From positions 1-64,000 of the forward strand of contig PHBH01000002.1 in the NCBI GenBank assembly GCA_002840535.1: a stretch of DNA of 64,000 bases, given 5' to 3'. Positions 1-64,000 of the stretch are shown in pieces (the stretch's first letter is position 1; each line of letters starts with the position of its first letter). The DNA comes from Deltaproteobacteria bacterium HGW-Deltaproteobacteria-15. Lineage in GTDB: Bacteria; Desulfobacterota; DSM-4660; Desulfatiglandales; HGW-15. The notes beneath the pieces are model-generated. The model had not been told where the DNA came from, did not search any database, and saw only the letters and a list, made by a program, of their open reading frames with translations. The position numbers were made by a program, and so were the translations under genes.

Positions 1-404
1 TATTTTTCGAGCATACCCATCCGACTACAAGTTACGACTTTTGAGGCAGGGTCTTGACAATGTCAATATTTCACGGGCGGCCCTCTCTCAGCCCTGCTTT
101 GTATGCCAAACATAAAAGCAACCGATGGGCCAACGATGATACAGCGAGTCGAGGAGCTTGACGACCTCAGCCGATTTCCAAACGTAGTCTCTTTGCATAA
201 GAGGGAGAAGGATCTCTCACGTATCGAAGCGATGTACAAGATCAATGAGTTTAACTGCCATCGATTTCACTCCTTGATGATTTAAATGACTATATGAAAA
301 TCTACACCCAAAGCGGTACTGATCCACAAGGGAACACGACGGGCATTCCCGATTCGCCCGTTCTCAGCTTACCTCTAATATATGGAATTCTGGGCCTCCC
401 TCCG
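1..404. other. No assignable gene
   Basis: The stretch before the first HNH gene holds only short open frames on both strands, none with a recognisable motif or a convincing ribosome binding site. It may include the end of a gene that begins outside the window, but nothing supports naming one. Confidence 0.5.
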
Positions 405-1346
405 TCAATCTCTGAAGACTCTTTCGTTATGCCAGGAAAGGAATTCTGGGCTGGGTTGAAATCGGGGGGATTGAGGCACCCAGATTCTGTTTCCATGCAG
501 AGCCCGGTATTCCTCCCCGTTATCGAATTCCTCTTTGATGCGTTTACTGACTTCGAAACGCTGGTTGGGTGTAATCGTGACATATCCTGAATCGAAGAGA
601 CGGTGGATGTCTGATCGGAGGAGCAGCCCATTGTTCACGCTATGGGGTCCGTCCTCGCTGTAAGGTTTAATGTGAGCCGCTTCCAAAACAGGGAGTGTCT
701 TTTCTTGGGTGACGGCACATCGCCGCTGATATGTATCGGTGATAATCACCCTGAAACTCCCCTGCCCCAGTCTCGGGAGTATTACGGTAGGTTCTCCGTA
801 GCGCTCTTGGAATTTTTCAGAAATCCGGGGTGGATCAGGAGGAAGCGCAGGATCACAGCCGAGCTTAAGTCTCTCTGAGACTTGCTCCCAGAGATGGAGA
901 CCATAGCCGGAGGTCAGATCGTATGTTTTCCCCTGTACGATGTTAAGGCTGAAATCCGGTGGGATGGGGACCCATTGCTCGCGGGGGAAGAAGAAAGGTT
1001 GCGTCAGAATGATGCATCCAATTTTGTAATCTTCGAATGGGTATGATTTGCTTCGCCGGTATTTTTCGGTCCGCATTCGCATCTCCGAAAGAGTTCGAGT
1101 CCCATTCTTGATCTCGAAGGCTGACCAGGCGAGGCTTATTGGAAGGATTGAGCTGTGAGCAAATAGACCTCCGCCAACGATGTAGTTCAGAGGGGAATGA
1201 AGCTTGAAAAGAAAGGGCTCACTCGGTGCGAGGGCCTTGAATCGAGTGCTGCCCCCCGGCTGCCAGAAATTGACCTCATCAATTCCGGGTTGCTGTGCCA
1301 GAAACTCAAACCATTCATTGTCTGTTACGCCGATGAAGCCGTTCAT
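405..1346 (-). CDS. HNH endonuclease (restriction-type)
   Basis: A 313-residue protein with an HNH nuclease module in its C-terminal third. Around residues 205-250 are the motifs RRCAVT, LEAAHIKPYS, VNNGLLLRSDIHRLFD, the usual order of the first His, the Asn and the last His of the beta-beta-alpha metal site that cuts DNA. The N-terminal two thirds are not recognisable and may hold a DNA-recognition domain. It starts at ATG and lies 15 bp downstream of a second HNH gene on the same strand, so the two are probably co-transcribed. Such HNH genes occur as type IV or modification-dependent restriction enzymes and in defence regions. The nuclease assignment is firm; the restriction role is inferred. 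Confidence 0.8.
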   Translation of the reverse strand: MNGFIGVTDNEWFEFLAQQPGIDEVNFWQPGGSTRFKALAPSEPFLFKLHSPLNYIVGGGLFAHSSILPISLAWSAFEIKNGTRTLSEMRMRTEKYRRSKSYPFEDYKIGCIILTQPFFFPREQWVPIPPDFSLNIVQGKTYDLTSGYGLHLWEQVSERLKLGCDPALPPDPPRISEKFQERYGEPTVILPRLGQGSFRVIITDTYQRRCAVTQEKTLPVLEAAHIKPYSEDGPHSVNNGLLLRSDIHRLFDSGYVTITPNQRFEVSKRIKEEFDNGEEYRALHGNRIWVPQSPRFQPSPEFLSWHNERVFRD

Positions 1347-1361
1347 TAAGTCTACCCACTG

Positions 1362-2273
1362 TCATGCCATCGCCCTGAATCTCTGGTATCTCCTATCGAG
1401 TAGATCAGGATTCGGTCTCATCTCTGATGAGCTCGGAATTAGAATCCGCTGTAGGTGCAAGCCTTGAAGACCATGTAGGAGCATGGGGCCATCTTTCTCC
1501 TCTAGAACATCCTTCCTTACTTCAATGATGCAGTCGGGTCTGATTCCCAGCAGCAGACGATCGAAAGCAGCATGATGAAATTTGCAGAGAGAGATCCCGT
1601 TATTCACGGTGGCTTCTCCATCTGGCTCGCTGTCAGGGATTATGTGTGCAGCATCCAGGAGTTCAAGATGTCGAAGCCGACAAAAGGCACACTGCTCACG
1701 ATAGGCACGAAGAACCCTTTCGCGAAATCCGCGCTGGTGCAGGCGCTGCTTTACAAGAGAGGTCAAGTAAAGTCTTCGTGCCTCAATCGTAGGCTCGGCT
1801 GTAAAGGTATTATCCTTCTGCTCGGTTGTGAGGAGTGAAAGATCATCCACGGCGACTTTGAAAGTCAATTTCTGCGGGTCGTCAGCCACAATGAATACCG
1901 GCCAAACGGCTAAATATTTGCCTGGTACGACTCCGTGGAAATAGATAAGAGGGGCTTTATGGAAGTAGGCCATTCGAAGGCCAGAGTTGTCGCGGTGTTG
2001 CGGATCGATTCCGCGGTACCTATAAAGGAGCAAATTGTCAGGCCCGAAACTGTCGTCGTAAGGACCTTCAGGAGTGGTAGTGATGGAAAGAGGCATCTGC
2101 GGAAGCAATCTGGGCTTGAATATGCCCTGGGGTCCGACAAGAGGTACACGCTGATCCTCAAATACAAATCCCTCAGCGAGCAGTGAGCGAGGCAGGACAT
2201 CGCCATGGATGCGGACTTGTTCCGACAACCAGGTGAAAGCTGCAAGTCGAACTCTTCCGTCCAAATCTGACAT
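1362..2273 (-). CDS. HNH endonuclease with CxxC
   Basis: A 303-residue protein with a C-terminal HNH nuclease domain: CAFC, then LLDAAHIIPD, then VNNGISLCKFHHAAFD, with Cys residues that could form a structural zinc site. The family cuts DNA with one metal ion. The N-terminal 190 residues are unassigned. It shares little sequence with the neighbouring HNH protein outside the motif, so the pair is not an obvious recent duplication. The ATG at 2271-2273 is 11 bp from the end of the small S24-like frame, so all three frames may lie in one transcript. A restriction or other defence role is inferred from context. Confidence 0.8.
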   Translation of the reverse strand: MSDLDGRVRLAAFTWLSEQVRIHGDVLPRSLLAEGFVFEDQRVPLVGPQGIFKPRLLPQMPLSITTTPEGPYDDSFGPDNLLLYRYRGIDPQHRDNSGLRMAYFHKAPLIYFHGVVPGKYLAVWPVFIVADDPQKLTFKVAVDDLSLLTTEQKDNTFTAEPTIEARRLYLTSLVKQRLHQRGFRERVLRAYREQCAFCRLRHLELLDAAHIIPDSEPDGEATVNNGISLCKFHHAAFDRLLLGIRPDCIIEVRKDVLEEKDGPMLLHGLQGLHLQRILIPSSSEMRPNPDLLDRRYQRFRAMA

Positions 2274-2284
2274 GGTGAGTCCTG

Positions 2285-2527
2285 TTATCGAGTGATTACG
2301 CGTTCAAAGATGCCAAGGATCTGGATCTCGTCTCCCTCTTGTATTTCAATGTCTCTATACTTGGGATTGGATGAGCATAAGACGATTTTCATCGCCTCTC
2401 CAATCGAGTCTGAGCTGGCTTGCCGTATGCTCTTGTATCGTTTTACGATCGCAAGCGGGCCCCTCCGAACTGGAGGTGACGTTGGTGAAATGTTGACATT
2501 CCATCCCCCGCGATCACAGCACTGCAA
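2285..2527 (-). pseudogene. S24/LexA-like C-terminal fragment
   Basis: An 80-codon frame opening with TTG. The segment AIVKRYKS followed by LCSSNPKYRDIEI and ILGIFERVITR matches the C-terminal half of S24 (LexA/UmuD/phage repressor) serine peptidases, including the VKRY lysine that acts as general base. The catalytic serine segment and the DNA-binding domain are absent, and a stop codon lies just upstream. It is therefore most likely the remains of a phage-type repressor next to the HNH genes. A functional small protein cannot be excluded. Confidence 0.5.
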
Positions 2528-2597
2528 ATAAACTGATCAGAAAGCACAGTGGAGCGATCGCTTCACTTGCCGTAAGCAGCCCTTTTCTCCTTAACTT

Positions 2598-2816
2598 GAA
2601 GATTCCTGCTGCAGGGAATCTTCGACCTCAAGGGGATTCTTACTGGTTCGGACTCTCGCTATCCCTCAGCCCCGCTAGCGGAGTTTTCTTCGCGACTCCA
2701 CCGCCCCACCCTTCGAACGGTCCGTTTCGATGCAAAAAGCTGAGGGGAAAATGAGCACCGCCCCGAAGGGGTGGGACTCCAAGCAGAGCGAGGAGAATGC
2801 GCTCGCTATTCGGTTC
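2598..2816. repeat. ~200 bp interspersed repeat, copy 1
   Basis: This copy starts with a near-perfect 26-bp palindrome (2598-2623) and ends with CGGTTCAAAC. It shares scattered blocks along its length with 3152-3343, including GAAGGGGTGGGACTCCAAGC and GAGAATGC, in the same orientation. It sits at the 3' end of the ORF6N reading frame and replaces its natural stop. Size, terminal hairpin and lack of coding suggest a small non-autonomous mobile element. Confidence 0.6.
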
Positions 2817-3520
2817 AAACCCGATTCGCTTGCGAGGGGTTTCGGGTGGGCTCATGAGCTGACGGATGGCCTCGAAGATCGCCACTATCTGTTCATCGTG
2901 TTCTTGCATTCTGCCTTCCAACTCCCCCAGTTTTACAGCGAGTTCCTTGTGTGTCGCCATCATCTCCCGAAGCCGGACGAACACGCGCATAATGGCGATG
3001 TTCACTTCGATGGCACTGTCGCTGTTGAGGATACTGGAAAGCATTGCTACTCCCTGCTCTGTGAAGGCAAAAGGCAGATATTTGGAGTAACGTCCCCATC
3101 CTAAGGTCACATTTTGTGACCTTAGGAATCGGTTCTCTTCTTGTGTCAATTGAAGCTCCCTGCACAAGTTACAGGGAACCTTCCACCTCACGAGGATTTT
3201 TTATCTGTCTTGACTCGCTCGCTACCCCGCAGCCCCGACAGCGGGATTTCCGCTTCGCTACAACAAGCTGCGGGGAAAAAGGGCACCGCACCGAAGGGGT
3301 GGGACTCCAAGCGAAGCGCGGAGAATGCTCGCTGTTTCGGTTCAAACATGAAATCAGAGGGAAACCGTTTTATGTTTCTTCTAACTGCCTGTTTCAGGAT
3401 CTTCGTCTTCACCCCATATAGTTCTGCCAGGTCTGCATCCAGGATGACCTTCTGTCCGCGAATAACGAAGATCGTTTTCTCGATCCTTTCCACAGGAACA
3501 ACAGAATCCGATCTTTTCAT
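2817..3520 (-). pseudogene. ORF6N-domain gene split by a repeat
   Basis: The N-terminal half (3520 to about 3345) reads VPVERIEKTIFVIRGQKV, LDADLAELYGVKT, RNIKRFPSDFMFE. The C-terminal half (about 3150 to 2817) reads LTQEENRFLRSQ, GRYSKYLPFAFTEQGVAML, NIAIMRVFVRLREM. In intact ORF6N proteins these halves are continuous (…DFMFQLTEEE…). Here a ~190 bp repeat lies exactly between FMFE and LTQEE and brings stop codons. The C-terminal end also runs into a second copy of the repeat. ORF6N proteins are phage-derived DNA-binding proteins related to KilA-N and are common near mobile DNA. As written, no full-length product can be made. Confidence 0.75.
3152..3343. repeat. ~200 bp interspersed repeat, copy 2 (insertion)
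   Basis: This copy interrupts the ORF6N gene. It opens with an imperfect hairpin (3152-3183, arms around CTCCCTG/CAGGGAACC) and ends with the same CGGTTCAAAC found at the end of copy 1. It carries no gene. The flanks are ORF6N codons on both sides, so the boundaries are defined to within a few bases. Confidence 0.65.
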
Positions 3521-3592
3521 CGCGACCCCTTCCTTTACACAGTTCCGAGTTCTGGGTTCTTTGTTCTGGCGTTAGACTCCGAACTACCAAGT

Positions 3593-3628
3593 AAAAAACC
3601 CCATTCCCTATTTGAAAGGAGTGGGGTT
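3593..3628 (-). terminator. Rho-independent terminator-like hairpin
   Basis: An 11-bp stem (AACCCCATTCC with GGAGTGGGGTT, one G-T pair) and a 10-nt loop. For minus-strand transcripts it is followed by six T residues. It would stop transcripts arriving from the MntA/HepT operon. The hairpin is the first part of a longer repeat also found at 38527-38672. Confidence 0.6.
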
Positions 3629-3752
3629 CGCTTTATTTTTCATGGTTTCTAGGTTCCAGATGGCGAGCTTTCTGCATTTCTCCCCTAAACCTTCTTGGCC
3701 GATTGAAAAACGGGCATAAGTTATACCTAAGATGCTCAAAGATCAACAAGTT
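3597..3752. repeat. Terminator-containing intergenic repeat, copy 1
   Basis: About 150 bp shared with 38527-38672. It contains the hairpin, then TATTTTTC, a variable middle of about 50 bp, the block TTGGCCGATTGAAAA followed by CGGGCA, and AAGATCAAC. Both copies lie outside genes and in the same orientation. No coding potential is conserved between them. Confidence 0.65.
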
Positions 3753-4137
3753 TTAACCGCATAGCGTAAAGAGCAAGGCAGGAGACAGGAGTCAGTAGGA
3801 ACCGAGGGAGGAGGGAGGACCGCTACGCTAGGAGGAGGGACGCGTAGAACCTGACAAATCAGACGACAGACAACAAGCGGGTCAGAGGGCAGCCGAAGAC
3901 GCATAGCGCAAAGGGCATAGCGCAGAGCGCAAGGAGGGGACAGATCAGCTAAAAGACCGAGGGAGGAGGTTGTTAAGGGCAGAAATTGAAGTTGAGAAGA
4001 TGAGAAGATGAGAAAAAGCCAGAGATCAGGAATGGCCAGAAGTGAACCGAGGGAGGACCGCTACGGGGAGGAGGGAGGATAAAACAGAGGTCAGAGGTCA
4101 GAATTTTAGCGCTCGGTGAAAGCCATGGGCGCTCCCG
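3753..4137. other. Non-coding spacer with short degenerate repeats
   Basis: About 380 bp without a gene. It is built from imperfect repeats of motifs such as ACCGAGGGAGGA, ACCGCTACG, GCATAGCGCAAAG, GAGAAGATGAGAAGATGAG and CAGAGGTCAGAGGTCAG. The last motif returns at 4990-5040. I see no RNA gene or promoter that I could defend here. Confidence 0.6.
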
Positions 4138-4476
4138 TTATCTATTCAGAATAGTGGTCAGAGTCGAGACAAGAGGGGGTAAATCCAATTGAATGATGTC
4201 CCACAGGATGTCGAAATCCACGTCATCGTAGCCATGCACCAGTCGATTTCTAAGACCCGCGATTTCTACCCAAGCTACTTGGGGATGGTTTCTTTTGGTG
4301 TCCTCCGTTACGCGGGCGGATGCTTCGCCCACGATCTCCAGCAGACGCACCAAAGCCAGATTCAATTGTCTATCCTTGTCAAGGTCTCTTCTTACCCGAC
4401 TGCGGGCCATTTGCATCGCCTCAGTGCCATGATCAAGCATGTGCTGTAGGCGTATCCTGTCCTTGTCCTGCGGCAT
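4138..4476 (-). CDS. hepT: HepT-like toxin (HEPN/DUF86 RNase)
   Basis: A 112-residue helical protein of the HepT (DUF86) family. The HEPN ribonuclease motif R-x4-H-x-Y is present near residue 80 as RNRLVHGY. HepT proteins act on RNA as homodimers and are silenced when the partner MntA adds AMP to the tyrosine of this motif. It overlaps the upstream nucleotidyltransferase gene by 44 bp, the normal arrangement of the MntA/HepT pair. The key residues are all present, so the toxin looks intact. A role in phage defence or plasmid stability is inferred from the family. Confidence 0.88.
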
Positions 4477-4765
4477 ACTGGTCCTCGGCTTCTTCCATCA
4501 CACGTTCTCTGAAATATCTGCTAAGAAAGCCTGGGGTATTTAGATCTACCTTTCGGCCCAACATCCTAGACAGCTCTTCTTGCAGCGCGAAAAACCTTAA
4601 TCCGATTCTTGTTCCTGGCTCGAACTCAACGAGCACATCCACATCACTATCTGGAGTGAAGTCATCCCCCAATACGGAGCCGAACAGGGCCAACCTACGA
4701 ATATTGTGTCGTCGGCAGAATTCCGCGATTTTCTTTTCGGGGATCTCTATTTTTGCCCTCTTCAT
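4433..4765 (-). CDS. mntA: MntA-like antitoxin nucleotidyltransferase
   Basis: A 110-residue minimal nucleotidyltransferase. [20 protein letters not shown] around residues 24-43 contains the GS…D-x-D signature that binds metal and ATP. In the family, MntA transfers AMP groups to the HepT tyrosine and so neutralises the toxin. It is the first gene of the operon, and its last codons overlap the start of hepT by 44 bp. The upstream 460 bp has no other gene on this strand apart from the small GIY-YIG frame. Confidence 0.88.
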
Positions 4766-5110
4766 AACTGTTGCCCGGCTGGTCGTCTCTATCCGTGCCG
4801 CTCGATCCGATTAGGGCGGACATATGGAGTAAGCATACAGAAACCGAGATCCTAGGTCAACGTGAGTCAAGGGGGATAATTTGTGACTTCAAGTTCTCGA
4901 ATTCCAGGGATGTTAGCTGGAACATGAAATCCTTGGGAAACCCAGATAAACTGGACAAACCAACAGAACTAAAAATCGCACGCTGCCCCACAAGTCAGAG
5001 GTCAGAAGATCCAGATGTCAGAGACCGGAGGTCAGAGGTGGGATCATCTGTGAAATCTGAGTAATCTGTGGAAGAGAACGGACTAGACGTAGTAAGGCAT
5101 CTTGCGGCCC
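4766..5110. other. Non-coding spacer
   Basis: The region between mntA and the first attachment-like repeat. It contains degenerate GTCAGAGGTCAGAAG-type repeats (about 4990-5040) like those at 4090. The mntA promoter must lie in the part next to 4766, but I cannot point to clear -35/-10 boxes. Confidence 0.5.
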
Positions 5111-5221
5111 TCTTCACGCCGGAATAAAAAAGGAGCCGGAATTAACCGACCCCTTGCTGCTATCTGGCGGGGACGACGAGAAGCTTGTCGAAGATCCCGC
5201 TTCGGCGGGAAACTCGCGACC
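5111..5221. repeat. tRNA-3'-end-like repeat, interrupted copy
   Basis: A degenerate copy of 5501-5595. Shared blocks are TTCACGCCGGAAT, ACCCCTT, TGGCGGGGACGACGAG and AACTCGCGACC. In this copy a 30-bp segment with a CCCGCTTCGGCGGG hairpin (5181-5210) replaces the bases that would form the T-loop. It looks like a disrupted attachment site. Confidence 0.6.
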
Positions 5222-5229
5222 TTCCCGCA

Positions 5230-5454
5230 TTACATGCGGGACGTTCTGACCAGGGATTCGATAAAGGCTTTACTCTTTCTTCTTTTTATTTCATTTTCTC
5301 GTCTTACAGCGGAAGCTCGATCAGAAAATTCCTCCCAGTACACCAGGTTCCACGGTCTTTTGGCTTTGGTATACGCCGAACGACCTTCGTTGTGCCGCAC
5401 TAAACGCTTGTTTAGGTCCTGAGCAGAACCTACATAGAAACTCTGGTCGACCAT
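5230..5454 (-). CDS. Small GIY-YIG nuclease-like protein
   Basis: A 74-codon frame with the family blocks FYVGSAQDLNKRLVRHN, TKAKRPWNLVYWEEF and A.RRENEIKRRKS. GIY-YIG (URI-type) domains are small DNA endonucleases. Similarity continues upstream of the ATG in the same frame (AYVVYILQSM), which supplies the YVYIL strand of the GIY motif, but no ATG, GTG or TTG is found there. The gene therefore either starts at an unusual codon near 5493 or has lost its start. It lies between two copies of an attachment-like repeat, about 10 bp from the left one. Confidence 0.65.
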   Translation of the reverse strand: MVDQSFYVGSAQDLNKRLVRHNEGRSAYTKAKRPWNLVYWEEFSDRASAVRRENEIKRRKSKAFIESLVRTSRM

Positions 5455-5500
5455 AGATTGGAGTATATAAACGACGTAAGCCAGTGGTTGAGACCAGGCC

Positions 5501-5595
5501 TTCTCACGCCGGAATTGAAAAAGGGGCTGGACTGTAGATCCAACCCCTTATATGGCGGGGACGACGAGGCTCGAACTCGCGACCTCCGGCGTGAC
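5501..5595 (-). other. tRNA 3'-end fragment / putative att site
   Basis: On the minus strand, 5595-5553 reads as the 3' part of a tRNA: a T-arm with stem GCGAG/CTCGT and loop TTCGAGC, then CGTCCCC and G-CCA. No matching D-arm or 5' acceptor strand lies upstream, so this is a fragment, not a gene. Tyrosine integrases commonly use exactly this part of tRNA or tmRNA genes, and an integrase starts 380 bp away. Parts of the sequence recur at 5111-5221. Confidence 0.6.
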
Positions 5596-5748
5596 AGACT
5601 GATTTTTCAGAGTTCCCGTCTCCTACCCCATTTTCCTGCTTTTGTTAAAAATCCCTTGTTTCCTTGAGTTTATTGTATTATTCTCTTCCCCGATTGTTTA
5701 TCGATGTACCTCATTTTTTATCGTGGGTGGTGGGGATAGTGGTGGGGA

Positions 5749-5890
5749 AAATTGCTTTCAAAATCGACCTCCGGCTTACATTCCTCTTTTTTGCATGCCG
5801 GAGGTCGAGGTGGTGGGGAAAATCAGATCCAAATGGAACCTCCGGAACTGCGACCTCCATTCGGCGTGCCGGAGGTCTTAATGGTGGGGA
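5749..5890. repeat. Inverted repeats before the integrase gene
   Basis: CGACCTCCGGC (5765-5775) faces GCCGGAGGTCG (5797-5807). CGACCTCC (5851-5858) faces GCCGGAGGTC (5868-5877). GGTGGGGAA occurs at about 5750, 5812 and 5884. The 11-mer also forms the end of the putative attachment site (5579-5590). These may be arm-type integrase binding sites or a control region for the integrase gene. Confidence 0.5.
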
Positions 5891-5973
5891 ATTCCATCCC
5901 CACCACCGTCCCCAACCATCAATGATCATCCTGCCCCGCAGGCGTGTCGCAGGTCCAAAAAATGGAGGAGTGA

Positions 5974-7173
5974 ATGCCTAAGCAGAAAAGACATAAGACA
6001 GATTACCCAGGCGTCTATTGGATCGAGGGGAAATCGATCGTCGATGGTAAACCGGAAAAGATCTACTACGTCAGTTACAGAAGGGCCGGAAACCGCGTCG
6101 AGGAGAAGGTCGGGCGCCAGTCCATTGACGACATGACCCCTGCCAAGGCCAACAATAGACGTTCGGAGAGGATCTTGGGACACCAACCCTCGAATCAGGA
6201 AAAGAGGGAGATAATCAAGGCCGAGAAAGAGGCCGAAGCAGGAAAGTGGATCTTGGATAAGCTGTGGGACGAGTACAAGATGCACAAGTCCATTAATAAG
6301 GGCTTCATGACCGACGACGGCCGTTACCGATTGTACCTCAAAGAGTCTTTTGGGAAAAAGGAACCTCATGAAATCGTCATGCTGGATGTCGACAGACTGA
6401 GGCTCAGGCTGATGAGAACCAAGTCCCCTCAGACCGTAAGACACGTCCTACACCTCCTCCAGCGCATCATCAATTTCGGGGTCACTAGAAAACTCTGCCA
6501 GCCCCTTCCCTTCCGCATCCAGAAGCCGAAGGTGAACAACATCCGCACCGAGGACCTTTCATCAGAACAGCTGAAAAAACTGCTGGAGGCGATCGATGCG
6601 GATAAGAACCTTCAGGCCGGGAACATGATGAAGATGGCCCTATTCACCGGCATGAGGCGCGGTGAGCTCTTCAAGCTGACTTGGCAGGACGTGGACTTCG
6701 AACGTGGATTCATCTATATCCGGGACCCCAAGGGCGGACAGGACCAGGTCATCCCACTCAATGATGCAGCAAGGAAACTGCTTGAGGCGCACCCCAAAAA
6801 GAGCGTGGAAGTCGATTCCCAGAAAACTGATAGCGAATACGTTTTTGCGGGCCGGGAAGGAAAAGAGAGGACGGATATCAATCACCAGGTGAAGAGGATT
6901 AGGGATGCCGCCGGTCTGCCAGCAACCTTCAGGCCGCTCCACGGGCTCCGGCACACTTATGCATCCATGCTTGCATCCAGCGGTCAGGTGGACCTCTACA
7001 CATTGCAGCGCCTTCTCACCCATAAAGACCCGAGGATGACCCAGCGCTACGCTCACCTCCGGGACGAAACCCTACGAAGGGCATCGAACCTGGCGGAAGG
7101 CATTATTGCGGAGGCGGTGAAACCGAAGAAGAAGAAAGGAGGAAAGGTTGTCAGGATGGAGAAGAAGAACTGA
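5974..7173 (+). CDS. int: Tyrosine recombinase (phage-type integrase)
   Basis: A 399-residue site-specific recombinase. The catalytic set is visible in the C-terminal half: the first Arg in TGMRRGELFKLTW, the HxxR box as LHGLRHTYASML, the second His in LLTHKDPRMTQRY and the nucleophilic Tyr in the same segment (RYAHL). The N-terminal 180 residues contain the core-binding SAM-like domain. A GGAGG sits 6 nt before the ATG. The gene points away from the putative tRNA-derived attachment site and is preceded by inverted repeats, the normal layout at the end of an integrated island. The other end of the island was not recognised in this window. Confidence 0.92.
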   Translation: MPKQKRHKTDYPGVYWIEGKSIVDGKPEKIYYVSYRRAGNRVEEKVGRQSIDDMTPAKANNRRSERILGHQPSNQEKREIIKAEKEAEAGKWILDKLWDEYKMHKSINKGFMTDDGRYRLYLKESFGKKEPHEIVMLDVDRLRLRLMRTKSPQTVRHVLHLLQRIINFGVTRKLCQPLPFRIQKPKVNNIRTEDLSSEQLKKLLEAIDADKNLQAGNMMKMALFTGMRRGELFKLTWQDVDFERGFIYIRDPKGGQDQVIPLNDAARKLLEAHPKKSVEVDSQKTDSEYVFAGREGKERTDINHQVKRIRDAAGLPATFRPLHGLRHTYASMLASSGQVDLYTLQRLLTHKDPRMTQRYAHLRDETLRRASNLAEGIIAEAVKPKKKKGGKVVRMEKKN

Positions 7174-7222
7174 GGCCCCGCCTTTATGAAAGCACAGAAC
7201 CTTTAAATCGGGCGCCTGCAAA

Positions 7223-8089
7223 TCAAACCCGTTCACAAAATAGCTCTTTCAGGGCTGACATGAATTCATCGAGTTGCAATGCCGGTTGGTAGTAACGGCT
7301 TTCCCTCAATCGGACAATCCCTATGCCATCGAGGGTCGAGAAGTATTGGAGTACCAAGCGCCCAGCCTCTAAAACGTATGGCTCATTTTCAAGCCCGGCG
7401 CGAATCCCCAAGGCGTGTCTCCACTCCTCTTCTGTCGTCGTTGCCAGGATGGAGTACAAGTCCAAGGCGTGATACCTGCCGAATTCCTTGTCCGGGTCGT
7501 CCAGCCGGTCCTTGAAAGCAAAGAGTTTCATCATCAGGAACGTAAACGGATGCGGTAGGAAGACTTCTGCTTCCCATGGCTCGCCCGAGCTTAGTTTTCC
7601 GTCAAGCGTTATAGGCAGCAGTCCCTCCTCCAGAGTGGTCGCTTCATTGAGTGGGTGGGCGTGAATCCCGACTGAAGGCTTTGGCCGGACACGGCGTGTG
7701 TCCGTCTTGACGGGCGTCCCGCGGAATCGCTGCCGCGGCCCAGTGAGGATGTCCAGCTTGATGCCGCCCGCTTCGGTGCCTCCCTCTCCGGGTTTAAAGA
7801 ACTGGTACTTCTCCCTACCGGGAATGACCTTGTATTGCAGGCTCGAAATGGCAGCTGCAAGCGGTTCCAGTTTTGCTGAGTCGATGAGGAGCTCGGGACG
7901 AAGAAACAAGTCGATGTCATTGGTGGATCGAGGTTCTGGCCCCTCCTGCAAAAGTGTTCGGACACCAAGCCGGCGCACGTGGTTGGTTTTAAGATAGATG
8001 CCGAACCCACCGCCAATGATGAGTTTGATATCGGCCCCCTTCATTGCGTGCAGCAGATCGAGCAGAGATGTTTGAAGATCAGTTATCAC
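7223..8089 (-). CDS. AbiEii-like nucleotidyltransferase toxin
   Basis: A 288-residue nucleotidyltransferase-fold protein. IIGGGFGIYL and RSTNDIDLFL (about residues 24-33 and 54-63) give the G-G/S…D-x-D core that binds nucleotide and metal, and a helical C-terminal domain follows. In type IV toxin-antitoxin systems of the AbiE/MenA kind the toxin transfers nucleotides to RNA and halts growth, which aborts phage infection. It overlaps the upstream gene by 4 bp. That gene encodes a protein with AbiEi features, supporting a two-gene system. The exact substrate cannot be read from sequence. Confidence 0.72.
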   Translation of the reverse strand: MITDLQTSLLDLLHAMKGADIKLIIGGGFGIYLKTNHVRRLGVRTLLQEGPEPRSTNDIDLFLRPELLIDSAKLEPLAAAISSLQYKVIPGREKYQFFKPGEGGTEAGGIKLDILTGPRQRFRGTPVKTDTRRVRPKPSVGIHAHPLNEATTLEEGLLPITLDGKLSSGEPWEAEVFLPHPFTFLMMKLFAFKDRLDDPDKEFGRYHALDLYSILATTTEEEWRHALGIRAGLENEPYVLEAGRLVLQYFSTLDGIGIVRLRESRYYQPALQLDEFMSALKELFCERV

Positions 8090-9177
8090 TGGCGATCCCG
8101 CTCCAGGTTTTCCAAAAGAAGTGATTTGACCTGTTCGGCCGTCTCCCGGTCCCGCTTGTCCCCGGCCATCAGTTCAAGATAGACCTGCACGGGCGATGCC
8201 CACCAGAAATCTCCCTCCCGACGGGCATCGAAATAGACCGTTTCGTCCTCTGTCTCCACGAACTCCAGATTCGGGAAGCGATCCCCCTGAATCCCGGGAA
8301 TCCTCTCAAGTATGGATTCCAGCCGAGGACAGTATACCGATAGGAGATCACCCCTCGGCATGACGGCATACCGACTGACCGATGAGGTCCCTGCAGCCAC
8401 AAGTGGGAGTCCCAACTCCTGCGACACTCTCAAGAGCAGTTCCTGGACCGTTCCGCTATCCTCTTTGGTCTTGAGAAGTATCCGCTCCCCGATTTTAGGG
8501 GGGACATAGTTGTCACTCAGCTTTTCCAGAAGTCGGTCGGGTTGGAGCACACGGATGCTGTCGTCGCGCGATATAACCAGGTCCTCTTCCAGCGTCTTCA
8601 ACGCCTTCGACACAGTGGAGAGGCTCATCGGTTTTTTACTCCATCGGCTCACGAGAGTGTTTCGGCGGTTGATCTCTGCGCAGACATCCTGAACTGATGG
8701 GTAACCAGAGCGGAGAAGAAAAACCCGCCCTACCATCGAACTATTCTTCCGGTAAATATTCTTGATCGGTGCTGAAGATGTGAAGGGATTTTGAGCCCCG
8801 CTACGGAACACGGACAGTACCCTCGGCACGATCACTACACCGTTTCCGCACAGGTCCAAACCGCTGATCCCCTCTTGCTCCAGTTCCTGCAATTGTCGTT
8901 CACTAAGAAAAGGCGCGAACAATAGTGGTCTGTAGCCTTTTGGGAGCGACAATGTTTTGAGTCGGCTAATCCCGTCCTGAAATGCCTTGGGCGTCGAAAG
9001 GGACTTACACTCGACTGCAAACTTTGCTTTGCTCTTGCCCCAAGATGCTACGACCAGTGCATCGAAACGGCGCTTTTTGCCTGACTCCACTTCCTTTTCC
9101 AGAAGACGAAAAGATAAAGGTGGCAGCGAGACCTGCCCCTTTCGAAGCTTCTCTATCATTTCTCTTTCGGTAGGCAT
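8086..9177 (-). CDS. AbiEi-like antitoxin with nuclease-like N-terminus
   Basis: A 363-residue protein. Residues about 37-58 read RFDALVV…FAVECK, the D…E-x-K pattern of PD-(D/E)XK nuclease folds (D39, E56, K58). Residues about 165-215 look like a winged helix (SVQDVCAEINRR…LSTVSKALKTLEED). The C-terminal segment PVQVYLELMAGDKRDRETAEQVKSLL resembles the end of AbiEi-family antitoxins (QxYLDL…aAe.L). AbiEi proteins repress their own operon by binding inverted repeats. A perfect palindrome overlaps this gene's start codon, and the toxin-like gene follows with a 4-bp overlap. Whether the nuclease-like part is active is unknown. Confidence 0.65.
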   Translation of the reverse strand: MPTEREMIEKLRKGQVSLPPLSFRLLEKEVESGKKRRFDALVVASWGKSKAKFAVECKSLSTPKAFQDGISRLKTLSLPKGYRPLLFAPFLSERQLQELEQEGISGLDLCGNGVVIVPRVLSVFRSGAQNPFTSSAPIKNIYRKNSSMVGRVFLLRSGYPSVQDVCAEINRRNTLVSRWSKKPMSLSTVSKALKTLEEDLVISRDDSIRVLQPDRLLEKLSDNYVPPKIGERILLKTKEDSGTVQELLLRVSQELGLPLVAAGTSSVSRYAVMPRGDLLSVYCPRLESILERIPGIQGDRFPNLEFVETEDETVYFDARREGDFWWASPVQVYLELMAGDKRDRETAEQVKSLLLENLERDRQ

Positions 9178-9213
9178 TTTCCTGTTCTTCCTTATTTTCC
9201 TAAACAGGAAAAT
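9176..9213 (-). promoter_or_regulatory. Palindromic operator of the AbiE-like pair
   Basis: A perfect inverted repeat ATTTTCCT-AAAC-AGGAAAAT lies at 9194-9213. A third half-site ATTTTCCT at 9176-9183 overlaps the ATG. The position directly at the start codon and the multiple half-sites fit autorepression by the AbiEi-like protein, as known for AbiE systems. Confidence 0.65.
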
Positions 9214-9346
9214 ACACCTTTTTAAGAAAACTGCAAATAAATATTATTGATGGGCGGGAGCAAAGGCCAATGCAGTTCCGGTGGGATAGTCAGCTCTCCG
9301 GATTTAACGCGCAACCCCTTGATTGAACCCTTTCGGCCCGCCATTG

Positions 9347-10582
9347 CTACCTCTCTTCCGCCAGCTTCCACTTTCGAAACCATCCCATCGCGTCGGATCC
9401 TCCAAACAAAGCGCGGGCTCGCTCAAGGCGCTGAAGGATGGCAGTCCGTTCCTCATCCTGGAGACCTGCAGCTTTGGCAGCCACGCTCTCAAAGAAACTC
9501 TCTATGCGGCTCGCGAGAGCCCACTGCTCTATGATGTTCAGGATTTGCTCTCGGCTTTCCTTGTGCGCTTGAACGCGCCGCCGCTCGGCTTCCTCACGCT
9601 CCCACTGCTGTCTCTGGATTTCCCACTTCTGCCTTTCGATCTCGGCCTTGCGTTCGGCCTCCTCTACAAGTTCTGCAATCTTGGGAGCAGCTTTTTTGAG
9701 CTCGCGCACGATCGAGTCGAGCTTCGTACTGAGTTCTCCTGCCTTTGCCTCTTTCCATTCCTTCTCCCAGGACACGCCGTAACGCGGCGAGTAGGCTCGA
9801 AGAGCAAGACGTCCGCTCGCCACGTCCCTCATACTGGTCCATTCCCGGTCAAAGTCATGCAGCAGACGTTTGCATTGCAGCAGTGAGTCTACACGGACAT
9901 ATTTTCCCTTGACCCAGCGGAATTCAACCTCTTCCATCATTTCATAAAGCGTCAGACCGATAACCACCTTTCCGATGAAGACCACCGTGGGCCGACTTGG
10001 ACTCCATTTAGGCAAACCATATCTTTGCGCTTTGGCGTCCTCTCGCACGTCAAGATCCGGACGACTGTAACTCTGGGCAAGCACAACGGAGTGCCCCCGG
10101 TCCTCTAGTAGCAAGAAGAGTTGATTCGCGAGTCGGAGGGCGTAATCGATCTGATCTTTTGATGTGAAGACATCCACTACGAGTCGCTTGAACGGCTTAA
10201 GGTATCCCTCTTCGGTGACACGGGACTTCTCGAAGTGCTCCCTTGCGCCGACCAGTACCTCATGCAAGGCAGGCCGTTCTCCCGATGTCTCTTTGGGACG
10301 GGGAGGGCCTGGCTGCGCGACTCGCCGTCGCCTTGGTTTACGCCGAGGCGTCTCCCCTCGCGACCACTCCAGATCGTCTCCGGGTTTTGCCGGTGGAAGT
10401 TCTGGCTTCTGCGGCGCTTTGCCCGCCTTTAGCTGCGACCAGTACCCGTTCGGTGGCCGTGGGACGTTCAAGCGTTCATACACACGAGCGAGAAAACTGG
10501 ACGACACACCATACCGGGCCGCAACCTTTGTCATCGGTTCTGCCCATACCTGCTGATACAACTCCTCTCGTGTGACTGACAT
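9347..10582 (-). CDS. Unknown protein with N-terminal HTH
   Basis: A 411-residue protein. I place the start at the ATG giving MSVTREELYQQVW, because a longer frame would overlap the neighbouring gene. The first 50 residues (ELYQQVWAEPMTKVAARYGV then FLARVYERLNVPRPPNGYW) look like a helix-turn-helix DNA-binding unit of a family I have seen only in uncharacterised proteins. A basic, proline-rich linker follows (about 80-110), then an unassigned domain. A charged coiled coil (about 300-345, rich in E/K/R, e.g. ERQKWEIQRQQWEREE) comes near the end. It lies 7 bp downstream of the next gene and probably shares its transcript. Function unknown. Confidence 0.7.
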   Translation of the reverse strand: MSVTREELYQQVWAEPMTKVAARYGVSSSFLARVYERLNVPRPPNGYWSQLKAGKAPQKPELPPAKPGDDLEWSRGETPRRKPRRRRVAQPGPPRPKETSGERPALHEVLVGAREHFEKSRVTEEGYLKPFKRLVVDVFTSKDQIDYALRLANQLFLLLEDRGHSVVLAQSYSRPDLDVREDAKAQRYGLPKWSPSRPTVVFIGKVVIGLTLYEMMEEVEFRWVKGKYVRVDSLLQCKRLLHDFDREWTSMRDVASGRLALRAYSPRYGVSWEKEWKEAKAGELSTKLDSIVRELKKAAPKIAELVEEAERKAEIERQKWEIQRQQWEREEAERRRVQAHKESREQILNIIEQWALASRIESFFESVAAKAAGLQDEERTAILQRLERARALFGGSDAMGWFRKWKLAEER

Positions 10583-10589
10583 GCAATTG

Positions 10590-11474
10590 CTACTCCTTGC
10601 TAACAGAAGGACCGACAAAATTCCTAATCCGCTGCATCGCATGGGAGACAAGCGCTGCCGTAACACCCATCACCATATTCGCCTCAGCCCTATCAAAGCG
10701 AAAATTTGCCCCTGTTTCACTTGTGTGGTGGGCAAGATGTGTGTACCGTTTGAGTGCTTCTCGCAGGAAAAGCTGTCTTTCTTCCTTTGACATTTCATCC
10801 CTATTTCTCTGATAATGCCGGACGGCCTCCTTTTGAGCAGTCTCTTCATTTAACCCTTTTTCGATACTCTCAAGCGATTTTCTACAGTTTGCCACAGTGT
10901 CGTCGTAACTCCCCGCAAGAAAATGATCTCTAGCCTTCTCCAAGGAGGCAATTGCGTTCTTCAATTCTGCTGGAGAATTTGAATGTGGGACCGGAATTTC
11001 AAACAATAGAAAATCGGCATATCCGATCTGGCGTAAAACATCTGTCCAAGTCTTCCGATTGACGGGTATTGTTAATTGATCCCAAGCCTCCCAATGTTGA
11101 TCATCTTTGTATCCCTCGCCCTTCATGTCGAAACAAAAGAATAGATCTTCCCCCTTTCGGACCTCCTCAAGGGCCTCTATTTGCGCTGGCGTTAGATCGA
11201 GATAAAACGAAATTGAATTTCTGTGAGAATGCGGAAATGTCTGAATTACAATTGGACGCTCAGGAATAGCCTTGCCCAGCAACTTTGTTTTATCATGACT
11301 TCTACCAGCAGACACCTGAGCAATGAGGCCCCTTACTATATACTTCCCATTGTTTGATTCGTTTACCTGGCAAGAAAAGTGAAAAATGAGCCTATACAAA
11401 CCGTATCCTGGGATAGCACTAAACCCGGCTAGACTCAACTCAGCAATGATACGACCTGAATAGTCGATACTCAT
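10590..11474 (-). CDS. Unknown protein, possible HEPN-like C-terminus
   Basis: A 294-residue protein with no catalytic motif that I recognise. The N-terminal half is beta-rich (ISFYLDLTPAQIEALEEVR). The C-terminal half is helical, with SLEKARDHFLAGSYDDTVANCRKSLE and AHHTSE, the look of HEPN/TPR-like helical bundles. It ends 7 bp before the HTH gene and starts 129 bp after the helicase gene, so the two unknown genes may be a distal part of the helicase operon or a separate unit. Confidence 0.65.
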   Translation of the reverse strand: MSIDYSGRIIAELSLAGFSAIPGYGLYRLIFHFSCQVNESNNGKYIVRGLIAQVSAGRSHDKTKLLGKAIPERPIVIQTFPHSHRNSISFYLDLTPAQIEALEEVRKGEDLFFCFDMKGEGYKDDQHWEAWDQLTIPVNRKTWTDVLRQIGYADFLLFEIPVPHSNSPAELKNAIASLEKARDHFLAGSYDDTVANCRKSLESIEKGLNEETAQKEAVRHYQRNRDEMSKEERQLFLREALKRYTHLAHHTSETGANFRFDRAEANMVMGVTAALVSHAMQRIRNFVGPSVSKE

Positions 11475-11603
11475 TTTCTTTCCCTCCGTTGTTACTTCAA
11501 GGCTAATCGCCTTAGGCTGAGGACTAGAATCCGGAGAAGAGCATGATTTTCAGGATGACTTCGCCGCAACACGACTAGAGGGCGGAACGAATCCGGGAAG
11601 TCT

Positions 11604-14474
11604 TCAGCTTCCCTCAGTTCCATTTGAAATCCGCTTTCCATCTTTTGCTTCAAGCCGAAATGCAAGACTCTGTGCGGCCCCTTCTGGGAAAGGGATCCGA
11701 TCTGCCATTCTTTCGGTGGTTCGAAGGTCTGTCTTATAATTCTCCCCCATCAGGACCCTAAACCACCGCTCTCGATCCGTAACCACCCGGTACATCTTTT
11801 CATCCTGGGTCTCTGCAATGAATGGTAAATAGACGTTCAACGGGAGCCCGCAACGTTCAATCTTTGCACCGATCCTGTCGACACGCCCTGTCCTCTGTTC
11901 CAGAGTACTTGGGTTCCAGCAAAGATCGTGATGGATGACATGCCGGCAACATAGGTGGAGATCAACTCCCTCTGCCATCACACTGCTTGCAATGAGGACC
12001 TCAGGATAGAAGGGGGTATTGAAGGTGAGCATTAGTTTCTGCCTCGTTTCCGACTTTACGTCCCCGTTGACCAATCGTACATTCGGAACGAGCCGTTCGG
12101 TCCTTTCTCCCTGGAGTTCATCGAAATTGAAGGTCTTGCCAACCTCCGCCCCAAAGTAGGCGCCGGTTTGTACACTTCCTGCTGCCTTGATGTAGTTTTC
12201 CCGTTCCGCACTTCCGCATTTCTTCTGAAGAAAAGAGAAAAACTCCTCCAATATCCCTTTAAGAGTCTGCCCGGAGCCATCCTTCGTAGTCAGGGCCTGG
12301 TACATGGACTCTTCAGTAAGTCGCTCCTCGCTCAAAGGAAAATAGCGGACAAGGAAGGTCGGGGTCCTTACGTAGCGGCGGACGACGTCCACAAGTTCCC
12401 TATCGTGCATAAGAAGATCAGGATAGCCCTTCAGGATCTCCATGGTGGCATCTTCGCAAGCCTTCCGAATTGGGGAATCCCTGTCGAAGAACCGGACACC
12501 CAGTCTTTCCAGTTCCTCCAGCACGTCGGACTCTCCGCATCTTAGCTTTTTCGCGCCCAAAGTTACCGTATTCCATCGAATGGCTTCAGAAATATGCTGG
12601 CGCAAGCTTCGGCCTGTTGCGATGTAATGGCAGAACACCAGGACTTTCTCTCCAGCTTTCCACGCGTCAATCACTCTCTTGACAGTGCCATCGATTTTCG
12701 GATGCAGCCCTAGGGTTTTTCTCTCCTCGATTGTGAGAAAAGCGTCCAGCCTTTTGAGGTACCATTGGGCAACCTCATCAGTGGCGGTGTTCTTGATTCC
12801 CTCATCATCGGAGTCTAGAACCTCCTCGATGTTCGCCCCCTCTAGTCTTGCCGTACGACGGGTGAGAATAAAGGCTTCGTAGCTCGAAGCAAGGCCCTCG
12901 GCAAATACTGGGCGTGATTCCGGCCTGCAAGCGACCGCCCTGGCCGCAAGAAGAAAAGGCAAAACGTGATTTCCGGATACAGGAATGCCGAATGCGTCGG
13001 TTGCTTCATTCCCTGGAAAGATCGCTTCGCCTATCAACAGCTTTCTCCGTTTGCTTCCGCAAAAAGGCTCGGGCAGCACTTTCGATTTGATGTGCCTGAT
13101 TACCCAGGGGATCAGACTCTCCTCAGCTTCGCGCATCCTTGTCTCGACGCGTCTAAAACACTCTAGAACCCGATTCGCCTGGGTCGTACTTGGAACTCCT
13201 TTCGACACGCCTTCCCACCACCTCGCCACGTCATTGACCGGTTTCCCATCGATGGATACATCCTCCTTCCTCAGGTGGCCCCAAGCATAATCCAGGCTCA
13301 TCGCGGCTTCCTGAGCCGCATCGAGCCTGGCGCGCAGGCGAGAGACTGTCTCTCGGAAAGTCTGCTTCCCTCCTGCCGGGGATGCCTTGACATTCCATGC
13401 GATCCCCTCAAACCTCTCCAGGACGGAGCAGAGTTCATGATGACCCAACTGAAACGGAGTTGCGGTCATAAAAAGCATCCGTTCGAACACACCCCCGAGA
13501 GCACCCTTTATCTCCTCTGCATCACCTTCAGCATCAGGCACCTGAAACAATGACGCCAGCCGTGTCCTGGCGTTTTTGAGATGATGAGCTTCATCAAGGA
13601 CAAGCAGAGGCAAATTGAAGTTCAGGTTTTTCAGACATATATGCCACAGACTCCTAAGTTCTTGATTCAGCACTCTCCGGGCTTCCACTACCCTTTCTTC
13701 ATAGGTCTTGCTTTGCCTATACGGTATACCCTTTAGCGCCTCGTAGACACTCTCAGCTTTGATTTCACGTAGTGTCTTTATGATCGTATTTGGCACAGGA
13801 TCATCGTCGTTTTCAGCGTTCTTGTCTCGTTCTGGATCAATGCCGAACCGGCGCATCGTCTTCAACCAATTCTCAGGATCTGTTTCAAGCAATCTCTCCC
13901 AAAGGTCCGGAGCCTTGGTATCGACCCATGATGACATTAGAAGCTTTCCTAAGACCCTGCAAAGTGCCCGACGCAACAATCGAGTATCTCGACGATGGAA
14001 TAGAGACCTCTGGACAAGTGCGAGCTTCACCCAGGGATCTGTCAGGCCTGCGCTCATTGCACCATGGGTCAGGAATATGATCGAGCAGCGTCGGTCCGGA
14101 GGGTCATCAATCAGCTTGAGGAAATCCACCCCCCGCTCGGCATGGCCGCTCTTCAGCAGGATTGCCATATCCTCAGGGAGGCATCTCTCTTTGAAAAGTT
14201 CGAAGTCCCGGGGCCACTTCTCCCTTAGGGACGAGGGGACCATCACAACCACCGGTCTCATTTGTTTGTCTGCCAACGCAACTGAAACGGCCACTGCCAA
14301 CGCGACAAACGTTTTCCCCATACCTACTTCATCGGCCAGGATGATGCCGGGTTGAGATTGCAGTCTGCCCAGAAGATCGCGTGCCGTTCGATCCTGACGA
14401 TTGGCATCTGCAGAGGATATCCGGCTCTCCACGTGGAGATTAATGCTGTCGCAGTAGTTGTAAGTCCAGCTCAT
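11604..14474 (-). CDS. SNF2/DEAH-type helicase (defence)
   Basis: A 956-residue superfamily 2 ATPase of the SNF2/RapA kind. Walker A is ADEVGMGKT (about residue 47-55), the DEAH box is VLDEAHHLK (about 291-299), motif III is FMTATPFQL, and the C-terminal lobe has ASSVMAEGVDL and EQRTGRVDRIG (about 860-870). An insertion of roughly 180 residues between motifs I and II is unusually long. Such enzymes translocate on double-stranded DNA. The gene overlaps the upstream phospholipase D-like gene by 4 bp (ATGA), so the two proteins are probably made together and may act in one complex. Confidence 0.88.
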   Translation of the reverse strand: MSWTYNYCDSINLHVESRISSADANRQDRTARDLLGRLQSQPGIILADEVGMGKTFVALAVAVSVALADKQMRPVVVMVPSSLREKWPRDFELFKERCLPEDMAILLKSGHAERGVDFLKLIDDPPDRRCSIIFLTHGAMSAGLTDPWVKLALVQRSLFHRRDTRLLRRALCRVLGKLLMSSWVDTKAPDLWERLLETDPENWLKTMRRFGIDPERDKNAENDDDPVPNTIIKTLREIKAESVYEALKGIPYRQSKTYEERVVEARRVLNQELRSLWHICLKNLNFNLPLLVLDEAHHLKNARTRLASLFQVPDAEGDAEEIKGALGGVFERMLFMTATPFQLGHHELCSVLERFEGIAWNVKASPAGGKQTFRETVSRLRARLDAAQEAAMSLDYAWGHLRKEDVSIDGKPVNDVARWWEGVSKGVPSTTQANRVLECFRRVETRMREAEESLIPWVIRHIKSKVLPEPFCGSKRRKLLIGEAIFPGNEATDAFGIPVSGNHVLPFLLAARAVACRPESRPVFAEGLASSYEAFILTRRTARLEGANIEEVLDSDDEGIKNTATDEVAQWYLKRLDAFLTIEERKTLGLHPKIDGTVKRVIDAWKAGEKVLVFCHYIATGRSLRQHISEAIRWNTVTLGAKKLRCGESDVLEELERLGVRFFDRDSPIRKACEDATMEILKGYPDLLMHDRELVDVVRRYVRTPTFLVRYFPLSEERLTEESMYQALTTKDGSGQTLKGILEEFFSFLQKKCGSAERENYIKAAGSVQTGAYFGAEVGKTFNFDELQGERTERLVPNVRLVNGDVKSETRQKLMLTFNTPFYPEVLIASSVMAEGVDLHLCCRHVIHHDLCWNPSTLEQRTGRVDRIGAKIERCGLPLNVYLPFIAETQDEKMYRVVTDRERWFRVLMGENYKTDLRTTERMADRIPFPEGAAQSLAFRLEAKDGKRISNGTEGS

Positions 14475-16534
14475 GCTAATGCCTCCAAGAAGGCTTCTTC
14501 AGTGTAGCGCTTCAGGCTCGGGATAGATTCCAAGGACCTATCTATCACTTGGGTTTTCAGTTCTTTGACGATATTTCGGATCTCCTGTTTTAGGATGGCA
14601 GGGTCAAGAGAGCCGGGTGTCGATGCCGGCTTTACTCTTGAGAGCTCCAGCGCAAGTTCAGCAAGGAGAAAGACCTTTTCTTCTTCTGATCTGCCTTCTT
14701 TCAATATGGCTTCAGCAACGGCTCTCACGCCCACAGGCCCATACAGTCTCCAATGAAGATTGGCCATTGTTGGGAAAGGTCGTTCAAGCCTGTCTCTAAG
14801 GCCCGTGAGGGCGCGGGAAATGCGCCGGGTTCGCTGGAGAAGGAATGCAGATGTATCTACCCTCTTGTGCGGATCACCGATTTGATCAACCCCTGGCGTC
14901 GGGCCATTCTTCCTGGACAGCCATCCCTTCATGGCCTGGTGGAGAGGCCTTGCGGAGGTAAGAATATCGATCAGCACTTCCAACGGCAGTTCCCTGAGCT
15001 CATCCGGTGGGGGGAGATCTGTGGGCAATGAAATATTTACAGGCAACCACGCCTCGCCTGCTGAATCAGTCCATCTGACAGAGAATCCTGACGGTGGTCT
15101 CTTATGAGCCCAAGCGAGGAGGATATTTGCAGGAGAGCCACTTCCTACCCACTCTTGCTCGCTATAAAAAACTTGGTGAGAATCCTCAATCAGGATTTCC
15201 CACCCCTTGGGAGGTGCACCAAGTAGTTCCAGTTCGACCTGATGCTTTCCATCTTTGTCTGCCGAGTAGATCGCCGCTCCGAATGCGGCGGGAAGCAGTA
15301 CTACGCCCGAAGATGCCTGGTCACCATCCTGAATGGGATCCCATTTGAGTTGTGCATCTCCATCAAAGGGTCTGGCCGGGGGAAAGCTGTGTCTTAATGC
15401 CTTGAATAGAGAGCGGTCGGAGTCGTATCGAGCGAGATATACAAGATTTGCCTCCAGATTGGGGGCCTTTCTGATGCCGTATCCGGCACTGGTGAAATTG
15501 CTTGAGCCGACCATGTACGCTACCCAGGATGCATTGCTCATCCATAACGCTTTCGCGTGAAGGGGTCTGGTTCCTTCCAGTTGCAGTTGTCGAATTTCCG
15601 TTGACACACCCGGCCGATTCGAGGGTCCTGCTTTCAACAGGTTCTCAGGGGCACGTATTCGCATTGTCTCTTCCCCTTCGATCTTCTCGGCAACCAAATC
15701 AAATGTGACAGTTGCCTCCCCCCGTTGCCTGAGCAATCCCCAAAGCTCCTTTGCAGGACGATTAGGACCGATCCCCTCGTCAAAAAAAGGACTGACCACC
15801 TCCGCTAAATCAGGGGGTGAACCGGGAGGCCAGAGGCTTCGGAGCTGTTCGAAGGCGCTCGGCCTGCCGGGGCCTGTTAACACCGCTGCAATGCCGATTT
15901 CTCCTGATCGTCTTCTCGTCTCCAGGGTTCCCCATGTTTGGACCGTGGCGCTAGCCTTGTCGAGCAGAGCCTGCAGGCGACCGACGGCCGGGTTCACCTT
16001 TGTATGCCTTGGGTTCACATAAGTGGCAGCCTCTCGCAGGAAATCTATAATCCCTTTCAGGCATTCTGTCGGGGCCTCTTTCATGCCAGGTTGGAATTCA
16101 AGGATCCCAAAGATTTCCTGATTTCTTCGGTATCCATCGTCCGTCAGGTTTGCCGAGGTAACGATCACTCGGACAAACTCACTCCAATGAAGAAGCGATA
16201 CCTTTGCGTGGAGGAAACCGCTTCCGAGCCGGGCAGAGAGGAGATCCCACCTGAGGCTCCGGAAACCCTTGCAGTGGTTCTGGTCAACCAATGCAGCTGC
16301 ACAAATGACTTGAGAGAGTTTTTCCTCCCGCTCCACCAGATACAGTGGCCCGTCCTCTGCAGGATGGGTCTCAAGCCCCAGAAAACGGCCCAGGCATTCC
16401 TCTTCAAAAAAGACAGGGGAAAAGGTGAAGGTAGTGGCAATGCACCCAACCGGATCCCCTGCAGCATCCGGAGGCTCCCAAGCGGCGAGCAGTTTCCCAT
16501 ACCCCTGCTTCTTCTCACTGTTATTCTTCCCCAT
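14471..16534 (-). CDS. Phospholipase D-like nuclease
   Basis: A 687-residue protein with two PLD half-sites: GFLHAKVSLL with VTSANLTDDGYRRNQE (about residues 107-140) and PLHAKALWM with VGSSNFTSAGYG (about 325-352). The His, Lys and Asn residues of the two HxK…N motifs are present. PLD-fold enzymes of this kind in defence loci are usually nucleases, cutting through a phosphohistidine intermediate. The C-terminal 250 residues are helical and unassigned. It overlaps the helicase gene by 4 bp and the upstream unknown gene by 14 bp. The pair may form a translocating nuclease. Confidence 0.82.
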   Translation of the reverse strand: MGKNNSEKKQGYGKLLAAWEPPDAAGDPVGCIATTFTFSPVFFEEECLGRFLGLETHPAEDGPLYLVEREEKLSQVICAAALVDQNHCKGFRSLRWDLLSARLGSGFLHAKVSLLHWSEFVRVIVTSANLTDDGYRRNQEIFGILEFQPGMKEAPTECLKGIIDFLREAATYVNPRHTKVNPAVGRLQALLDKASATVQTWGTLETRRRSGEIGIAAVLTGPGRPSAFEQLRSLWPPGSPPDLAEVVSPFFDEGIGPNRPAKELWGLLRQRGEATVTFDLVAEKIEGEETMRIRAPENLLKAGPSNRPGVSTEIRQLQLEGTRPLHAKALWMSNASWVAYMVGSSNFTSAGYGIRKAPNLEANLVYLARYDSDRSLFKALRHSFPPARPFDGDAQLKWDPIQDGDQASSGVVLLPAAFGAAIYSADKDGKHQVELELLGAPPKGWEILIEDSHQVFYSEQEWVGSGSPANILLAWAHKRPPSGFSVRWTDSAGEAWLPVNISLPTDLPPPDELRELPLEVLIDILTSARPLHQAMKGWLSRKNGPTPGVDQIGDPHKRVDTSAFLLQRTRRISRALTGLRDRLERPFPTMANLHWRLYGPVGVRAVAEAILKEGRSEEEKVFLLAELALELSRVKPASTPGSLDPAILKQEIRNIVKELKTQVIDRSLESIPSLKRYTEEAFLEALA

Positions 16535-17849
16535 GGACCATCCCCAGATCTTTTATGAACGACCAAAGAGGTCGAGTCCGATACGCGTTCACATACCTGC
16601 CATCATGACTGCCACCCTCGTAGCGGAGATAGCCGGGTCGAATTACTACGCTGCCATCATCAAAACGCTCGAACCATGGATTCTTCCCGTTTGGGGGTTT
16701 TTGCATCTGGATTCTCCGATGATGATCGATCAGGCTGACGACCCATGTCTCAGCGCTTCCTCTCGCTGACACTTCTGCGAATTGTTCCTGAAACCGATAC
16801 GTCTCTCCGAACGGAGAAAGGAGGTCCGCAACAGCCGGGAAAAGATCAGGCAGGAGTTGACTCGCTTTTTGAACGCCTGCCCTTTTGCTAAGATCCGCGG
16901 GGGAGGTTTTCCCTCGTGTCTTCGTCATCTCGTAAAGACAGTCTTCGAAGGCGTCTTGAAGCAGTCTGGCGAATCTTTCATATGCTTGGATAGCCTTCAA
17001 CAAGCTCCTTAAATCGCCACCAGTCTCCGTGATGAGTCCTGAATGGAAGTCCCCCTCAGATTTCCCACTCTCAACCACTTCCCTGCACAGACTCTCCCCT
17101 GTTTTTGAGGCCATGAAGCGAATGATCTCGGACCTGTACCCGGACGTTCCACGTATCAGCGAATCAATGATTACTTGGGCCTCCCCCCGTTCGAACCGAT
17201 AGGGCGCCAGATGGTCCCGGAAAAAATTCCATCCTTGCCAAGCAGTCGATCTGGCAACAGCACCCTTCTCTATGCCATCCTCAATGGCAGATCGAAGCAT
17301 GTCTCTAAATGCTCGGCCAGGCCCTGCCTTTGAATCAAAGAAACCCGTCAACCGTTGTTCATTGGCCCAAGTTAGAACTAGATTGTACCCGGTTTCGCCC
17401 AGCCGACCGTCTCGTACGATATCCAGTTCGTCAGCCAAGACACGGTAGACGCCATGAAACCCGAAAACGGAAGGAGTTTTCAGGTAACGACGGGCCGATA
17501 GGGGCACTCCCTCGTCAATCGCCGAGGTTGCCTTATCAACGCCGGGTAGCCCCCTGATCTCTTCTCGCGTGCCTCTGAGAGTACGAACTAACCCTTCAAC
17601 CAGATACCATTCGAAAACCTGCCAGGGAGGGCTGACCCCGTCTTTGGCCACTGCATCATCATCGAAATCGCAGCAGACTGCGCTAGCCACAGCCATGGCC
17701 GTCAGGAAACGAGGATGAGACTGCCTCTCCCGAACACCTGGGGCGAGGCGAACACCTAGGGAATCAGCGATTGCATACACCCCAAGTGGATCTATGCTTC
17801 CTTCACTCGATGTCTCAGGGTCGGCTTCTGTAAGCAATGGCAAGAGCAT
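16521..17849 (-). CDS. Unknown 442-residue protein of the helicase operon
   Basis: A mixed alpha/beta protein without a recognised domain. I chose the ATG at 17847-17849 because GGAGGT lies 5 nt before it; an in-frame GTG 12 nt upstream falls inside that ribosome binding site. Residues such as FEWYLVEGLVRTL and SVFGFHGVYRVLADELDIV look like a helical, possibly winged-helix region in the N-terminal third. The end overlaps the PLD gene by 14 bp and the nuclease-like gene lies 42 bp upstream, so it is part of the same unit. Its tight linkage to the helicase and PLD genes suggests a specificity or assembly subunit (inference only). Confidence 0.75.
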   Translation of the reverse strand: MLLPLLTEADPETSSEGSIDPLGVYAIADSLGVRLAPGVRERQSHPRFLTAMAVASAVCCDFDDDAVAKDGVSPPWQVFEWYLVEGLVRTLRGTREEIRGLPGVDKATSAIDEGVPLSARRYLKTPSVFGFHGVYRVLADELDIVRDGRLGETGYNLVLTWANEQRLTGFFDSKAGPGRAFRDMLRSAIEDGIEKGAVARSTAWQGWNFFRDHLAPYRFERGEAQVIIDSLIRGTSGYRSEIIRFMASKTGESLCREVVESGKSEGDFHSGLITETGGDLRSLLKAIQAYERFARLLQDAFEDCLYEMTKTRGKTSPADLSKRAGVQKASQLLPDLFPAVADLLSPFGETYRFQEQFAEVSARGSAETWVVSLIDHHRRIQMQKPPNGKNPWFERFDDGSVVIRPGYLRYEGGSHDGRYVNAYRTRPLWSFIKDLGMVHGEE

Positions 17850-17891
17850 TCTTACCTCCACTCAGTTACTATGGGGCCCTCTCAAGTCTTA

Positions 17892-18548
17892 TCAGCTTGC
17901 CTTGTTCAATCTCTTCCTTATCCAACCTTCTATTGGCTCAAGAGGGGCTTTGGGACCGTAGAACAGGAGGTTCAATTGATTATCATAGAAAATGCGGTAC
18001 TGCCTCTTTCGGACTGCGAGTTGAAGAAGACCAACCCCTAATTCTGGTATGCGCTTCAACAATTCCTGAAGCCTCCACTTCTGGGTCTCCCCGGGGTGGT
18101 GGAAGCCGTCCAGTGAAGTTTTCATCTCGATGATATAAGGAATTCCATCCTTGTAGCCAAAGAGATCGAAAGGGGTTCCCTCAAAGGCAGGGCCCGGTGC
18201 GACACTTGTGAATTTTTCGTACCTATTGAGGATGTACTTTGCGATGGGCAGGCAGGCAGTCTCAAGTCCCTTCCCCGGCATGTTCTCTTTGAGACCCTTA
18301 ATGGTGGCGTCAAATTGGTCGGCGTCGAATGATTGCCGTTTCGGCTTCTTTGGCGGCGCAGGAGGATGCTTTGTGATCTCCCCAGCTTTGCCTTTGAGGC
18401 TTCTCAGGCATTTCATGAGTTCTTCTTCGGAAAGATGGAGCAAAGCTTCTGTCTTTATTCGCCGACACACTCCTGCGGTATCGTAGCCTTGTCTGTAGAG
18501 ATCCTTTGCTTTTTCCCTGACCACTTCGGGTAGCTTGGCTTTTGCCAT
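17892..18548 (-). CDS. HTH plus PD-(D/E)XK nuclease-like protein
   Basis: A 218-residue protein. The N-terminal 50 residues (VREKAKDLYRQGYDTAGVCRRI) resemble a helix-turn-helix. Residues about 123-145 read GTPFDLFGYKDGIPYIIEMK, the D…E-x-K active-site pattern of PD-(D/E)XK nucleases. It is the first gene of the four-gene helicase/PLD operon. A 19-bp palindrome lies 81-99 bp upstream of its start. The length is small for a stand-alone restriction enzyme, so it may supply DNA cutting or DNA end binding to a complex with the helicase. Confidence 0.7.
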   Translation of the reverse strand: MAKAKLPEVVREKAKDLYRQGYDTAGVCRRIKTEALLHLSEEELMKCLRSLKGKAGEITKHPPAPPKKPKRQSFDADQFDATIKGLKENMPGKGLETACLPIAKYILNRYEKFTSVAPGPAFEGTPFDLFGYKDGIPYIIEMKTSLDGFHHPGETQKWRLQELLKRIPELGVGLLQLAVRKRQYRIFYDNQLNLLFYGPKAPLEPIEGWIRKRLNKAS

Positions 18549-18628
18549 GAGGATTCCCTCCTATTCCATCCTGTTCATTTTGATTACGGCGTTCTTCTCC
18601 TCTTTCTTCGACAACTTTATCATGCCGT

Positions 18629-18647
18629 TTTGACATATACGGTCAAA
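18629..18647 (-). promoter_or_regulatory. Palindrome TTTGAC-N7-GTCAAA (operator candidate)
   Basis: A 19-bp inverted repeat with 6-bp arms. On the minus strand it contains TTGACC, a plausible -35 box, followed 19 bp later by GATAAA. A protein bound here would block transcription of the nuclease/PLD/helicase operon. The same palindrome, with the same TACG in the spacer, occurs at 46775-46793 in front of the WYL regulator gene. Confidence 0.6.
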
Positions 18648-18695
18648 AGGTAGGGGTACTTTCAAGAAAACTGATCGTCATCTTGAGTGGCACTA

Positions 18696-21491
18696 TTACC
18701 GCGCAGGCACGTCAAGGCAGCCCAGCAGTTCCTCGGGTTTCACGGCCAGCTCCGAAGAGGGTCTCAATACATCTTGTGCTAAACTTTCCTTGGCTCGAAT
18801 AAGCTCCTCCAATCTCTCCTCGACGGTGACGAACCTCTCGTCTTTCACAATTGGATAATAGACCTTCACTGGCTTGTTCTGCCCAATACGGTGCACCCGG
18901 TCTGTGGCTTGGTTCTCTTTCGCAGGGTTCCAAGGTCTGGTGTAGTGAATCACGTGGTTAGCCGCCGTGATGTTCAATCCCACCCCTCCCACCTGGTGTC
19001 CGAGAATCAGCGCGTTGAATCCCTCCTTTCTTGAGAATATGTCAATGATCATCTGCCTGTTCCCCGTGATCTCTCCATTTATGATATCGGGCCATACCCC
19101 GAATTTTTTAAGGATGGCCTGCTGGAGGATTCGCTGAACCGCCTTGAAATCAGTGAAGATGATGACCTTTTCAGAGGCTGCCTTCACGGCCCCGATGATC
19201 TCCATTGTCATTTGGAGTTTGGGGCAAGCTGAAGGGGAAGGATCTGCCCCCTGCTTCAGGCCATTCAAGGCCGACGGGTGGGCACTGACAATGAGCAGTC
19301 TTTGGATTGCGCCGAGCGCTGCGCCCTTACCACCAGCTTTGCCAGCCCTTGCAATTTCGCGATATAACTCAAACTGCTCATTACTCAGGGGGACCTCCCT
19401 GAATTCAGATTCCTTAGCCGGCAAGGACTTCAGGTACTCAGATTTCATTCGCCTCAGGTAATAGCCCTTGATCTGTTGGAGCAACTCCTTGACATGATTT
19501 TCCCTCTCCGGCTCATCGCCTGTCACAATCGGTCGCTCGTACTTCGAGCGGAAATTAGCCCAACTTCCCAACAGCCCAGGCTGCACAAAGTCCATGATGC
19601 ACCAGAACTCAATGAGCCCATTCTCCACAGGAGTTCCGGTCAGGGCTGCACGGTGCCTTGACTTCATCGCCTTCACTGCGCTGGTTCTCTGCGCTGTGGG
19701 GTTCTTCACGAACTGAGCCTCGTCGCATATCACCATGGTCCAGGGCACGGTGCCTAGTCTCACCTGATCCCGGCGAAGGACGTCGTAGGTCGTGAGCACC
19801 ACGTCGAATCTGCTGGTTGAGGATTCACTTATTGCCGATCCCGCCCCTACATACGCCCATACACTGAGGGACCCGTCTGAGAAGTTTTGAATCTCCCTTA
19901 GCCAATTCTCAATTAGGGTCTTTGGGACCACGATCAGATGCGGCCCGTTAACTCCGCTCTCTTTCAGGTGAAGGAGATGCGCAATTGCCTGAACCGTCTT
20001 CCCCAGGCCCATATCGTCGGCCAAAAGACCGCCGATCTGGCGATTAGAGAGTCTTGTCAACCATCGATACCCATCCTTCTGATAAGGATGGAGGTCCCCT
20101 ACGAAACTGCCCGGGACATCTAATTCGGGCAGGTCATCTGGTAGTTGCGTCTCCTCGACTGGCAGGGATTTCTTTTCTATGAACTCAAGAAGTTCCAGAT
20201 TGTCGTAGATCTCAAGAAGGCTTCCAGCGGGTATGATCAAATTTCCGTTCTCTTTTCGCTCCAAAGATTCGACGGTGCCCTGAAATCTATCTGCAACATC
20301 AGTGTCAACCCGTATCCATGAACCTTCATGTAAGACATATTCGTCTCCGCTCTCCTTGGCTTTGCGCGCCAATTCTTGATATGTCTCAGGGGAAAGATTG
20401 GCCGGAGCACCGCTCGACGTGGCCTCCGCCGATTCCTCTCCAGGTGACCAGTCATCCAGGCTAATTCCCGGTATTCCTTCAAACCACCCCCCTTTTGATT
20501 TGGCGACATGAATGTAGGGCCTGGAATTGTAAACCTTCGTCTTAATCCCTTTGACCCGCTCGCTGAAAAGAGAGAGGTCAAAGCCTTCGGGCAGAATCTG
20601 ATCGGGGTTTGTCAGGAGCCTCGGAACAGCTGAACCTGTGACCTTTCCCTGGGGTGGCAGTTGAGAGAGTTTCTCTCGAAGATGACTGTCCAACACAAGG
20701 CGCTTCCTCTTGGTGGGAGAGGTCGCCTTTGTGAGGACCGGAGGGGGTGCTTCCGTTGCCAGGTGTTCTGCGGATTGAAGATCATATTCTTCCAGCCCCT
20801 CCACGACGGGGACCACAGTTATTTGCTCCGGTGAGTCCTCCCTTAAATCCAGCTTCGCATCTGCCCTGAACTCGTACTCTTCATTGCTGAGATACCCGTC
20901 CAGTTTCGCATCCACAGCAACGGCTGCCTCCTTGCACTTGGCGAGATAGGCCATTCTCTCTTCCATTTTGGCCCAGTCCACACCGCTGCCTTGTGCTAGA
21001 TCGAACAGTTTTTTCTGCGCTGGGGTAAGCGGGATGATAGTGGATTGGTCTTTCAAGAAAACAGGCCCTATCCGCGGAGGGTCGCCTTCCCGGAGCGGGC
21101 CCCAATGGGGATGTGATGCTTCCACCCTTATTCGAAACCCAGGGTCGCCCACGTGGGATGAAGAGACTGCTTCCATCTTCATGGGCATCGCCAAGGGCAG
21201 GCTCAGGGATTCAAAAAGATCTTTATCCTCTTGAGGGTCGTAGCGATCATAGATATCAAAAGGCGCCACCCATGACCCAGGACCGTTCTCCTTGAGGAGG
21301 CCGTCAGCCCAGATATGATCCAAGGATGACCAGGCAGCACCATCTGGCAGCAGCTTTGCCACTATGCCCGGGTCATTGTTGCTCAGGGGGAACACTGGGG
21401 CGACAGGTCCGGCGATATCAAAGACGATCCCACCTGGGGTGTACCTTTTCTTGAGCGTGAGGCCTTTTTTGGCTTTAAGAAAGTCAATCAT
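18696..21491 (-). CDS. zorD: ZorD: Zorya SNF2-family helicase/nuclease subunit
   Basis: A 931-residue protein with a C-terminal SNF2-type ATPase: ADDMGLGKTVQAIAHLL (about 493-509), VICDEAQFVKN (about 590), LTGTPVENG, LILGHQVGGVGLN and QATDRVHRIGQNKP (about 865-878). The N-terminal 450 residues are family-specific. In type I Zorya, ZorD is the cytoplasmic effector that loads onto and degrades invading DNA after the ZorAB motor senses infection. It overlaps zorC by 8 bp and ends the four-gene operon. Confidence 0.92.
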   Translation of the reverse strand: MIDFLKAKKGLTLKKRYTPGGIVFDIAGPVAPVFPLSNNDPGIVAKLLPDGAAWSSLDHIWADGLLKENGPGSWVAPFDIYDRYDPQEDKDLFESLSLPLAMPMKMEAVSSSHVGDPGFRIRVEASHPHWGPLREGDPPRIGPVFLKDQSTIIPLTPAQKKLFDLAQGSGVDWAKMEERMAYLAKCKEAAVAVDAKLDGYLSNEEYEFRADAKLDLREDSPEQITVVPVVEGLEEYDLQSAEHLATEAPPPVLTKATSPTKRKRLVLDSHLREKLSQLPPQGKVTGSAVPRLLTNPDQILPEGFDLSLFSERVKGIKTKVYNSRPYIHVAKSKGGWFEGIPGISLDDWSPGEESAEATSSGAPANLSPETYQELARKAKESGDEYVLHEGSWIRVDTDVADRFQGTVESLERKENGNLIIPAGSLLEIYDNLELLEFIEKKSLPVEETQLPDDLPELDVPGSFVGDLHPYQKDGYRWLTRLSNRQIGGLLADDMGLGKTVQAIAHLLHLKESGVNGPHLIVVPKTLIENWLREIQNFSDGSLSVWAYVGAGSAISESSTSRFDVVLTTYDVLRRDQVRLGTVPWTMVICDEAQFVKNPTAQRTSAVKAMKSRHRAALTGTPVENGLIEFWCIMDFVQPGLLGSWANFRSKYERPIVTGDEPERENHVKELLQQIKGYYLRRMKSEYLKSLPAKESEFREVPLSNEQFELYREIARAGKAGGKGAALGAIQRLLIVSAHPSALNGLKQGADPSPSACPKLQMTMEIIGAVKAASEKVIIFTDFKAVQRILQQAILKKFGVWPDIINGEITGNRQMIIDIFSRKEGFNALILGHQVGGVGLNITAANHVIHYTRPWNPAKENQATDRVHRIGQNKPVKVYYPIVKDERFVTVEERLEELIRAKESLAQDVLRPSSELAVKPEELLGCLDVPAR

Positions 21492-22677
21492 TTTTCATCA
21501 GTGTCTTGATCTTGGAGGAGGTTCCGCTCTGCCAGCCCTCCCTGTGGATTATCCTTCCGTCCCACCCCCTGTAACGCCGGTTACTTATCGTTTTCTCTTT
21601 GTCTTTAAAGCGACTGACATGACTTTCGCGGTCCGCCCTTCTCCAGTATGTGCCAAAAGCATTAGCCGGGTAGATATAAGCCGCATTTCCAATGTTCTTG
21701 AATTCCACGACCCCGAATGGTCCGAAATCAATCATAAAACCGTCCCCCTCGAGGATTTTCTTCACGCGAGCCACCTTGTTCTCGACCACATATCTTCTCC
21801 AGAAGTCGGCCCTTTCTCCCTCGAAAAACTCCTGGATCCGCTGAAGCATGATCCATGTTCTAAACTCCCTCTTGGGCTCAGGTTTGACGTTCTTCCAGAA
21901 GGGCGTTTCAATTTCATTTTTGTCAGGGTCTGACGGTTCACCATATTTCTTTTCAATGAATCTGAGGATTCGTTCGTCCCACTTCGCAATGGACTGAAGA
22001 ACGTTAAGATAGCGTTGGCAGAACTGGGCCAGGTACTTTGCATTTTCAGGCTTCCTGTATTCGAGCAGCATCCGTTCAACGTCTTCCTTCTGAAGACTCG
22101 TTGCACGTCCTTGTAACAGGAGCAGCCGCCATACCTCCTTGAACATTCCAACTTTTCGATTCAAGAAATTTGCTTCCAAGTAGGCATCAAGGTTTTTGTG
22201 TCCCCCAGACCCTTCGTAATCCCGCAGAATGCCTTGAGACACTCGTTCAGACACAAACCAGAGGTGCACGCGCTTCGATACATTCTCCAGCCCCGATAAT
22301 GCGGCAAAACCTGATGCTTCGAGATTCGCCCGTATAACCTTCTCCAAGAGGTCGTGCGGGTAGTGCAGAATAAGTTTGAACCAGCCAGCGCGTATTAAAT
22401 TGTCCCGGGGGCGCACCATCAGGACTTGGCACGCCTTATCCGCCACTTCTTCATCTCTTTCGGTCACCAGGATTTCCAGACAAGCCAGGAGGCGGCTGGC
22501 ATCGAAGCTGTAAGCGAGGTCGGCAAGTCTCTCACGATTACAAGCCCGGAGTCTCTCACGCACTTCTTCGAGGATGGTTTTGGTCGGAGGGTCGGGCCTT
22601 TTGCCTCGGATGGGGTGCAACTGGCGCACCATTTGAAGGGCAGCCTCAAGCCTGTCTGTGGTCACTTCGATTCTCAT
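21484..22677 (-). CDS. zorC: ZorC: EH-signature protein
   Basis: A 398-residue protein. The ATG at 22675-22677 overlaps the zorB stop (ATGA) and is preferred to an upstream in-frame start. The central and C-terminal parts carry the EH-signature type of sequence (LVTERDEEVADKACQVLM, HKNLDAYLEANFLNRKVGMF, RVKKILEGDGFMIDFGPFGVVEF). ZorC occurs only in type I Zorya, where it acts with ZorD on DNA. Position between zorB and zorD and the size fit the system exactly. I see no sign of damage. Confidence 0.88.
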   Translation of the reverse strand: MRIEVTTDRLEAALQMVRQLHPIRGKRPDPPTKTILEEVRERLRACNRERLADLAYSFDASRLLACLEILVTERDEEVADKACQVLMVRPRDNLIRAGWFKLILHYPHDLLEKVIRANLEASGFAALSGLENVSKRVHLWFVSERVSQGILRDYEGSGGHKNLDAYLEANFLNRKVGMFKEVWRLLLLQGRATSLQKEDVERMLLEYRKPENAKYLAQFCQRYLNVLQSIAKWDERILRFIEKKYGEPSDPDKNEIETPFWKNVKPEPKREFRTWIMLQRIQEFFEGERADFWRRYVVENKVARVKKILEGDGFMIDFGPFGVVEFKNIGNAAYIYPANAFGTYWRRADRESHVSRFKDKEKTISNRRYRGWDGRIIHREGWQSGTSSKIKTLMKND

Positions 22678-23387
22678 TCCCCTCCAATGATCTGCTTGAG
22701 TATGCGAAGAAACTCTTTTAGCACTTCCCTGTCGTTCAATCGGATGGCGATTTCCACCCGCCGGGCGGCCGCACATCTGTCCCCTACGCACTCGGCAGGA
22801 TACCTTGTGTCCGAATACCCCGCGCTGACAGCCTTCCTCTTCAGAAAATCTGTGTAAGCGGACATCATTGGCTCCTTCATCAGAAAACCCAAGACTTGTC
22901 CGGCGCGCTCCCTAGAGAAATACGGGTTGACTCCCCTGGAATCTTCTCTGTCTGTGTGCCCTGAGATCTCTATGACCTCTATCCTGTCAAGGAACTTGGG
23001 ATACCTGTGTATAACCCCCATGTACTTTGGGACAGCTTCCCTAAGGACTTGTTCAGCTTCCTGACCCAATTCTGTTCGTGAAAAGCCAAAACGGAGGTTT
23101 TCGTCACTTATGATGAGCGCGCCGGTATTGCAGTCGATTTGAACATTTTCCATCTTCGCCAGGTCCGGGTCGTGGCAGATCTCGTCGAGGACTTTCTCCC
23201 ACTCCCTGACAGCCTCTGTCGGCTCAACGAGACGCGCGCCTATGTCAAGGAGGGTTATCACCGTCGTAAGGGCAAAAATCATCAGAAGCCCTGCCATCAA
23301 GTCGCTATACGAGGCCCAGAAGGTCTCGGGCCTGGAAATCGCCCTTCTTGGCCCCCAACTCCTTCGTTTTCCACCTAATGGTATCAT
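22674..23387 (-). CDS. zorB: ZorB: MotB-like stator subunit
   Basis: A 237-residue inner-membrane protein. One N-terminal transmembrane segment (SYSDLMAGLLMIFALTTV, about residues 27-44) carries the Asp needed for proton flow. A periplasmic OmpA/MotB-type peptidoglycan-binding domain follows, with ISGHTDRE, NPYFSRERAGQVLGFL and AARRVEIAIR. In Zorya, two ZorB subunits plug the ZorA pentamer and anchor it to the cell wall. It overlaps zorA by 4 bp and zorC by 4 bp. Confidence 0.93.
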   Translation of the reverse strand: MIPLGGKRRSWGPRRAISRPETFWASYSDLMAGLLMIFALTTVITLLDIGARLVEPTEAVREWEKVLDEICHDPDLAKMENVQIDCNTGALIISDENLRFGFSRTELGQEAEQVLREAVPKYMGVIHRYPKFLDRIEVIEISGHTDREDSRGVNPYFSRERAGQVLGFLMKEPMMSAYTDFLKRKAVSAGYSDTRYPAECVGDRCAAARRVEIAIRLNDREVLKEFLRILKQIIGGE

Positions 23388-25657
23388 TTGCCTTTAATCC
23401 ACCCGAACAGACCCTTCCGGGCCTCAGGCAAAGTAATTGTTTGTTTCAAATCGTCCACTGACCGAACGAAACCGCCCATGGACTCCCCAATCCCCTTCAA
23501 TTCAAGGAGAACATCATTCTTAATCTGCTCGGACAGGACGTTTGCCGCTGCTGCAACTACTTTTACGTTTCTCAACAATTCCTCTGAGGAAGGGCCGTCC
23601 CCTCCTGAAACTTTTTCTATGGCAGATCGAAGGTCTTTCATTGTTCCATTCAGCTGATCCAATGCTTCTGATGTTTTCATAACGCCATCGCCTGCCGGCT
23701 GACTCAGTTCAATTCTCGTGATAATGGCACTTAACTCTCTCAGCGCCGATTGAAGAGCCCCATCCTGACTAAGAGCCTTCACGCTTTCATCGAGCCTTGC
23801 CAAGAATCCTTCAGACCACTCCCTCAGTTCCACCCGGTACGAGTCCGCCTTCTCTCCTAGATCACCCCCTGTCGCGCTGATCTTTTGAAGCTTTGTGTCG
23901 AACCACTCTTTTAGGACATCTGCGGAGGTCCTGATCTTCTCTGCGACCAGAGAGAGTCCGTGGAACGCCTCTGTGGCCTTCTCGACGTTCGGTCCCATAA
24001 CCTCTTTTGAAGCCGTAGTCAATTCTCCTAAAAGGCTCCTCTGTCCAGCGATTTCCGAACGAATGGATTCAAGTGTCTGTTGTGATTGGTTGAGGATCTG
24101 CGGGAGTTCCTGGATGACCTGTCCGGCCTCGAACATCGTGCCGCTGAAACGCTCGACGACTTCCGCAATCTTCCCGTCGAAAGCGTTCAAGGCGCCGTTA
24201 AGCTGTTCTCCAATACCCTCGCCCAGTTCCCTTATAACCTCTCTGATAAGATTGACTGTGGAGCCAGCGTCCTGGGTGATCGTCTTCCATGCCCTTTCAA
24301 GTTCTTCACGGGTAGTGGTCATGGCCTGAATCTGCATGTCCATCGATTTCTTCAAGACCTCTTGCCCTTCCATGGACTTGGAAGCTGCCTCCTTGAGGAG
24401 TTTCGCTGCAGTGGCTATGGCGTCGGCAGATGATTTGAGTTCCTTGGAGATGCCTTCAAGGCTATCGAGGCTCTCGTGGAGGATCTGCCCGGCCCTGCTC
24501 GTCTTCTCTATCAGTTCGCTCTGAACCAGAAACTGCCTCTGAAGTTGCTCTGTAAACCGAACCATCTGATCTCGATTCTCAGCCTGAACTCTTGTCGTCT
24601 CCTCGATAATGCGGCCCATCTCCTGAAACTGAGATTTGAAGGCCGTGTTCATCTTTTCCACATACTGAGCCAGGACGTTCTCCATGGCTTCAGACTGCTT
24701 CTTCTGCGAATCCGAGAAGTGATTCGCAATTATCTTCCCCATTTGTTCTACTTCACTCTTGAAGCCGCCCAAGGTTTCCATCTGACGCGCACTCAAGGTC
24801 TTTACCGTCTCTTCCAACTGAGTCCTCAGGTCCCCCATAACGGGAACCAAATTCTTTACAAGGGCTTCGTCCAGGGCCGGCGCTATGACATTCGAAATGC
24901 TTGTCGCCACGTCCGTGGCCAAGGTCTGTAGGCCCTGCTTGATGTCTCCCTGAAGCTCCATGTACTTCCTGGCATAGCGCTCATAGGAAGAATAGGGGAA
25001 AAGCTGAGACACGACGTCATTTAGAACGAATACCGCTTTCTCGAGGCGACGGATGAAAAACCTGTAGGAGAGGGAAAAGACGACCGAGAGAGAAATCCCA
25101 AGGAGAGAGGTGCTGAAGGCAAGAGAAAGCCCTGAAATGAGTTGCGCGACACCTTCTTTAAGGTTCGACAATTCATCGATCTTCAGGCCCTTCAATCCCA
25201 GCACTAGGCCCAGAAAGGTGCCGAATATACCGAGGGCCACAAATATTCCGGGCAGGGCCTCTGCAACTCTGCGATTGACTGCCCTGTCGAGGGCCACTTC
25301 CGGGGTAAGGTGATCTATGAGCTGAACTGGAGTTGCCGCCCTGTTCTCACCAGGGAGGCGAGACTCTTCCCAGGTCAGGTAAAAACTCTCGAAGTATTGC
25401 CTTGCCCACGAGGTGTTGCGTAGAATACTCGGTCGAGCTTTACTTCTTTCATCGTCAACCTGGTTCCCTTTTCTGAAGTGTCGCCTGACAGAATTTATGT
25501 TCACCAGCAGCTGTATCCACCGCAAGATGACTGGAACGAAAATCACGATGCAGAATAGCGCGAAAAAACAAAACATCCCCAGCAGATAAGCTATTGTAAG
25601 CCCACCCATCTCCTGGCTTTGCCCGGGGATGAATTCAATGATGGAGTCCAAGATCAT
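23384..25657 (-). CDS. zorA: ZorA: MotA/ExbB-like channel with long tail
   Basis: A 757-residue membrane protein. Transmembrane segments appear at about 18-50 (IAYLLGMFCFFALFCIVIFV), 133-156 (LPGIFVALGIFGTFLGLVLG) and 167-196 (LISGLSLAFSTSLLGISLSV), matching the MotA/TolQ/ExbB fold. From about residue 220 onward it is a long, helical, largely heptad-like tail, the cytoplasmic ZorA tail thought to signal phage sensing to ZorC/ZorD. It is the first gene of the operon, although its ATG overlaps the stop of a short remnant frame by 4 bp. Confidence 0.93.
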   Translation of the reverse strand: MILDSIIEFIPGQSQEMGGLTIAYLLGMFCFFALFCIVIFVPVILRWIQLLVNINSVRRHFRKGNQVDDERSKARPSILRNTSWARQYFESFYLTWEESRLPGENRAATPVQLIDHLTPEVALDRAVNRRVAEALPGIFVALGIFGTFLGLVLGLKGLKIDELSNLKEGVAQLISGLSLAFSTSLLGISLSVVFSLSYRFFIRRLEKAVFVLNDVVSQLFPYSSYERYARKYMELQGDIKQGLQTLATDVATSISNVIAPALDEALVKNLVPVMGDLRTQLEETVKTLSARQMETLGGFKSEVEQMGKIIANHFSDSQKKQSEAMENVLAQYVEKMNTAFKSQFQEMGRIIEETTRVQAENRDQMVRFTEQLQRQFLVQSELIEKTSRAGQILHESLDSLEGISKELKSSADAIATAAKLLKEAASKSMEGQEVLKKSMDMQIQAMTTTREELERAWKTITQDAGSTVNLIREVIRELGEGIGEQLNGALNAFDGKIAEVVERFSGTMFEAGQVIQELPQILNQSQQTLESIRSEIAGQRSLLGELTTASKEVMGPNVEKATEAFHGLSLVAEKIRTSADVLKEWFDTKLQKISATGGDLGEKADSYRVELREWSEGFLARLDESVKALSQDGALQSALRELSAIITRIELSQPAGDGVMKTSEALDQLNGTMKDLRSAIEKVSGGDGPSSEELLRNVKVVAAAANVLSEQIKNDVLLELKGIGESMGGFVRSVDDLKQTITLPEARKGLFGWIKGK

Positions 25658-25821
25658 TTTAGTCGCTCGTTTCTCGTTAAGACTTTACAGGTGTGAAGGG
25701 CAATGACTCCGCCTGTCAGATCCCTTGCCCTGAAGCACTGCTGGATGGCCATCCAGATTTTATTCTCGGTATCTTTTGCCCCGCTGAAGTCAATACCGTA
25801 TATGGACCGAACCGCAACCAT
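25654..25821 (-). pseudogene. DUF429-like N-terminal fragment before zorA
   Basis: A 55-codon frame starting ATG at 25821. Its beginning (IYGIDFSGAKDTENKIWMA) looks like the first strand and nucleotide-binding loop of DUF429/RNase H-like proteins, which are normally over 200 residues. After about 45 residues the sequence no longer fits and the frame stops with TGA inside the zorA start (ATGA). It may be a remnant left by recombination at the edge of the Zorya cassette, or a short leader coupling translation into zorA. Confidence 0.45.
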
Positions 25822-25970
25822 TAGCCATCTCCAACACCCAAACCTTAGGGTCTCCCCCTATTGTTCACAGGTCTTCGCTTTCGTTAGCAGTCTTGGGTCC
25901 GCCAACTAGCTTTTGATCAGGGAACTCCCTGCTCTTCGATGTCTAGATTTCCTGTTGTCGAGAACCATGT
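25822..25970. other. Spacer before the Zorya operon
   Basis: About 150 bp between the AAA+ ATPase gene and the fragment in front of zorA. It probably holds the zor promoter for the minus strand. I found no boxes good enough to mark and no gene. Confidence 0.4.
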
Positions 25971-27122
25971 TCAAAGAAACCCAATCGGTTTCTTCATCTC
26001 TTCGATCTTTTCCTTGTTCAGCCGCGGTGGATTTGCACCCATGACCGAATGAATGTCCTGCTGGATAATGGGACGACGCTCCTGGAAAGCGTACTTCGCA
26101 GCCTCATCGATCAAGTGCTCAATTTCAGCGCTCGTGTAGAAGTCAGTTTTTTCTGCCAGTTCCGGCCAGTTCATATCTTTTTGTGGTCGATCTTGCATGA
26201 ACTGCTTGATGAGCTCCAGCCGCGCCTCGATGTCGGGCGGACCTATAAAGACATGCACGTCCATCCTCCCCGGGCGGAGCACTGCAGGATCCAGGTTCTC
26301 GATCAGGTTGGTGGCGCCAACGACAAGGATCTTTGACTTCCAGCAGTCATTGAGCTGCGCGAGGAATTCGTTCACTTCTGCTCCGTAGTGATAGCTCACT
26401 CCCTGACTTTGCCTATTGGGGACGAATGCATCAAACTCATCGAGAAAGATGAGGGCGGGCGCCTTCTTCTTCGCTTCCTCAAATAAACTGCCGATTCTTG
26501 CCTGACCACCATGAACATACGGACTCGCGAGATCTGAGGGTTTAACTTCAATGAAAGCAAAATTGAGAATACCGGCCAACTTCCTCGTGATGAAAGTCTT
26601 ACCGCAACCTGGCGGGCCGTAGAAAAGGACACCCCTGGGAAGACGGACCTTGAATTTCTGTGCCATCTCCCGGTCTCGCAAGGGTAGTATGATGTCTCTC
26701 TCAAGAACAGCTTTGACCTCCCGCATTCCCGCTACACCATGCCAGGCCCCCTGCACACCTTTCTTAATGGCTACGGTTGGGGCTTCATCGGAGGGTTTGA
26801 CTTGAAGGTGCAGGGATTCCTTCAGCATGTCTTTCAGGATTTGTGCCGCCAGATTTTCGGGGTGGAGTTCACATTCCAGGCATGTCCAGGCAAGGGCCTC
26901 AGACAGCCTGCCCCAGTCACGAAGCAGATCTATTCTGTAAAGCCAGGCTATTCGCTTGTTTTCCTGAACTGATGGCAGATTCTCGAAAAGTGGCATGTCA
27001 CGCTCGATGACCTTCTCGAGCAGTCGAAGGGCCCTTCCTTTTTGGCCGTAAGCAATATGCCTTTGCAAAGTTTCCGTCCACGGCTGGTCCCCCTCTGGAG
27101 ACTGTCTCAAGCTCTTCACCAT
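25971..27122 (-). CDS. AAA+ ATPase (Cdc48/FtsH-like domain)
   Basis: A 383-residue protein. I start it at the ATG at 27120-27122, which has AGGGGG 6 nt upstream; a longer frame would run into the preceding gene. Residues 1-110 are helical and TPR-like. Residues about 120-360 form an AAA+ domain with Walker A YGPPGCGKTF (about 170), Walker B LIFLDEFDAF (about 226) and the arginine-finger region DPAVLRPGRMD (about 278). These ATPases remodel or unfold protein substrates. It lies 49 bp downstream of the DUF499 gene and is probably the last gene of that operon. Confidence 0.85.
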   Translation of the reverse strand: MVKSLRQSPEGDQPWTETLQRHIAYGQKGRALRLLEKVIERDMPLFENLPSVQENKRIAWLYRIDLLRDWGRLSEALAWTCLECELHPENLAAQILKDMLKESLHLQVKPSDEAPTVAIKKGVQGAWHGVAGMREVKAVLERDIILPLRDREMAQKFKVRLPRGVLFYGPPGCGKTFITRKLAGILNFAFIEVKPSDLASPYVHGGQARIGSLFEEAKKKAPALIFLDEFDAFVPNRQSQGVSYHYGAEVNEFLAQLNDCWKSKILVVGATNLIENLDPAVLRPGRMDVHVFIGPPDIEARLELIKQFMQDRPQKDMNWPELAEKTDFYTSAEIEHLIDEAAKYAFQERRPIIQQDIHSVMGANPPRLNKEKIEEMKKPIGFL

Positions 27123-27171
27123 GAATACCCCCTGTGACCGGCCATGCCCCAAAAGCAAAGGGAGAAAGTAG

Positions 27172-30084
27172 CTACTCCTCCGTCCTCTCGATATCCGCTT
27201 CATCAAGCGGCTCGTCCACGGCGTTTCGCAGCCAGGATTGGTCGAAACCATCTTCCGATGTCCCTTCTACCCTGATTCTTACCTTGGCTCCATCGGACTT
27301 ATCCGCCAAGTTCGCGATGGCTGGAAAGGCCTTAAATACCTGCTCTCGGGTGGCTTCGAATGTCAGAATGATCCGTTTCTTCCGGCCGACAACTTCCGGA
27401 GCCGTCACTGAAGGTCCACTGCCTGTTCCCGCCCCCGCACCAGTCGGTTCCCCATGAACCCCTGGTGATGTCACGGTGTCTGGGCCACCTGGGGTCGTGC
27501 CGGAAGGCTGAGCCGCAAGTGCTTCAGGGACCGCGGCCGGCAACATGAGGAAGCCGGAATCCAAATCGATCTCGTCGTCTGCGAGATACCTTCCGAGTAC
27601 AACCTTGTCACTGCTCACTTGGAACTTCCCGTCGCTGCCAAGAGTGGGGCTTCCTCCACTGGCATAGGCGAAGACACCTTCAGATACGCCGCGGGCAATC
27701 CCCTTGCGCAGAACGGCGGCGGACTCCAGCCGGGGTGGAGCAATATCCCGGAAGAAAGACTCCAGTACATCGTATGCCTTGATTCCCATAAGTGGCGTTT
27801 CGCCCTTTGTCGTCGTTTCGCCGAGTCTGACCCGTTCCACAACCTTCTTGGGGAATATCGTTCCATTAACATGTCTTATGCCTTCACTTGTCAGCAGTTC
27901 CATCATCCGCTCGTAAACGCCAGTTGCTTGAAGTGGTCTACCACCCCTTTCAACCCTTTGGATTTCCAGTTCGCCACTTTGGACCCGAGGGAGCCACACG
28001 GCAGAATAGAGCTCCCGGAAGCACGATTCCGCAGCGGCCTGCTCGGTGCGTTTTCTTTCCTTGAGCTGATCATAGTGGTCCTTTGTGAGCCGGAGTTGCT
28101 GTTTCTTGGCTTCCACACGATCGATGGCCAAGAGATACCTGACTGCGCGTCGCAGGGCTTCAATTTGCTTTTTCTCCGGAATCGCCAATCCAAGCCCGTT
28201 TCGAAACCTCCTGGGTCGGTCTCCATAGTTGGAGAGGTACTCCTTGGCCTGGCGTTCTTGCTCTGCCTTGCCCTCGGCTGCAAATTCAAGCGGCAGGTAA
28301 GCTATGAGGAAACGCGGGTCCTCGTCGGGAATGTCCTGGCTCTTGGCAGGCCATACAATGGCCGTATGATGCCCCGCCAGACGAGCCTCCAGCATCTCCT
28401 TGACCATGCTGCGGACCGGACCTAGACCCCGCACCTGGGAATCCTCGCGGGCGACTGTCTGTTCCGCGTCTTCGATAAGCTTCGTGACATTCGGATCCTT
28501 CTTGAAACAGTACCGGACGCCGTCGTAATGCAGGTACAGACACGCGTTACGTAACTCGGACAATACGGCTGTGGCTGTGATGTTGTCCAGGTGAGGGCCA
28601 ACACAACTAGCAAGCAGTTCATTCTCAGTGATACCGGGTGGCAGCGTCTCCTCCATCCCTGATTTTTCTCTCCGGAGTCCCCCGAACGAGTAGAGGAGAA
28701 TGGCTGTGGCAATGCAAGTGGCGGGCTTCACGCTGGCAAGCGATGGTGTCTCGCGCGCCATCCGCTCGTCAATGCGTCTTGCGCGGGCATTGGGTCCATC
28801 GATATCCGCCGTGATGACCGCGTCGTAATCGTTCTGGACCCCCAGTTCTTTGAGCATCTTCACCCGGACATCCACATCTTTCACCGGCACTTCTCCGGGC
28901 CCAAGCAGGGCTTTGGCTCCCCCGTTCTTCTTTAGGGAATGCATACAGGAAGCTAGAAACCGCAGCGCGCCTCGTGTCCTCTGAAATGCGTCAACCGCTG
29001 TCCAGCGTTCCCGCATGATGTCGATGAGCGCAGGATGAAAAGGATAGGCGGCGCGCATCCTGTCGCGCAGCAACTGACCGTCCTCCTCGGCCTGCTGACG
29101 CTCATTGGACGTCTCCGCATGGGCCCGCTGCATGCCGGTCACGACCTCCTGATACGCAGTGGCCACCTCGGTGGCAGCATGAGCATCAGGAGCGCTTCCA
29201 AGCAGACGCCTTTGGAGTATGGGGAGAACCTCGTCTCCCGAAACAGGCTCTCGCAATTGGTCGACCCGCGAGGCGAGCTTGTCGATTTCGGCAAGCAATC
29301 CAACGTTTCCCAACGCTTCCCTTGCACTCCAGGTAAGAGAATAGACCAGAGCCGCCTTTTCACTTCCGGCCACCTCGACGGTGAGGTTCTGGAAAAAATC
29401 CTTAGCCTGGCGCTGGAGAGTGGATTCCAGGACGCCGACTGCAGCGGCCCGCTCCATGTATTTGAGCACTTCGTCCAGAAGAATGAGAACCGGCCGGCCG
29501 CCTGCTCCCTTGGTGAGCAGGTCTCTGATCACATCTCCGCCCGGGGCCACGCGATCCTTGTCATGATCAGCGACAATGGGGAAAGCTTTTTCAGGATCGA
29601 TCTGCCATGCAATCCATCCCCACATTGTCTGGACCGTCCGGCCATCTTCCAGCGTTTTGCCGTTGCGCGCGTCGAACTTTTCGCCGTCAAACACAGCCAC
29701 GGCCACTTCACCGGGCCGGGCAAATCCCTTCCCCTCCGGAATACCGTCCAGGGCGTCCCGTTTTCTTGCGGCGTGTAGAAGTGAGGCAAGGGTGTGCGAC
29801 TTGCCGCCACCGAAAGGCGTCCGGAGCTTCAGTACGCGGTTGTACCCCGATTTTCCGGAGAGGGAGGCGAGCACTTCCTCGAGGAGCTTGCGAAGATCGG
29901 ACGTCAGGTAGGTCGACCGAAAGAAGGCCTCCGGGTCCCTGTTGACGACAGGCACGTTAGGGTCGTTCGCGGCGATGGCTCCCAAGTCAACGGCGAACAC
30001 CGCCTCAGTTAGTGCCCCTGCTTCCACGTCGGGGTGGAGTTTCACCAGATCAGTCCATGGACGAAGTGCACTTGTTGTACTCAT
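27172..30084 (-). CDS. DUF499 ATPase
   Basis: A 970-residue P-loop ATPase of the DUF499 (COG1483) kind. Walker A is TPFGGGKSHTLASL (about residues 89-102) and Walker B is VLILLDEVLKYM (about 199-210). A proline/glycine-rich linker at about 890-920 precedes a final small domain. DUF499 proteins are related in domain plan to the large BrxC/PglY ATPases of BREX and occur with DUF1156 methylases in defence islands. It overlaps the methylase gene by 4 bp, so it is translationally coupled. Its exact role (sensor, loader or effector) is unknown. Confidence 0.85.
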   Translation of the reverse strand: MSTTSALRPWTDLVKLHPDVEAGALTEAVFAVDLGAIAANDPNVPVVNRDPEAFFRSTYLTSDLRKLLEEVLASLSGKSGYNRVLKLRTPFGGGKSHTLASLLHAARKRDALDGIPEGKGFARPGEVAVAVFDGEKFDARNGKTLEDGRTVQTMWGWIAWQIDPEKAFPIVADHDKDRVAPGGDVIRDLLTKGAGGRPVLILLDEVLKYMERAAAVGVLESTLQRQAKDFFQNLTVEVAGSEKAALVYSLTWSAREALGNVGLLAEIDKLASRVDQLREPVSGDEVLPILQRRLLGSAPDAHAATEVATAYQEVVTGMQRAHAETSNERQQAEEDGQLLRDRMRAAYPFHPALIDIMRERWTAVDAFQRTRGALRFLASCMHSLKKNGGAKALLGPGEVPVKDVDVRVKMLKELGVQNDYDAVITADIDGPNARARRIDERMARETPSLASVKPATCIATAILLYSFGGLRREKSGMEETLPPGITENELLASCVGPHLDNITATAVLSELRNACLYLHYDGVRYCFKKDPNVTKLIEDAEQTVAREDSQVRGLGPVRSMVKEMLEARLAGHHTAIVWPAKSQDIPDEDPRFLIAYLPLEFAAEGKAEQERQAKEYLSNYGDRPRRFRNGLGLAIPEKKQIEALRRAVRYLLAIDRVEAKKQQLRLTKDHYDQLKERKRTEQAAAESCFRELYSAVWLPRVQSGELEIQRVERGGRPLQATGVYERMMELLTSEGIRHVNGTIFPKKVVERVRLGETTTKGETPLMGIKAYDVLESFFRDIAPPRLESAAVLRKGIARGVSEGVFAYASGGSPTLGSDGKFQVSSDKVVLGRYLADDEIDLDSGFLMLPAAVPEALAAQPSGTTPGGPDTVTSPGVHGEPTGAGAGTGSGPSVTAPEVVGRKKRIILTFEATREQVFKAFPAIANLADKSDGAKVRIRVEGTSEDGFDQSWLRNAVDEPLDEADIERTEE

Positions 30085-33000
30085 GACTCCTCCCTCAAGT
30101 CTCGCGTTCTATATTGTCCGGTTTTCAGGTCGATATCCGAAAGTCTTTCTTCAATAAGTGACCGCCAGTTGGCGACGAGCTTCTTAAGTGCCGCTTGCTC
30201 AGCAGGAGTAGTCGACACCGTATGCGTATGCTCCGACTCGCCATCTATTTTACCTGCAAGTGCAGTCCCGGCAAGAGCCTGGGCAATCAAGCGCAGGCTC
30301 TCTCTGTTCGGTCGCGCCTCGTCAAGGAACTGGTTCAGGTTGCGAGGCTGGTTCTCCAAAAGCCAAAGAATGCGGTGCAAGGTGTCAATGAGAGGAGCGG
30401 TCTTGCCGTCATCCTTAAAAGCGCCCATCTTATCGTCATCGCCACGTTCGGTGAAGTCCCGCAGCCGGTACTTGCCCTTCTTCTTTTCGACTAGAGCACG
30501 GCTTCCGCTCGAGAGGCCGTTCTGGCCATCCAATTCCACGTTCTGCCCATAGGTGAAGACGATGGCCTCGCCCGCGTCCATCTCTGCCGCCTTGAAGGTG
30601 TAACGCCAGAGCACGTAGAATCTGCTCGCTCCATCCACCGCGGCAACGCTGCTTCCGGTTACGCCGAAAATTTTCCCCAAGAGCGTCTCTAATACCACCC
30701 CTTCCACCTCGGCCAGAAACCTTTCGGCCGGAACTTCCTCGCCATTGGAGTACTCCACACGAGAGAAGCGGGTGAAGGCGCGCAACCCAGCGCCCACTGC
30801 GGCAATCACCAGGTCCGCACCGGTGATGCCCATCTTCCAGAGCGAGTCCACGCGTTCGCGGACGATTTTTTCCAGATCAGGACGGACGTTTTCCTCGTAG
30901 GAACCCGTCAAGAAGCCTTCCCGCTTGCGGGCGATAAGGAAAATGCTGGAAGCGAGAGCGGCGGAGTCCTGGGATACCAGTCTACCGCCGAATTCAGTAT
31001 CCAGAGGCCAAGCTTCGGTGACAGTGAAACCAGCCCGCCGTAGCGCGTCCACCAGGGTCGACCAGCCAAGTGTCGTCTTATGGGCGTAAACAACCGCCAA
31101 CAAACCTCCCGGCTTGAGTACACGGCGCGCTTCTTGGAAAGCAGCGAGCATCATCTCCTCGTAAGAAGAACTGGCTGCTCTCATATCACCGCCAAATCGG
31201 GATGCCAATGCGGTCGCCTCGCTTTTCTTGGGCGTTAGATCAGATGAGAAGTGTTCAGGGTACAGGTTTCCTATGGCACGTTTTAACCACACGTAAAAGA
31301 AATCGGACAGATCACCATAGGGGATATTGTCGTAGTACGGGGGGTCTGTGATGATCGCATGGAATGAAGATTCGGCATGCGGCAAACGGAGTGCGGATCC
31401 ACGTTCGACCACTGCCGGAGTGTAAATCCTGGTCAACTCCACGATCACGCTGACAATCCAGTCAATGGCTTGCCTCATGTCGCCCGAGGCATCGCCGAAG
31501 GGATTCGTCTCGGAGAAATCCCAGACAAACGGAAGGGCTGGGCGGCCAAATGTCGACTGAGTTTTTGTATATCCGGGGTCCCATCGGCACATCGAGCTGC
31601 CGCGATCGGCCATGCGGTCGACAAGGATGCCCAGATAGGTGGTGACAGCCTTCGAATACTCCTCGGACAAGCCTTCGTTGCGCATCGCCGTGAAGGCGCT
31701 TCGCACCGACTCGCACTGGGCAAGCAACGAAAGAATCTGACGGGGATGAAATAGATCCGAGAACTTTGAAAGGCCGTGTCGGGTTGGAGCTGACAGCCCG
31801 CGCGCGTTCGGAGAGGGGCGGACGGAGCTTATGTTTTCCATGGGGAGTGAAAGGCCGGATCGCTCGATCAGCATAGTGATGCGATCCTGAATCTCCTCAT
31901 TCAAAGAGAGAATCTCGCTTGGGAGATCATGGCTATTCAGAAAAGTCGTCCCCTTTTTTCCGGGCAGCCGGCATGCCAGAGCGATGGGTTGAAAGCCCAC
32001 TCTCTCCGCCGTGCCTTCAAGTTGAACGTACTGACTATCCGCCACGGTCCCGCAGAATGGACAATTTGCATTCCCACCCTTAGACCCAGCCGCCGGATCG
32101 AACCTCAGCTCCTTTTCTTTGGTCGCTTCAATTACCTCGAAGCGCACCTTGTTTTCACCTTTGGGAGCAACAATCTTCAGGGCGATATATCGTCCCTTCT
32201 TCTTGCATAACCAAGTCTGCCTTACCAGCGGCACGGTCGCGCCGCACGATGGGTTCTTGCACTGCACAGTCCGCGTCCAAAGGTAGGCCACAGGGGTGAG
32301 ATATCCACCCGGGATCGTGAGTTTCTGCTGACCAGTCGGGTTCTTAAAGAGAGTCCCCTGTTTGCCAGGTGCCAGCTCTTGGGATGGCGCTTTCGGATCG
32401 GGAACAGATGGATAAAGGTCCCCGATCTCGTCCTTGACCTTTTTGAGCACCCACTCGCCCCAACAGCGGACCTCGTTGCCCAGGCCGCCCCAGGTGGTTT
32501 CGCCTTTGGCATTCTTCGGCCCAGCCATGCCGCGTACGTTCAGATCTGGTTTGCCGTACTTCTGCGGATAGACCAGGGTACAAAGCTCGATGATATGTGC
32601 CACCGGGTTGAGGTCAATGGCATAGGCCTCACAGCCCAAGCGGAGAGCCTCCAACGGGATAGCTCCGCCCCCGGCGAACATGTCCAGCACTTTAGGGCGC
32701 GGCGCGCGTCCTTCTTCGATGTCTTCGGCGGTGACCTTCTTACCGGTTTCTTCAGTCAGCCGCTCAGCGTGTGCTTCGAGGATGTGCCTCTGCGCTTCCT
32801 TTACTGCAAGCTCAATATCGGCCTTTTGTACAGATTTTGAATCAGACGGATATCGGCACAAGCGTTTCATGAACTTGGCTGCGTTAGCCCTGCCCAGGCT
32901 CTGTTTCTTGTTATCCGGTCCGTTTTCAGGGATGAACCGGGACGCAGGCACAAGCGCGCCATACACCGCAGCCCGGCACGCCACCAGAGGCCGCCGCGCC

Positions 33001-33125
33001 CACCAGAGGTGCAGGGTCGAGATATGCCCCTTACGGACGGACTTCTCCCTCGACGCCTCGGCGCTTATCGCCTGGATGGGCAGGAAGTCCTCGATGAGGC
33101 GCTTGTCATTGCCGTTGTTGCTCAT
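30081..33125 (-). CDS. DUF1156 adenine-specific DNA methylase
   Basis: A 1014-residue DNA methyltransferase of the DUF1156 (COG1743) kind. The N-terminal family motif HLWWARRP is at about 39-46. The SAM-binding motif is DMFAGGGAIPLEALRLG (about 147-163) and the catalytic motif is TDPPYYDN (about 590), indicating N6-adenine methylation. A zinc ribbon is suggested by CKNPSCG and CPFCG in the middle. A DUF1156 methylase coupled to a DUF499 ATPase and a SNF2 helicase is a known recurring defence-island grouping of the modification type. The target site cannot be read from sequence. Confidence 0.9.
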   Translation of the reverse strand: MSNNGNDKRLIEDFLPIQAISAEASREKSVRKGHISTLHLWWARRPLVACRAAVYGALVPASRFIPENGPDNKKQSLGRANAAKFMKRLCRYPSDSKSVQKADIELAVKEAQRHILEAHAERLTEETGKKVTAEDIEEGRAPRPKVLDMFAGGGAIPLEALRLGCEAYAIDLNPVAHIIELCTLVYPQKYGKPDLNVRGMAGPKNAKGETTWGGLGNEVRCWGEWVLKKVKDEIGDLYPSVPDPKAPSQELAPGKQGTLFKNPTGQQKLTIPGGYLTPVAYLWTRTVQCKNPSCGATVPLVRQTWLCKKKGRYIALKIVAPKGENKVRFEVIEATKEKELRFDPAAGSKGGNANCPFCGTVADSQYVQLEGTAERVGFQPIALACRLPGKKGTTFLNSHDLPSEILSLNEEIQDRITMLIERSGLSLPMENISSVRPSPNARGLSAPTRHGLSKFSDLFHPRQILSLLAQCESVRSAFTAMRNEGLSEEYSKAVTTYLGILVDRMADRGSSMCRWDPGYTKTQSTFGRPALPFVWDFSETNPFGDASGDMRQAIDWIVSVIVELTRIYTPAVVERGSALRLPHAESSFHAIITDPPYYDNIPYGDLSDFFYVWLKRAIGNLYPEHFSSDLTPKKSEATALASRFGGDMRAASSSYEEMMLAAFQEARRVLKPGGLLAVVYAHKTTLGWSTLVDALRRAGFTVTEAWPLDTEFGGRLVSQDSAALASSIFLIARKREGFLTGSYEENVRPDLEKIVRERVDSLWKMGITGADLVIAAVGAGLRAFTRFSRVEYSNGEEVPAERFLAEVEGVVLETLLGKIFGVTGSSVAAVDGASRFYVLWRYTFKAAEMDAGEAIVFTYGQNVELDGQNGLSSGSRALVEKKKGKYRLRDFTERGDDDKMGAFKDDGKTAPLIDTLHRILWLLENQPRNLNQFLDEARPNRESLRLIAQALAGTALAGKIDGESEHTHTVSTTPAEQAALKKLVANWRSLIEERLSDIDLKTGQYRTRDLREES

Positions 33126-33180
33126 GAGTTCTGATCCTTAGGGCGGATGGACGAGACAGTTGGGGATTCGGCCGGCCGCG

Positions 33181-33268
33181 GTTGCGGATAGTTTCGGATA
33201 CTTCGGCGGCCAAGGAGATATGGCAGGTTGCGGATACCCTTAAAGGCAGTTGCGGATAATTGCGGATT
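33181..33268. repeat. Five direct decamer repeats (GTTGCGGATA)
   Basis: Copies start at 33181, 33191 (GTTTCGGATA), 33227, 33249 and 33259 (ATTGCGGATT). They fill the spacer between the regulator gene's stop codon and the methylase gene's start. The regular decamers look like binding sites for a protein, possibly the HATPase/winged-helix regulator encoded immediately upstream. Confidence 0.6.
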
Positions 33269-34842
33269 CATGGTGTCGGTCGTTGCTCCTTCAGGACATA
33301 ATAGGTGGCGCGCGCCGCGCCATGCTTTTCGACCAATTTCAGCCTCGTCAGTTTCGCCAGATCCTTCCGGACGGCCTGCTCGGTCACACGCAAGGTGACA
33401 GCCAAATCCGGCACTTGGACTTGATTCTTGGCTAGCAACTCGCGAAGGATTGTCTTCTGGTTCTTTGTCAATGTTTCAACGACGGACGGTCGGACTTCGA
33501 ATACAGGTATGGCGTGGTCAGCCTTGAGCCTGTCGATCGCTTTGCCTGGTCCCGGGAACGTTACGACGAAATGGCCGTCGCGGTACGAGTATTCAGGAGG
33601 CTTGAGCCCATGGTCTCGCATTGCATGCTTCATTCGCACCACGCCGGTACCCAATTCCTCCATAAGTCCGAGCAGGCGGAGTCCCTGCGCAAGCACGGGA
33701 TTGCGCGAACACGGCTGTAGCTTTCCTGACCGCATTTGATCGAGCGTTACCCCTCGGGGGAGAAGTCCTGGACTAATGACCTCGACTCGATCCGCAAACA
33801 GCTCCACATGGATTTTGCGCGAAGCATCTTCATAATCTCGATGGGCCATTGCATTGATTATGGCTTCTCGGAGCGCCGCGATCGGGTACTCGTCAAGACG
33901 CAACCGGCGCATGCCCGTCACCAGCAAAGGGTGGCGCGTGTTTTTATCTATGAACCGTAGCGCCTGTTCCAGGGCTTTCGGGATCGGTGCCGTGATGTCC
34001 AGGAAGTCACTTGGTTTAGGGTCACGAGCCACGCCCGGAAAAGCTAGCAATCGCACGCAACTCTGGGGATAAACCATGGTCGGGTCTTTGGAGAAAAGCA
34101 ATATGCCGGCCGAAGAGCAGTAGACTTGCTTGTCTTCGGGTGAGAACCACAAGAGTCCGCGTCGAAGCAGCAGTTCCCTCAAATCGGCGGTGCTCATGTC
34201 AGCGGAAGGATCATCGGCGGTCTTTTTCGCCAGATGGCGAGCGATTTCGATATCAACATCGTTCCAACCGATTCGAGCGGGCATATTCGAAGCGGGCAGC
34301 ATCGCAATCCGTTCCTGATCGAATGTCGATGAGCTTTGCACGGTGCACTGCGATGTCTTAGCATCCCGGGAAGAAGGGGCAACGTGGTAGTTAGTCTTTA
34401 TGTAGCCGGTCAGGGAAGCCAGCACAATGCGCTGGAGTTCGCGAAGGTCGGAGAAGCGATGATATTTGTGTCCGTCATCCCGAATCTCATTGATGAAATC
34501 CTCGGCAGCGGCATCCCGTTCGACCATGTTGTCCCCTCGAACACAGACCAGAACCGGCATATCCTTGCCCCGGGCGAAATGATATTCGTGATGGGTAGCG
34601 GAGAGGCCTTTGAATCGTTTTCCATATTCAGATCCGATAATCACCAGATAGAACTGGCACTTTGCGAGGTCGTTCAGGTAACCCTGTGGAGCAGCCTTGA
34701 GCATACTGGGCTCGTCTTCGTAAAGAATCGGAGTACAGTGTTCGTCAAGAAAAGGGTCAGATGTGACGAGTGTCTTGACGGCTCGTCTTTCGTCAGCCAG
34801 CTCTTTTTGCACGGAGCTCACGAAAATTCGTAACTTGATCAT
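33268..34842 (-). CDS. DUF4062 / HATPase winged-helix regulator
   Basis: A 524-residue protein. The N-terminal 110 residues (LRIFVSSVQKELADERRAV, FYLVIIGSEYG) are a DUF4062 domain, often found as a signalling or TIR-like sensor module. Residues about 310-420 form a GHKL-ATPase-like domain (LREAIINAMAHRDY, VEVISPGLLPRGV, GTGVVRMKHAM) as in AlbA/HATPase-type regulators. The C-terminus is a winged helix (QKTILRELLAKNQVQVPDLA, VTEQAVRKDLAKL). It begins 2 bp after the helicase gene and is followed by a decamer array. It probably senses infection or nucleotides and controls the downstream methylase/ATPase genes. Confidence 0.82.
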   Translation of the reverse strand: MIKLRIFVSSVQKELADERRAVKTLVTSDPFLDEHCTPILYEDEPSMLKAAPQGYLNDLAKCQFYLVIIGSEYGKRFKGLSATHHEYHFARGKDMPVLVCVRGDNMVERDAAAEDFINEIRDDGHKYHRFSDLRELQRIVLASLTGYIKTNYHVAPSSRDAKTSQCTVQSSSTFDQERIAMLPASNMPARIGWNDVDIEIARHLAKKTADDPSADMSTADLRELLLRRGLLWFSPEDKQVYCSSAGILLFSKDPTMVYPQSCVRLLAFPGVARDPKPSDFLDITAPIPKALEQALRFIDKNTRHPLLVTGMRRLRLDEYPIAALREAIINAMAHRDYEDASRKIHVELFADRVEVISPGLLPRGVTLDQMRSGKLQPCSRNPVLAQGLRLLGLMEELGTGVVRMKHAMRDHGLKPPEYSYRDGHFVVTFPGPGKAIDRLKADHAIPVFEVRPSVVETLTKNQKTILRELLAKNQVQVPDLAVTLRVTEQAVRKDLAKLTRLKLVEKHGAARATYYVLKEQRPTP

Positions 34843-34844
34843 GG

Positions 34845-37800
34845 CTACACAGCCGCCCTTTCAACTGCCTCAGCCGGAATCTCGTAGAATCTCGCTGCCA
34901 CGATCTGTCGTTTGGCATGATCGAGTTTGGCCGCGGGGTTGTCAATGCGTACAAGCTCAGGAGAATCGCCCAAGGGGCCCCAGACCACATACAGCCAGTA
35001 GGTATCTGCCAGTTGCTGTGCCTTGTACCATTCGTTCATAGTGAGCCGGACAGGCTGTCCACGGAGGCGTCCCTTCACCTCGATTCTCTTGACGATAACC
35101 TCCCCGGTAGCTTCATCCGCGATCCTATGGGCGCGGATGTCGAAGCCAAGCTTCAGATGACCGACTCGTTCGATGCGGTCCTCGGGAAAGCCCTCCGCGA
35201 CCAGCGCTTCAATCACCTTGTCCTCTGCGGCGATCTCGCTCTGTCGACGAACATTGGGGTCGAGTTCGTCGGCCAAATCGGCAATCTGGGCCTTCATGTC
35301 AGCATCCGGACCCAGCACAATGGCGGTACCCACATGTTTCACCGGTCCAGTCCTGGCGATCTCAAGCCGCTTTAAGCCATCGAACCGCTCCTGTCGGGCG
35401 CGCTGGAGTTCGTCCACGTACTTCCTCGCCTCGTCCGCAGTCAGCTTGTATTCCGGTTTGGAGAAGACCTCGGCAGCAAGCATCATCGCCCGTTCCTGGG
35501 CCCGGTCGATTCGTGCCTTAAATGACTTCTCCAGGTATTCACGGCAGACCCGGGCGAAATGCTGCCGCTCTTTCTGACAGCGACCGCGGCATTCGAGCTG
35601 ATAGGTGCGTTTGAGAAAATCAGTTGACCCTTGAATAGACGTCGGCTCACTCTTTTGTGGCGGATTCGGATGCGCCGCAAGATTGTGAAGTGTGTCGCTC
35701 GGGATCTTCTCGTAATGGCCACGCTCCTCCCGAACAGCCACGAGTTCACCGTAAAGTGGTATGTCGTTTCCCTTCGAATCCTTGCCGCGAATCGATATCT
35801 CGAAAAAGTGGATATGATATGGCTCCCTGCACATGGGGTCGACGAAGAAACCGGTACCTCCAGCACCTACCGCCAGACGATCATTAAGCTTCTCGTCTAC
35901 CGCCGCATAGAGCGGATGTCCCGGCCCCATCAAAACGGCGTCTAGGTGGGCGTCCAGCTCAAGGTGGTGCTTGTGGAAGGTGATCTTTCGATAGAATGAT
36001 TCGGCTTTCCCGATCTTCTGGACGGAGCGGAGACGTTCCGATCGCAAATCTGCCAGGACGTGTTCGACGCGCCACAGGCCATCGGCCCTCGGCTCAATCC
36101 GGAGGGCCACTTCCCTCGCAGCCGCAACAAACTGTGCCTCAACGTATCGAGGCATGAGCCGCCGTTCTTCAATCTCAAGATTGCGCCGCTGGAAGGCGCT
36201 GAAATCCACATGGCCTCGCGCGAGGGCAATACCCGTGGCTTCTTCATATTCCTTGAGCTTGGCCGGATTGATGCGATCGATCTGGTCGAGGTATTCATCC
36301 AGCCGCCTGGGATCGTAAGCTGCATCGCGGAGCATGTCCGGGAGATTTACGTCGTTCAGCGACAGCACCTCGCCGATCACGTCAAAAACGCGGCCTTCAA
36401 GGGCCTCGTTCATCTGGACCAATTTTTCCAGCAAGCGGTGGAGTATCCGACCTTCAACAATGGGCTGGCCATCCTCGGAATCCGTCGCTACAAAGTTAAA
36501 AGCGTAGACATCCCGGTCCTGGCCGATGCGATGAATGCGGCCCAGCCGCTGTTCCAACCGGGTCGGGTTCCAGGGCAGGTCATAGTTGATCATCAGGTGG
36601 CAGAACTGGAGGTTGATGCCTTCTCCGGCGGCCTCCGTGGCGATGCATACCTGCGCCCCGGTTCTGAAAGCCTCCTGCGCTCTTTTGCGTTCATGGGGGT
36701 TCATGCCGCCGTGGATTTCGCAGGTGCTGTAACCCCATCGTTCAAGATGATCGCGCACATAGCCAAGTGTGTCCCGGTGCTCCGTGAAGATCAGGAGCTT
36801 CCCCCTGCCGTCCTTCAGCTCAAGGAACTGCGCCTCGCCGAGGCATTTCTTCAATGCGGACAGCTTCGAATCGCTCGCGTTCTCCCGAACTCTTCGCGAT
36901 TGCTCCACCAGTTCCTCGAGAGCGGAGACTTCCGCTCGCAGCTGCTCAAGTTCCAGCGCCGCCGTGTATTCATCCACCAATTGGTCTCTGACCGCATCGT
37001 CGAGATCGTCTTCATCCTGTTCGGCATCCGGAAGCCGACCCTGCAACACGGCCAAGCGCTTTGCTCGTTGGGCGGGGGTGAGCCCCTCAAGCTCATCCAG
37101 GAGGTCATCTTGCTTTTTCAGCCGACGCTTGATCGACTCATGAATGGCACAGGTGGAACTCACTAACCGCCGCTGAAGAACGGTTCGAGTGAGGGCCGCC
37201 GATGAACGTCTCTGTCCAGTCTGCTGGGGGATGAACGCGTTGATGTAAGCGGTAACGCTCTTGTAAAGTGCATATTCCTCGCTGTTCAGGCAAAAGGTTA
37301 CGGTCTTCGTGTGCCGGTCCGGGAAGAGCCGCTTCCCGTCCGCATCCTTGAGATCTTCTTTCAATCGTCGGAGAGACCAAGGAGAATCCTTGCCGAGGTG
37401 GAATACGTCCTTGCGAATTGCGGTGGCCTGCTTCCCAAGCCGGTGTGGTTCCGGGAAGAGGTCGGGGTCGATAAGACGAAGGAAATGAGCAAACTTGTCT
37501 TCATCCCCATGGTGCGGTGTTGCTGTCAGCAGGAGAACATGATCCGCTTGGGATGTGAGGCGCGATGCCAAATCGTAGCGCTTTGTTGTCGCAACCTTGG
37601 ATTCGCGGTTATGGCCGCCCGATGCTGTCCGCGCCGAGCACTTGTGGGCTTCGTCGATAATGACGAGGTCCCACCTCTGTTGCCACACACGCTCTCGCAC
37701 ATCTTCCTGCTTTGCATAATCCATGGAGGCGATGACCTGTGAAGCCCTCTGCCATGGATTCGTCAGTTGCTGCTGGTCGACAGCGGAAAAAATGATGTCG

Positions 37801-38354
37801 AAGGGTTCGCCGAACCAGCGAAGCATTTCGTCCTGCCACTGGATGGTGAGTGGCGCGGGGCACAGGATAAGAATGCGCTCAATCGCTTCACGCAGTTTCA
37901 TCTCCTTTACCAGGAGCCCAGCCATAATCGTCTTGCCGGCACCCGGATCATCCGCCAGAAGAAATCGCAATCTGGGTTGAGGAAGCATCGCCTGGTAGAC
38001 AGCTTCGATCTGGTGCGGCAAGGTACGAATACCCGAAAGGCTTACGGCGAACTGTTCGTCGTGCGCGTAGGCAAGTCGAATTCGAGCCGATTCGATAAGA
38101 AGTCGAAGCTTCTCGGCGTCTACGGGGATGACAGATTCTGCCGCAACAATTCCCTTACCGAGAATGGCAGCGGCCTCTTCCTCTGAGATTACCGCCTCTT
38201 CCAATGAGCCGTCTGGGAGACGAACGCGGCACTCATAACCTCCTGAATCATCAGAGCCGAGGGGTCGTGCATCCTCCAGAGTAACCGGGACATCGAAATG
38301 CCCGGAAAGGAATATCCGCTGACCGATCTGAGATGTCAGTAGGCTGTTACTCAT
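34845..38354 (-). CDS. SNF2 helicase with DUF3883-like C-terminus
   Basis: A 1169-residue SNF2/DrmD-like helicase. Walker A is LADDPGAGKT (about 136-145), the DEAH box is VIIDEAHKCS (about 229), followed by LLTATPHHGDED, FTEHRDTLGYV, ATEAAGEGINLQFCH and LGRIHRIGQ (about 603-611). The last 120 residues (GFDIRAHR…RIEVKGR) match a DUF3883/PD-(D/E)XK-like domain, seen in defence helicases. It is the first gene of the operon with the DUF4062 regulator (2-bp gap) and the DUF1156 and DUF499 genes. DISARM carries a related helicase, but the other DISARM genes are absent. Confidence 0.9.
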   Translation of the reverse strand: MSNSLLTSQIGQRIFLSGHFDVPVTLEDARPLGSDDSGGYECRVRLPDGSLEEAVISEEEAAAILGKGIVAAESVIPVDAEKLRLLIESARIRLAYAHDEQFAVSLSGIRTLPHQIEAVYQAMLPQPRLRFLLADDPGAGKTIMAGLLVKEMKLREAIERILILCPAPLTIQWQDEMLRWFGEPFDIIFSAVDQQQLTNPWQRASQVIASMDYAKQEDVRERVWQQRWDLVIIDEAHKCSARTASGGHNRESKVATTKRYDLASRLTSQADHVLLLTATPHHGDEDKFAHFLRLIDPDLFPEPHRLGKQATAIRKDVFHLGKDSPWSLRRLKEDLKDADGKRLFPDRHTKTVTFCLNSEEYALYKSVTAYINAFIPQQTGQRRSSAALTRTVLQRRLVSSTCAIHESIKRRLKKQDDLLDELEGLTPAQRAKRLAVLQGRLPDAEQDEDDLDDAVRDQLVDEYTAALELEQLRAEVSALEELVEQSRRVRENASDSKLSALKKCLGEAQFLELKDGRGKLLIFTEHRDTLGYVRDHLERWGYSTCEIHGGMNPHERKRAQEAFRTGAQVCIATEAAGEGINLQFCHLMINYDLPWNPTRLEQRLGRIHRIGQDRDVYAFNFVATDSEDGQPIVEGRILHRLLEKLVQMNEALEGRVFDVIGEVLSLNDVNLPDMLRDAAYDPRRLDEYLDQIDRINPAKLKEYEEATGIALARGHVDFSAFQRRNLEIEERRLMPRYVEAQFVAAAREVALRIEPRADGLWRVEHVLADLRSERLRSVQKIGKAESFYRKITFHKHHLELDAHLDAVLMGPGHPLYAAVDEKLNDRLAVGAGGTGFFVDPMCREPYHIHFFEISIRGKDSKGNDIPLYGELVAVREERGHYEKIPSDTLHNLAAHPNPPQKSEPTSIQGSTDFLKRTYQLECRGRCQKERQHFARVCREYLEKSFKARIDRAQERAMMLAAEVFSKPEYKLTADEARKYVDELQRARQERFDGLKRLEIARTGPVKHVGTAIVLGPDADMKAQIADLADELDPNVRRQSEIAAEDKVIEALVAEGFPEDRIERVGHLKLGFDIRAHRIADEATGEVIVKRIEVKGRLRGQPVRLTMNEWYKAQQLADTYWLYVVWGPLGDSPELVRIDNPAAKLDHAKRQIVAARFYEIPAEAVERAAV

Positions 38355-38524
38355 TCAGTTCCTCGTCAAAACTATGCGACTCACCAGCACTTCGAGCCGA
38401 AGTGACAAAATAACCCCTGTTGCAGGACACGAATCCACTCGATTTCGTCCCATAGGCCGGAAGGTTACCACAGGTATATTTCAGGACTAGATAACTCTGT
38501 AGATTTACAGATACTTAGAAGTAC

Positions 38525-38557
38525 AAAACCCCATTCCCTGTAGAAAGGAGTGGGGTT
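38525..38557 (-). terminator. Terminator-like hairpin
   Basis: The stem AACCCCATTCC/GGAGTGGGGTT (38527-38537 with 38547-38557) is followed by TTTT for minus-strand transcripts. It lies about 270 bp after the YhaN-like gene and probably ends that operon. The same hairpin occurs at 3593-3628. Confidence 0.55.
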
Positions 38558-38672
38558 GCGCTATTTTTCTTAAGGTCCATCAAGGTGGTTCTCTTTAATC
38601 CTCCTCTGAACCTGGTTTGGCCGATTGAAAACGGGCACAACTTACACCTAATCTGGTTTAAGATCAACCACT
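38527..38672. repeat. Terminator-containing intergenic repeat, copy 2
   Basis: About 145 bp matching 3597-3752 in hairpin, TATTTTTC, TTGGCCGATTGAAAA, CGGGCA and AAGATCAAC blocks. It occupies most of the 38355-38823 gap, which otherwise holds no gene that I can support. Confidence 0.65.
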
Positions 38673-38823
38673 TTCGATAACTATTTCCGAGTTCAGATCT
38701 GCGGATTCCGAGTTTCATCCAATGCTTTTTCGGAGCACTTCAGTCTCTATCCGGGATTCATTGTGGCACGATCGCAAATCACCTCGCGGCCGGGCTGGAG
38801 AATTGAGGCCTGCCTGCTTATGT

Positions 38824-41800
38824 TCACAGCTCATGGACAGCCACAGGGTACCCGTCTTTTACATTAAGAGCCATGTCGTAGATCCGCCTGTGATGAGTGA
38901 AGAGGATGATCTGGTTCTTCGTCCCTAGCTCGGCCAGAACCTTTAATGTTGCCCGCGCCCTGTCATCATCGAAATTGATCAGGACGTCGTCAATCACAAA
39001 GGGCATCGGTCGGCCCGAAGTCAGGCGGGATTCCAGGGAGGCGATCCGGAGGGCCAGGTAGAGCTGGTCCCGGCTTCCGGAGCTCATCCCCTCCACCTTC
39101 ACCCAGGTTCCCGTCGGGCGTACTCCGACGAGGATGGGATGACCCTGATCGTCGGTATCGGTGCGAAGACTTGAAAATGATCCCAGCGTCAGGTCGGCAA
39201 AATGTTGCGATGCCAGCTTGAGGACCGGGTCCTGGTGCTCCGCCCGGTAGCGCTCGATCACATCTCTGAGAACCCTGGAAGCGACTTTCAGCCGGATGTA
39301 GCGCTCCGCCAGTCTCCGGATTGCAGCAAGTTGCTGCTGCACGTCGTCCGCAAGCTGGGCCGAACGGCTGTTCCCGTCCATACGGGCCATCTCGTTCTTC
39401 TCTTTGCCGATGGCCTCCGAAAGACGCAGGATCTCCAGGTCGAGGTTCGTCTCGATCTCACGCTTGAGCTCCTCGATTCGGCCGGGCAGACTGTCCGGAT
39501 CCACACGGCCTGCCTGGTCGATCAGATCGGGAAGGGGGATCCCTTCAGCGATCTCCATCAGGGTAGCGTCAACCTCTCCCAAGCCTTTCTTAAGATCGTG
39601 GTACTCTCTTGAGCGCCGCTCGGCCTCGTCCAGTTCACCTTCCTCCCTGCACCCGGATGTTTTCAGCAGATCGGCCATCCGCCGGCTGCAGGCTCCAATG
39701 ACCGTGTCGGCCTGGCGCATCTCCTCCCTGTGTGTCTCGATCCCCTCTTCGTAGCTCTCGATGAGCGCCCGAGTCTTCTGCGCCGTCGTAAGCCGCTCCT
39801 GCAGGGCCGTCACGGCATGGACGAGGGCAGTCCCTTGAAGATCCGGTGCCGCCGCAAGGACCAGCCTCTCCAGATCCGCCCTGTAGTTCTCTGCATCCTG
39901 GTCGATCCCCTGGATGCGGGCGTGGAGTGTGTCTGCCTCCTTCAGAGCGGCAAAACAGGCCTGAAGGGCCTCGACGAAATCGGTTGCCTCGGCCGTGTTT
40001 CCGGAAGGGTCCAGACCAAGGGGGGCGACCGCCGCCGCCCACTCCTTTTTCCACTCCTCGAGCCTGACAAGGGCCAGGGCATGCCTAGAGCGGGAACCGT
40101 TCAAGTCAGTTTCGAGCTCCCGGATCTTCTCCTCCATCTTCTCTCGCCTGGATTGGTCATTCCGCCCCGACTCGAAAAGCTCCTCCGCCTGGGCGAGGAC
40201 CGGCCCAAGCTCTTTGCCGGTGAATTCAAGGGGCCGCCCCGACTGAGCCATTGCACCGATCAGCTTCTCCCTGACTTCCCGCCGACTCTTCTCCTTGGCC
40301 GCGATCTCGGCGGAAACCGCTTCGGCTTCCCCGAGCTGAAAGCGCATCTTTTCAAACCCTGTCAGCCAGCCCCTCATCTCCCTGGGCGTCAGGGGCGCGA
40401 TCCCGCACGCCGCCCACTGCTCACGCCACCTGCGCTCGACATAGACCAGCGCGGTCTCCAGATGAGCCGCTTCCCCCTTAAATGCGGCCTCACGCTCCCC
40501 GAGCGATTCCTTCCGCGCATTCAGGTAGGCGTATTTCTGGATGCGATCAGCCTCGCGTCGCATGCGGTCGGCCGTCTGGTCGGAGCGCTTCACCAACCCT
40601 TCGTAGACCTCGGGCAGCGGGGATCCGGAGGTGAAAGCCATCGCCGCCGCCTCCACATCTTCCCCATCCAGCCACTTGCGTCGGATCAGCCCCCAGCCCT
40701 CGTCCCGTTTCTCGCGGTCCCTGGTTAGATCCGCCTCGGTCGGCACCTGCCCCACGTGCTCGATTGCACGCACCTCTTCGACAAGACGGTACCGCTCCTC
40801 CTCGAGCTTTGAGCGGTCCGATTGGATCTCCTCTCTCTTCTGTTGGAGGGCATGAAACTCCTCTTCAAACCGCTCGACCGTCTCCGCCATTGGTATAGAA
40901 GCCTTGGACGCGTCCGCCAGGGAGCCGGTCCAGAGCCCCAGCTTATTGAGGTTAGACTCGCACTGCTGCAAAGCACGGTCACGGGTCTGGACTCTCTGCT
41001 GGATCTCCTTATCCAGGTCGCCGGACTTCCGGGCCGGCTGTATGGCCTGAAACAGATCCCCGGTGTCAAACCCGGGCGGGAGGAGAGAAAGCTCTCGGCG
41101 GAGCCTTTCCAACCCCTTTTCCTGTCTTTGGCTATCCTCACCGGCCTGCTCGACCTGCTGCACCAGCGCCTGATACCGAGTGGAGAGGGTCTGTATTGTC
41201 TTCTTTTTCGACAGCCCGGGACGAAGGGTCTCGACTTGTTCAAGCGGGAGGTCTGGACGGATCTGCTTGAGCAGCTCGGCTGCGCTCTTCTTGTTACTGA
41301 TGCGCATCCCTTCGAGCTTGGGCCGGTCCACCATCGCTTTTTTGTGCCCTCCCAGCCGCTGGTGCATATCATCAATAAGATCGGCGTGGGCTAGGACGCC
41401 CAGGTCAAGCGAGAGGCTCGCCCTCTTTTTCTCGAGGTCTGCGATCCTGTCGGCCCCCTTTTCTCGGCGGATCTGTGTCTCCCTTCTTTCCTCTTCCACC
41501 TTCCTGCGGTTGCTCCCGAAGTCGTCCGAGAGGACCTTGACCTCTCCCATCAGTTCGAGCTTTTCGAGGATGGTTCTGCGCTTCCCGAGCTGCGGAAGCG
41601 CCCTTCGGATCCGCTCGAGCCGCCGTTTCTCCCGGTCCTTTACCGCCCGGAGTCCGCTGGTCTCCTGGAGCGCTTTTTCCGCCTGCTCGAGCGCGGTCCT
41701 GTGCTCCTGCCACTCCCTGCTCGTGAGGAAACTTTGCCTGAGCTGCTTCTGAAAGGTTTGATGACGGGATAAGGCCTCATTGAGTGCCATTGTGGACCCC

Positions 41801-42327
41801 CTCGGCCTGAAGAGGCTGTCCGACTCCGCGTCGAGTCCTTTGAGCACTGACTGGAGAGATGTGATCCCAGCCCCTGCGGCAAAGAGCGCCTGCCCCAGGT
41901 CACCCCTCTGGTTCAGGATCTCCTGCCCGCCCCTTATGAGAGTTTCGTGGTCGATCCCATAGAGAGACTCGAAAATCGTCTTTTCCATCCCCTGGAGGTA
42001 AAAACCAAGGAGTGCCGGGTCCAGCGGGTTATCGTTTTCGTCGAAAAGGTCGGCCCTTCTCCTCTTGCGGCGGAAGAAGCGGAGGGCCTGGCCATTTTCC
42101 TCCCGGAGACACCCGCCCACGAGAAGCTGATCGTAATTGTGAATGAAACAATCCTCAGTTCGCGTGGGGATCCCAAAAAGGAGCGACTTGAGCGCACGGA
42201 GGGCGCTGCTCTTCCCTGCCTCGTTTGGTCCGTAGACGACGTGAAGGCCATGATCCTCGGAGGAGAAATCCAGCACACGCCCGGTAAAAGGCCCATAAGC
42301 CTTCAGGTCCAGAAACTCAATCTTCAT
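38824..42327 (-). CDS. YhaN/SbcC-like ATPase (SMC family)
   Basis: A 1167-residue SMC/Rad50-like ATPase. The N-terminal P-loop is VYGPNEAGKSSALRALK (about 32-48). Two long coiled-coil stretches fill the middle (about 190-900), and the C-terminus carries the ABC signature SSGSRDQLYLALR (about 1063) and Walker B FVIDDVLINFDDD (about 1095). This is the architecture of YhaN, the partner of the metallophosphoesterase YhaO, and of SbcC/Rad50, which hold DNA ends for a nuclease. It overlaps the nuclease gene by 11 bp. The lack of an obvious zinc hook favours YhaN over SbcC. Confidence 0.88.
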   Translation of the reverse strand: MKIEFLDLKAYGPFTGRVLDFSSEDHGLHVVYGPNEAGKSSALRALKSLLFGIPTRTEDCFIHNYDQLLVGGCLREENGQALRFFRRKRRRADLFDENDNPLDPALLGFYLQGMEKTIFESLYGIDHETLIRGGQEILNQRGDLGQALFAAGAGITSLQSVLKGLDAESDSLFRPRGSTMALNEALSRHQTFQKQLRQSFLTSREWQEHRTALEQAEKALQETSGLRAVKDREKRRLERIRRALPQLGKRRTILEKLELMGEVKVLSDDFGSNRRKVEEERRETQIRREKGADRIADLEKKRASLSLDLGVLAHADLIDDMHQRLGGHKKAMVDRPKLEGMRISNKKSAAELLKQIRPDLPLEQVETLRPGLSKKKTIQTLSTRYQALVQQVEQAGEDSQRQEKGLERLRRELSLLPPGFDTGDLFQAIQPARKSGDLDKEIQQRVQTRDRALQQCESNLNKLGLWTGSLADASKASIPMAETVERFEEEFHALQQKREEIQSDRSKLEEERYRLVEEVRAIEHVGQVPTEADLTRDREKRDEGWGLIRRKWLDGEDVEAAAMAFTSGSPLPEVYEGLVKRSDQTADRMRREADRIQKYAYLNARKESLGEREAAFKGEAAHLETALVYVERRWREQWAACGIAPLTPREMRGWLTGFEKMRFQLGEAEAVSAEIAAKEKSRREVREKLIGAMAQSGRPLEFTGKELGPVLAQAEELFESGRNDQSRREKMEEKIRELETDLNGSRSRHALALVRLEEWKKEWAAAVAPLGLDPSGNTAEATDFVEALQACFAALKEADTLHARIQGIDQDAENYRADLERLVLAAAPDLQGTALVHAVTALQERLTTAQKTRALIESYEEGIETHREEMRQADTVIGACSRRMADLLKTSGCREEGELDEAERRSREYHDLKKGLGEVDATLMEIAEGIPLPDLIDQAGRVDPDSLPGRIEELKREIETNLDLEILRLSEAIGKEKNEMARMDGNSRSAQLADDVQQQLAAIRRLAERYIRLKVASRVLRDVIERYRAEHQDPVLKLASQHFADLTLGSFSSLRTDTDDQGHPILVGVRPTGTWVKVEGMSSGSRDQLYLALRIASLESRLTSGRPMPFVIDDVLINFDDDRARATLKVLAELGTKNQIILFTHHRRIYDMALNVKDGYPVAVHEL

Positions 42328-43579
42328 AGCGGCCTCCCTCCTTCAGGATTCTCCCGATCAATAGATCTTTTACATCCTCGCATAGCGAAGCCACCCCTTC
42401 ATTGCCGGAGGGGAAGAGCTCGCTTTCCCCTGAAAGCTCCGGGGGGAGCTTGTTACGAAGCTGTTCAATGTCCGGGATAAAGTCGACGAGGCTGGCGCCT
42501 CGTTGTTTCAGAGCAGCAACCTCCCCTTCAATTGTAGCCAACGGCGAATTGTCATCAATCTCCTGGAAAGGCATGCCCTCCTTGCGCGTCTTGAAGATCA
42601 CCTTCTCCAGCCATACTTCCGTGAGTCCGGCAGCAATGCCCCTGAACTGATCTGTGCAGTACTCAGATCTCTCGTGCAACTGCCTGTGAACTGGGGTCTC
42701 GCCTTCCAGGATCAGGCGGACCGCCACCGGCCGGTTCTCAGATTTGCCGATAACGTCCTGGAAGGATTGCTGTACGAGATCAGCGACAGCATTAATGCTT
42801 TCGCAATCGCTCACATCCACTGATGAAACGCACCATCTGAAGACATCAAGGTCCTGTGCCTCCATTTCAATTATGTTACCACCCTCCACGGTCACCAACG
42901 TGCATCCCTTGGGACCAGTTTCCCGGATGTGTCTGCCCTGGATATTGCCAGGGAAGACGATCCATGGCTCTCGGGACACCTCTTCACGCTGATGAACGTG
43001 CCCCAGCGCCCAATATTGATAGTCCTTTGAGCACAACCCATCTGTTGTGCATGGGGCGTAAGGTTCATGTCCCGGCCGCCCAGTTAGGGATGTGTGCAGA
43101 AGGCCAATGTTGAAAAACCCTTTTGATGCCGGGGGGTAATTGCGGGACAGATCCTCTGTGACTGCGCGTGACGGAAAACTCTGGCCGTGGATTGCCACCC
43201 CTATATCCTCAAGAATGCGAGTTTCAGGCTTTTTGGAGGGGAAGAGGATGGCGTTTTCCGGGAGCAGAAGGGCGCGACTGATGCTACTGGCTGCATCGTG
43301 GTTCCCGGAAGCTATGAAAACCCTGATCCCGGCTTTATTCAAACGCCCAAGACGGTTCATAAAATAAATTCCGGAATTGTGATCTTTCCAATCCCCGTCA
43401 AATACGTCCCCCGCCAAGAGAACGAAAGCGGCTTCCTTTTCAATCGCGATCTCGACGAGATTGTCAAAGGCGCGCCTTGCTGCATTCCGTATCTGCTCCA
43501 CAGGGGCGTCCTGATACCCCTCCAAACCCATAAGCGGGCTGTCCAGATGAAGGTCGGCTGCATGGATGAAACGAAACAT
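42317..43579 (-). CDS. YhaO/SbcD-like DNA exonuclease
   Basis: A 420-residue calcineurin-type phosphoesterase. The metal motifs are visible in order: HAADLHLDSP (5-14), LLAGDVFDG (about 54), FIASGNHDAA (about 89) and ALGHVHQRE (about 193). SbcD/Mre11/YhaO enzymes cut DNA ends together with an SMC-type ATPase, which is encoded directly downstream with an 11-bp overlap. A DNA-repair role alone is possible, but here the pair is attached to MerR and VIT/VWA genes inside a defence island. Confidence 0.88.
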   Translation of the reverse strand: MFRFIHAADLHLDSPLMGLEGYQDAPVEQIRNAARRAFDNLVEIAIEKEAAFVLLAGDVFDGDWKDHNSGIYFMNRLGRLNKAGIRVFIASGNHDAASSISRALLLPENAILFPSKKPETRILEDIGVAIHGQSFPSRAVTEDLSRNYPPASKGFFNIGLLHTSLTGRPGHEPYAPCTTDGLCSKDYQYWALGHVHQREEVSREPWIVFPGNIQGRHIRETGPKGCTLVTVEGGNIIEMEAQDLDVFRWCVSSVDVSDCESINAVADLVQQSFQDVIGKSENRPVAVRLILEGETPVHRQLHERSEYCTDQFRGIAAGLTEVWLEKVIFKTRKEGMPFQEIDDNSPLATIEGEVAALKQRGASLVDFIPDIEQLRNKLPPELSGESELFPSGNEGVASLCEDVKDLLIGRILKEGGRYED

Positions 43580-43615
43580 TCGGTTACCTCCTGTTCGTCC
43601 GCGTCTCCGGACACC

Positions 43616-43861
43616 TCATTTGTAGACTGTGATTACTTCCTCGTCCCTGATGATCATGACCCCTCCTTTGGCTCTGCCCAAAAGATGAATGGCCTGCTTG
43701 AATTCGCTCACCGCCCTTTGATATTCCTTGACCCCGAAGAACACCCTCAATGCACCGCCGGGCGCCTTCTCCACCCGGCCGCACCTACGGATTACATCCA
43801 TTGTTTCTTCAGAGAACCCACGCTGCCGCCCTCTTCTTCTTGCGTGCCTTGAGAACCCCAT
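43616..43861 (-). CDS. Small DUF4258-like protein
   Basis: An 81-residue protein starting MGFSRHARRRGRQRGFSEET, with a GGGGG-type ribosome binding site just upstream (start chosen over a longer frame that would enter the VIT/VWA gene). The pattern H-A-x-R-R-x-R-Q-R-G near the N-terminus and a following beta-rich part resemble DUF4258/BrnT-like small proteins, some of which are RNase-type toxins. It lies 8 bp after the VIT/VWA gene and 36 bp before the exonuclease gene, in the same operon. Confidence 0.55.
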   Translation of the reverse strand: MGFSRHARRRGRQRGFSEETMDVIRRCGRVEKAPGGALRVFFGVKEYQRAVSEFKQAIHLLGRAKGGVMIIRDEEVITVYK

Positions 43862-43869
43862 GCGACCCC

Positions 43870-46245
43870 CTATCCCGGAAAATGGACATGTTGTTGAACG
43901 AACTTCTCCGCCCAATCCCTGATGTCCCTGTCTCCGATCTTCGCCCGGAACCGGAGGATAAACTCGAAGAGCCATTCTCTGCTCTTCTCGGCGACAGGCT
44001 CCCAGGTTTGCCGTCCCTCCGGGAACACTCGCTCCAGGATCGTCATGGTCACAGCCGTGGTCAGCAGGAGGCGGGGATCCTCAAAGCGACGAATGTCAAC
44101 AAGAGGGACCCGGACCGTCAGGTTTCCTGCTGCACGTTCGATTTCGTTGAGGCTAAAGCCGAGGAGTCCTGCAACCTCGTCATTCAGTTGGAACCCTCCC
44201 CTGGGTTGCTGACATGACAGGATCATCATCAGGATGTCATCCCGCATGGGCAGCTTTGGTGGGGGCGCCGGGGCACGGACGCGGAGCTTGGGAAGTCTCG
44301 TGATTTCATTGAAACTGTGCAGGCTTTGCACGGGGAGATCCGCAAGAGAAAAGGAAACATCCGCATCCATGGATATGGAAAGCATCTCCTGCGCCGCATG
44401 ATGACGCCCTGTCAAACTCCCGATCCCATGCCATCCGACTGTGACAAGTGATGGGATTTTTTTCAGCACTACCTCGCCCGTGTACCTGTCCTTTTCTTCC
44501 AGTTCCCGGACCGCCACGTAGCTGGTGCTCTGAGAGAGGATCCCGTACTGCTTGGAGAGCGCGATAACCTCCTTTTCGACAGCGGCCTTTTTTCTTCCTG
44601 CCTGTCTGGAGCCCTTCACCCCACGCCCCTCCTCGAGGTTCCGGATCCTCTCCCTCGCCCAGAGGGTGGGGATAGGGAGACCCTCCTCCCCAGCCTCGGC
44701 GACCTCCACCTCCCAAGTCCTCTTGGAGCCTTTCACATTGCCCTTGAGCGTGAGTTTCCCTTTCTTGAACTCCCCCTTTTTCCCCTTCACGAAAATGGTT
44801 GCCTGCCGTCCCAGGAACACCACGGGGTCGGATGGCGCCTGCTCGCCCTTGCAGGAAACCGTGAGCTCCGTGACGGGTGCCTGGCCGAGCAGACCGAACA
44901 GCTGTATTGTCTTGGGCTCAATCCGCTCCCCGGGGTAGATGAACTCTGAAGCGCCCATGCCTGCCCTGGCAAGCCCCTTGATAAAGTGCTCGTTGCACCC
45001 CGCTCCGATCCCGATGGGGAACACCCTCGCCACGTCCCATTTCTTCTTCAGGAGTTTGAAGATCTCCGCTTCGTTCCCTACCTCCCCGTCTGTCAGCAGG
45101 ACGATGTCCCTCCCCCTGTTCCCTTGGCCGCCGTTCCCGGAGAGGATATCCCGGAGCGGTTTCAAGATCTCGGTCCCACCGAGGTCAGCATCCATTTTCC
45201 GCACGTACTCGAGGGCCTTCCCCACCGACTCCCCGTTGTACAAGACGGGTGCCGGGAACAGGGATTCGTGTCTGGACCCGAAGCGGCAAATGTTGAAGAG
45301 GGCGCCCTCTTTCATGGCCTTCAGGCAGATCTCGACGGCCTTCCGAACCTCGGCAATTGAGTCCCCGTCCATGGAGCCCGAGCAGTCGAGCAGGAAGATG
45401 ACCTCACGCTGCCTCTTGGTTTCTATTCCTCCGCTCTTCTCTTCAGCCGGAGGACAGAAGTCGACCTGCAGGAACTCCCCGTCATCGGTGGTCTGCCTGT
45501 AGGCCCTGCCGGCCGGATGGCCTTCCTCCTCTAGGTTCAGGATGAAGTCGCGGTCCATCCGGGCCTCCTCCTGTGCGAGGGTCACCTGCAGGATGTCCCC
45601 CTTCAGCCTCTCGACCTTGATCGGATGGCTCGGGGACTCGACCGAACGCAGAAACGACCCCTTCCGGATCTGGACCGTCAGGGAGAGCCCATAGGGGACC
45701 TCTTCGGCATAGGGTGGGTGGATCACCTCGTCTTCGGGGATGCCGTCCCCGTCGGGAGTTTCACTGGGCAAATATCGGGGCGAAATGGTTGTGGGCAGGA
45801 GGAACCTGGTGACCTTCCCGTTCGTGTCGAGCAGGGTTACATAGTCCACCCGGATCACGGCCTCGGCCCCTGGGTCGATTCTCCCCACCGAGAGCGTGAA
45901 GATGTTCGGCCGTTCCTGGTCGAGGAGGGTCGCGAGGTCGCCCTTTGTAAGCGCTTCATCGTAAAGCTCAAAGGCCTTCTCGCGCTCCTCCACCTCGCCG
46001 CGGATCTCCCTCCCGCTGATCACACCCCCGAAGCCGCATACAGCCGCTCCCTCGGTCAGCGGGAACTTGTAGACCGCCTCGATGTGAGCGCTCCCCCTGT
46101 TCCGGAACCGCTGGGTGATCGTTACCCTGGCGCCGCGGCCGACGACTTCCGCACTCGCCTTCACACCCTCGAGCGGGACCTGAATGGACTCTTCCACCTC
46201 CCCATCGTTTACTATGTAGAGACCGCACCCCTCATTCATCCCCAT
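43870..46245 (-). CDS. VIT/VWA-domain protein
   Basis: A 791-residue protein. The N-terminal 150 residues carry a VIT domain (EVVGRGARVTITQRF, YKFPLTEGAAVCGF, KAFELYDEALTKGD). A von Willebrand A domain follows from about residue 280, with an intact metal-ion site D-x-S-x-S (LLDCSGSMDGDS) and LLTDGEVGNE. The C-terminal 250 residues are helical, with a proline-rich stretch (PAPPPKLP). VIT/VWA proteins bind other proteins through the metal site. No signal peptide is visible, so it is probably cytoplasmic and may serve as a scaffold for the nuclease/ATPase pair encoded downstream. Confidence 0.88.
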   Translation of the reverse strand: MGMNEGCGLYIVNDGEVEESIQVPLEGVKASAEVVGRGARVTITQRFRNRGSAHIEAVYKFPLTEGAAVCGFGGVISGREIRGEVEEREKAFELYDEALTKGDLATLLDQERPNIFTLSVGRIDPGAEAVIRVDYVTLLDTNGKVTRFLLPTTISPRYLPSETPDGDGIPEDEVIHPPYAEEVPYGLSLTVQIRKGSFLRSVESPSHPIKVERLKGDILQVTLAQEEARMDRDFILNLEEEGHPAGRAYRQTTDDGEFLQVDFCPPAEEKSGGIETKRQREVIFLLDCSGSMDGDSIAEVRKAVEICLKAMKEGALFNICRFGSRHESLFPAPVLYNGESVGKALEYVRKMDADLGGTEILKPLRDILSGNGGQGNRGRDIVLLTDGEVGNEAEIFKLLKKKWDVARVFPIGIGAGCNEHFIKGLARAGMGASEFIYPGERIEPKTIQLFGLLGQAPVTELTVSCKGEQAPSDPVVFLGRQATIFVKGKKGEFKKGKLTLKGNVKGSKRTWEVEVAEAGEEGLPIPTLWARERIRNLEEGRGVKGSRQAGRKKAAVEKEVIALSKQYGILSQSTSYVAVRELEEKDRYTGEVVLKKIPSLVTVGWHGIGSLTGRHHAAQEMLSISMDADVSFSLADLPVQSLHSFNEITRLPKLRVRAPAPPPKLPMRDDILMMILSCQQPRGGFQLNDEVAGLLGFSLNEIERAAGNLTVRVPLVDIRRFEDPRLLLTTAVTMTILERVFPEGRQTWEPVAEKSREWLFEFILRFRAKIGDRDIRDWAEKFVQQHVHFPG

Positions 46246-46621
46246 CCCCTCCTCTCAGAATCGACCTTGCCAGACGAACAACCTCTTCAACTCTCTTTCT
46301 CCTCTTCTCATCCAGATCCCGGCTCACATGAATCTCGACACCTTCAACCACCGGGTATCTGACCCAAATCTCTCTTAGCGGCGGCAACTCCGATCTCACA
46401 CCCCTTTTGAGCACCTGCTGGATGTCCGAAAGCCTGAACCTCTTCCCCTGGTAAGCTTTTATCTCTTGGAGTTTTCTCAAATGACTGTCAAAATAAAAGC
46501 CCCCCCGCCCCCTTCCCGCGGGAGGCTCGATAAGTCCCTCCTGAACGTAATAGCGTATGGTACGTCGGGTAAAACCAGTCATCTCGCAGAGCTCATCTAT
46601 GGTGTATTTCCTCTCTTCCAT
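46232..46621 (-). CDS. MerR-family regulator
   Basis: A 129-residue protein with the MerR winged helix at the N-terminus (YTIDELCEMTGFTRRTIRYYVQEGLI then PPAGRGRGGFYFDS) and a helical C-terminus (KRRKRVEEVVRLARSIL) without effector-binding cysteines. MerR proteins twist promoters with long spacers to switch genes on. It overlaps the VIT/VWA gene by 14 bp and heads the five-gene operon, so it probably controls its own transcription. A promoter with a dyad in its spacer lies directly before the start codon. Confidence 0.85.
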   Translation of the reverse strand: MEERKYTIDELCEMTGFTRRTIRYYVQEGLIEPPAGRGRGGFYFDSHLRKLQEIKAYQGKRFRLSDIQQVLKRGVRSELPPLREIWVRYPVVEGVEIHVSRDLDEKRRKRVEEVVRLARSILRGGDGDE

Positions 46622-46628
46622 AGCGCGT

Positions 46629-46657
46629 AAAATAACAGTTCACTGTCATAATGTCAA
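46629..46657 (-). promoter_or_regulatory. MerR-operon promoter with dyad
   Basis: On the minus strand: TTGACA (46657-46652), a 17-bp spacer and TATTTT (46634-46629), with the start codon only 7 bp further. The spacer contains ACAGT-GA-ACTGT (46635-46646), an inverted repeat suited to a MerR dimer. The short distance to ATG implies a leaderless or nearly leaderless mRNA. Confidence 0.6.
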
Positions 46658-46774
46658 GCATTTTTTTACTGGTGTTCGGTCTGGGATCCAATGTAATGAA
46701 TCGATGCGAAATCTAAGCATGCACGGCTGCGGCTCCGCACCTTGCCGGTTTTCTGGTCCACCTTACAGGGGGTC

Positions 46775-46793
46775 TTTGACAGGTACGGTCAAA
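46775..46793 (+). promoter_or_regulatory. Palindrome TTTGAC-N7-GTCAAA before the WYL gene
   Basis: A 19-bp inverted repeat about 120 bp upstream of the WYL regulator start. It contains TTGACA, a good -35 match on the plus strand. Thirteen of its bases form the arms and TACG; only the three bases at the centre-left differ in part from the copy at 18629-18647. Probably the binding site of the WYL regulator itself. Confidence 0.6.
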
Positions 46794-46912
46794 GATATAG
46801 AGAAAAGTTCCGGTATTCTCTGACGCAGAAAATGAATAGGAGATTACTGACAAAAATGGTATAGATCGACCCGCCTTTTCACCATTCTTCGATCAAGAAG
46901 GGGGATTTCGGC

Positions 46913-47758
46913 ATGGCACGAGGGGACCAGCTCGGAAGGCAGTGGAAGATCATCCAGACGCTCCTTACCTCTTCGGGAAAATCCGCGGCTGAGCTGGCAA
47001 TGGACCTCGACATCCACCCGCGGACTGTCTACCGGGACCTCATGGCCCTCCAGACAGCAGGGTTCCCGATCTACACCGAGCGGATGGACAGGAAGAGCCT
47101 CTGGTCCCTCCTCGACACCATGAAGCACCACATCCCGGTCCCCTTCACCCTTCCCGAGCTCATGGCCCTCTACTTCGGGAGCACGATGCTCAAGGTTTTC
47201 AAGGGCACTTTCTTCTACGACTCCCTGGAGACCCTCTCGCAGAAGATCAAAACCACCCTCCCGCCCGAGTCCATGAAGTATCTCAAGAGCGTGGAACAGA
47301 CCATGCACATGGGGATCAGGCCCTACAAGGACTATGCGAAGTTCAAGGGGATCCTCAAACAGGTAAATGACGCTGCAGCAGCCAGGAAGACGATCGAGAT
47401 CGTTTACTACACCATGAGCCGCAAGAAGGAGACGAGACGGAGTATCGACCCGTACCGGATCTGGTTTTTCAACGGCACATTCTACCTGATTGGTTTTTGC
47501 CACATGCGTGACGAGGTGAGGGTCTTTGCCCTGGACCGGATCAAGATGCTCCACCAGACCAGGAAGATCTTTGAGATGCCCGAGGACTTTGATGTGGAGG
47601 AATTCGTCCGGCCGAGCTTCGGCATCTACCAGGGCCCGCTCACGAAGGTGAAGATCCGGTTCTCGCCCGAGGTGGCCGGCTACGTCAAAGAATCCATCTG
47701 GCACGAGAGCCAAAAGATCACGGACGAGAAGAACGGCTCCATCCTCTTCGAGGCGTAG
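46913..47758 (+). CDS. WYL-domain regulator, C-terminus cut by TAG
   Basis: A 281-residue protein. The N-terminal winged helix (QWKIIQTLL, AAELAMDLDIHPRTVYRDLM) is followed by a WYL domain (about 160-215: TIEIVYYTMS, RSIDPYRIWFFNGTFYLIGF, VRVFALDRI) and the beginning of a WCX dimerisation domain. WYL regulators sense small nucleic-acid ligands and often control phage-defence operons. The frame ends in TAG at 47756-47758, but the same frame goes on with VAGTEEIKFWVMSWG and EVLEPASLKEEIRKH, the expected WCX end. So the last ~30 residues are lost unless the stop is read through. DNA-binding and WYL parts are intact. Confidence 0.85.
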   Translation: MARGDQLGRQWKIIQTLLTSSGKSAAELAMDLDIHPRTVYRDLMALQTAGFPIYTERMDRKSLWSLLDTMKHHIPVPFTLPELMALYFGSTMLKVFKGTFFYDSLETLSQKIKTTLPPESMKYLKSVEQTMHMGIRPYKDYAKFKGILKQVNDAAAARKTIEIVYYTMSRKKETRRSIDPYRIWFFNGTFYLIGFCHMRDEVRVFALDRIKMLHQTRKIFEMPEDFDVEEFVRPSFGIYQGPLTKVKIRFSPEVAGYVKESIWHESQKITDEKNGSILFEA

Positions 47759-48125
47759 GTCGCCGGGACCGAGGAGATCAAATTCTGGGTGATGAGCTGG
47801 GGATCAAAGGCGGAGGTGCTGGAGCCCGCATCACTCAAGGAAGAGATCAGAAAACATCGCCTCGTGAAGAGATCGTGCACTTACGCTCACGAGTCGATTA
47901 CTCTGTTGTTCACCTTTTATTACAACCTCAGATCAGTAAAACATGAGAATCACCTCGACACCAGTACACATGACGCCAAGTTATCTGAATTTCACGGTGT
48001 CTTTGTCCCGCAACAATCCCAGACCGATCGTTGTGGAACGGTACTGGAGAGTGTAAAACCAGTTTGACATACAAGGTCGAATTGCCTACACTCGACCGCA
48101 TCTGAAGTAAACTTCTCTTGACCCC
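47759..48125 (+). other. Orphaned WYL C-terminal codons and spacer
   Basis: Bases 47759 to about 47860 still encode the end of the WYL regulator's C-terminal domain in the original frame, beyond the TAG. The remaining 265 bp up to the methyltransferase gene hold no gene or clear signal. Confidence 0.65.
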
Positions 48126-48941
48126 ATGACCTACAGTGTAAGCCACGAGGAAGCTCAAGTTGAATATGTGGGAGGACGTCGCGCCGCACAATGGGTAAAC
48201 TTTTTTCTTTCTCATTTGAAACCAAATTTTTCCGTGCTGGATTGTGGTTGCGGCCCAGGGTCTATTACTCTCGACATCGCAGAACTTGTCGCTCCAGGTC
48301 TAGTTATTGGCATTGACGTGGACGAAGGACAATTAAAGACTGCCCTGGCAAATGCTGAGAACCGGCATATAAAGAATGTTTCATTTGAGCAGGGCGATGC
48401 ACATGCTCTCTCATTTAAGGAGAATTCGTTTGACGCGGTTCTCGCACATACGATTCTTTATCATATCAATGGTCGGCTTCGCACGATGCGAGAGTTTCAC
48501 CGCGTGTTAAAACCAGGAGGCGTGGCCGGAATAGCGGATGACGACCTAAGAATAGCCGCTTTTTCGCCTGACTTACATTGCTGGCATAGGCTCATCGATG
48601 TTTGGACTCAAGTCGTGCAACACAATGGCGGAAACCCATTTTATTCCCGTCATTTGCGAAAATTAATGCTCGATGCCGGATTTGACAAAACCGCCGGATT
48701 TGCTGTAGCCGCAGAGCAATACGGGACTCTAGATCAGACGCGCCTATATGCTAAACTTGTAATTGATGTGATGAAGAGCCCGCGTTTTGTTAACCTTGTG
48801 ACCCGCCAAGGTTGGTCAAGCAAAGCAGAACTGTCAAGAATAAGACGTGGACTTCGGGCGTGGGGGGAGCGCCCTGACGCATTCTACGCTGTTATGTATT
48901 GTGCCGCGATAGGCTGGAAAAGACATAAATCTCCAATGTAA
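48126..48941 (+). CDS. SAM-dependent methyltransferase (class I)
   Basis: A 271-residue protein with the Rossmann-fold methyltransferase motifs: VLDCGCGPGSITLDIAE (about 38-54), VIGIDVDEGQL, GDAHALSF and VLKPGGVAGI. It resembles small-molecule methyltransferases of the UbiE/Methyltransf_11 group; the substrate cannot be told. The base composition is more AT-rich than its neighbours (many AAA, TTT and ATA codons), suggesting a separate origin. It converges on the liv operon, with 4 bp between the two stop codons, so it is not part of that operon. Confidence 0.85.
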   Translation: MTYSVSHEEAQVEYVGGRRAAQWVNFFLSHLKPNFSVLDCGCGPGSITLDIAELVAPGLVIGIDVDEGQLKTALANAENRHIKNVSFEQGDAHALSFKENSFDAVLAHTILYHINGRLRTMREFHRVLKPGGVAGIADDDLRIAAFSPDLHCWHRLIDVWTQVVQHNGGNPFYSRHLRKLMLDAGFDKTAGFAVAAEQYGTLDQTRLYAKLVIDVMKSPRFVNLVTRQGWSSKAELSRIRRGLRAWGERPDAFYAVMYCAAIGWKRHKSPM

Positions 48942-48945
48942 CCAC

Positions 48946-49647
48946 TTAGAGGAATAACTGCTTGAGCTTTGCCTTGTCGTTTTTCAACTCGTCCGGGTGT
49001 CCGTCGAAGACTACCTTTCCAAGCTTGAGTGAGTAAACTCGGTTGCAAATCTCAAGAACCTCACGGACTTTCTGTTCGACAATGAGGATCGCCACCCCGG
49101 TCTGATCACAGACTTCAGCTATCTTCTCGAAGACAGCCGTGCTGAGCCTGGCGGATAAACCAAGACAAGGCTCGTCAAGCAGGAGCAGCTTCGGTTGTGG
49201 AATCAGCGCCCGCGCTATGGCGACCAACTGCTGTTCACCACCGGAAAGTTTGCCAGCATAATCTTTCTCACGCGCCTTCAACACCGGAAAAATCCTCTGC
49301 ATTTCGGAGATCCTTGTCTTCAGGTCGTCTTTCGGTAACATGAAACCGCCGACTTCCAGGTTCTCGCGGACAGTCAACTCGGTAAACACTCGGTTGCCCT
49401 GTGGGCAGAAGCCGATCCCGAGGCGGACGCAATCCCCCGAACTAGTCTTAGCAAGCGAGACACCGCCGAAGAGGATTTCCCCATGCCACAAGGACAAAAC
49501 TCCATGGATAACTTTCAAAACCGTTGACTTACCGGCACCGTTGGGACCGATCAGGGCGGCGATCTCGCCGGGATTTACGGCCAGCGAAACACCGTGAAGT
49601 ACCTGTTTCTTACCATAACCTGAGTCCACTTGTACCAGCTTGAGCAC
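48946..49647 (-). CDS. livF: LivF-type ABC transporter ATPase
   Basis: A 233-residue ABC ATPase with Walker [15 protein letters not shown] (about 32-45), the signature [15 protein letters not shown] (about 133) and Walker [13 protein letters not shown]. The short signature-helix context and length fit LivF, one of the two ATPases of branched-chain amino acid importers. It is the last gene of the operon, 14 bp after an unknown gene that separates it from livG. Confidence 0.9.
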
Positions 49648-49661
49648 TATTCACCCGATTA

Positions 49662-50789
49662 CTACAGCAGTGATTTTCCGAACACCTTCCTTGCATTCTT
49701 CAAGAATGCTTTTATGGCATTGGCGTCAAGCATATCAACGTAGATCCGAAATGCGTGATTGGTAACCCTGTAGTACAAACTTCGGGCATGCCATACCCAC
49801 GATCCGGGAATCGATGTGGGCATCAAGGGAAGATCTACTATGAAGGGAACAGCTATGGATGATCCTATAGATCGCCACGCAGAAAAAAGCCTCTCCACCT
49901 TCCTATCAAAACTCACCTGACCTTGTTCCTCGCCATACTCCGCAATAAGTTCTCTGTGATGTTCGCGTAAGCGCTGAGCACCATCCGACTCTCGCAGGCA
50001 CATCACCGCGTTCTCCAGTTGGTTTCGGTTGTCAATATGCTCCAATATATGAGCAAGAAATAACGGTACGGTTTGCCGGGATGCCGCCAGTGCGTTGATC
50101 TCGCAGGCTTGAGGAGCATAACCAGCCAGGTCTGGGCTCTGCAGTAGGCTTTTGCGAGCCTCCGTGTACGCTGCTTGCGCAAAGGTCGCTCGGTAATAAT
50201 TATGTTTGTAGGGGCGCTTCTGCTCAACGGCAATTGGCACGAAGCAGAAAGTGCGTGTTAGATACCAAATCGCGATCTTATCAGCGTCAGAAAGGGCAGC
50301 ATACTCCGGACTGGAGAAATCCTTCTGCAATATTTCGTTTGTCCCTGCAAGCTGAAGAGCCATCGGAATGTGTTCCTGAAATTCACGCTCACGCCCCGGA
50401 AAAGACCGCAGAACTGCCTTTGCAAATCTCCCAAGCCTCCATTCCTCCGTGCTGTCAGCATCATTCAATTCCTCGCCGAGATTTTGCGAACATGCAAGTT
50501 GGAGACATTTTGTCTTAGCCTTCTGCATGCGATCATCAAGATCCGGTATGGTTTCGGCAAGAAGACTTCCCCCGTGCCAAATTAATTGAGGAGCCTCGTC
50601 TGCTATGCGTTCTTCGTGGCCTGACTTCACAGGCAAAACTACCCGGTCGTAGAGAATAAGGGACTCAATATATTCCTCAAGCTGTATTAGATGGGAAAGT
50701 CCCACCTGGCATGCCTCGTCACGGATTATTCGTGAAGCAATGAGGTGGGCGCTGGCATCGATCTGAACTTGCAGGCATGACTCGATCAT
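49662..50789 (-). CDS. Unknown 375-residue protein inside the liv operon
   Basis: A mostly helical protein without a recognised domain, signal peptide or membrane segment. It is unrelated to transporter subunits. Its ATG overlaps the livG stop (ATGA) and it ends 14 bp before livF, so it is translated as part of the transporter operon. The only notable residues are scattered His and Trp (e.g. ELIAEYGEEQGQVSF, SIPGSWVWHARSLYY). A nucleic-acid or nucleotide role is possible given the company of an HD-type hydrolase and a radical SAM gene, but nothing in the sequence proves it. Confidence 0.75.
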   Translation of the reverse strand: MIESCLQVQIDASAHLIASRIIRDEACQVGLSHLIQLEEYIESLILYDRVVLPVKSGHEERIADEAPQLIWHGGSLLAETIPDLDDRMQKAKTKCLQLACSQNLGEELNDADSTEEWRLGRFAKAVLRSFPGREREFQEHIPMALQLAGTNEILQKDFSSPEYAALSDADKIAIWYLTRTFCFVPIAVEQKRPYKHNYYRATFAQAAYTEARKSLLQSPDLAGYAPQACEINALAASRQTVPLFLAHILEHIDNRNQLENAVMCLRESDGAQRLREHHRELIAEYGEEQGQVSFDRKVERLFSAWRSIGSSIAVPFIVDLPLMPTSIPGSWVWHARSLYYRVTNHAFRIYVDMLDANAIKAFLKNARKVFGKSLL

Positions 50790-51553
50790 AGACGGTTGGT
50801 CCCAATACAGGCTTCAAGGACACGGCTGTCTTCCAATATTTCCAGCGGTGCCCCCTCGCAAACTTTTTTACCGGAATCCATGAAAATGAGATTGTCGCAA
50901 ATCTCTTTAAGTGCCCCGATATTGTGCTCGATCATGACAACCGACTTCCCCTCGCCAGGCAGGTTTCGAATGATAGCCAATATCTTCCTCATCATCTCCG
51001 GGGCGATCCCGGCGACCGGCTCATCAAGAAGCAGAAGTTCCGCATCAGATGCCAAGCAGCAGACAAGACTCAACAGCTTCTGTTGACCATAGGAGACATT
51101 GTCAGCCAAGTTGTTCGACTCTTTTGCAAGCCCCGCAATCTCCAGAAGCGCCATTGCCTTTTCCCTGTTCTCATGTTCTCGCCTTGCACAGACACCGTGA
51201 TGGCAAAAAATATTGAAGAGACGCTCTCCGGCTTGGTCCTTGAAGTGAAGAAGGACGTTTTCCAAAACGCTGATGCGACGGACAAGGCGAAGGTTCTGGA
51301 ATGTCTTGGCAATACCGAGGTTTGCAATTCTGTGAGGTCGGAGTTTTGAAAGGTCCTTACCTTTGAACGAAACTCTCCCGGCATCTGGCGCAATGAAACC
51401 AGCGATCACATTAAATAATGTTGTTTTTCCTGCTCCGTTAGGACCTAAGATCCCGAGGATTTGACCCGAATGCATGCAGCAGGAGAACTGATCAAGGGCA
51501 ATAACGCCATCGAAATACTTGTTCAGTCCATGACATTCGGCAATAACCGTCAT
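50786..51553 (-). CDS. livG: LivG-type ABC transporter ATPase
   Basis: A 255-residue ABC ATPase. Start chosen at the ATG overlapping the livM stop (ATGA); a longer frame has no ribosome binding site. Walker A is LGPNGAGKTTLFNVI, the signature is VSYGQQKLLSLVCC, Walker B is LLLLDEPVAGIAPE. The A-loop and the GRVSFKGKDL insert are LivG-like. The signature SYGQQ deviates from the usual SYGQQRRLEIARAL only in its tail (CCL). With LivF it energises import through LivH/LivM. Confidence 0.9.
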   Translation of the reverse strand: MTVIAECHGLNKYFDGVIALDQFSCCMHSGQILGILGPNGAGKTTLFNVIAGFIAPDAGRVSFKGKDLSKLRPHRIANLGIAKTFQNLRLVRRISVLENVLLHFKDQAGERLFNIFCHHGVCARREHENREKAMALLEIAGLAKESNNLADNVSYGQQKLLSLVCCLASDAELLLLDEPVAGIAPEMMRKILAIIRNLPGEGKSVVMIEHNIGALKEICDNLIFMDSGKKVCEGAPLEILEDSRVLEACIGTNRL

Positions 51554-52437
51554 CCGCGCCGTTCCTCCTTGCGGAAGCCAAACTTGCCGATTACACCTTG
51601 AGGACGCCACAGCATGCAGGCGACTAGGGAGGCTCCATATATAATCTGACGGACATTCGCGGCAATCGAGCTCGGTATCCCAATGAATCGTAGTAATTCA
51701 GGCAGCGTCACCAAGACAACGGCCCCCACGACTGGACCCCATAGGCTCCCTGCACCGCCAATAATCACGATAGAAATGATAAAAATAGATTCCAACACAG
51801 AGAAGCTGGTCGGGTCGATAAAGCTCACGTAGTGGGCAAAGATTACGCCAGCAGATGCCGCTAATCCTGCGCCTAATGCGAACACGCTCCTTTTATATGC
51901 AGCCAAATTTTTGCCAGCACTCTCCGCAAGCAGCTCGTCCTCTCGAATAGCGCGTAGTACACGCCCATACGGAGACCTGACAACAACCCAGTATACCCAC
52001 AGGTTCAATATGCAGAACACGCTGGCAAGGATAAAAAAGTCCAAATGAGATGTGATTTTGAGGCCAAGCAATGTCGGCTGAGGGATACCCGCTAGGCCCA
52101 TTGGACCTCCCAGGAGAGATAGGCAATTATAGGGCAAACTAAAGGCAACCAATTGGAAGGCGAACGTGGCAATCACAAAGAGGTCATCACGTAGGCGTAC
52201 ACCGATCCATCCCACAAGCACCCCTAACATGCTAGAGATAATTATAGCGCACAGCAAGTTTACGGGAAAAGGAGTTCCCAGCCTCAACGACAGAACGGCA
52301 GCGACATACGCGCCAACTCCATAGAATGCTGCATGCCCAACGGAAAGTAGACCAGTCAAACCTGCAATCAAGTTCAATGATACTGCCAAGATGATATAGA
52401 TATCAATTACTATTAGAATGTTGAACAGGTATTCCAT
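51550..52437 (-). CDS. livM: LivM-type permease
   Basis: A 295-residue membrane protein with about eight hydrophobic segments. It contains the LivM family motif GAYVAAVLSLRLG and the loop RAIREDELLAESAGKNLAAYK, which contacts the ATPase. The family signature GGAGSLWGPVVGA is near residue 230. It forms the pore with LivH. It follows livH after 16 bp and overlaps livG by 4 bp. Confidence 0.9.
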   Translation of the reverse strand: MEYLFNILIVIDIYIILAVSLNLIAGLTGLLSVGHAAFYGVGAYVAAVLSLRLGTPFPVNLLCAIIISSMLGVLVGWIGVRLRDDLFVIATFAFQLVAFSLPYNCLSLLGGPMGLAGIPQPTLLGLKITSHLDFFILASVFCILNLWVYWVVVRSPYGRVLRAIREDELLAESAGKNLAAYKRSVFALGAGLAASAGVIFAHYVSFIDPTSFSVLESIFIISIVIIGGAGSLWGPVVGAVVLVTLPELLRFIGIPSSIAANVRQIIYGASLVACMLWRPQGVIGKFGFRKEERRG

Positions 52438-52453
52438 TAGTCCTCAATCGTAT

Positions 52454-53323
52454 TCAGCTATTACTTCGTGCAATACCTAACAGTCCTTCGGGTTTGACGA
52501 GCAGTACCAATACAAAAAGCGTCAGAGCCACTGCATCCTGCCATTCAGTACCAATAAACCATGCCGTAAAATGCTGCAGAAAGCCGAGGATCACTCCCCC
52601 TAAAAGCAACCCAATCGGTTTTCCCATCCCGCCGGCGATAGCTGCGACAACACCAAAAAGGAGCAAGTTCATTCCCATAACCGGCGTTGCTCCAACGTCC
52701 AAAGCCACAAGGCTTCCCGCGAGGCCCGCCAATCCCGAGCCAATTACAATGCTCGCAAGAATCACCATATCAGAGTCTAAGCCCACCGAAGATGCAAGTT
52801 GTGGATTGTTCGCTACTGCGCGCATAGCTCTGCCAACCCGTGTATAGCCGAGTCCCCACCCCAACAAGCCCAGCACGACTAGGCTAACCAGCGCCATCGC
52901 GATTTGGACCTGTGTGAGCCTCCCACCTAATATGTGAATCCCCTCGACGATAGGACGCTGAATGGTTTTGGCATCATTTCCAAACACAGCAGCAATGACA
53001 TTAAGGAGCACTATGTATAGTCCAAGGGAAGCAAGAAGAAGATTGAGAGGAGAGGCACCTAAGCGACGAAGAGGACGGTATGCACAAAGCTCAATAACCC
53101 ATCCAAGTATCATAGAGACCAGAACTGCACACAATGGCGATGTCACAAGGGGCAAGCCTGCGAGTTCTACTGTGGCGAATGCCGTATAAGCCCCTGCAGT
53201 GATGATAGCACCATGAGCAAAATTGAAAAAGCGCGCGGCAGACCAAACCAGAGAAAAGCCGGAAGCGACCAAAATGTATGTAATCGCGGACAACAAACCG
53301 TTCAGAAGCACCTGTGACGTCAT
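52454..53323 (-). CDS. livH: LivH-type permease
   Basis: A 289-residue membrane protein. LivH motifs are FSLVWSAARFFNFAHGAI (about 22-39), the ATPase-contact loop VGRAMRAVANNPQLASSVGLD (spread over about 161-181) and GGMGKPIGLLLGG. All transmembrane segments appear intact. Its start overlaps the end of the large HD-type gene by 4 bp, so it depends on translation of that gene. Confidence 0.9.
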   Translation of the reverse strand: MTSQVLLNGLLSAITYILVASGFSLVWSAARFFNFAHGAIITAGAYTAFATVELAGLPLVTSPLCAVLVSMILGWVIELCAYRPLRRLGASPLNLLLASLGLYIVLLNVIAAVFGNDAKTIQRPIVEGIHILGGRLTQVQIAMALVSLVVLGLLGWGLGYTRVGRAMRAVANNPQLASSVGLDSDMVILASIVIGSGLAGLAGSLVALDVGATPVMGMNLLLFGVVAAIAGGMGKPIGLLLGGVILGFLQHFTAWFIGTEWQDAVALTLFVLVLLVKPEGLLGIARSNS

Positions 53324-56300
53324 CGTCCATCCTTGCGAATTGCAGCCCTTTTGCCTTTTGGCTTAACCCCGATGCCTTCCCTTAGACTACCGTCACAGAG
53401 GTACTTTCCATAGAAGAGTATCTCAAGGTTGATCTGGTTAAACGACTTTTCGAAATCCGATGGGAACTCTAAACGGTTCGCCTTTCCCTCACTTCCGAGG
53501 ACCTCAGTCCAGAACCGACAAATGCGTTTCCGAGCAAGACAATCGTCTCTTTTTCTGGTTTTGCATTTGTGATAGTCACAGCCATGCCAGGGAGTAAAGG
53601 GTGGCACATACGGGTACATTTCTTCGGCCGCCTGGGTGTAGAGATCCATCAGACAAGAGATCTTCTTACTAGGTAAAAAGTGAAAGGGAAGCCGCCATCG
53701 GTAGTCAACCGTTATCTTCAGAATCCCATTGTTAGATTCAACCTTTGTCACTAGCCCCTCCGGTCTTACCACTGTCGTTCTCGTAGCATCTTCAACATCC
53801 ACTCTGTCCTGCAATCGGAGGTCATCCGGGTAGACGACCCGACCCCAGTCACATAAGTTATCGCAGAGCATCAACAGACCTGGCATTGGACTATTAAATA
53901 GAGTGGTTGATGCTGAAAAGAATGCCTGCGGAAACTTATATGCCGGCTTCCACATGCCTTCAAATAGCAACCTCAATTCTTTGGTGAACGCATTGTGCTT
54001 GGCAATTGCGTCAAGTACCTCAAGCAGAATGGCTTCGACAAAACTAGTATGAGTTCTGTCTCCATCCTTCCCCATAGCTTTATCGAAATGATCCGAATTC
54101 CATTCGAAGATGTCGCAGAGTAACACTTTCGATGCCTTTTCCTTGACTTGCCACCATTTCTCGCTTCCGGACTCCACCTTCTCGAAAAGTTCGCCAAAAA
54201 GGTAGGCAGCACTGAGAAAACCATGATCGTCGCTGAGATTCTCATACGCAAAGTCACCGAGTGTGATATCCGTGATGCCTTTGTTGCCGTCAACCACGCT
54301 CGATGCACGGCCATTGACCAGTGAGTGCATGAAGGCACGATGAGCCGGGAATCTTTCCTTAAGCACATCTTTGACTGCAACCTTGCCCGCCTTCTCCGGT
54401 TTCATCCCAAGAAACGTTCCGAAGAGGTTCTGTAGCACTTCGCTAGATTTCTCAACCGGTAGCGCAAAATCATGCATTAATGCAGTCATTGCCCACTGGA
54501 TCCGCAGTACGTTCCTCTCGTACTCTTTCTTCTTTCCATCCGATGCTGCCATAAGTGTCGGCGGAACAGGGACACCGAGTTTTTTGTATCTCTCGACTAG
54601 CTTTAGATCAGGGCAAAGCTTTTCGCATATCCTATCACCCAGCAGATACACCAAGACCGAGTGGGTTAAATGATCACGGTAATCAGGAAATCCTCTTAGT
54701 AACTGCTGATATCTTTGAAACTCGGCGTACCGGGGTTTTACAACATCGTGAAATGCGTATTTCCATATATCACCTAGCGCTGCCAACGCGAGCTGAGCGG
54801 GCGGAGCTTCCTCACGGTGGACTCTTTCTACGAACAAAAGTGCAGCATCATCAAGTCTCGCAAGCCATATCATGGGAGATGGTAGCGTGCCCTCCCCCAC
54901 CTTCTCTTTCACTGTTCTAGATTCTTCGCGCTTCTTATCTAGGTCAGTAAAGATTTCGCCTCTCAGTTCGTTGGGGATAAGTTGTTCAAGCTCATAATGA
55001 TTCTTCCAACGTTCATCCGCGACTTTCATAAGCTCGCAACGAGGGATGAGAACCTTGCGACAGAACCTCTGCAACTCTTCCAGATTATCTCTAGGGCCAT
55101 TTCTGTCTTTTCTAGCCTGTTCGCTCTGCCATTTGCCCTTGTCTTGTTTTTCCAGAAATGCACGCAGAGAAGGATTTTCGGCGAGCTCAAAGTACACAGC
55201 AATCCGTTTATCTGCATAGCGCGAGGGGAAAAAACCCTGCAATGGTGGATATCCACCACCACGATTGAACCCACAGAGTTCCGTGTTCAGCCAAAGAAGA
55301 GGAGGGAGCGGAGACTGAGTAGCAGGCCATGCTTCCATCACCTTTATCGACTTCTCCTTGTGGTCAGCAATGGCTCTAAGTAATTCCTTCTTCTCTTCTT
55401 CTTTGTTAGGCCAAGTGACGGAGCCTTCGGACAACTTTTTGCACAATACCCGCGACTCCTCCCACGATTCGGATGCAAAAGTTGACAAATACCGTTCCTT
55501 GTTGTCCTCCCAATATCTTTTCGCGTGCGCCCAGCGTGCAACAGAAACTATTTTCCAGTCGTTTTTGCCGAATGCCCCTGCGCCAAACAGTGATATTCTG
55601 TCAAGGTTATCAGTTTCCGAAACAAAAGGCGTATTCAAGATATCGCGTTTTCGTATGCTCCATCGCCGCATACGCATACGGGACATTGCAAGGATTTCGG
55701 CTGCAGTCCAGGTACTAGCGAGAGGCCAGTTTTGACCTTTGCTATCGTTACTTTTCTTCTTAATACTATCGCTATAATTGCACGGGGGAATATCGGGGCT
55801 GGATAGGAAACAGTCCTGCCAACATGGTGGCATCTCCCTAGCCTTATCAAATTCCTCTCCCAAGACTTCTCGACGCCATCGGGGCGAAATGATTAGCCGA
55901 GGATCATCTGCGGTCTTTTTCCATTTACTCTTATTATCTTGATGACACTGGGTCTTGCAGTATTCGGAAAGTCGGCCACGGAACAAATAAACAGGCCAAT
56001 GAGCTTCACCTCCGCTCCAAACGAGACTGGCAATTGGCGCATGAACAATCACACGGCGTACCCGCACACGAGGCTTAAGGGTGACGCCGCCTTTCTCAAA
56101 AGACGACTTGACAGCATCCTCAATGAGGGTCACAAGTGTAGCCATGAGGTTATCTTCACATTCAGCCTCACGGTGTCGGGGCAGGAAATCATCTGGAAAG
56201 AATACGCAGTTTAAAGGAACTCGGCGGCTACGGTTAGTATGGCCCTTGGTGAGCGTCGTCAACCAGTCCTGGTATGCTTTTTCAAGGCGACGTATGGCGC

Positions 56301-56340
56301 CATCATCAAGGGGATACTTTGGGGGCTTGCTGTGGGTCAT
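53320..56340 (-). CDS. 1006-residue HD-type hydrolase of the liv operon
   Basis: A large soluble protein with the four motifs of an HD phosphohydrolase in the right order: YRDHLTHSVLVYLLG (about 553-567), ALMHDFALPVEK (about 618-629), DDHGFLSAAYLFGE (about 703-716) and AIAKHNAF (about 777-784). The His and Asp residues that bind metal are all there. A C-terminal cluster CDYHKC…C…C (about 918-940) may bind zinc. The N-terminal 500 residues are unassigned. HD proteins of this layout hydrolyse nucleotides or cyclic nucleotides. The gene has GAGGGAG before its ATG, starts 9 bp after the radical SAM gene and overlaps livH by 4 bp. Confidence 0.7.
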   Translation of the reverse strand: MTHSKPPKYPLDDGAIRRLEKAYQDWLTTLTKGHTNRSRRVPLNCVFFPDDFLPRHREAECEDNLMATLVTLIEDAVKSSFEKGGVTLKPRVRVRRVIVHAPIASLVWSGGEAHWPVYLFRGRLSEYCKTQCHQDNKSKWKKTADDPRLIISPRWRREVLGEEFDKAREMPPCWQDCFLSSPDIPPCNYSDSIKKKSNDSKGQNWPLASTWTAAEILAMSRMRMRRWSIRKRDILNTPFVSETDNLDRISLFGAGAFGKNDWKIVSVARWAHAKRYWEDNKERYLSTFASESWEESRVLCKKLSEGSVTWPNKEEEKKELLRAIADHKEKSIKVMEAWPATQSPLPPLLWLNTELCGFNRGGGYPPLQGFFPSRYADKRIAVYFELAENPSLRAFLEKQDKGKWQSEQARKDRNGPRDNLEELQRFCRKVLIPRCELMKVADERWKNHYELEQLIPNELRGEIFTDLDKKREESRTVKEKVGEGTLPSPMIWLARLDDAALLFVERVHREEAPPAQLALAALGDIWKYAFHDVVKPRYAEFQRYQQLLRGFPDYRDHLTHSVLVYLLGDRICEKLCPDLKLVERYKKLGVPVPPTLMAASDGKKKEYERNVLRIQWAMTALMHDFALPVEKSSEVLQNLFGTFLGMKPEKAGKVAVKDVLKERFPAHRAFMHSLVNGRASSVVDGNKGITDITLGDFAYENLSDDHGFLSAAYLFGELFEKVESGSEKWWQVKEKASKVLLCDIFEWNSDHFDKAMGKDGDRTHTSFVEAILLEVLDAIAKHNAFTKELRLLFEGMWKPAYKFPQAFFSASTTLFNSPMPGLLMLCDNLCDWGRVVYPDDLRLQDRVDVEDATRTTVVRPEGLVTKVESNNGILKITVDYRWRLPFHFLPSKKISCLMDLYTQAAEEMYPYVPPFTPWHGCDYHKCKTRKRDDCLARKRICRFWTEVLGSEGKANRLEFPSDFEKSFNQINLEILFYGKYLCDGSLREGIGVKPKGKRAAIRKDGR

Positions 56341-56349
56341 ACGACTCCC

Positions 56350-57699
56350 TCACGGTAACTGCCCGACTCTTTCTACCGCCATTTGAGTCATCCATGCCAT
56401 CGTCTCCCTGAGAATCGGCACAAGTCCAATTTCTCTCCCTGGAAGTTGCATGGGTTCATCTGTTCCATCGTACCGAAGATCGGAAACTTGCTCCAGGATT
56501 CTCTCAACCACATCCTCTTTTCTAGCCCCCTCTTTAATTGCATCCTCCAGAAAAATGTGGTGAAGCACTGATCCGGGAAACGGAGTCGCAAAAGTAGCTC
56601 GCGGGGCAAAGGCATGGTTCGCAGTGAATTCAATCGTCTTGCGCAGAGACTGCTTCGTCTCTCCGGGCAAACCTAGAATAAGGAAACCCCAAACTGGCAG
56701 ACCAACATCACTAGCCGAGGCGAGGCATGACTCTATATCCTTCAGGGATGTTCCCTTGTTGTACTGCCGGAGAATGGCCTCTTCTGCAGATTCAATACCC
56801 AGAAACAAGGCTTCACAACCGCTCTTCTTCAGGACCTCGAAAAAACTTCGCGACGAAGGCTTAGCTCGAATGTGACAGGCCCACGGTAAACGGATTTGCT
56901 CCTTTATCACACTAGCCACAGCCAGGCAGTGTTTCGTCTCGGTGTTGAACGTTGGATCACTGAAGAATAATTTCTTTACTCCAAGTTCCCTAATTTTTGT
57001 CAAATCCGAAGCGATTTTGCTCTCTTCAGACGGTCTCCATCTGCCGGGAAGCGCACAAAAGGAGCACTTTCCCCTGCATCCTCTCTGGGTAGAGTAGTAA
57101 AGAAGACTCGGTGGGTAGTGCGATCCATAACTCTCTTTCCAGAGCGTGTAGTCGGGGTACGGTACTTCGCTCATACATACTTTGGGGCTCCTGGTAGGTG
57201 CGATAACTTTTCCAGCATGAACAAAAGCAACAGGAAAGTTGATTGGCATTTTACCTTGCAGCACACACTCCACCAATTTGACAATGACCCGTTCGCACTC
57301 ACCCACCAAGCAGTAGTTGACCTTGGTTTTACAAAGGATAGTGTCCCAACCGAAAGTAGACAAAGGTCCACCAAGAATAATTGGAATCTGTTCGTTGTAT
57401 GACTTAAGTTCTGTGCAGAACTCCCTAATGAACCTATAGCTGTCCGGTGCCCCAGCGATACAGACAGCAACCGACTCAGAGGCGCTTCTCACCGCCAAAG
57501 TTTTCTGATCAGCGTCAAGTCGAAGATCAAAACATTGAACTTTGTACCCGGCCTTTTGCAGTAGTGTGGCAGCTAGAGTTGCACCTTCGAGTGGCGCTAC
57601 TGCTGCTTTATCCCATCCCCGGGATGGGGTGTAGCATGCCGTCGGTACCACAAAAGTGATTTTGTGTTTTCTGTCAGACAATCTCCCCTCCTCACTCAC
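56350..57699 (-). CDS. B12-binding-type radical SAM protein
   Basis: A 449-residue protein. Residues about 12-140 resemble a cobalamin-binding domain (ATLLQKAGYKVQCFDLRLD, IILGGPLSTFG). The radical SAM domain follows with the iron-sulphur motif C-x3-C-x2-C (GCRGKCSFC, about 205-213), and LFLGIESAEE, ILGLPGETKQSL further on. Such enzymes carry out methylations or rearrangements at unreactive carbons; the substrate is unknown. It overlaps the livK gene by 8 bp and precedes the HD-type gene by 9 bp, which ties it to the transporter operon. Confidence 0.88.
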   Translation of the reverse strand: MSEEGRLSDRKHKITFVVPTACYTPSRGWDKAAVAPLEGATLAATLLQKAGYKVQCFDLRLDADQKTLAVRSASESVAVCIAGAPDSYRFIREFCTELKSYNEQIPIILGGPLSTFGWDTILCKTKVNYCLVGECERVIVKLVECVLQGKMPINFPVAFVHAGKVIAPTRSPKVCMSEVPYPDYTLWKESYGSHYPPSLLYYSTQRGCRGKCSFCALPGRWRPSEESKIASDLTKIRELGVKKLFFSDPTFNTETKHCLAVASVIKEQIRLPWACHIRAKPSSRSFFEVLKKSGCEALFLGIESAEEAILRQYNKGTSLKDIESCLASASDVGLPVWGFLILGLPGETKQSLRKTIEFTANHAFAPRATFATPFPGSVLHHIFLEDAIKEGARKEDVVERILEQVSDLRYDGTDEPMQLPGREIGLVPILRETMAWMTQMAVERVGQLP

Positions 57700-58828
57700 T
57701 AATGACAGTTGGCTTACCCCCTTGGATTTTCTTCAGTTCGACCGGTTTCTCGACATCCCCGTTGGGCATGAATGACGTCAAACCTGAAGCTCCAGGATAT
57801 TGCTTGATTGCGAGGATGAATTGACGCGCCTTATCTGGATCCCCGCCCGACGCGGTCATTGCTTTTGCGATGATGTGAGTCGCATCATACATGGTTGCAC
57901 TATATACTTCCGGATCTTCCCCAAAACGTTGCGCGTACGCCTTCACGTACTTGGCTACTTCCATTGATTTGGAGGACGTGTCGAAAGACGCCTTTGTGTA
58001 AACCGCTCCTTCAGCTGCCGTCCCTGCGGCTTTGAGAACATCAGGCAGTTCGAAATCAGTCATTCCCAGAAACTGACAGGTCATCCCCAGTTCTCGCGCC
58101 TGCTTCATAATGAGGCCACTCTGCTGATATCCTACAATATAGATTGCGGCTGGGGCCGCAACCCTGATCTTCTCGAGCTGAGTGCGCATGTCAGTGGCAT
58201 CTGGCTGGAAGCTCTCAGAAGCAACCAAGCGTCCTCCCTTGGCTTCGAACTGTTGCCTAAAATACTGGCTTGCCCAGACCCCAACTGGGTTATTGAGCCA
58301 TATGAGCGCCATACTGTCGATGCCCAGACGTTGCCGGCATGCGGCGATGATCTTGTCGGCTTCATTTCGAACATTGGTTGCATTCCGAAAAACGTACTTG
58401 CAGTCGTCCGTCAGCCCTGGTGCAGTAGCACACGTGAAAAGGAGGACTCGGTTACGTTCCGTTATAGGGGTGATAGATTTAGTGATCCCGGTCAATCCAG
58501 TTTCTATCGCCTTCACCTTATTGATACTGACGAGTTTATTCGCTGCATCTACACCCCCCCTGTTGTCGGATCTGGAGTCCTCTACAATAACGTCCAGTTT
58601 GGCCCCATTGATCCCACCTGCGGCATTGACCTCATCAACTGCCAATTCAATACCCTGCTGCATCCACTTGCCATATCCTGCAGCTGGGCCTGTCAGTGGA
58701 AGAACCGCACCAATTTTCACTGGAAGTGGCAAGGCCTTATCGCTTCGCCATGCTGCTGCCGCGAAAACCGTAATTGCAGCTACACTCATAGAAACTACGA
58801 TAAATCCTTTTAACCACCGCTTCTTCAT
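57692..58828 (-). CDS. livK: LivK-type substrate-binding protein
   Basis: A 378-residue secreted protein. A Sec signal peptide is visible (MKKRWLKG, then a hydrophobic stretch, cleavage near AAAAW at about 24-28) and no lipobox cysteine. The mature protein starts with the type I binding-protein pattern VKIGAVLPLTGPAAGYGK and GIELAVDEVNAAGGI. LivK-family proteins bind amino acids, but related ones bind other small acids and amides, so the ligand is not fixed. A strong AAGGAGGT precedes the ATG. It is the first gene of the operon. Confidence 0.92.
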   Translation of the reverse strand: MKKRWLKGFIVVSMSVAAITVFAAAAWRSDKALPLPVKIGAVLPLTGPAAGYGKWMQQGIELAVDEVNAAGGINGAKLDVIVEDSRSDNRGGVDAANKLVSINKVKAIETGLTGITKSITPITERNRVLLFTCATAPGLTDDCKYVFRNATNVRNEADKIIAACRQRLGIDSMALIWLNNPVGVWASQYFRQQFEAKGGRLVASESFQPDATDMRTQLEKIRVAAPAAIYIVGYQQSGLIMKQARELGMTCQFLGMTDFELPDVLKAAGTAAEGAVYTKASFDTSSKSMEVAKYVKAYAQRFGEDPEVYSATMYDATHIIAKAMTASGGDPDKARQFILAIKQYPGASGLTSFMPNGDVEKPVELKKIQGGKPTVISE

Positions 58829-59916
58829 GACCCACCTCCTTCTGAACTGTCAATGAGCTCGGGATGGCTTCTCCGTCTCAAACTTTCAAAAGTTAGCCAT
58901 CTTGCCTGACGTTGGAAACAGCTCGATGGATTGCAGACCTCCATTGCGGTTAAATACATAACTGCCTCTGCAATTGGTTGAGAGATAATGCCGAATTGTT
59001 GCAAACACTACACCTTCAGCGATTTTTGTCAAGAAGCTTCATGGGTTGCTGTGTACCCAAGATTCCTTGCTCATAAATTCATGCTGAGAGAATCTCCAGA
59101 AAGCCATCAGGGATACCAACCTTATTGCCTGGCATGATCACCGAGTTCAACCAATCTCCATAGCTCGGTGAACTGGGAAGCTATCGGTTGCTCGGTTTCG
59201 CAGATCTCAGGAAGGGTCACTTTCCCCAGCAGCAGTTTTTCATTGGCCTCGGGAAATGACGTTATCAATTCCTTCACTCTTTCGACATGTCCAGAAAGCA
59301 GCGACTTAATTGCCGGTGTGCCTAGAAGCCCCCAATATCCGCCCATTTGCAGGCGCCATACTTCGAAATAATCCAGATGAACTCATGGGTACAGTCGGAG
59401 CTCATTCTCAAAAGCATTATTGATCTCCTTCCAGCCTTTCGGGTTGCATCGGGCGCCATTCCGCCGAGCATGTGGACCATCTTTATCTTTTCGATTCCCG
59501 TGAAACTCCCTTTATATGCCAGCTCTTACTTAACCACGAGAGCATGACCATTCCTGCGAAGACCGGGGAAATTATTTGCACACATCTTAAACATGGGGGG
59601 CGTGTGACTCCACTCCACCGGATTCTGCTCCTAGGTGAGTTGAGAAGCGAATCGGCCAAGACGAAAGGCAAACGAAAGGAGAGTGTCTCCTCACTCCCCG
59701 TTCACTGAATGCAAAGTGAGTCCTTCCTGTCGAGTTTCTCCTGCTTTTGGCCATCGTATCAAGCCTGGACAAACCATTGGGGGAGATTGCCCGACCTCTA
59801 ACACACACTTCGATGGAGCAACGGGCTGGATCAGTACATAAGTCCCACGTCATGATCATGGAGGTTAGTTGTTTTGAGGTGTGGACGAGTCAGCTCGAGT
59901 AAGCGGGGTTTTGTTT
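58829..59916 (-). other. 1.1-kb gap with a decayed frame
   Basis: The first 200 bp before livK must hold its promoter. Between about 59700 and 59120 the minus strand shows broken coding-like stretches in two frames: KIKMVHMLGGMAPDATRK in one, and EINNAFENEL, stop, DYFEVWRLQMGGYWGLLG and SLLSGHVERVKELITSF in another. The first piece faintly resembles the N-terminus of Asp/Glu racemases, but I do not assign it. No intact gene is present. Confidence 0.4.
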
Positions 59917-61011
59917 CTATTTTTGTTCTTCCTCAATTATGCGGATTACGGGATAAGCACGTGCACGTGGGCTCCCGGGAAAGCAGGCAAACGCCACCTT
60001 CATGCCGGCCTTAGCTTTGCCCCCGCTGAAAAAGCAATCCCTGTGAAAAAAGACCGTCTCACCGTTATCTGCAACTAGAAATCCGAATTTCCCGCTTCTA
60101 TTCACTGGATAGCAGTCGATGATGCCCCTCCGACGTGGAGCTGCGCAGTATCCTAGACAATCACATCGTTCTACGAGTTCATCCGCCGTCAGACGGTTCT
60201 TCGGGTCCTTCTTCAGACAAGATAAGATGATTTGCCACAATTCCCCTGTGAGTGGATCGAACTGCTCATTAGAATTCAGGATTGGAGGACGATCCGGTTG
60301 ATCGGCCTGCATTATTGCAGCGACCGCCTTTAAACCGGATCCATACGGTGGGACGCCTGCAAACATCCGGTAAGTGAGGGCTCCCAAAGCCCAGATATCT
60401 GCTGGAGAATCAGCATTCTTGGAATCCTCAATCATCTCGGGAGCCATATACGGCAGTGCTCCAACTGCAGTCTTAGATGCTGTGATTGAGTCTTCACCGC
60501 CCCTTACTGCTTCACTAAGTTCCTCTTTGGCCATCTTGGCGATTCCAAAATCGGTCACCTTGACCAGCGTTGCTGCAGGGTCATTGCTCACGAGTATGTT
60601 TCCGGGCTTCAAATCACGATGGACCACACTCGCGTGGTGGGATGCAGCAACCGCACGTGTCAAATGGTGCAGTATATGTGCTCCAAGGTGTGGATCAATC
60701 AGCTCGAACTGTCCTAGAAACTTGCCAAGGTCAATTCCGTCAATCAATTCTTCGACCAAGTAACTTTTGCCGTTCTCTTCAAAATAGTCGAGGGTTCTGG
60801 CAACATTAGGATGTACGATCCTAGCACTCATGCGGGCGCTACGATCGAATCGTCGTTCTGCAGAATCATTTTGGGGTACTTTGAGGGCGACCATTCGGTT
60901 GAATGAAGTATCAAGCGCTCGAAATACTTGCTGCATACCGCCTTCATCAAGGTATGACACCACTTCATACCGGTCAAGGAGCATATCCCCTTCTTGAAGC
61001 AAATGATCCAC
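59917..61011 (-). CDS. Ser/Thr kinase with cold-shock-like C-terminus
   Basis: A 364-residue protein. A eukaryotic-type kinase domain occupies about 10-285: VALKVP (Lys), HRDLKPGNILV (about 128), VTDFGIAK (about 155), YMAPEM and DIWALGALTYRMF. The glycine loop is degenerate (EGGMQQVF). The last 60 residues (GKFGFLVADNGETVFFHRD) look like a cold-shock/OB fold, an unusual fusion that could bind nucleic acid. No transmembrane segment follows the kinase. It starts with GTG sharing one base with the upstream kinase's stop (TAGTG). Confidence 0.85.
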   Translation of the reverse strand: MDHLLQEGDMLLDRYEVVSYLDEGGMQQVFRALDTSFNRMVALKVPQNDSAERRFDRSARMSARIVHPNVARTLDYFEENGKSYLVEELIDGIDLGKFLGQFELIDPHLGAHILHHLTRAVAASHHASVVHRDLKPGNILVSNDPAATLVKVTDFGIAKMAKEELSEAVRGGEDSITASKTAVGALPYMAPEMIEDSKNADSPADIWALGALTYRMFAGVPPYGSGLKAVAAIMQADQPDRPPILNSNEQFDPLTGELWQIILSCLKKDPKNRLTADELVERCDCLGYCAAPRRRGIIDCYPVNRSGKFGFLVADNGETVFFHRDCFFSGGKAKAGMKVAFACFPGSPRARAYPVIRIIEEEQK

Positions 61012-62159
61012 TAGAGTACAACCTCCGGGGTGAGTACGGTCATAGGGACGAAGGTTCGGTCAGCACCTTCACTAGCGTTGCCAAAGGTCACGACGCAGGC
61101 ATCAGGAACCGCGTCTCCTCCTTTGATCCTGGTGTTGTTGAGGTATACCTGCCCATTGAAAGACTCGACATCGAATTTGAACCCGTCATAGACGATCGTC
61201 AACGAAGAGTCTCCAACAGTCAATTTGACACTCCGCACTTCTCTGGATAGCACCTGACGCTGACCCTCGTAAATGAAAACAAGCCGATGTTGTTCTTTAG
61301 TAAGTTCGCGTTCCAGAACGTCCCGAATAGATGACATTTGGGGGCGTCGTAACGGATCGGGATTTATCGCAGAGTCCAAAACCTTCGTGATACTTACCGG
61401 CAGGCGGAGCTGGGCCCCTTTTAACGACGGCACCTCTGTTTCAGATTGCGGCGGTCTCTCCTTGAGCGCACGAGGAAGGCTCCCCTTGCCCAGGAAATAC
61501 CATGCTGTCACACCGAAGGCATACACATCCATAGCAGGGCGAAGGCGGATAGGCGGGGTGCCATACATCTCAGGAGCCAGGAAATTAGTGGTACCACGTG
61601 CGGAAAGAGTGTGCGGGTCACCCGCAGTCAAAGAGCTAAGCCCGAAGTCGAAGATTTTGACGATATTCTCCCGGTCGAACCTCATGTTAGAGGGCTTGAC
61701 ATCTCGATGGATGATTCCGTGACTGTGAATGTCGGCAAGGCCGCAGGCAATCTGCCAAAGGACTTTGATCCCATCAATGGGTGCGACCAACGACCCGGCC
61801 AGCTCTTGGATGGTAGGGCCGCCGACGTATTCCTCAACGAGCGCGACTCGCTCGCTGTGTTTCGCTTCAAAAAAATCATAGACCTCAATAACATGGCGAG
61901 ACCGAATTTCTCGGATTTTCGCTAACTCATTGCGTAGCGAGTGGCTGTTCCGTACTCTCTTCATTTCCTTGATCGCGACCAGGCGGTCCAGAAAAGAATC
62001 CTTGTAGACGTAGACAAAACCTTGCCCGCCTTCCAGACGCTTTCCCTGGAATACATACCTCTCAGGGATCTTGAAGGTCACTCCTGCTAGGGCCATCATC
62101 TTCTCGCTTTTTTTCGTTTCGCTCAGGCTCAATAGTTCCTGGGCTCCCGATTTCATCAT
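61011..62159 (-). CDS. Ser/Thr kinase with FHA-like C-terminus
   Basis: A 382-residue protein. The kinase domain (about 35-290) contains LEGGQGFVYVYKD, VAIKEMKR, IIHRDVKPSNM (about 149), IFDFGLSSL (about 170) and FLAPEMYG. The last 90 residues are beta-rich (SSLTIVYDGFKFDVESFNGQ, VYLNNTRI) and resemble an FHA-like or PASTA-less regulatory domain. Its first 98 bp overlap the end of the phosphatase gene in another frame. A second ATG at codon 21 would shorten the overlap to 38 bp. The product is probably cytoplasmic. Confidence 0.85.
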   Translation of the reverse strand: MMKSGAQELLSLSETKKSEKMMALAGVTFKIPERYVFQGKRLEGGQGFVYVYKDSFLDRLVAIKEMKRVRNSHSLRNELAKIREIRSRHVIEVYDFFEAKHSERVALVEEYVGGPTIQELAGSLVAPIDGIKVLWQIACGLADIHSHGIIHRDVKPSNMRFDRENIVKIFDFGLSSLTAGDPHTLSARGTTNFLAPEMYGTPPIRLRPAMDVYAFGVTAWYFLGKGSLPRALKERPPQSETEVPSLKGAQLRLPVSITKVLDSAINPDPLRRPQMSSIRDVLERELTKEQHRLVFIYEGQRQVLSREVRSVKLTVGDSSLTIVYDGFKFDVESFNGQVYLNNTRIKGGDAVPDACVVTFGNASEGADRTFVPMTVLTPEVVL

Positions 62160-63429
62160 TTACGGTCTTGGGTGAGTGCTCTTTATCCGGGTTCGTCTCC
62201 TCTTTTGGACTTACATCAAGCTCAATCTGTAATGGTTGATGTTCTCGCTTCTTTTCGTCTTGCTCAGGCTCAATAATTTTTGGGCTTCCGCTTTCAGCAT
62301 TTATGACCTTGGGCGAGTAATCTCTATCCAGGCTCATCTCCTCTTCTTTTTTTGGCCTTGGACTTACATCAAACTCAATCTGTAAAGGCTCATGAGGTCG
62401 TTTAGGTTCTTGGGCTGGCATTTCTCTCTTTGAGGTATCCTTCTTCGGCTGTTTACGCTTGCGGGATTTTGATTTGTATTCTTGAACCGGTGCAAATCGT
62501 TTTTCAGGGTAAAGCGGGGGGATGCGTTCTTCCTGTGGCACTGTCAGTTCGAGCTTCCCTGTTGGGGTCCAAATCTCAAGCAAGCCCCAGGAATTATCTA
62601 CCCGCTCAGGATGTGGAATGTTTTTTACCAAAACCATAGACGCATTGTCGCGTCCCCCGAGCCACCTTGAAATCTGGAGTATACGGCTGACCGCAACTTG
62701 TGGTTTTGGTGCATTTGCAAGGGCGCGCTCAAAGCATGTTGAGCCAATTTCGTAAGCGCCATCGGACGCGATTGCATAACTGGCATCTTTCACAGCCGCC
62801 AATTCATAAAAACGAGGGTCAAGTTCAGGCCCTATCCCAAGATACTGAGCAAGTTCGTTGGCAAATGGTTCAAATTTCTTAGGGTCTACCTTTTTTAATC
62901 TTCCGAGTTCTCCGGCCACAGTATCATCGATGCTGATTTGTTTGGCCTGACCCGCTTCTGACAGGAGATATACCCGTGTATCGCCGACGGTGGCAGCGAG
63001 CACTTCATCGCCCCTTACGAACAACAAGGCTATCGTCGTTCCGCCGCGCTGATGATATCTGCGAAAAATTTCATCGTTTGCCGCTCTCAAAGCAATCGTC
63101 ACCCGTTCCTTTGTGGGTACCCCCCGGTTCCGCATCAGGCTGTCCACAAGTGCCGTGAGAGCGATCTCGGCACATACTCCTCCATCTGACATACCGCCTA
63201 AACCGTCACAAACGGCAAATAGGATAAAGGGAGGGTAGATGCTTGCTCGATCACTGAAACGCGCCGCGATCACACGATCCTGATTTTCCTTGCGGATCTC
63301 GCCGGTAGTGGTGCCGAAGGCAGCGTCTAGTTCTGGCACATCGATCGTAACGTTAGGCCGCTGAACACGCCGCAACCAGGCGCCCACCCTCAAAGAAACG
63401 AATGATTTATTATTCAAATCCTGCAACAA
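62062..63429 (-). CDS. PP2C-type protein phosphatase
   Basis: A 455-residue protein. The N-terminal 270 residues are a PP2C phosphatase: GEIRKENQDRV (about 43-53), FAVCDGLGGMSDGG (about 71-84), GTTIALLFV, AATVGDTRVYLL, IASDGAYE and GGRDNASMVLV, so the metal-binding aspartates are present. The C-terminal 150 residues are charged and probably unstructured, with two ~50-residue repeats (EPLQIE.DVSP…EKKRE). It heads the phosphatase-kinase-kinase operon and would reverse the phosphorylations made by the two kinases. Confidence 0.9.
   Translation of the reverse strand: MLQDLNNKSFVSLRVGAWLRRVQRPNVTIDVPELDAAFGTTTGEIRKENQDRVIAARFSDRASIYPPFILFAVCDGLGGMSDGGVCAEIALTALVDSLMRNRGVPTKERVTIALRAANDEIFRRYHQRGGTTIALLFVRGDEVLAATVGDTRVYLLSEAGQAKQISIDDTVAGELGRLKKVDPKKFEPFANELAQYLGIGPELDPRFYELAAVKDASYAIASDGAYEIGSTCFERALANAPKPQVAVSRILQISRWLGGRDNASMVLVKNIPHPERVDNSWGLLEIWTPTGKLELTVPQEERIPPLYPEKRFAPVQEYKSKSRKRKQPKKDTSKREMPAQEPKRPHEPLQIEFDVSPRPKKEEEMSLDRDYSPKVINAESGSPKIIEPEQDEKKREHQPLQIELDVSPKEETNPDKEHSPKTVNDEIGSPGTIEPERNEKKREDDGPSRSDLQDP
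62101..62394 (-). repeat. Tandem repeat in the phosphatase tail
   Basis: Two consecutive copies, 62394-62242 (51 codons) and 62241-62101 (47 codons), both begin with H-x-PLQIE-x-DVSP and end with EKKRE. The second copy also encodes the first residues of the following kinase in another frame. Confidence 0.75.
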
Positions 63430-63649
63430 TATAATCCTCCGAACGTCAGACTTTATTGGAGTTGAGCAACTATGTCAATGATGGAGAATTGATGGAGAAA
63501 TTGATACAGGGTAACGCCGCGCCTACTGGCATGGGGTTGGACCGATCTTATCTATGCGGAAAGGATCGGTTCATCGACTGGGCGCTTGCCACGATTCGCC
63601 AATCTGGAGAGGATCCTGAAACCGGAACAGACAACTTGCCGGATGTCTC
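63430..63649. other. Spacer upstream of the phosphatase gene
   Basis: Probably holds the promoter of the phosphatase/kinase operon on the minus strand. No clear boxes and no supported gene were found. Confidence 0.4.
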
Positions 63650-63799
63650 AAGGAAGAGGAGGTCTTCTGGGTGAAGCCCAGCCTCCTCGCCGAGGTGAAT
63701 TACTGCTCCCGGACCAAGGACGCGCTGTTGCGGCACACCTCCTTAAAGGAGATAGGAGAAGATAATGCCGAGCTCATGAAGCCTTTGGCGCACCCGTGA
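63650..63799 (+). pseudogene. 3' remnant of an ATP-dependent DNA ligase (LigD-type)
   Basis: A 49-codon open piece ending in TGA. VFWVKPSLLAEVNYCSRTKD and LLRHTSLKEIGED match the C-terminal OB domain of LigD-type ligases (…WVkPeLVAEVeF…T.DG.LRHPSFkGLReD…). The frame has a stop shortly upstream and no start, so only the last part of the gene remains. LigD joins double-strand breaks with Ku. The remnant marks older chromosomal sequence or a failed insertion at the right edge. Confidence 0.7.
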
Positions 63800-63921
63800 A
63801 ACCAGGAAATGTTTCGCGTGAAACTCCCCGGACTTACCACATCTTACCGCAACTACCAACGAGTGGCTTTTAGGGTTAGCAAATCGGACAAATTATATAA
63901 GCACCAATGAACCATGGGGGG

Positions 63922-63939
63922 CCGGGACTCCAGTCCCGG
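63922..63939. repeat. Perfect 18-nt palindromic hairpin
   Basis: CCGGGACT-CC-AGTCCCGG forms an 8-bp, GC-rich stem in non-coding DNA near the right end. There is no T-run directly after it on either strand, so it is more like an intergenic palindromic repeat than a terminator. Confidence 0.5.
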
Positions 63940-64000
63940 GGATTTTCAATTTGCGTTTTCCGATCTTGGATTTTTGCTTCCTGACACGCACCGCGTCGCC

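Follow-up and report, generated by a model that had tools for sequence, protein, structure and literature searches.

The stretch analysed here (the window) comprises 64,000 nucleotides of contig C59 (C59:1-64000). On its minus strand lies a small GIY-YIG nuclease gene, which we call GIY1 (5230..5484), flanked on both sides by sequence derived from tRNA-Asp. Read along that strand, the order is a tRNA-Asp end, a terminator-like hairpin, a leader, GIY1, a hairpin-bearing copy of tRNA-Asp, another terminator with its leader, and the broken start of a further GIY-YIG gene.

The tRNA sequence preceding GIY1 (5553..5597, minus strand) is the 3′ part of tRNA-Asp, from the anticodon loop to CCA. The initial annotation had placed a tRNA 3′ end at 5553-5595. 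This holds, and the match extends to 5597: 45 bp are identical to C59:68907-68951, an exact agreement that leads us to reject a chance match. The genome thus does contain an intact tRNA with this 3′ end, a tRNA-Asp(GTC) on the same contig (C59:68907-68984) with tRNA-Val just upstream. Between the tRNA end and GIY1, a terminator-like hairpin with a T-run (5517..5549, minus strand) can be read from the sequence and aligns with the second copy.

The tRNA sequence following GIY1 had been described as a disrupted copy at 5165-5221. It is real, and alignments extend it to approximately 5165..5241 (minus strand), with stretches of tRNA-Asp retained around two perfect hairpins. The first, TCCCGCAT-GTA-ATGCGGGA (5223..5241, minus strand), replaces the anticodon arm and is one of 19 copies in which we find covariation; the second, TCCCGC-CGAA-GCGGGA (5195..5210, minus strand), lies in the T-arm. 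The copy and GIY1 overlap: the last codons of the gene (LVRTSRM-stop) form the D-arm-like part of the tRNA copy. Further along, another GIY-YIG gene begins but is broken off after 17 nt (ATG CCT TAC TAC GTC TA; 5084..5100, minus strand), and this gene start is the remnant of a second, tandem unit. The two halves are similar from the tRNA through terminator and leader to the second GIY-YIG start (their alignment scores 53.5, whereas 500 random windows give at most 25.9). A loose version of the hairpin pattern has 2 matches in the window where 1.09 are expected, and at least 2 occur in 32 of 100 shuffles. The pattern alone is therefore not rare; what gives it weight is where it lies, inside a tRNA copy, and that it recurs in relatives.

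The presence of a GIY-YIG gene here is borne out by a Pfam search, in which GIY1 scores 66 bits against PF01541 (cut-off 22.6); domain and retained residues together place it in the GIY-YIG nuclease superfamily. Its proposed length of 74 codons stands only in part. The frame from an internal ATG at 5454 (5230-5454) exists and encodes 74 aa, but in that reading the start of the domain is lost and the frame is open upstream. Because the CTG at 5484 occupies the position of the ATG in six relatives with which it aligns, and the frame continues to it, we take the protein to be about 84 aa long. In an alignment of 28 sequences Y9, Y20, G22, R30 and H34 are invariant and E66 nearly so; the catalytic Tyr, Arg and Glu are retained. 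pN/pS is 0.22-0.31 for GIY1 against three relatives and 0.17-0.31 across 14 pairs.

By profile search, the best matches with solved structures are PDB 1zg2 (E 2.5e-21) and 1ywl (E 8.8e-19). Both belong to the same single-domain family as GIY1, UPF0213, yet are named only as hypothetical proteins. GIY1 is closest to this family and, as a single-domain protein within the range of 80-100 aa, counts among the small UPF0213 (COG2827) GIY-YIG proteins. Outside UPF0213, its nearest solved relatives are SLX1, which are structure-specific. Homing enzymes typically carry a DNA-binding part beyond the catalytic domain, whereas GIY1 consists of the catalytic domain alone; this and the SLX1 relationship count against a homing function. 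The gene in the window may be in decay, as it has no ATG start and the second unit is broken.

The 63-kb integrase island

A tyrosine integrase gene (5974..7173, plus strand; Pfam Phage_integrase, 118.6 bits) marks the left end of an island of 63 kb that spans 5553 to C59:68907. The integrase starts 376 bp past the attachment copy. Together with this adjoining integrase, a 45-bp direct repeat and the intact tRNA-Asp at the opposite end (C59:68907-68984) identify the stretch as a tyrosine-integrase island, whose far end had been sought. The tRNA-Asp end at 5553-5597 serves twice, as the attachment-site copy of the island and as the tRNA end that precedes GIY1.

The initial annotation had suggested nested attachment sites left by successive integrations, with the nuclease gene carried or used in the process. 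Carriage by the island is not what we find: GIY1 (5230-5484) lies beyond the attachment copies, outside an island that starts at 5553, so the island did not carry it, and we reject the gene as island cargo. As to nesting, the outer element (5553-5595) is indeed half of an attachment pair. The inner, disrupted copy is not supported as an older site, because similar copies adjoin GIY-YIG relatives in loci where tblastn with the window integrase detected no tyrosine recombinase (77 of 79 loci gave no match). On present evidence, the successive integrations reduce to a single integrase island in a tRNA-Asp that already bore a tandem GIY-YIG unit. The island would have entered this tRNA-Asp later, moving the unit 63 kb from its tRNA; with the island removed, GIY1 would directly follow tRNA-Asp, as it does in relatives.

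The genome G132 has the same order as the window, with a 60%-identical integrase and an island of 9 kb. Tyrosine-integrase islands duplicate part of a tRNA and keep the tRNA intact. The GIY-YIG loci differ from them: tblastn with the single window integrase found a match in only two of 79 relative loci (from the best 80 of 100 confirmed stretches) and no recombinase in the other 77, a scan that covered up to 6 kb on each side (median length 10.2 kb) and could miss more distant recombinases. One of the two positive loci, L047, shares its GIY-YIG protein with G132, whose layout equals that of the window.

Relatives beside tRNA genes and the hairpins of their second copies

The 79 loci, which encode 79 distinct proteins, come from a scan of genome contigs, and the counts in this paragraph all refer to the best 80 of 100 confirmed stretches. 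They are distributed over Desulfobacterota, Bacteroidota, Ignavibacteriota, Chlorobi, Nitrospirota, Patescibacteria and a Clostridia MAG; isolates among them are Draconibacterium, Maribellus and Litoribacter. In 59 of the 79 loci a tRNA lies on the same strand within 600 bp of the gene, and in one more a tRNA lies on the opposite strand only. tRNA density is 0.772/kb near the gene versus 0.039/kb more than 1.5 kb away. Twenty loci lack a same-strand tRNA within 600 bp, and in eight of these the record ends less than 600 bp from the gene. A second copy of the same tRNA (score of at least 16) is found across the gene in 44 of the 59 loci, compared with none of 1,162 control windows. The complete tRNA is upstream in 40 and downstream in 19, giving two mirror forms. 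Most frequent is tRNA-Asp (30 of the 59), followed by Ala (10), Glu (5), Ser and Pro (4 each), Met (2), and Lys, Tyr, Val and Leu (1 each).

A further type, tRNA-Asn, occurs in loci of the phylum-wide and further searches. The type of tRNA tracks the protein tree, on which it changes 16 times; shuffling gives 38.8 changes on average, and none of 200 shuffles is as low. This clustering is inflated by near-copies, the same organism being present in the phylum and genome-contig sets. The tree is a quick one with many unresolved forks, and we left out the truncated or doubtful L021, L038, L072, L089 and L108 as well as the label of L050. Within the phylum, 73 of 297 genomes hold a GIY-YIG relative, and 20 of the 30 loci listed have a same-strand tRNA within 600 bp, none having one on the opposite strand only. 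More distant matches were sampled as 60 of the 71 phylum rows without a locus. Only 12 of the 60 have a tRNA within 600 bp, always on the same strand; seven have only a same-strand T-arm-like motif and 41 have neither within that distance. The tRNA habit is thus limited to part of the wider GIY-YIG family.

Of 32 relatives, 17 have a T-run directly ahead of the GIY-YIG start; among control ATGs the figure is 104 of 1,339. This suggests expression by read-through of the terminator. A pattern-based scan of IMG/VR confirmed no relatives there; the L106 protein matches 12 of 50,697 phage records, all at less than 60% identity, and the window protein matches four of 72,556 plasmid records. On these counts we reject phages or plasmids as the usual vehicle.

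Closely related genomes differ in whether they hold the unit. Ten draft genomes of one genus were compared at a tRNA-Leu/tRNA-Ala locus. It is occupied in G045, G301, G297 and G007 (in the last, locus L153, the first of two GIY-YIG copies is partly N), holds the second tRNA copy alone in G215, and is empty in G299, G300 and G237. The remaining two are unreadable: the contig of G140 ends inside the GIY-YIG match, and the stretch from G298 is without tRNA-Ala. At position 47, the 3′ half of the second copy agrees with the tRNA of its own host: C in G297 and G215, T in G045 and G301. At a second locus, tRNA-Val/tRNA-Asp, 21 of 31 searched genomes are readable. A GIY-YIG gene directly follows tRNA-Asp in six (G033, G208, G252, G303, G306, G310); of the other 15, two have an island between (G132 and G000, the window genome), 12 have no such gene in the stretch and one reaches a contig end. 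Since one frame of the query includes its own tRNA, tblastn matches overlapping tRNA-Asp were disregarded here. The genus of G252 is represented by two genomes, both with the unit.

Amplification is seen in L116, where five tandem units at 365-bp spacing encode identical proteins, and the four units compared have 99.5-100% DNA identity. The tRNA fragments did not establish a single fixed insertion point: positions 35-37 are the endpoint of four of the 13 5′ fragments, and position 44 is the first position of six of the 31 3′ fragments, but both lists are spread.

Many second copies carry hairpins like those of the window. A perfect TCCCG..CGGGA hairpin with a stem of at least 6 is present in 24 of the 44 second tRNA copies (best 80 of 100 stretches), flanked on both sides by tRNA stretches. 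The others carry different hairpins or none: copies of the Ala type have a small hairpin, GTCG-NAT-CGAC, and L094 has its native anticodon arm. In the 762 kb of the 79 loci, 68 of the 82 TCCCG..CGGGA hairpins with stems of at least 6 fall between -700 and +1000 of the gene, in 40 loci (again best 80 of 100). The pairing is conserved by compensatory change. Across 19 aligned copies 97.4% of cells pair, falling to 57% or less when the strands are slid, and double-changed cells number 32 versus 10.4 after shuffling (none of 500 shuffles reaching this). The alignment holds 19 of 21 collected copies, L045 and L051 being left out; a stem of 6 or more pairs was required for inclusion among the 21, which leaves pairs 7 and 8 as the only unselected ones. 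Without stem selection, the sixth pair is complementary in 38 of 39 and the seventh in 39 of 39 cases, which are not independent.

Similar palindromes exist elsewhere too: the loose TCCCG..CGGGA pattern occurs 313 times in the window genome versus 114 for the reversed control, and seven sampled sites lie, as judged by eye, in non-tRNA contexts. Tandem arrays of hairpin-bearing tRNA copies without a gene occur upstream of some tRNAs. Upstream of the intact tRNA-Asp of the window contig, C59 ~69012-69083 (L008:5012-5083) consists of the 5′ part of tRNA-Asp, with a hairpin substituted for the anticodon arm, and a repeated leader; it is a mimic-only remnant. In L247, three tandem 77-bp copies of tRNA-Asn length lie at -359 to -182 of the GIY-YIG gene, upstream of an intact tRNA-Asn, each with two hairpins that replace arm strands. 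The window genome also has a short dispersed repeat in 23 places (approximately positions 134-173 of L008:4840-5260, minus strand), one that occurs beside tRNA-Asp as well.

Explanations of the unit

We consider it probable that GIY1 and its tRNA-linked relatives are free-standing, single-domain nuclease genes of homing type, resident on tRNA genes and spreading there as a compact unit. Sequence comparison shows that a tRNA recurs on the same strand, that a further copy of it lies across the gene, that the hairpin pairs by compensatory change, that the unit is present in some and absent from other genomes at an orthologous tRNA locus, that it amplifies in tandem, and that pN is below pS. The unit, of about 340-390 bp, would comprise a complete tRNA with its terminator, followed by the nuclease gene and then by another copy of the tRNA, either truncated or with one or more arms replaced by a hairpin; in the mirror form the complete tRNA would be downstream. 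Insertion should be harmless because the complete tRNA remains. The nuclease may cut DNA at tRNA genes in a homing-like manner, and the unit could then be copied in during repair of the break, which would use the two tRNA copies as homology arms and leave one working tRNA. The same recombination could generate the tandem arrays. The position behind the tRNA terminator may hold expression low.

Such cutting raises the question of how the host is spared. The complete tRNA-Ala is letter-identical in the occupied genomes G045 and G301 and the empty G300, so a nuclease that cut the tRNA gene would also cut its own host, and recoding of the host tRNA as self-protection is rejected. The puzzle would be solved by a site made up of tRNA and downstream flank, by structure-specific activity as in the SLX1 relatives, or by recognition of the hairpin.

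A comparable association is known from phages. In the parts of the papers available to us, SegB of phages T4 and T6 is described as a free-standing GIY-YIG homing endonuclease (PMC13096335, PMC2988022) that is linked to tRNA genes and drives tandem amplification of a tRNA segment (PMC13096335). Shared with GIY1 are the position of a GIY-YIG gene among tRNA genes, a tRNA association extending over many relatives, and the tandem amplification of tRNA segments. SegB differs in being phage-borne, whereas the GIY1 relatives come from bacterial genome contigs, and the accessible text mentions no hairpin-bearing tRNA copy. SegB is also longer than GIY1-type proteins. In the accessible part of a 2006 survey of GIY-YIG proteins, the body mentions tRNA only for an SLX1-TrmH fusion (PMC1564403). 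Among the matches listed in the open-access literature, no title or opening abstract concerns such units on bacterial chromosomes. Group I introns with homing endonucleases occur in bacterial tRNA genes and likewise combine a selfish nuclease with retained host function. They differ in that the tRNA beside a GIY1-type gene is uninterrupted; with no Rfam match at the gathering score in the window, we reject an intron here.

Alternatively, the protein could be a structure-specific DNA-repair nuclease domesticated by its hosts and kept beside tRNA genes through vertical descent. A pN below pS, the Val-Asp-GIY order in six of 21 readable relatives and the SLX1-like relatives would all be consistent with this. 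We nevertheless regard it as unlikely: the gene is patchy (73 of 297 phylum genomes), occupied, empty and copy-only states coexist within one genus, and the units involve many tRNA types in several phyla, with second tRNA copies and a tandem array.

There is a still smaller chance that the tRNA copies are nested footprints of successive integrase islands, with the GIY-YIG gene as cargo or helper. Tyrosine integrases use tRNA genes, the attachment copy at 5553-5597 is genuine, and G132 has a related integrase in the same layout. Counter to this are the rarity of tyrosine-recombinase matches to the one integrase searched by tblastn (two of 79 loci, best 80 of 100), a tandem array made only of tRNA tail and GIY-YIG gene, arms replaced by hairpins, a mirror form with 5′ tRNA fragments, and the position of GIY1 outside the island of the window.

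We give similarly little credence to a system acting at the level of RNA, in which the hairpin-bearing tRNA mimic would function as an RNA alongside the GIY-YIG protein, be it as inhibitor, as processing signal or as template; the two might, for instance, form a toxin/antitoxin-like pair that acts on tRNA. The compensatory pairing, the tRNA elements kept on both sides of the hairpins and the tandem arrays of gene-free mimic copies would suit such a role, but GIY-YIG enzymes are known as DNA nucleases, and the acceptor stem of the copies is often incomplete. Least credible is a view of the hairpins as common REP-like palindromes, inserted into defunct tRNA copies and without any tie to the nuclease: the 313 dispersed sites (114 in the control), the seven non-tRNA samples and the absence of the TCCCG hairpin from 20 of 44 second copies (best 80 of 100) would fit, yet 68 of 82 such hairpins in the 79 loci (same set) sit at the nuclease gene, inside tRNA copies and in several phyla.

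Returning to the probable homing-type unit, a bolder version of it is a tentative possibility. The units may amount to a new kind of minimal mobile element of bacterial chromosomes that pairs one GIY-YIG nuclease of 80-90 aa with a hairpin-bearing tRNA mimic as functional end. Such elements would cross phyla between tRNA genes, regenerate a working tRNA, amplify in tandem and leave mimic-only remnant arrays, the nuclease recognising a tRNA-shaped hairpin (most commonly TCCCG..CGGGA) as DNA or RNA.

If tRNA-linked GIY-YIG units are what they appear to be, part of the widespread but poorly characterised UPF0213 family would acquire a place and a likely lifestyle, and the tRNA pseudo-copies that stand beside tRNA genes in Patescibacteria, Bacteroidota and other bacterial groups would be explained. 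The units would also offer a simple test system for a selfish nuclease that sits beside essential genes and leaves its host unharmed, and would extend tRNA-linked homing nucleases from phages to bacterial chromosomes.

Other genes of the window

Two adjoining minus-strand genes (405-1346 and 1362-2273) encode HNH proteins that resemble restriction enzymes (PADLOC HNH); the second also matches a model of a phosphorothioate-DNA restriction enzyme, below its cut-off. At 4138-4765 (minus strand), outside the island, lies a toxin-antitoxin pair of MntA/HepT-like nucleotidyltransferase and RNase, with NCBIfam matches below the cut-offs. A large SNF2-type helicase gene at 11604-14474 (minus strand) has PDC-M27C, ZacC and DrmD-like matches, which suggests defence content in the 63-kb island.

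Follow-up and report, generated by a model that had tools for sequence, protein, structure and literature searches.

We found that two palindromes in a 64-kb window (64,000 nucleotides, the whole stretch of DNA analysed here) belong to a conserved promoter element, which is also found before CRISPR-Cas and other antiviral operons both in this genome and in many related sulfate-reducing bacteria. Judged by sequence kinship and by analogy with characterised regulators, the palindrome is likely the binding site of a WYL activator of the DriD/PafBC type, which would serve defence operons that are not linked to one another. One WYL-family protein probably switches on scattered defences in the fashion of a DNA-damage activator.

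The palindromes are present at 18629 and 46775, where a preliminary description of the window had placed them, and they are identical at 17 of 19 bases rather than at the 16 of 19 given there (Table 1). With up to two mismatches allowed, the 64-kb window contains 5 matches to the pattern where 2.78 are expected, which is only mildly unusual. Because the match was only modestly surprising at this scale, we extended the search to the whole genome (6.98 Mb in 106 contigs, searched by pattern). The genome-wide scan, which the preliminary description had proposed, returned not many random copies of TTTGAC-N7-GTCAAA but only four exact ones: the two window sites and a pair on another contig (C55, at 61321 and 61546), which are 225 bp apart and both upstream of a type I-C cas3.

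Table 1. Coordinates of the two candidate sites, the genes behind them and the WYL gene in the window.
Feature	Position	Strand	Basis or remark
Candidate operator/promoter, site 1, minus-strand reading TTTGACCGTATATGTCAAA	18629..18647	-	faces the helicase operon
Extended –10 of site 1, TGA TAAAGT	18614..18622	-	conserved spacing, TGTC to TA 16 bp
First gene behind site 1, 218 aa	17892..18548	-	no Pfam or PADLOC match
446 aa protein	16521..17861	-	weak PDC-M27A match, E 6e-4
PLD-domain protein, 687 aa, ZacB / PDC-M27B-like	14471..16534	-	Pfam, PADLOC
SNF2/DEAD helicase, 956 aa, PDC-M27C / ZacC-like	11604..14474	-	Pfam, PADLOC
Candidate operator/promoter, site 2, minus-strand reading TTTGACCGTACCTGTCAAA	46775..46793	-	points away from the WYL gene
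–10 of site 2, TAAGGT	46760..46765	-	conserved spacing
MerR-family regulator, first gene behind site 2	46232..46621	-	domain match
VIT/VWA-domain protein, 791 aa, putative site 2 target	43870..46245	-	domain match
Calcineurin-like metallophosphoesterase (Mre11-like), 420 aa	42317..43579	-	domain match
AAA_27/SMC-like ATPase, 1167 aa	38824..42327	-	
WYL regulator (HTH_11-WYL-partial WCX), 281 aa	46913..47758	+	Pfam HTH_11 3.6e-9, WYL 1.2e-20

The consensus TTTGACCGTATCTGTCAAA recurs throughout the order. A refined pattern, TTTGACMKNNNCKGTCAAA, has matches in 25 of the 85 genomes of the order, and its reversed control has 0 matches in those 85 genomes. When the pattern was extended by the –10 and one mismatch was allowed, 15 of 395 phylum genomes matched, as compared to 0 of 395 for the reversed control. 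From the names of related records, we placed the group that bears the element in the Desulfobacterota (Desulfobacterales and relatives).

Alignment of 53 sites with their flanks revealed an asymmetric element that forms part of a promoter. With the –10 set at –12 to –7, the operator (positions 1–19 of the consensus) lies at –40 to –22 with its dyad centre at about –31; an A-rich tract lies upstream of it, at about –56 to –51. Downstream, T26 G27, T29 A30 and T34 are conserved and form an extended –10, TGnTAnnnT (TG at –15/–14, T–12, A–11 and T–7), in which TAnnnT stands at one identical offset in 41 of the 53 sites and TA follows TGTC at a distance of 16 bp. A canonical –35 is absent from the 53-site alignment: there is no –35 consensus, and the stretch from –35 to –30 reads CCGTAT. 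The TTGAC(A/C) box of both window sites, which the preliminary description had pointed out, is off –35 distance relative to the conserved –10. We rejected a sigma-70 reading with TTGACC as the –35 and a –10 located 16 bp on, since position 25 has no conserved A whereas T29 and A30 are conserved. As first written, the palindromes show the strand complementary to that of the promoter; each of the two window promoters would therefore fire on the minus strand.

We scored sites with a PWM. It was built from fixed-core sites, so that part of the conservation within the core follows from its construction; the –10, the A-tract and the central bases were left free. The two window sites score 33.0 and 32.5. 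A third near-copy in the window, at 48063, has one mismatch, scores 18.1 and reads as a TTGACA-17-TACACT promoter of the methyltransferase at 48126; because of this low score and plain promoter reading, we set it aside as an ordinary promoter that resembles the element by chance. Matches at four further loci (L109, L115, L116 and L117) are without a proper –10 and were treated as probable chance, and both cas3 sites of the window genome have imperfect –10 elements.

That the palindromes are a chance similarity or a dispersed repeat of no regulatory meaning is barely credible. Near-matches are common enough within the window alone, and some genomes do contain copied promoter cassettes of about 155 bp; this reading is nevertheless contradicted by the order-wide conservation, by the empty reversed controls in 85 and in 395 genomes and by the non-orthologous defence operons found behind the sites. 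The sites are also intergenic, they have a conserved –10, and their flanks are mostly unrelated beyond about 30–60 bp. When we read ten chance one-mismatch copies in the same genome, nine were inside ORFs of 238–494 codons, while the longest ORF overlapping a consensus site has a median of 60 codons.

To describe what the element precedes, we scanned downstream genes against PADLOC and Pfam or compared them with identified Cas3. The cas3 downstream of the two exact C55 sites is a type I-C Cas3c (E 7.7e-201), and the genes that follow it look, by their order and sequence, like cas5, cas8c, cas7, cas4 and cas1, followed by a repeat-rich array. Elsewhere, I-C Cas3 is found behind the site at four loci (L036, L097, L103, L107) and behind a variant site at L297, I-E Cas3 or Cas8e at three (L093, L110, L038), I-G Cas3 with Csx17 at L096, and type III genes at two, III-A Cas6-Cas10 (L094) and Csx1-Cas10 (L092). 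Other genes behind the site are DrmD (L083; DISARM-type), DruE with DpdE (L100; Druantia-type), the PDC-type genes PDC-S06 (L101), PDC-S02 after a transposase (L102) and PDC-M26A (L090), the HamB-like (L088) and Mokosh-like (L104) helicases, DUF499 with a DUF1156 methylase (L113), SoFic (L087), a PDC-S65 SIR2 with an HmaA-like helicase (L119), and HmaA-DUF262-like-HmaB (L302). By our own count, a defence-model gene is among the first few genes behind about two thirds of order-level sites, and CRISPR-Cas operons lie downstream of 12 of 39. About a third have no recognised defence gene downstream; these remaining sites face genes of non-defence type (MFS, MMPL, CsgG, aldo/keto reductase-like) or ARPP-1 divergent from WYL. 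As a small control, we took ten chance near-palindromes in the same genome; the genes found there yielded 1 PADLOC match in 10.

Wherever a defence gene is recognised nearby, the orientation of the site fits it. Of about 24 cas3 genes above the family cut-off in a set of 37 genomes, 12 have a site facing the gene from no more than 2.5 kb upstream; the cas3 genes of G005, G055 and some other genomes have no site, so not every cas3 in WYL-bearing genomes has one. The closed genome G033 has five full-architecture sites, which face a III-A CRISPR system, a I-G CRISPR system, HmaA/HmaB, an IrrE/CapP-like peptidase and a I-E cas3, the last with several kilobases between the gene and its site. In one genome (G438, locus L312, at 4929), a site precedes ligT-recA-recX, a possible link to the DNA-damage response. 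Because the site stands before recA in only 1 of 26 genomes, we dropped the idea of a general link to recA.

In the window itself, site 1 faces the helicase operon, to which the preliminary description had given a PD-(D/E)XK label; Pfam gave no confirmation of this label for the first two genes. We found nothing useful in the literature on ZacB/PDC-M27. Between the two sites, the stretch from 18696 to 38354 is a dense defence island with ZorA, ZorB, ZorD and a weak ZorC match, an IetA-like AAA protein, and HmaA, HmaB and HmaC-like genes. Site 2 is asymmetric and has a –10 on one side only, and so it would drive the minus strand, away from the WYL gene and into the operon of the MerR, VIT/VWA and nuclease genes. 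The autoregulation of the WYL gene put forward earlier is therefore probably wrong: the WYL protein probably does not repress its own gene. The MerR gene has a sigma-70-type promoter of its own, TTGACA-17-TATTTT at 46657–46629 on the minus strand, with the dyad ACAGTGAACTGT; given this promoter besides site 2, the MerR gene would be under tandem control. A phosphoesterase-like and ATPase-like pair of similar size is also present behind a WYL-linked site in another genome (G037, L039).

To relate the element to the WYL family, we took 72 WYL-family loci for which 300 bp or more of upstream sequence was available and counted as a site any PWM score of at least 20. At 35 of the 72 loci, the 600 bp before the WYL gene contain a site, as compared to 8 sites in all remaining DNA (binomial p about 1.5e-36). 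Across the order, sites are present in 14 of 18 genomes with the WYL family and in 11 of 67 others (Fisher p = 1.9e-6, a value that treats the genomes as independent although they are not entirely so). No second WYL-domain protein was found in the window genome, and G033 likewise has a single one. The preliminary description had proposed that two distant parts of the island form one regulon; the linkage and co-occurrence strengthen this proposal, and the regulon would extend to type I-C CRISPR-Cas on another contig. At 31 of the 35 loci, the upstream site points away from the WYL gene, and in a subclade of about 50% identity it faces the gene.

It is improbable that a different regulator, such as the window MerR or another factor, reads the palindrome and that the WYL gene is only its neighbour or target. 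Two genomes, G067 and G078 (95% complete), have four and three sites but no WYL protein of the window family, MerR genes lie directly behind the site both in the window and at L091, and MerR proteins act at long-spacer promoters, all of which would fit another reader. However, the linkage and co-occurrence are with the WYL family, and the operator core equals that of DriD. We set MerR aside as the reader, since the dyad centre at about –31 is outside the middle of the –35/–10 spacer and the window MerR gene is preceded by a promoter and a dyad of its own.

The preferred reader, a WYL activator, is suggested by the relatives of the family. In a PDB profile search, the WYL family matched PafBC (4e-18) and DriD (2e-14) far better than BrxR (0.012) and CapW (0.022), and a Foldseek search with an AlphaFold model of the WYL protein, a modest one (pLDDT 78, pTM 0.45), ranked DriD first. 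By sequence and predicted fold, the family is nearer the activators DriD and PafBC than BrxR and CapW. DriD of Caulobacter crescentus is a homodimeric WYL activator whose operator, ATACGAC-N7-GTCGTAT, overlaps the –35 at a constant distance from the –10 in promoters with a poor –35, and it is switched on by single-stranded DNA (PMC12340889), as is PafBC. It is the closest solved fold to the window WYL model and among the closest by sequence, and it shares with the present system the HTH-WYL-WCX layout, the GAC-N7-GTC operator core, the fixed distance to the –10, a –10 context with a conserved G–14 and the poor –35. In contrast, the half-site flanks differ (TTT here, ATAC in the DriD operator), and DriD targets few DNA-damage genes (didA, bapE, recJ, dnaG) where the targets here are mostly anti-phage systems. 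PafBC, which acts in mycobacteria by sigma adaptation (PMC11804915, PMC5656591), is the closest to the window WYL protein by sequence profile, and its motif, tTGTCRgtg-8 nt-TannnT (PMC5656591), likewise has TGTC at –26, 16 bp from a TAnnnT –10; however, PafBC is a heterodimer with a non-palindromic motif and a DNA-damage regulon, as against a single protein and an almost perfect palindrome here. SiwR of Mycobacterium smegmatis is a WYL activator with a 19-bp imperfect palindrome between –35 and –10, before a target that adjoins its own gene, and requires R38 and R42 (PMC10693628); these residues of its recognition helix correspond to R38 and R42 (RxxxR), which are invariant in our WYL family alignment (A1), although SiwR controls one neighbouring operon of DinB-like genes.

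The preliminary description had the WYL protein as a repressor. A repressor of the BrxR (BREX) or CapW (CBASS) kind would block RNA polymerase on these extended –10 promoters, leave the DNA on infection and repress its own gene too. We consider this unlikely, even though these phage-defence WYL regulators do bind palindromic operators in defence promoters (PMC9122601, PMC9122589, PMC9122588), the operator covers the promoter core in a way that would be workable for a repressor, and the site of the subclade described above faces the WYL gene. The strict –10 spacing and the missing –35 are what is expected of an activator that contacts RNA polymerase, whereas repressor sites usually vary in position, and most WYL-linked sites point away from the WYL gene. 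BrxR and CapW are only marginally similar to the window WYL protein in sequence and repress the operon next to them, in contrast to the unlinked targets here, where the geometry of the promoter points to activation. We infer activation from the fixed –10 spacing, the lack of a –35 and the relatedness to DriD and PafBC, and repression as previously claimed is probably wrong. The Gac/Rsm defence regulon of Pseudomonas resembles the present one in that one regulatory system steers a genome-wide, variable set of defences (PMC11888443), but it works by the Gac/Rsm pathway and has no WYL protein or shared promoter element.

In the activation model, a WYL homodimer would bind the half-sites TTTGACCG and CTGTCAAA at –40 to –22 wherever a promoter combines an extended –10 with the lack of a usable –35, and would hold the housekeeping sigma factor and RNA polymerase there. 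Its targets in the window genome would be the M27-like helicase operon (18629), the MerR/VIT-VWA/nuclease operon (46775) and, on another contig, the type I-C CRISPR-Cas operon. Its trigger, by analogy with DriD and PafBC only, is probably DNA damage or single-stranded DNA, as from phage attack. We lean, with less assurance, towards a broader reading in which one WYL activator that responds to damaged or single-stranded DNA would govern a pan-immunity regulon across the whole genome in Desulfobacterota, with CRISPR-Cas of several types and many unrelated defences under one promoter element, and newly acquired operons would join by gaining or copying the element.

To our knowledge, known WYL defence regulators act on the adjacent operon, and a search of the literature for a named defence regulon gave nothing useful. 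New here is a regulator that appears DriD/PafBC-like in sequence and whose putative regulon is made up of scattered defence systems. One promoter code joins several CRISPR-Cas types and many unrelated systems that lie scattered, so that the co-ordination of a bacterial immune arsenal becomes directly testable. The element can also be used as a search tool, with uncharacterised operons behind the promoter as candidate defence systems.

The window WYL gene has an in-frame TAG at codon 282, while its relatives are 337–353 aa long. The frame past the TAG, to about 47870, still matches the WCX end of the relatives, and the TAG removes the end of the WCX domain, which is complete in the relatives and truncated here. 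We found no pyrrolysine synthetase above the cut-off in the genome, and read-through of the TAG by pyrrolysine is therefore unsupported. With an in-frame TAG and no such synthetase, the window copy may be decaying or altered: it may be in decay, it may function in its shortened form, or there may be an assembly error at this point.

Promoter segments of about 155 bp that contain the site, mostly 94–99% identical, stand before five unrelated genes in G067 and G078 (L100, L101, L102, L111 and L112), and one copy carries an insertion; such similar segments before unrelated genes suggest that the promoter itself was copied, as a cassette. At L039, the gene divergent from WYL and behind the site is ARPP-1 (PF20208); it looks alike at L114, L042, L121 and L122, and ADP-ribosylglycohydrolase-like genes are near several of these five loci. 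In the cultured Desulfatibacillum alkenivorans DSM 16219, one member of the WYL family stands at the head of a Zorya operon and another at the head of a type I-E cas operon (L190, L192), and a diverged copy of the site is present upstream of each of these two WYL genes.
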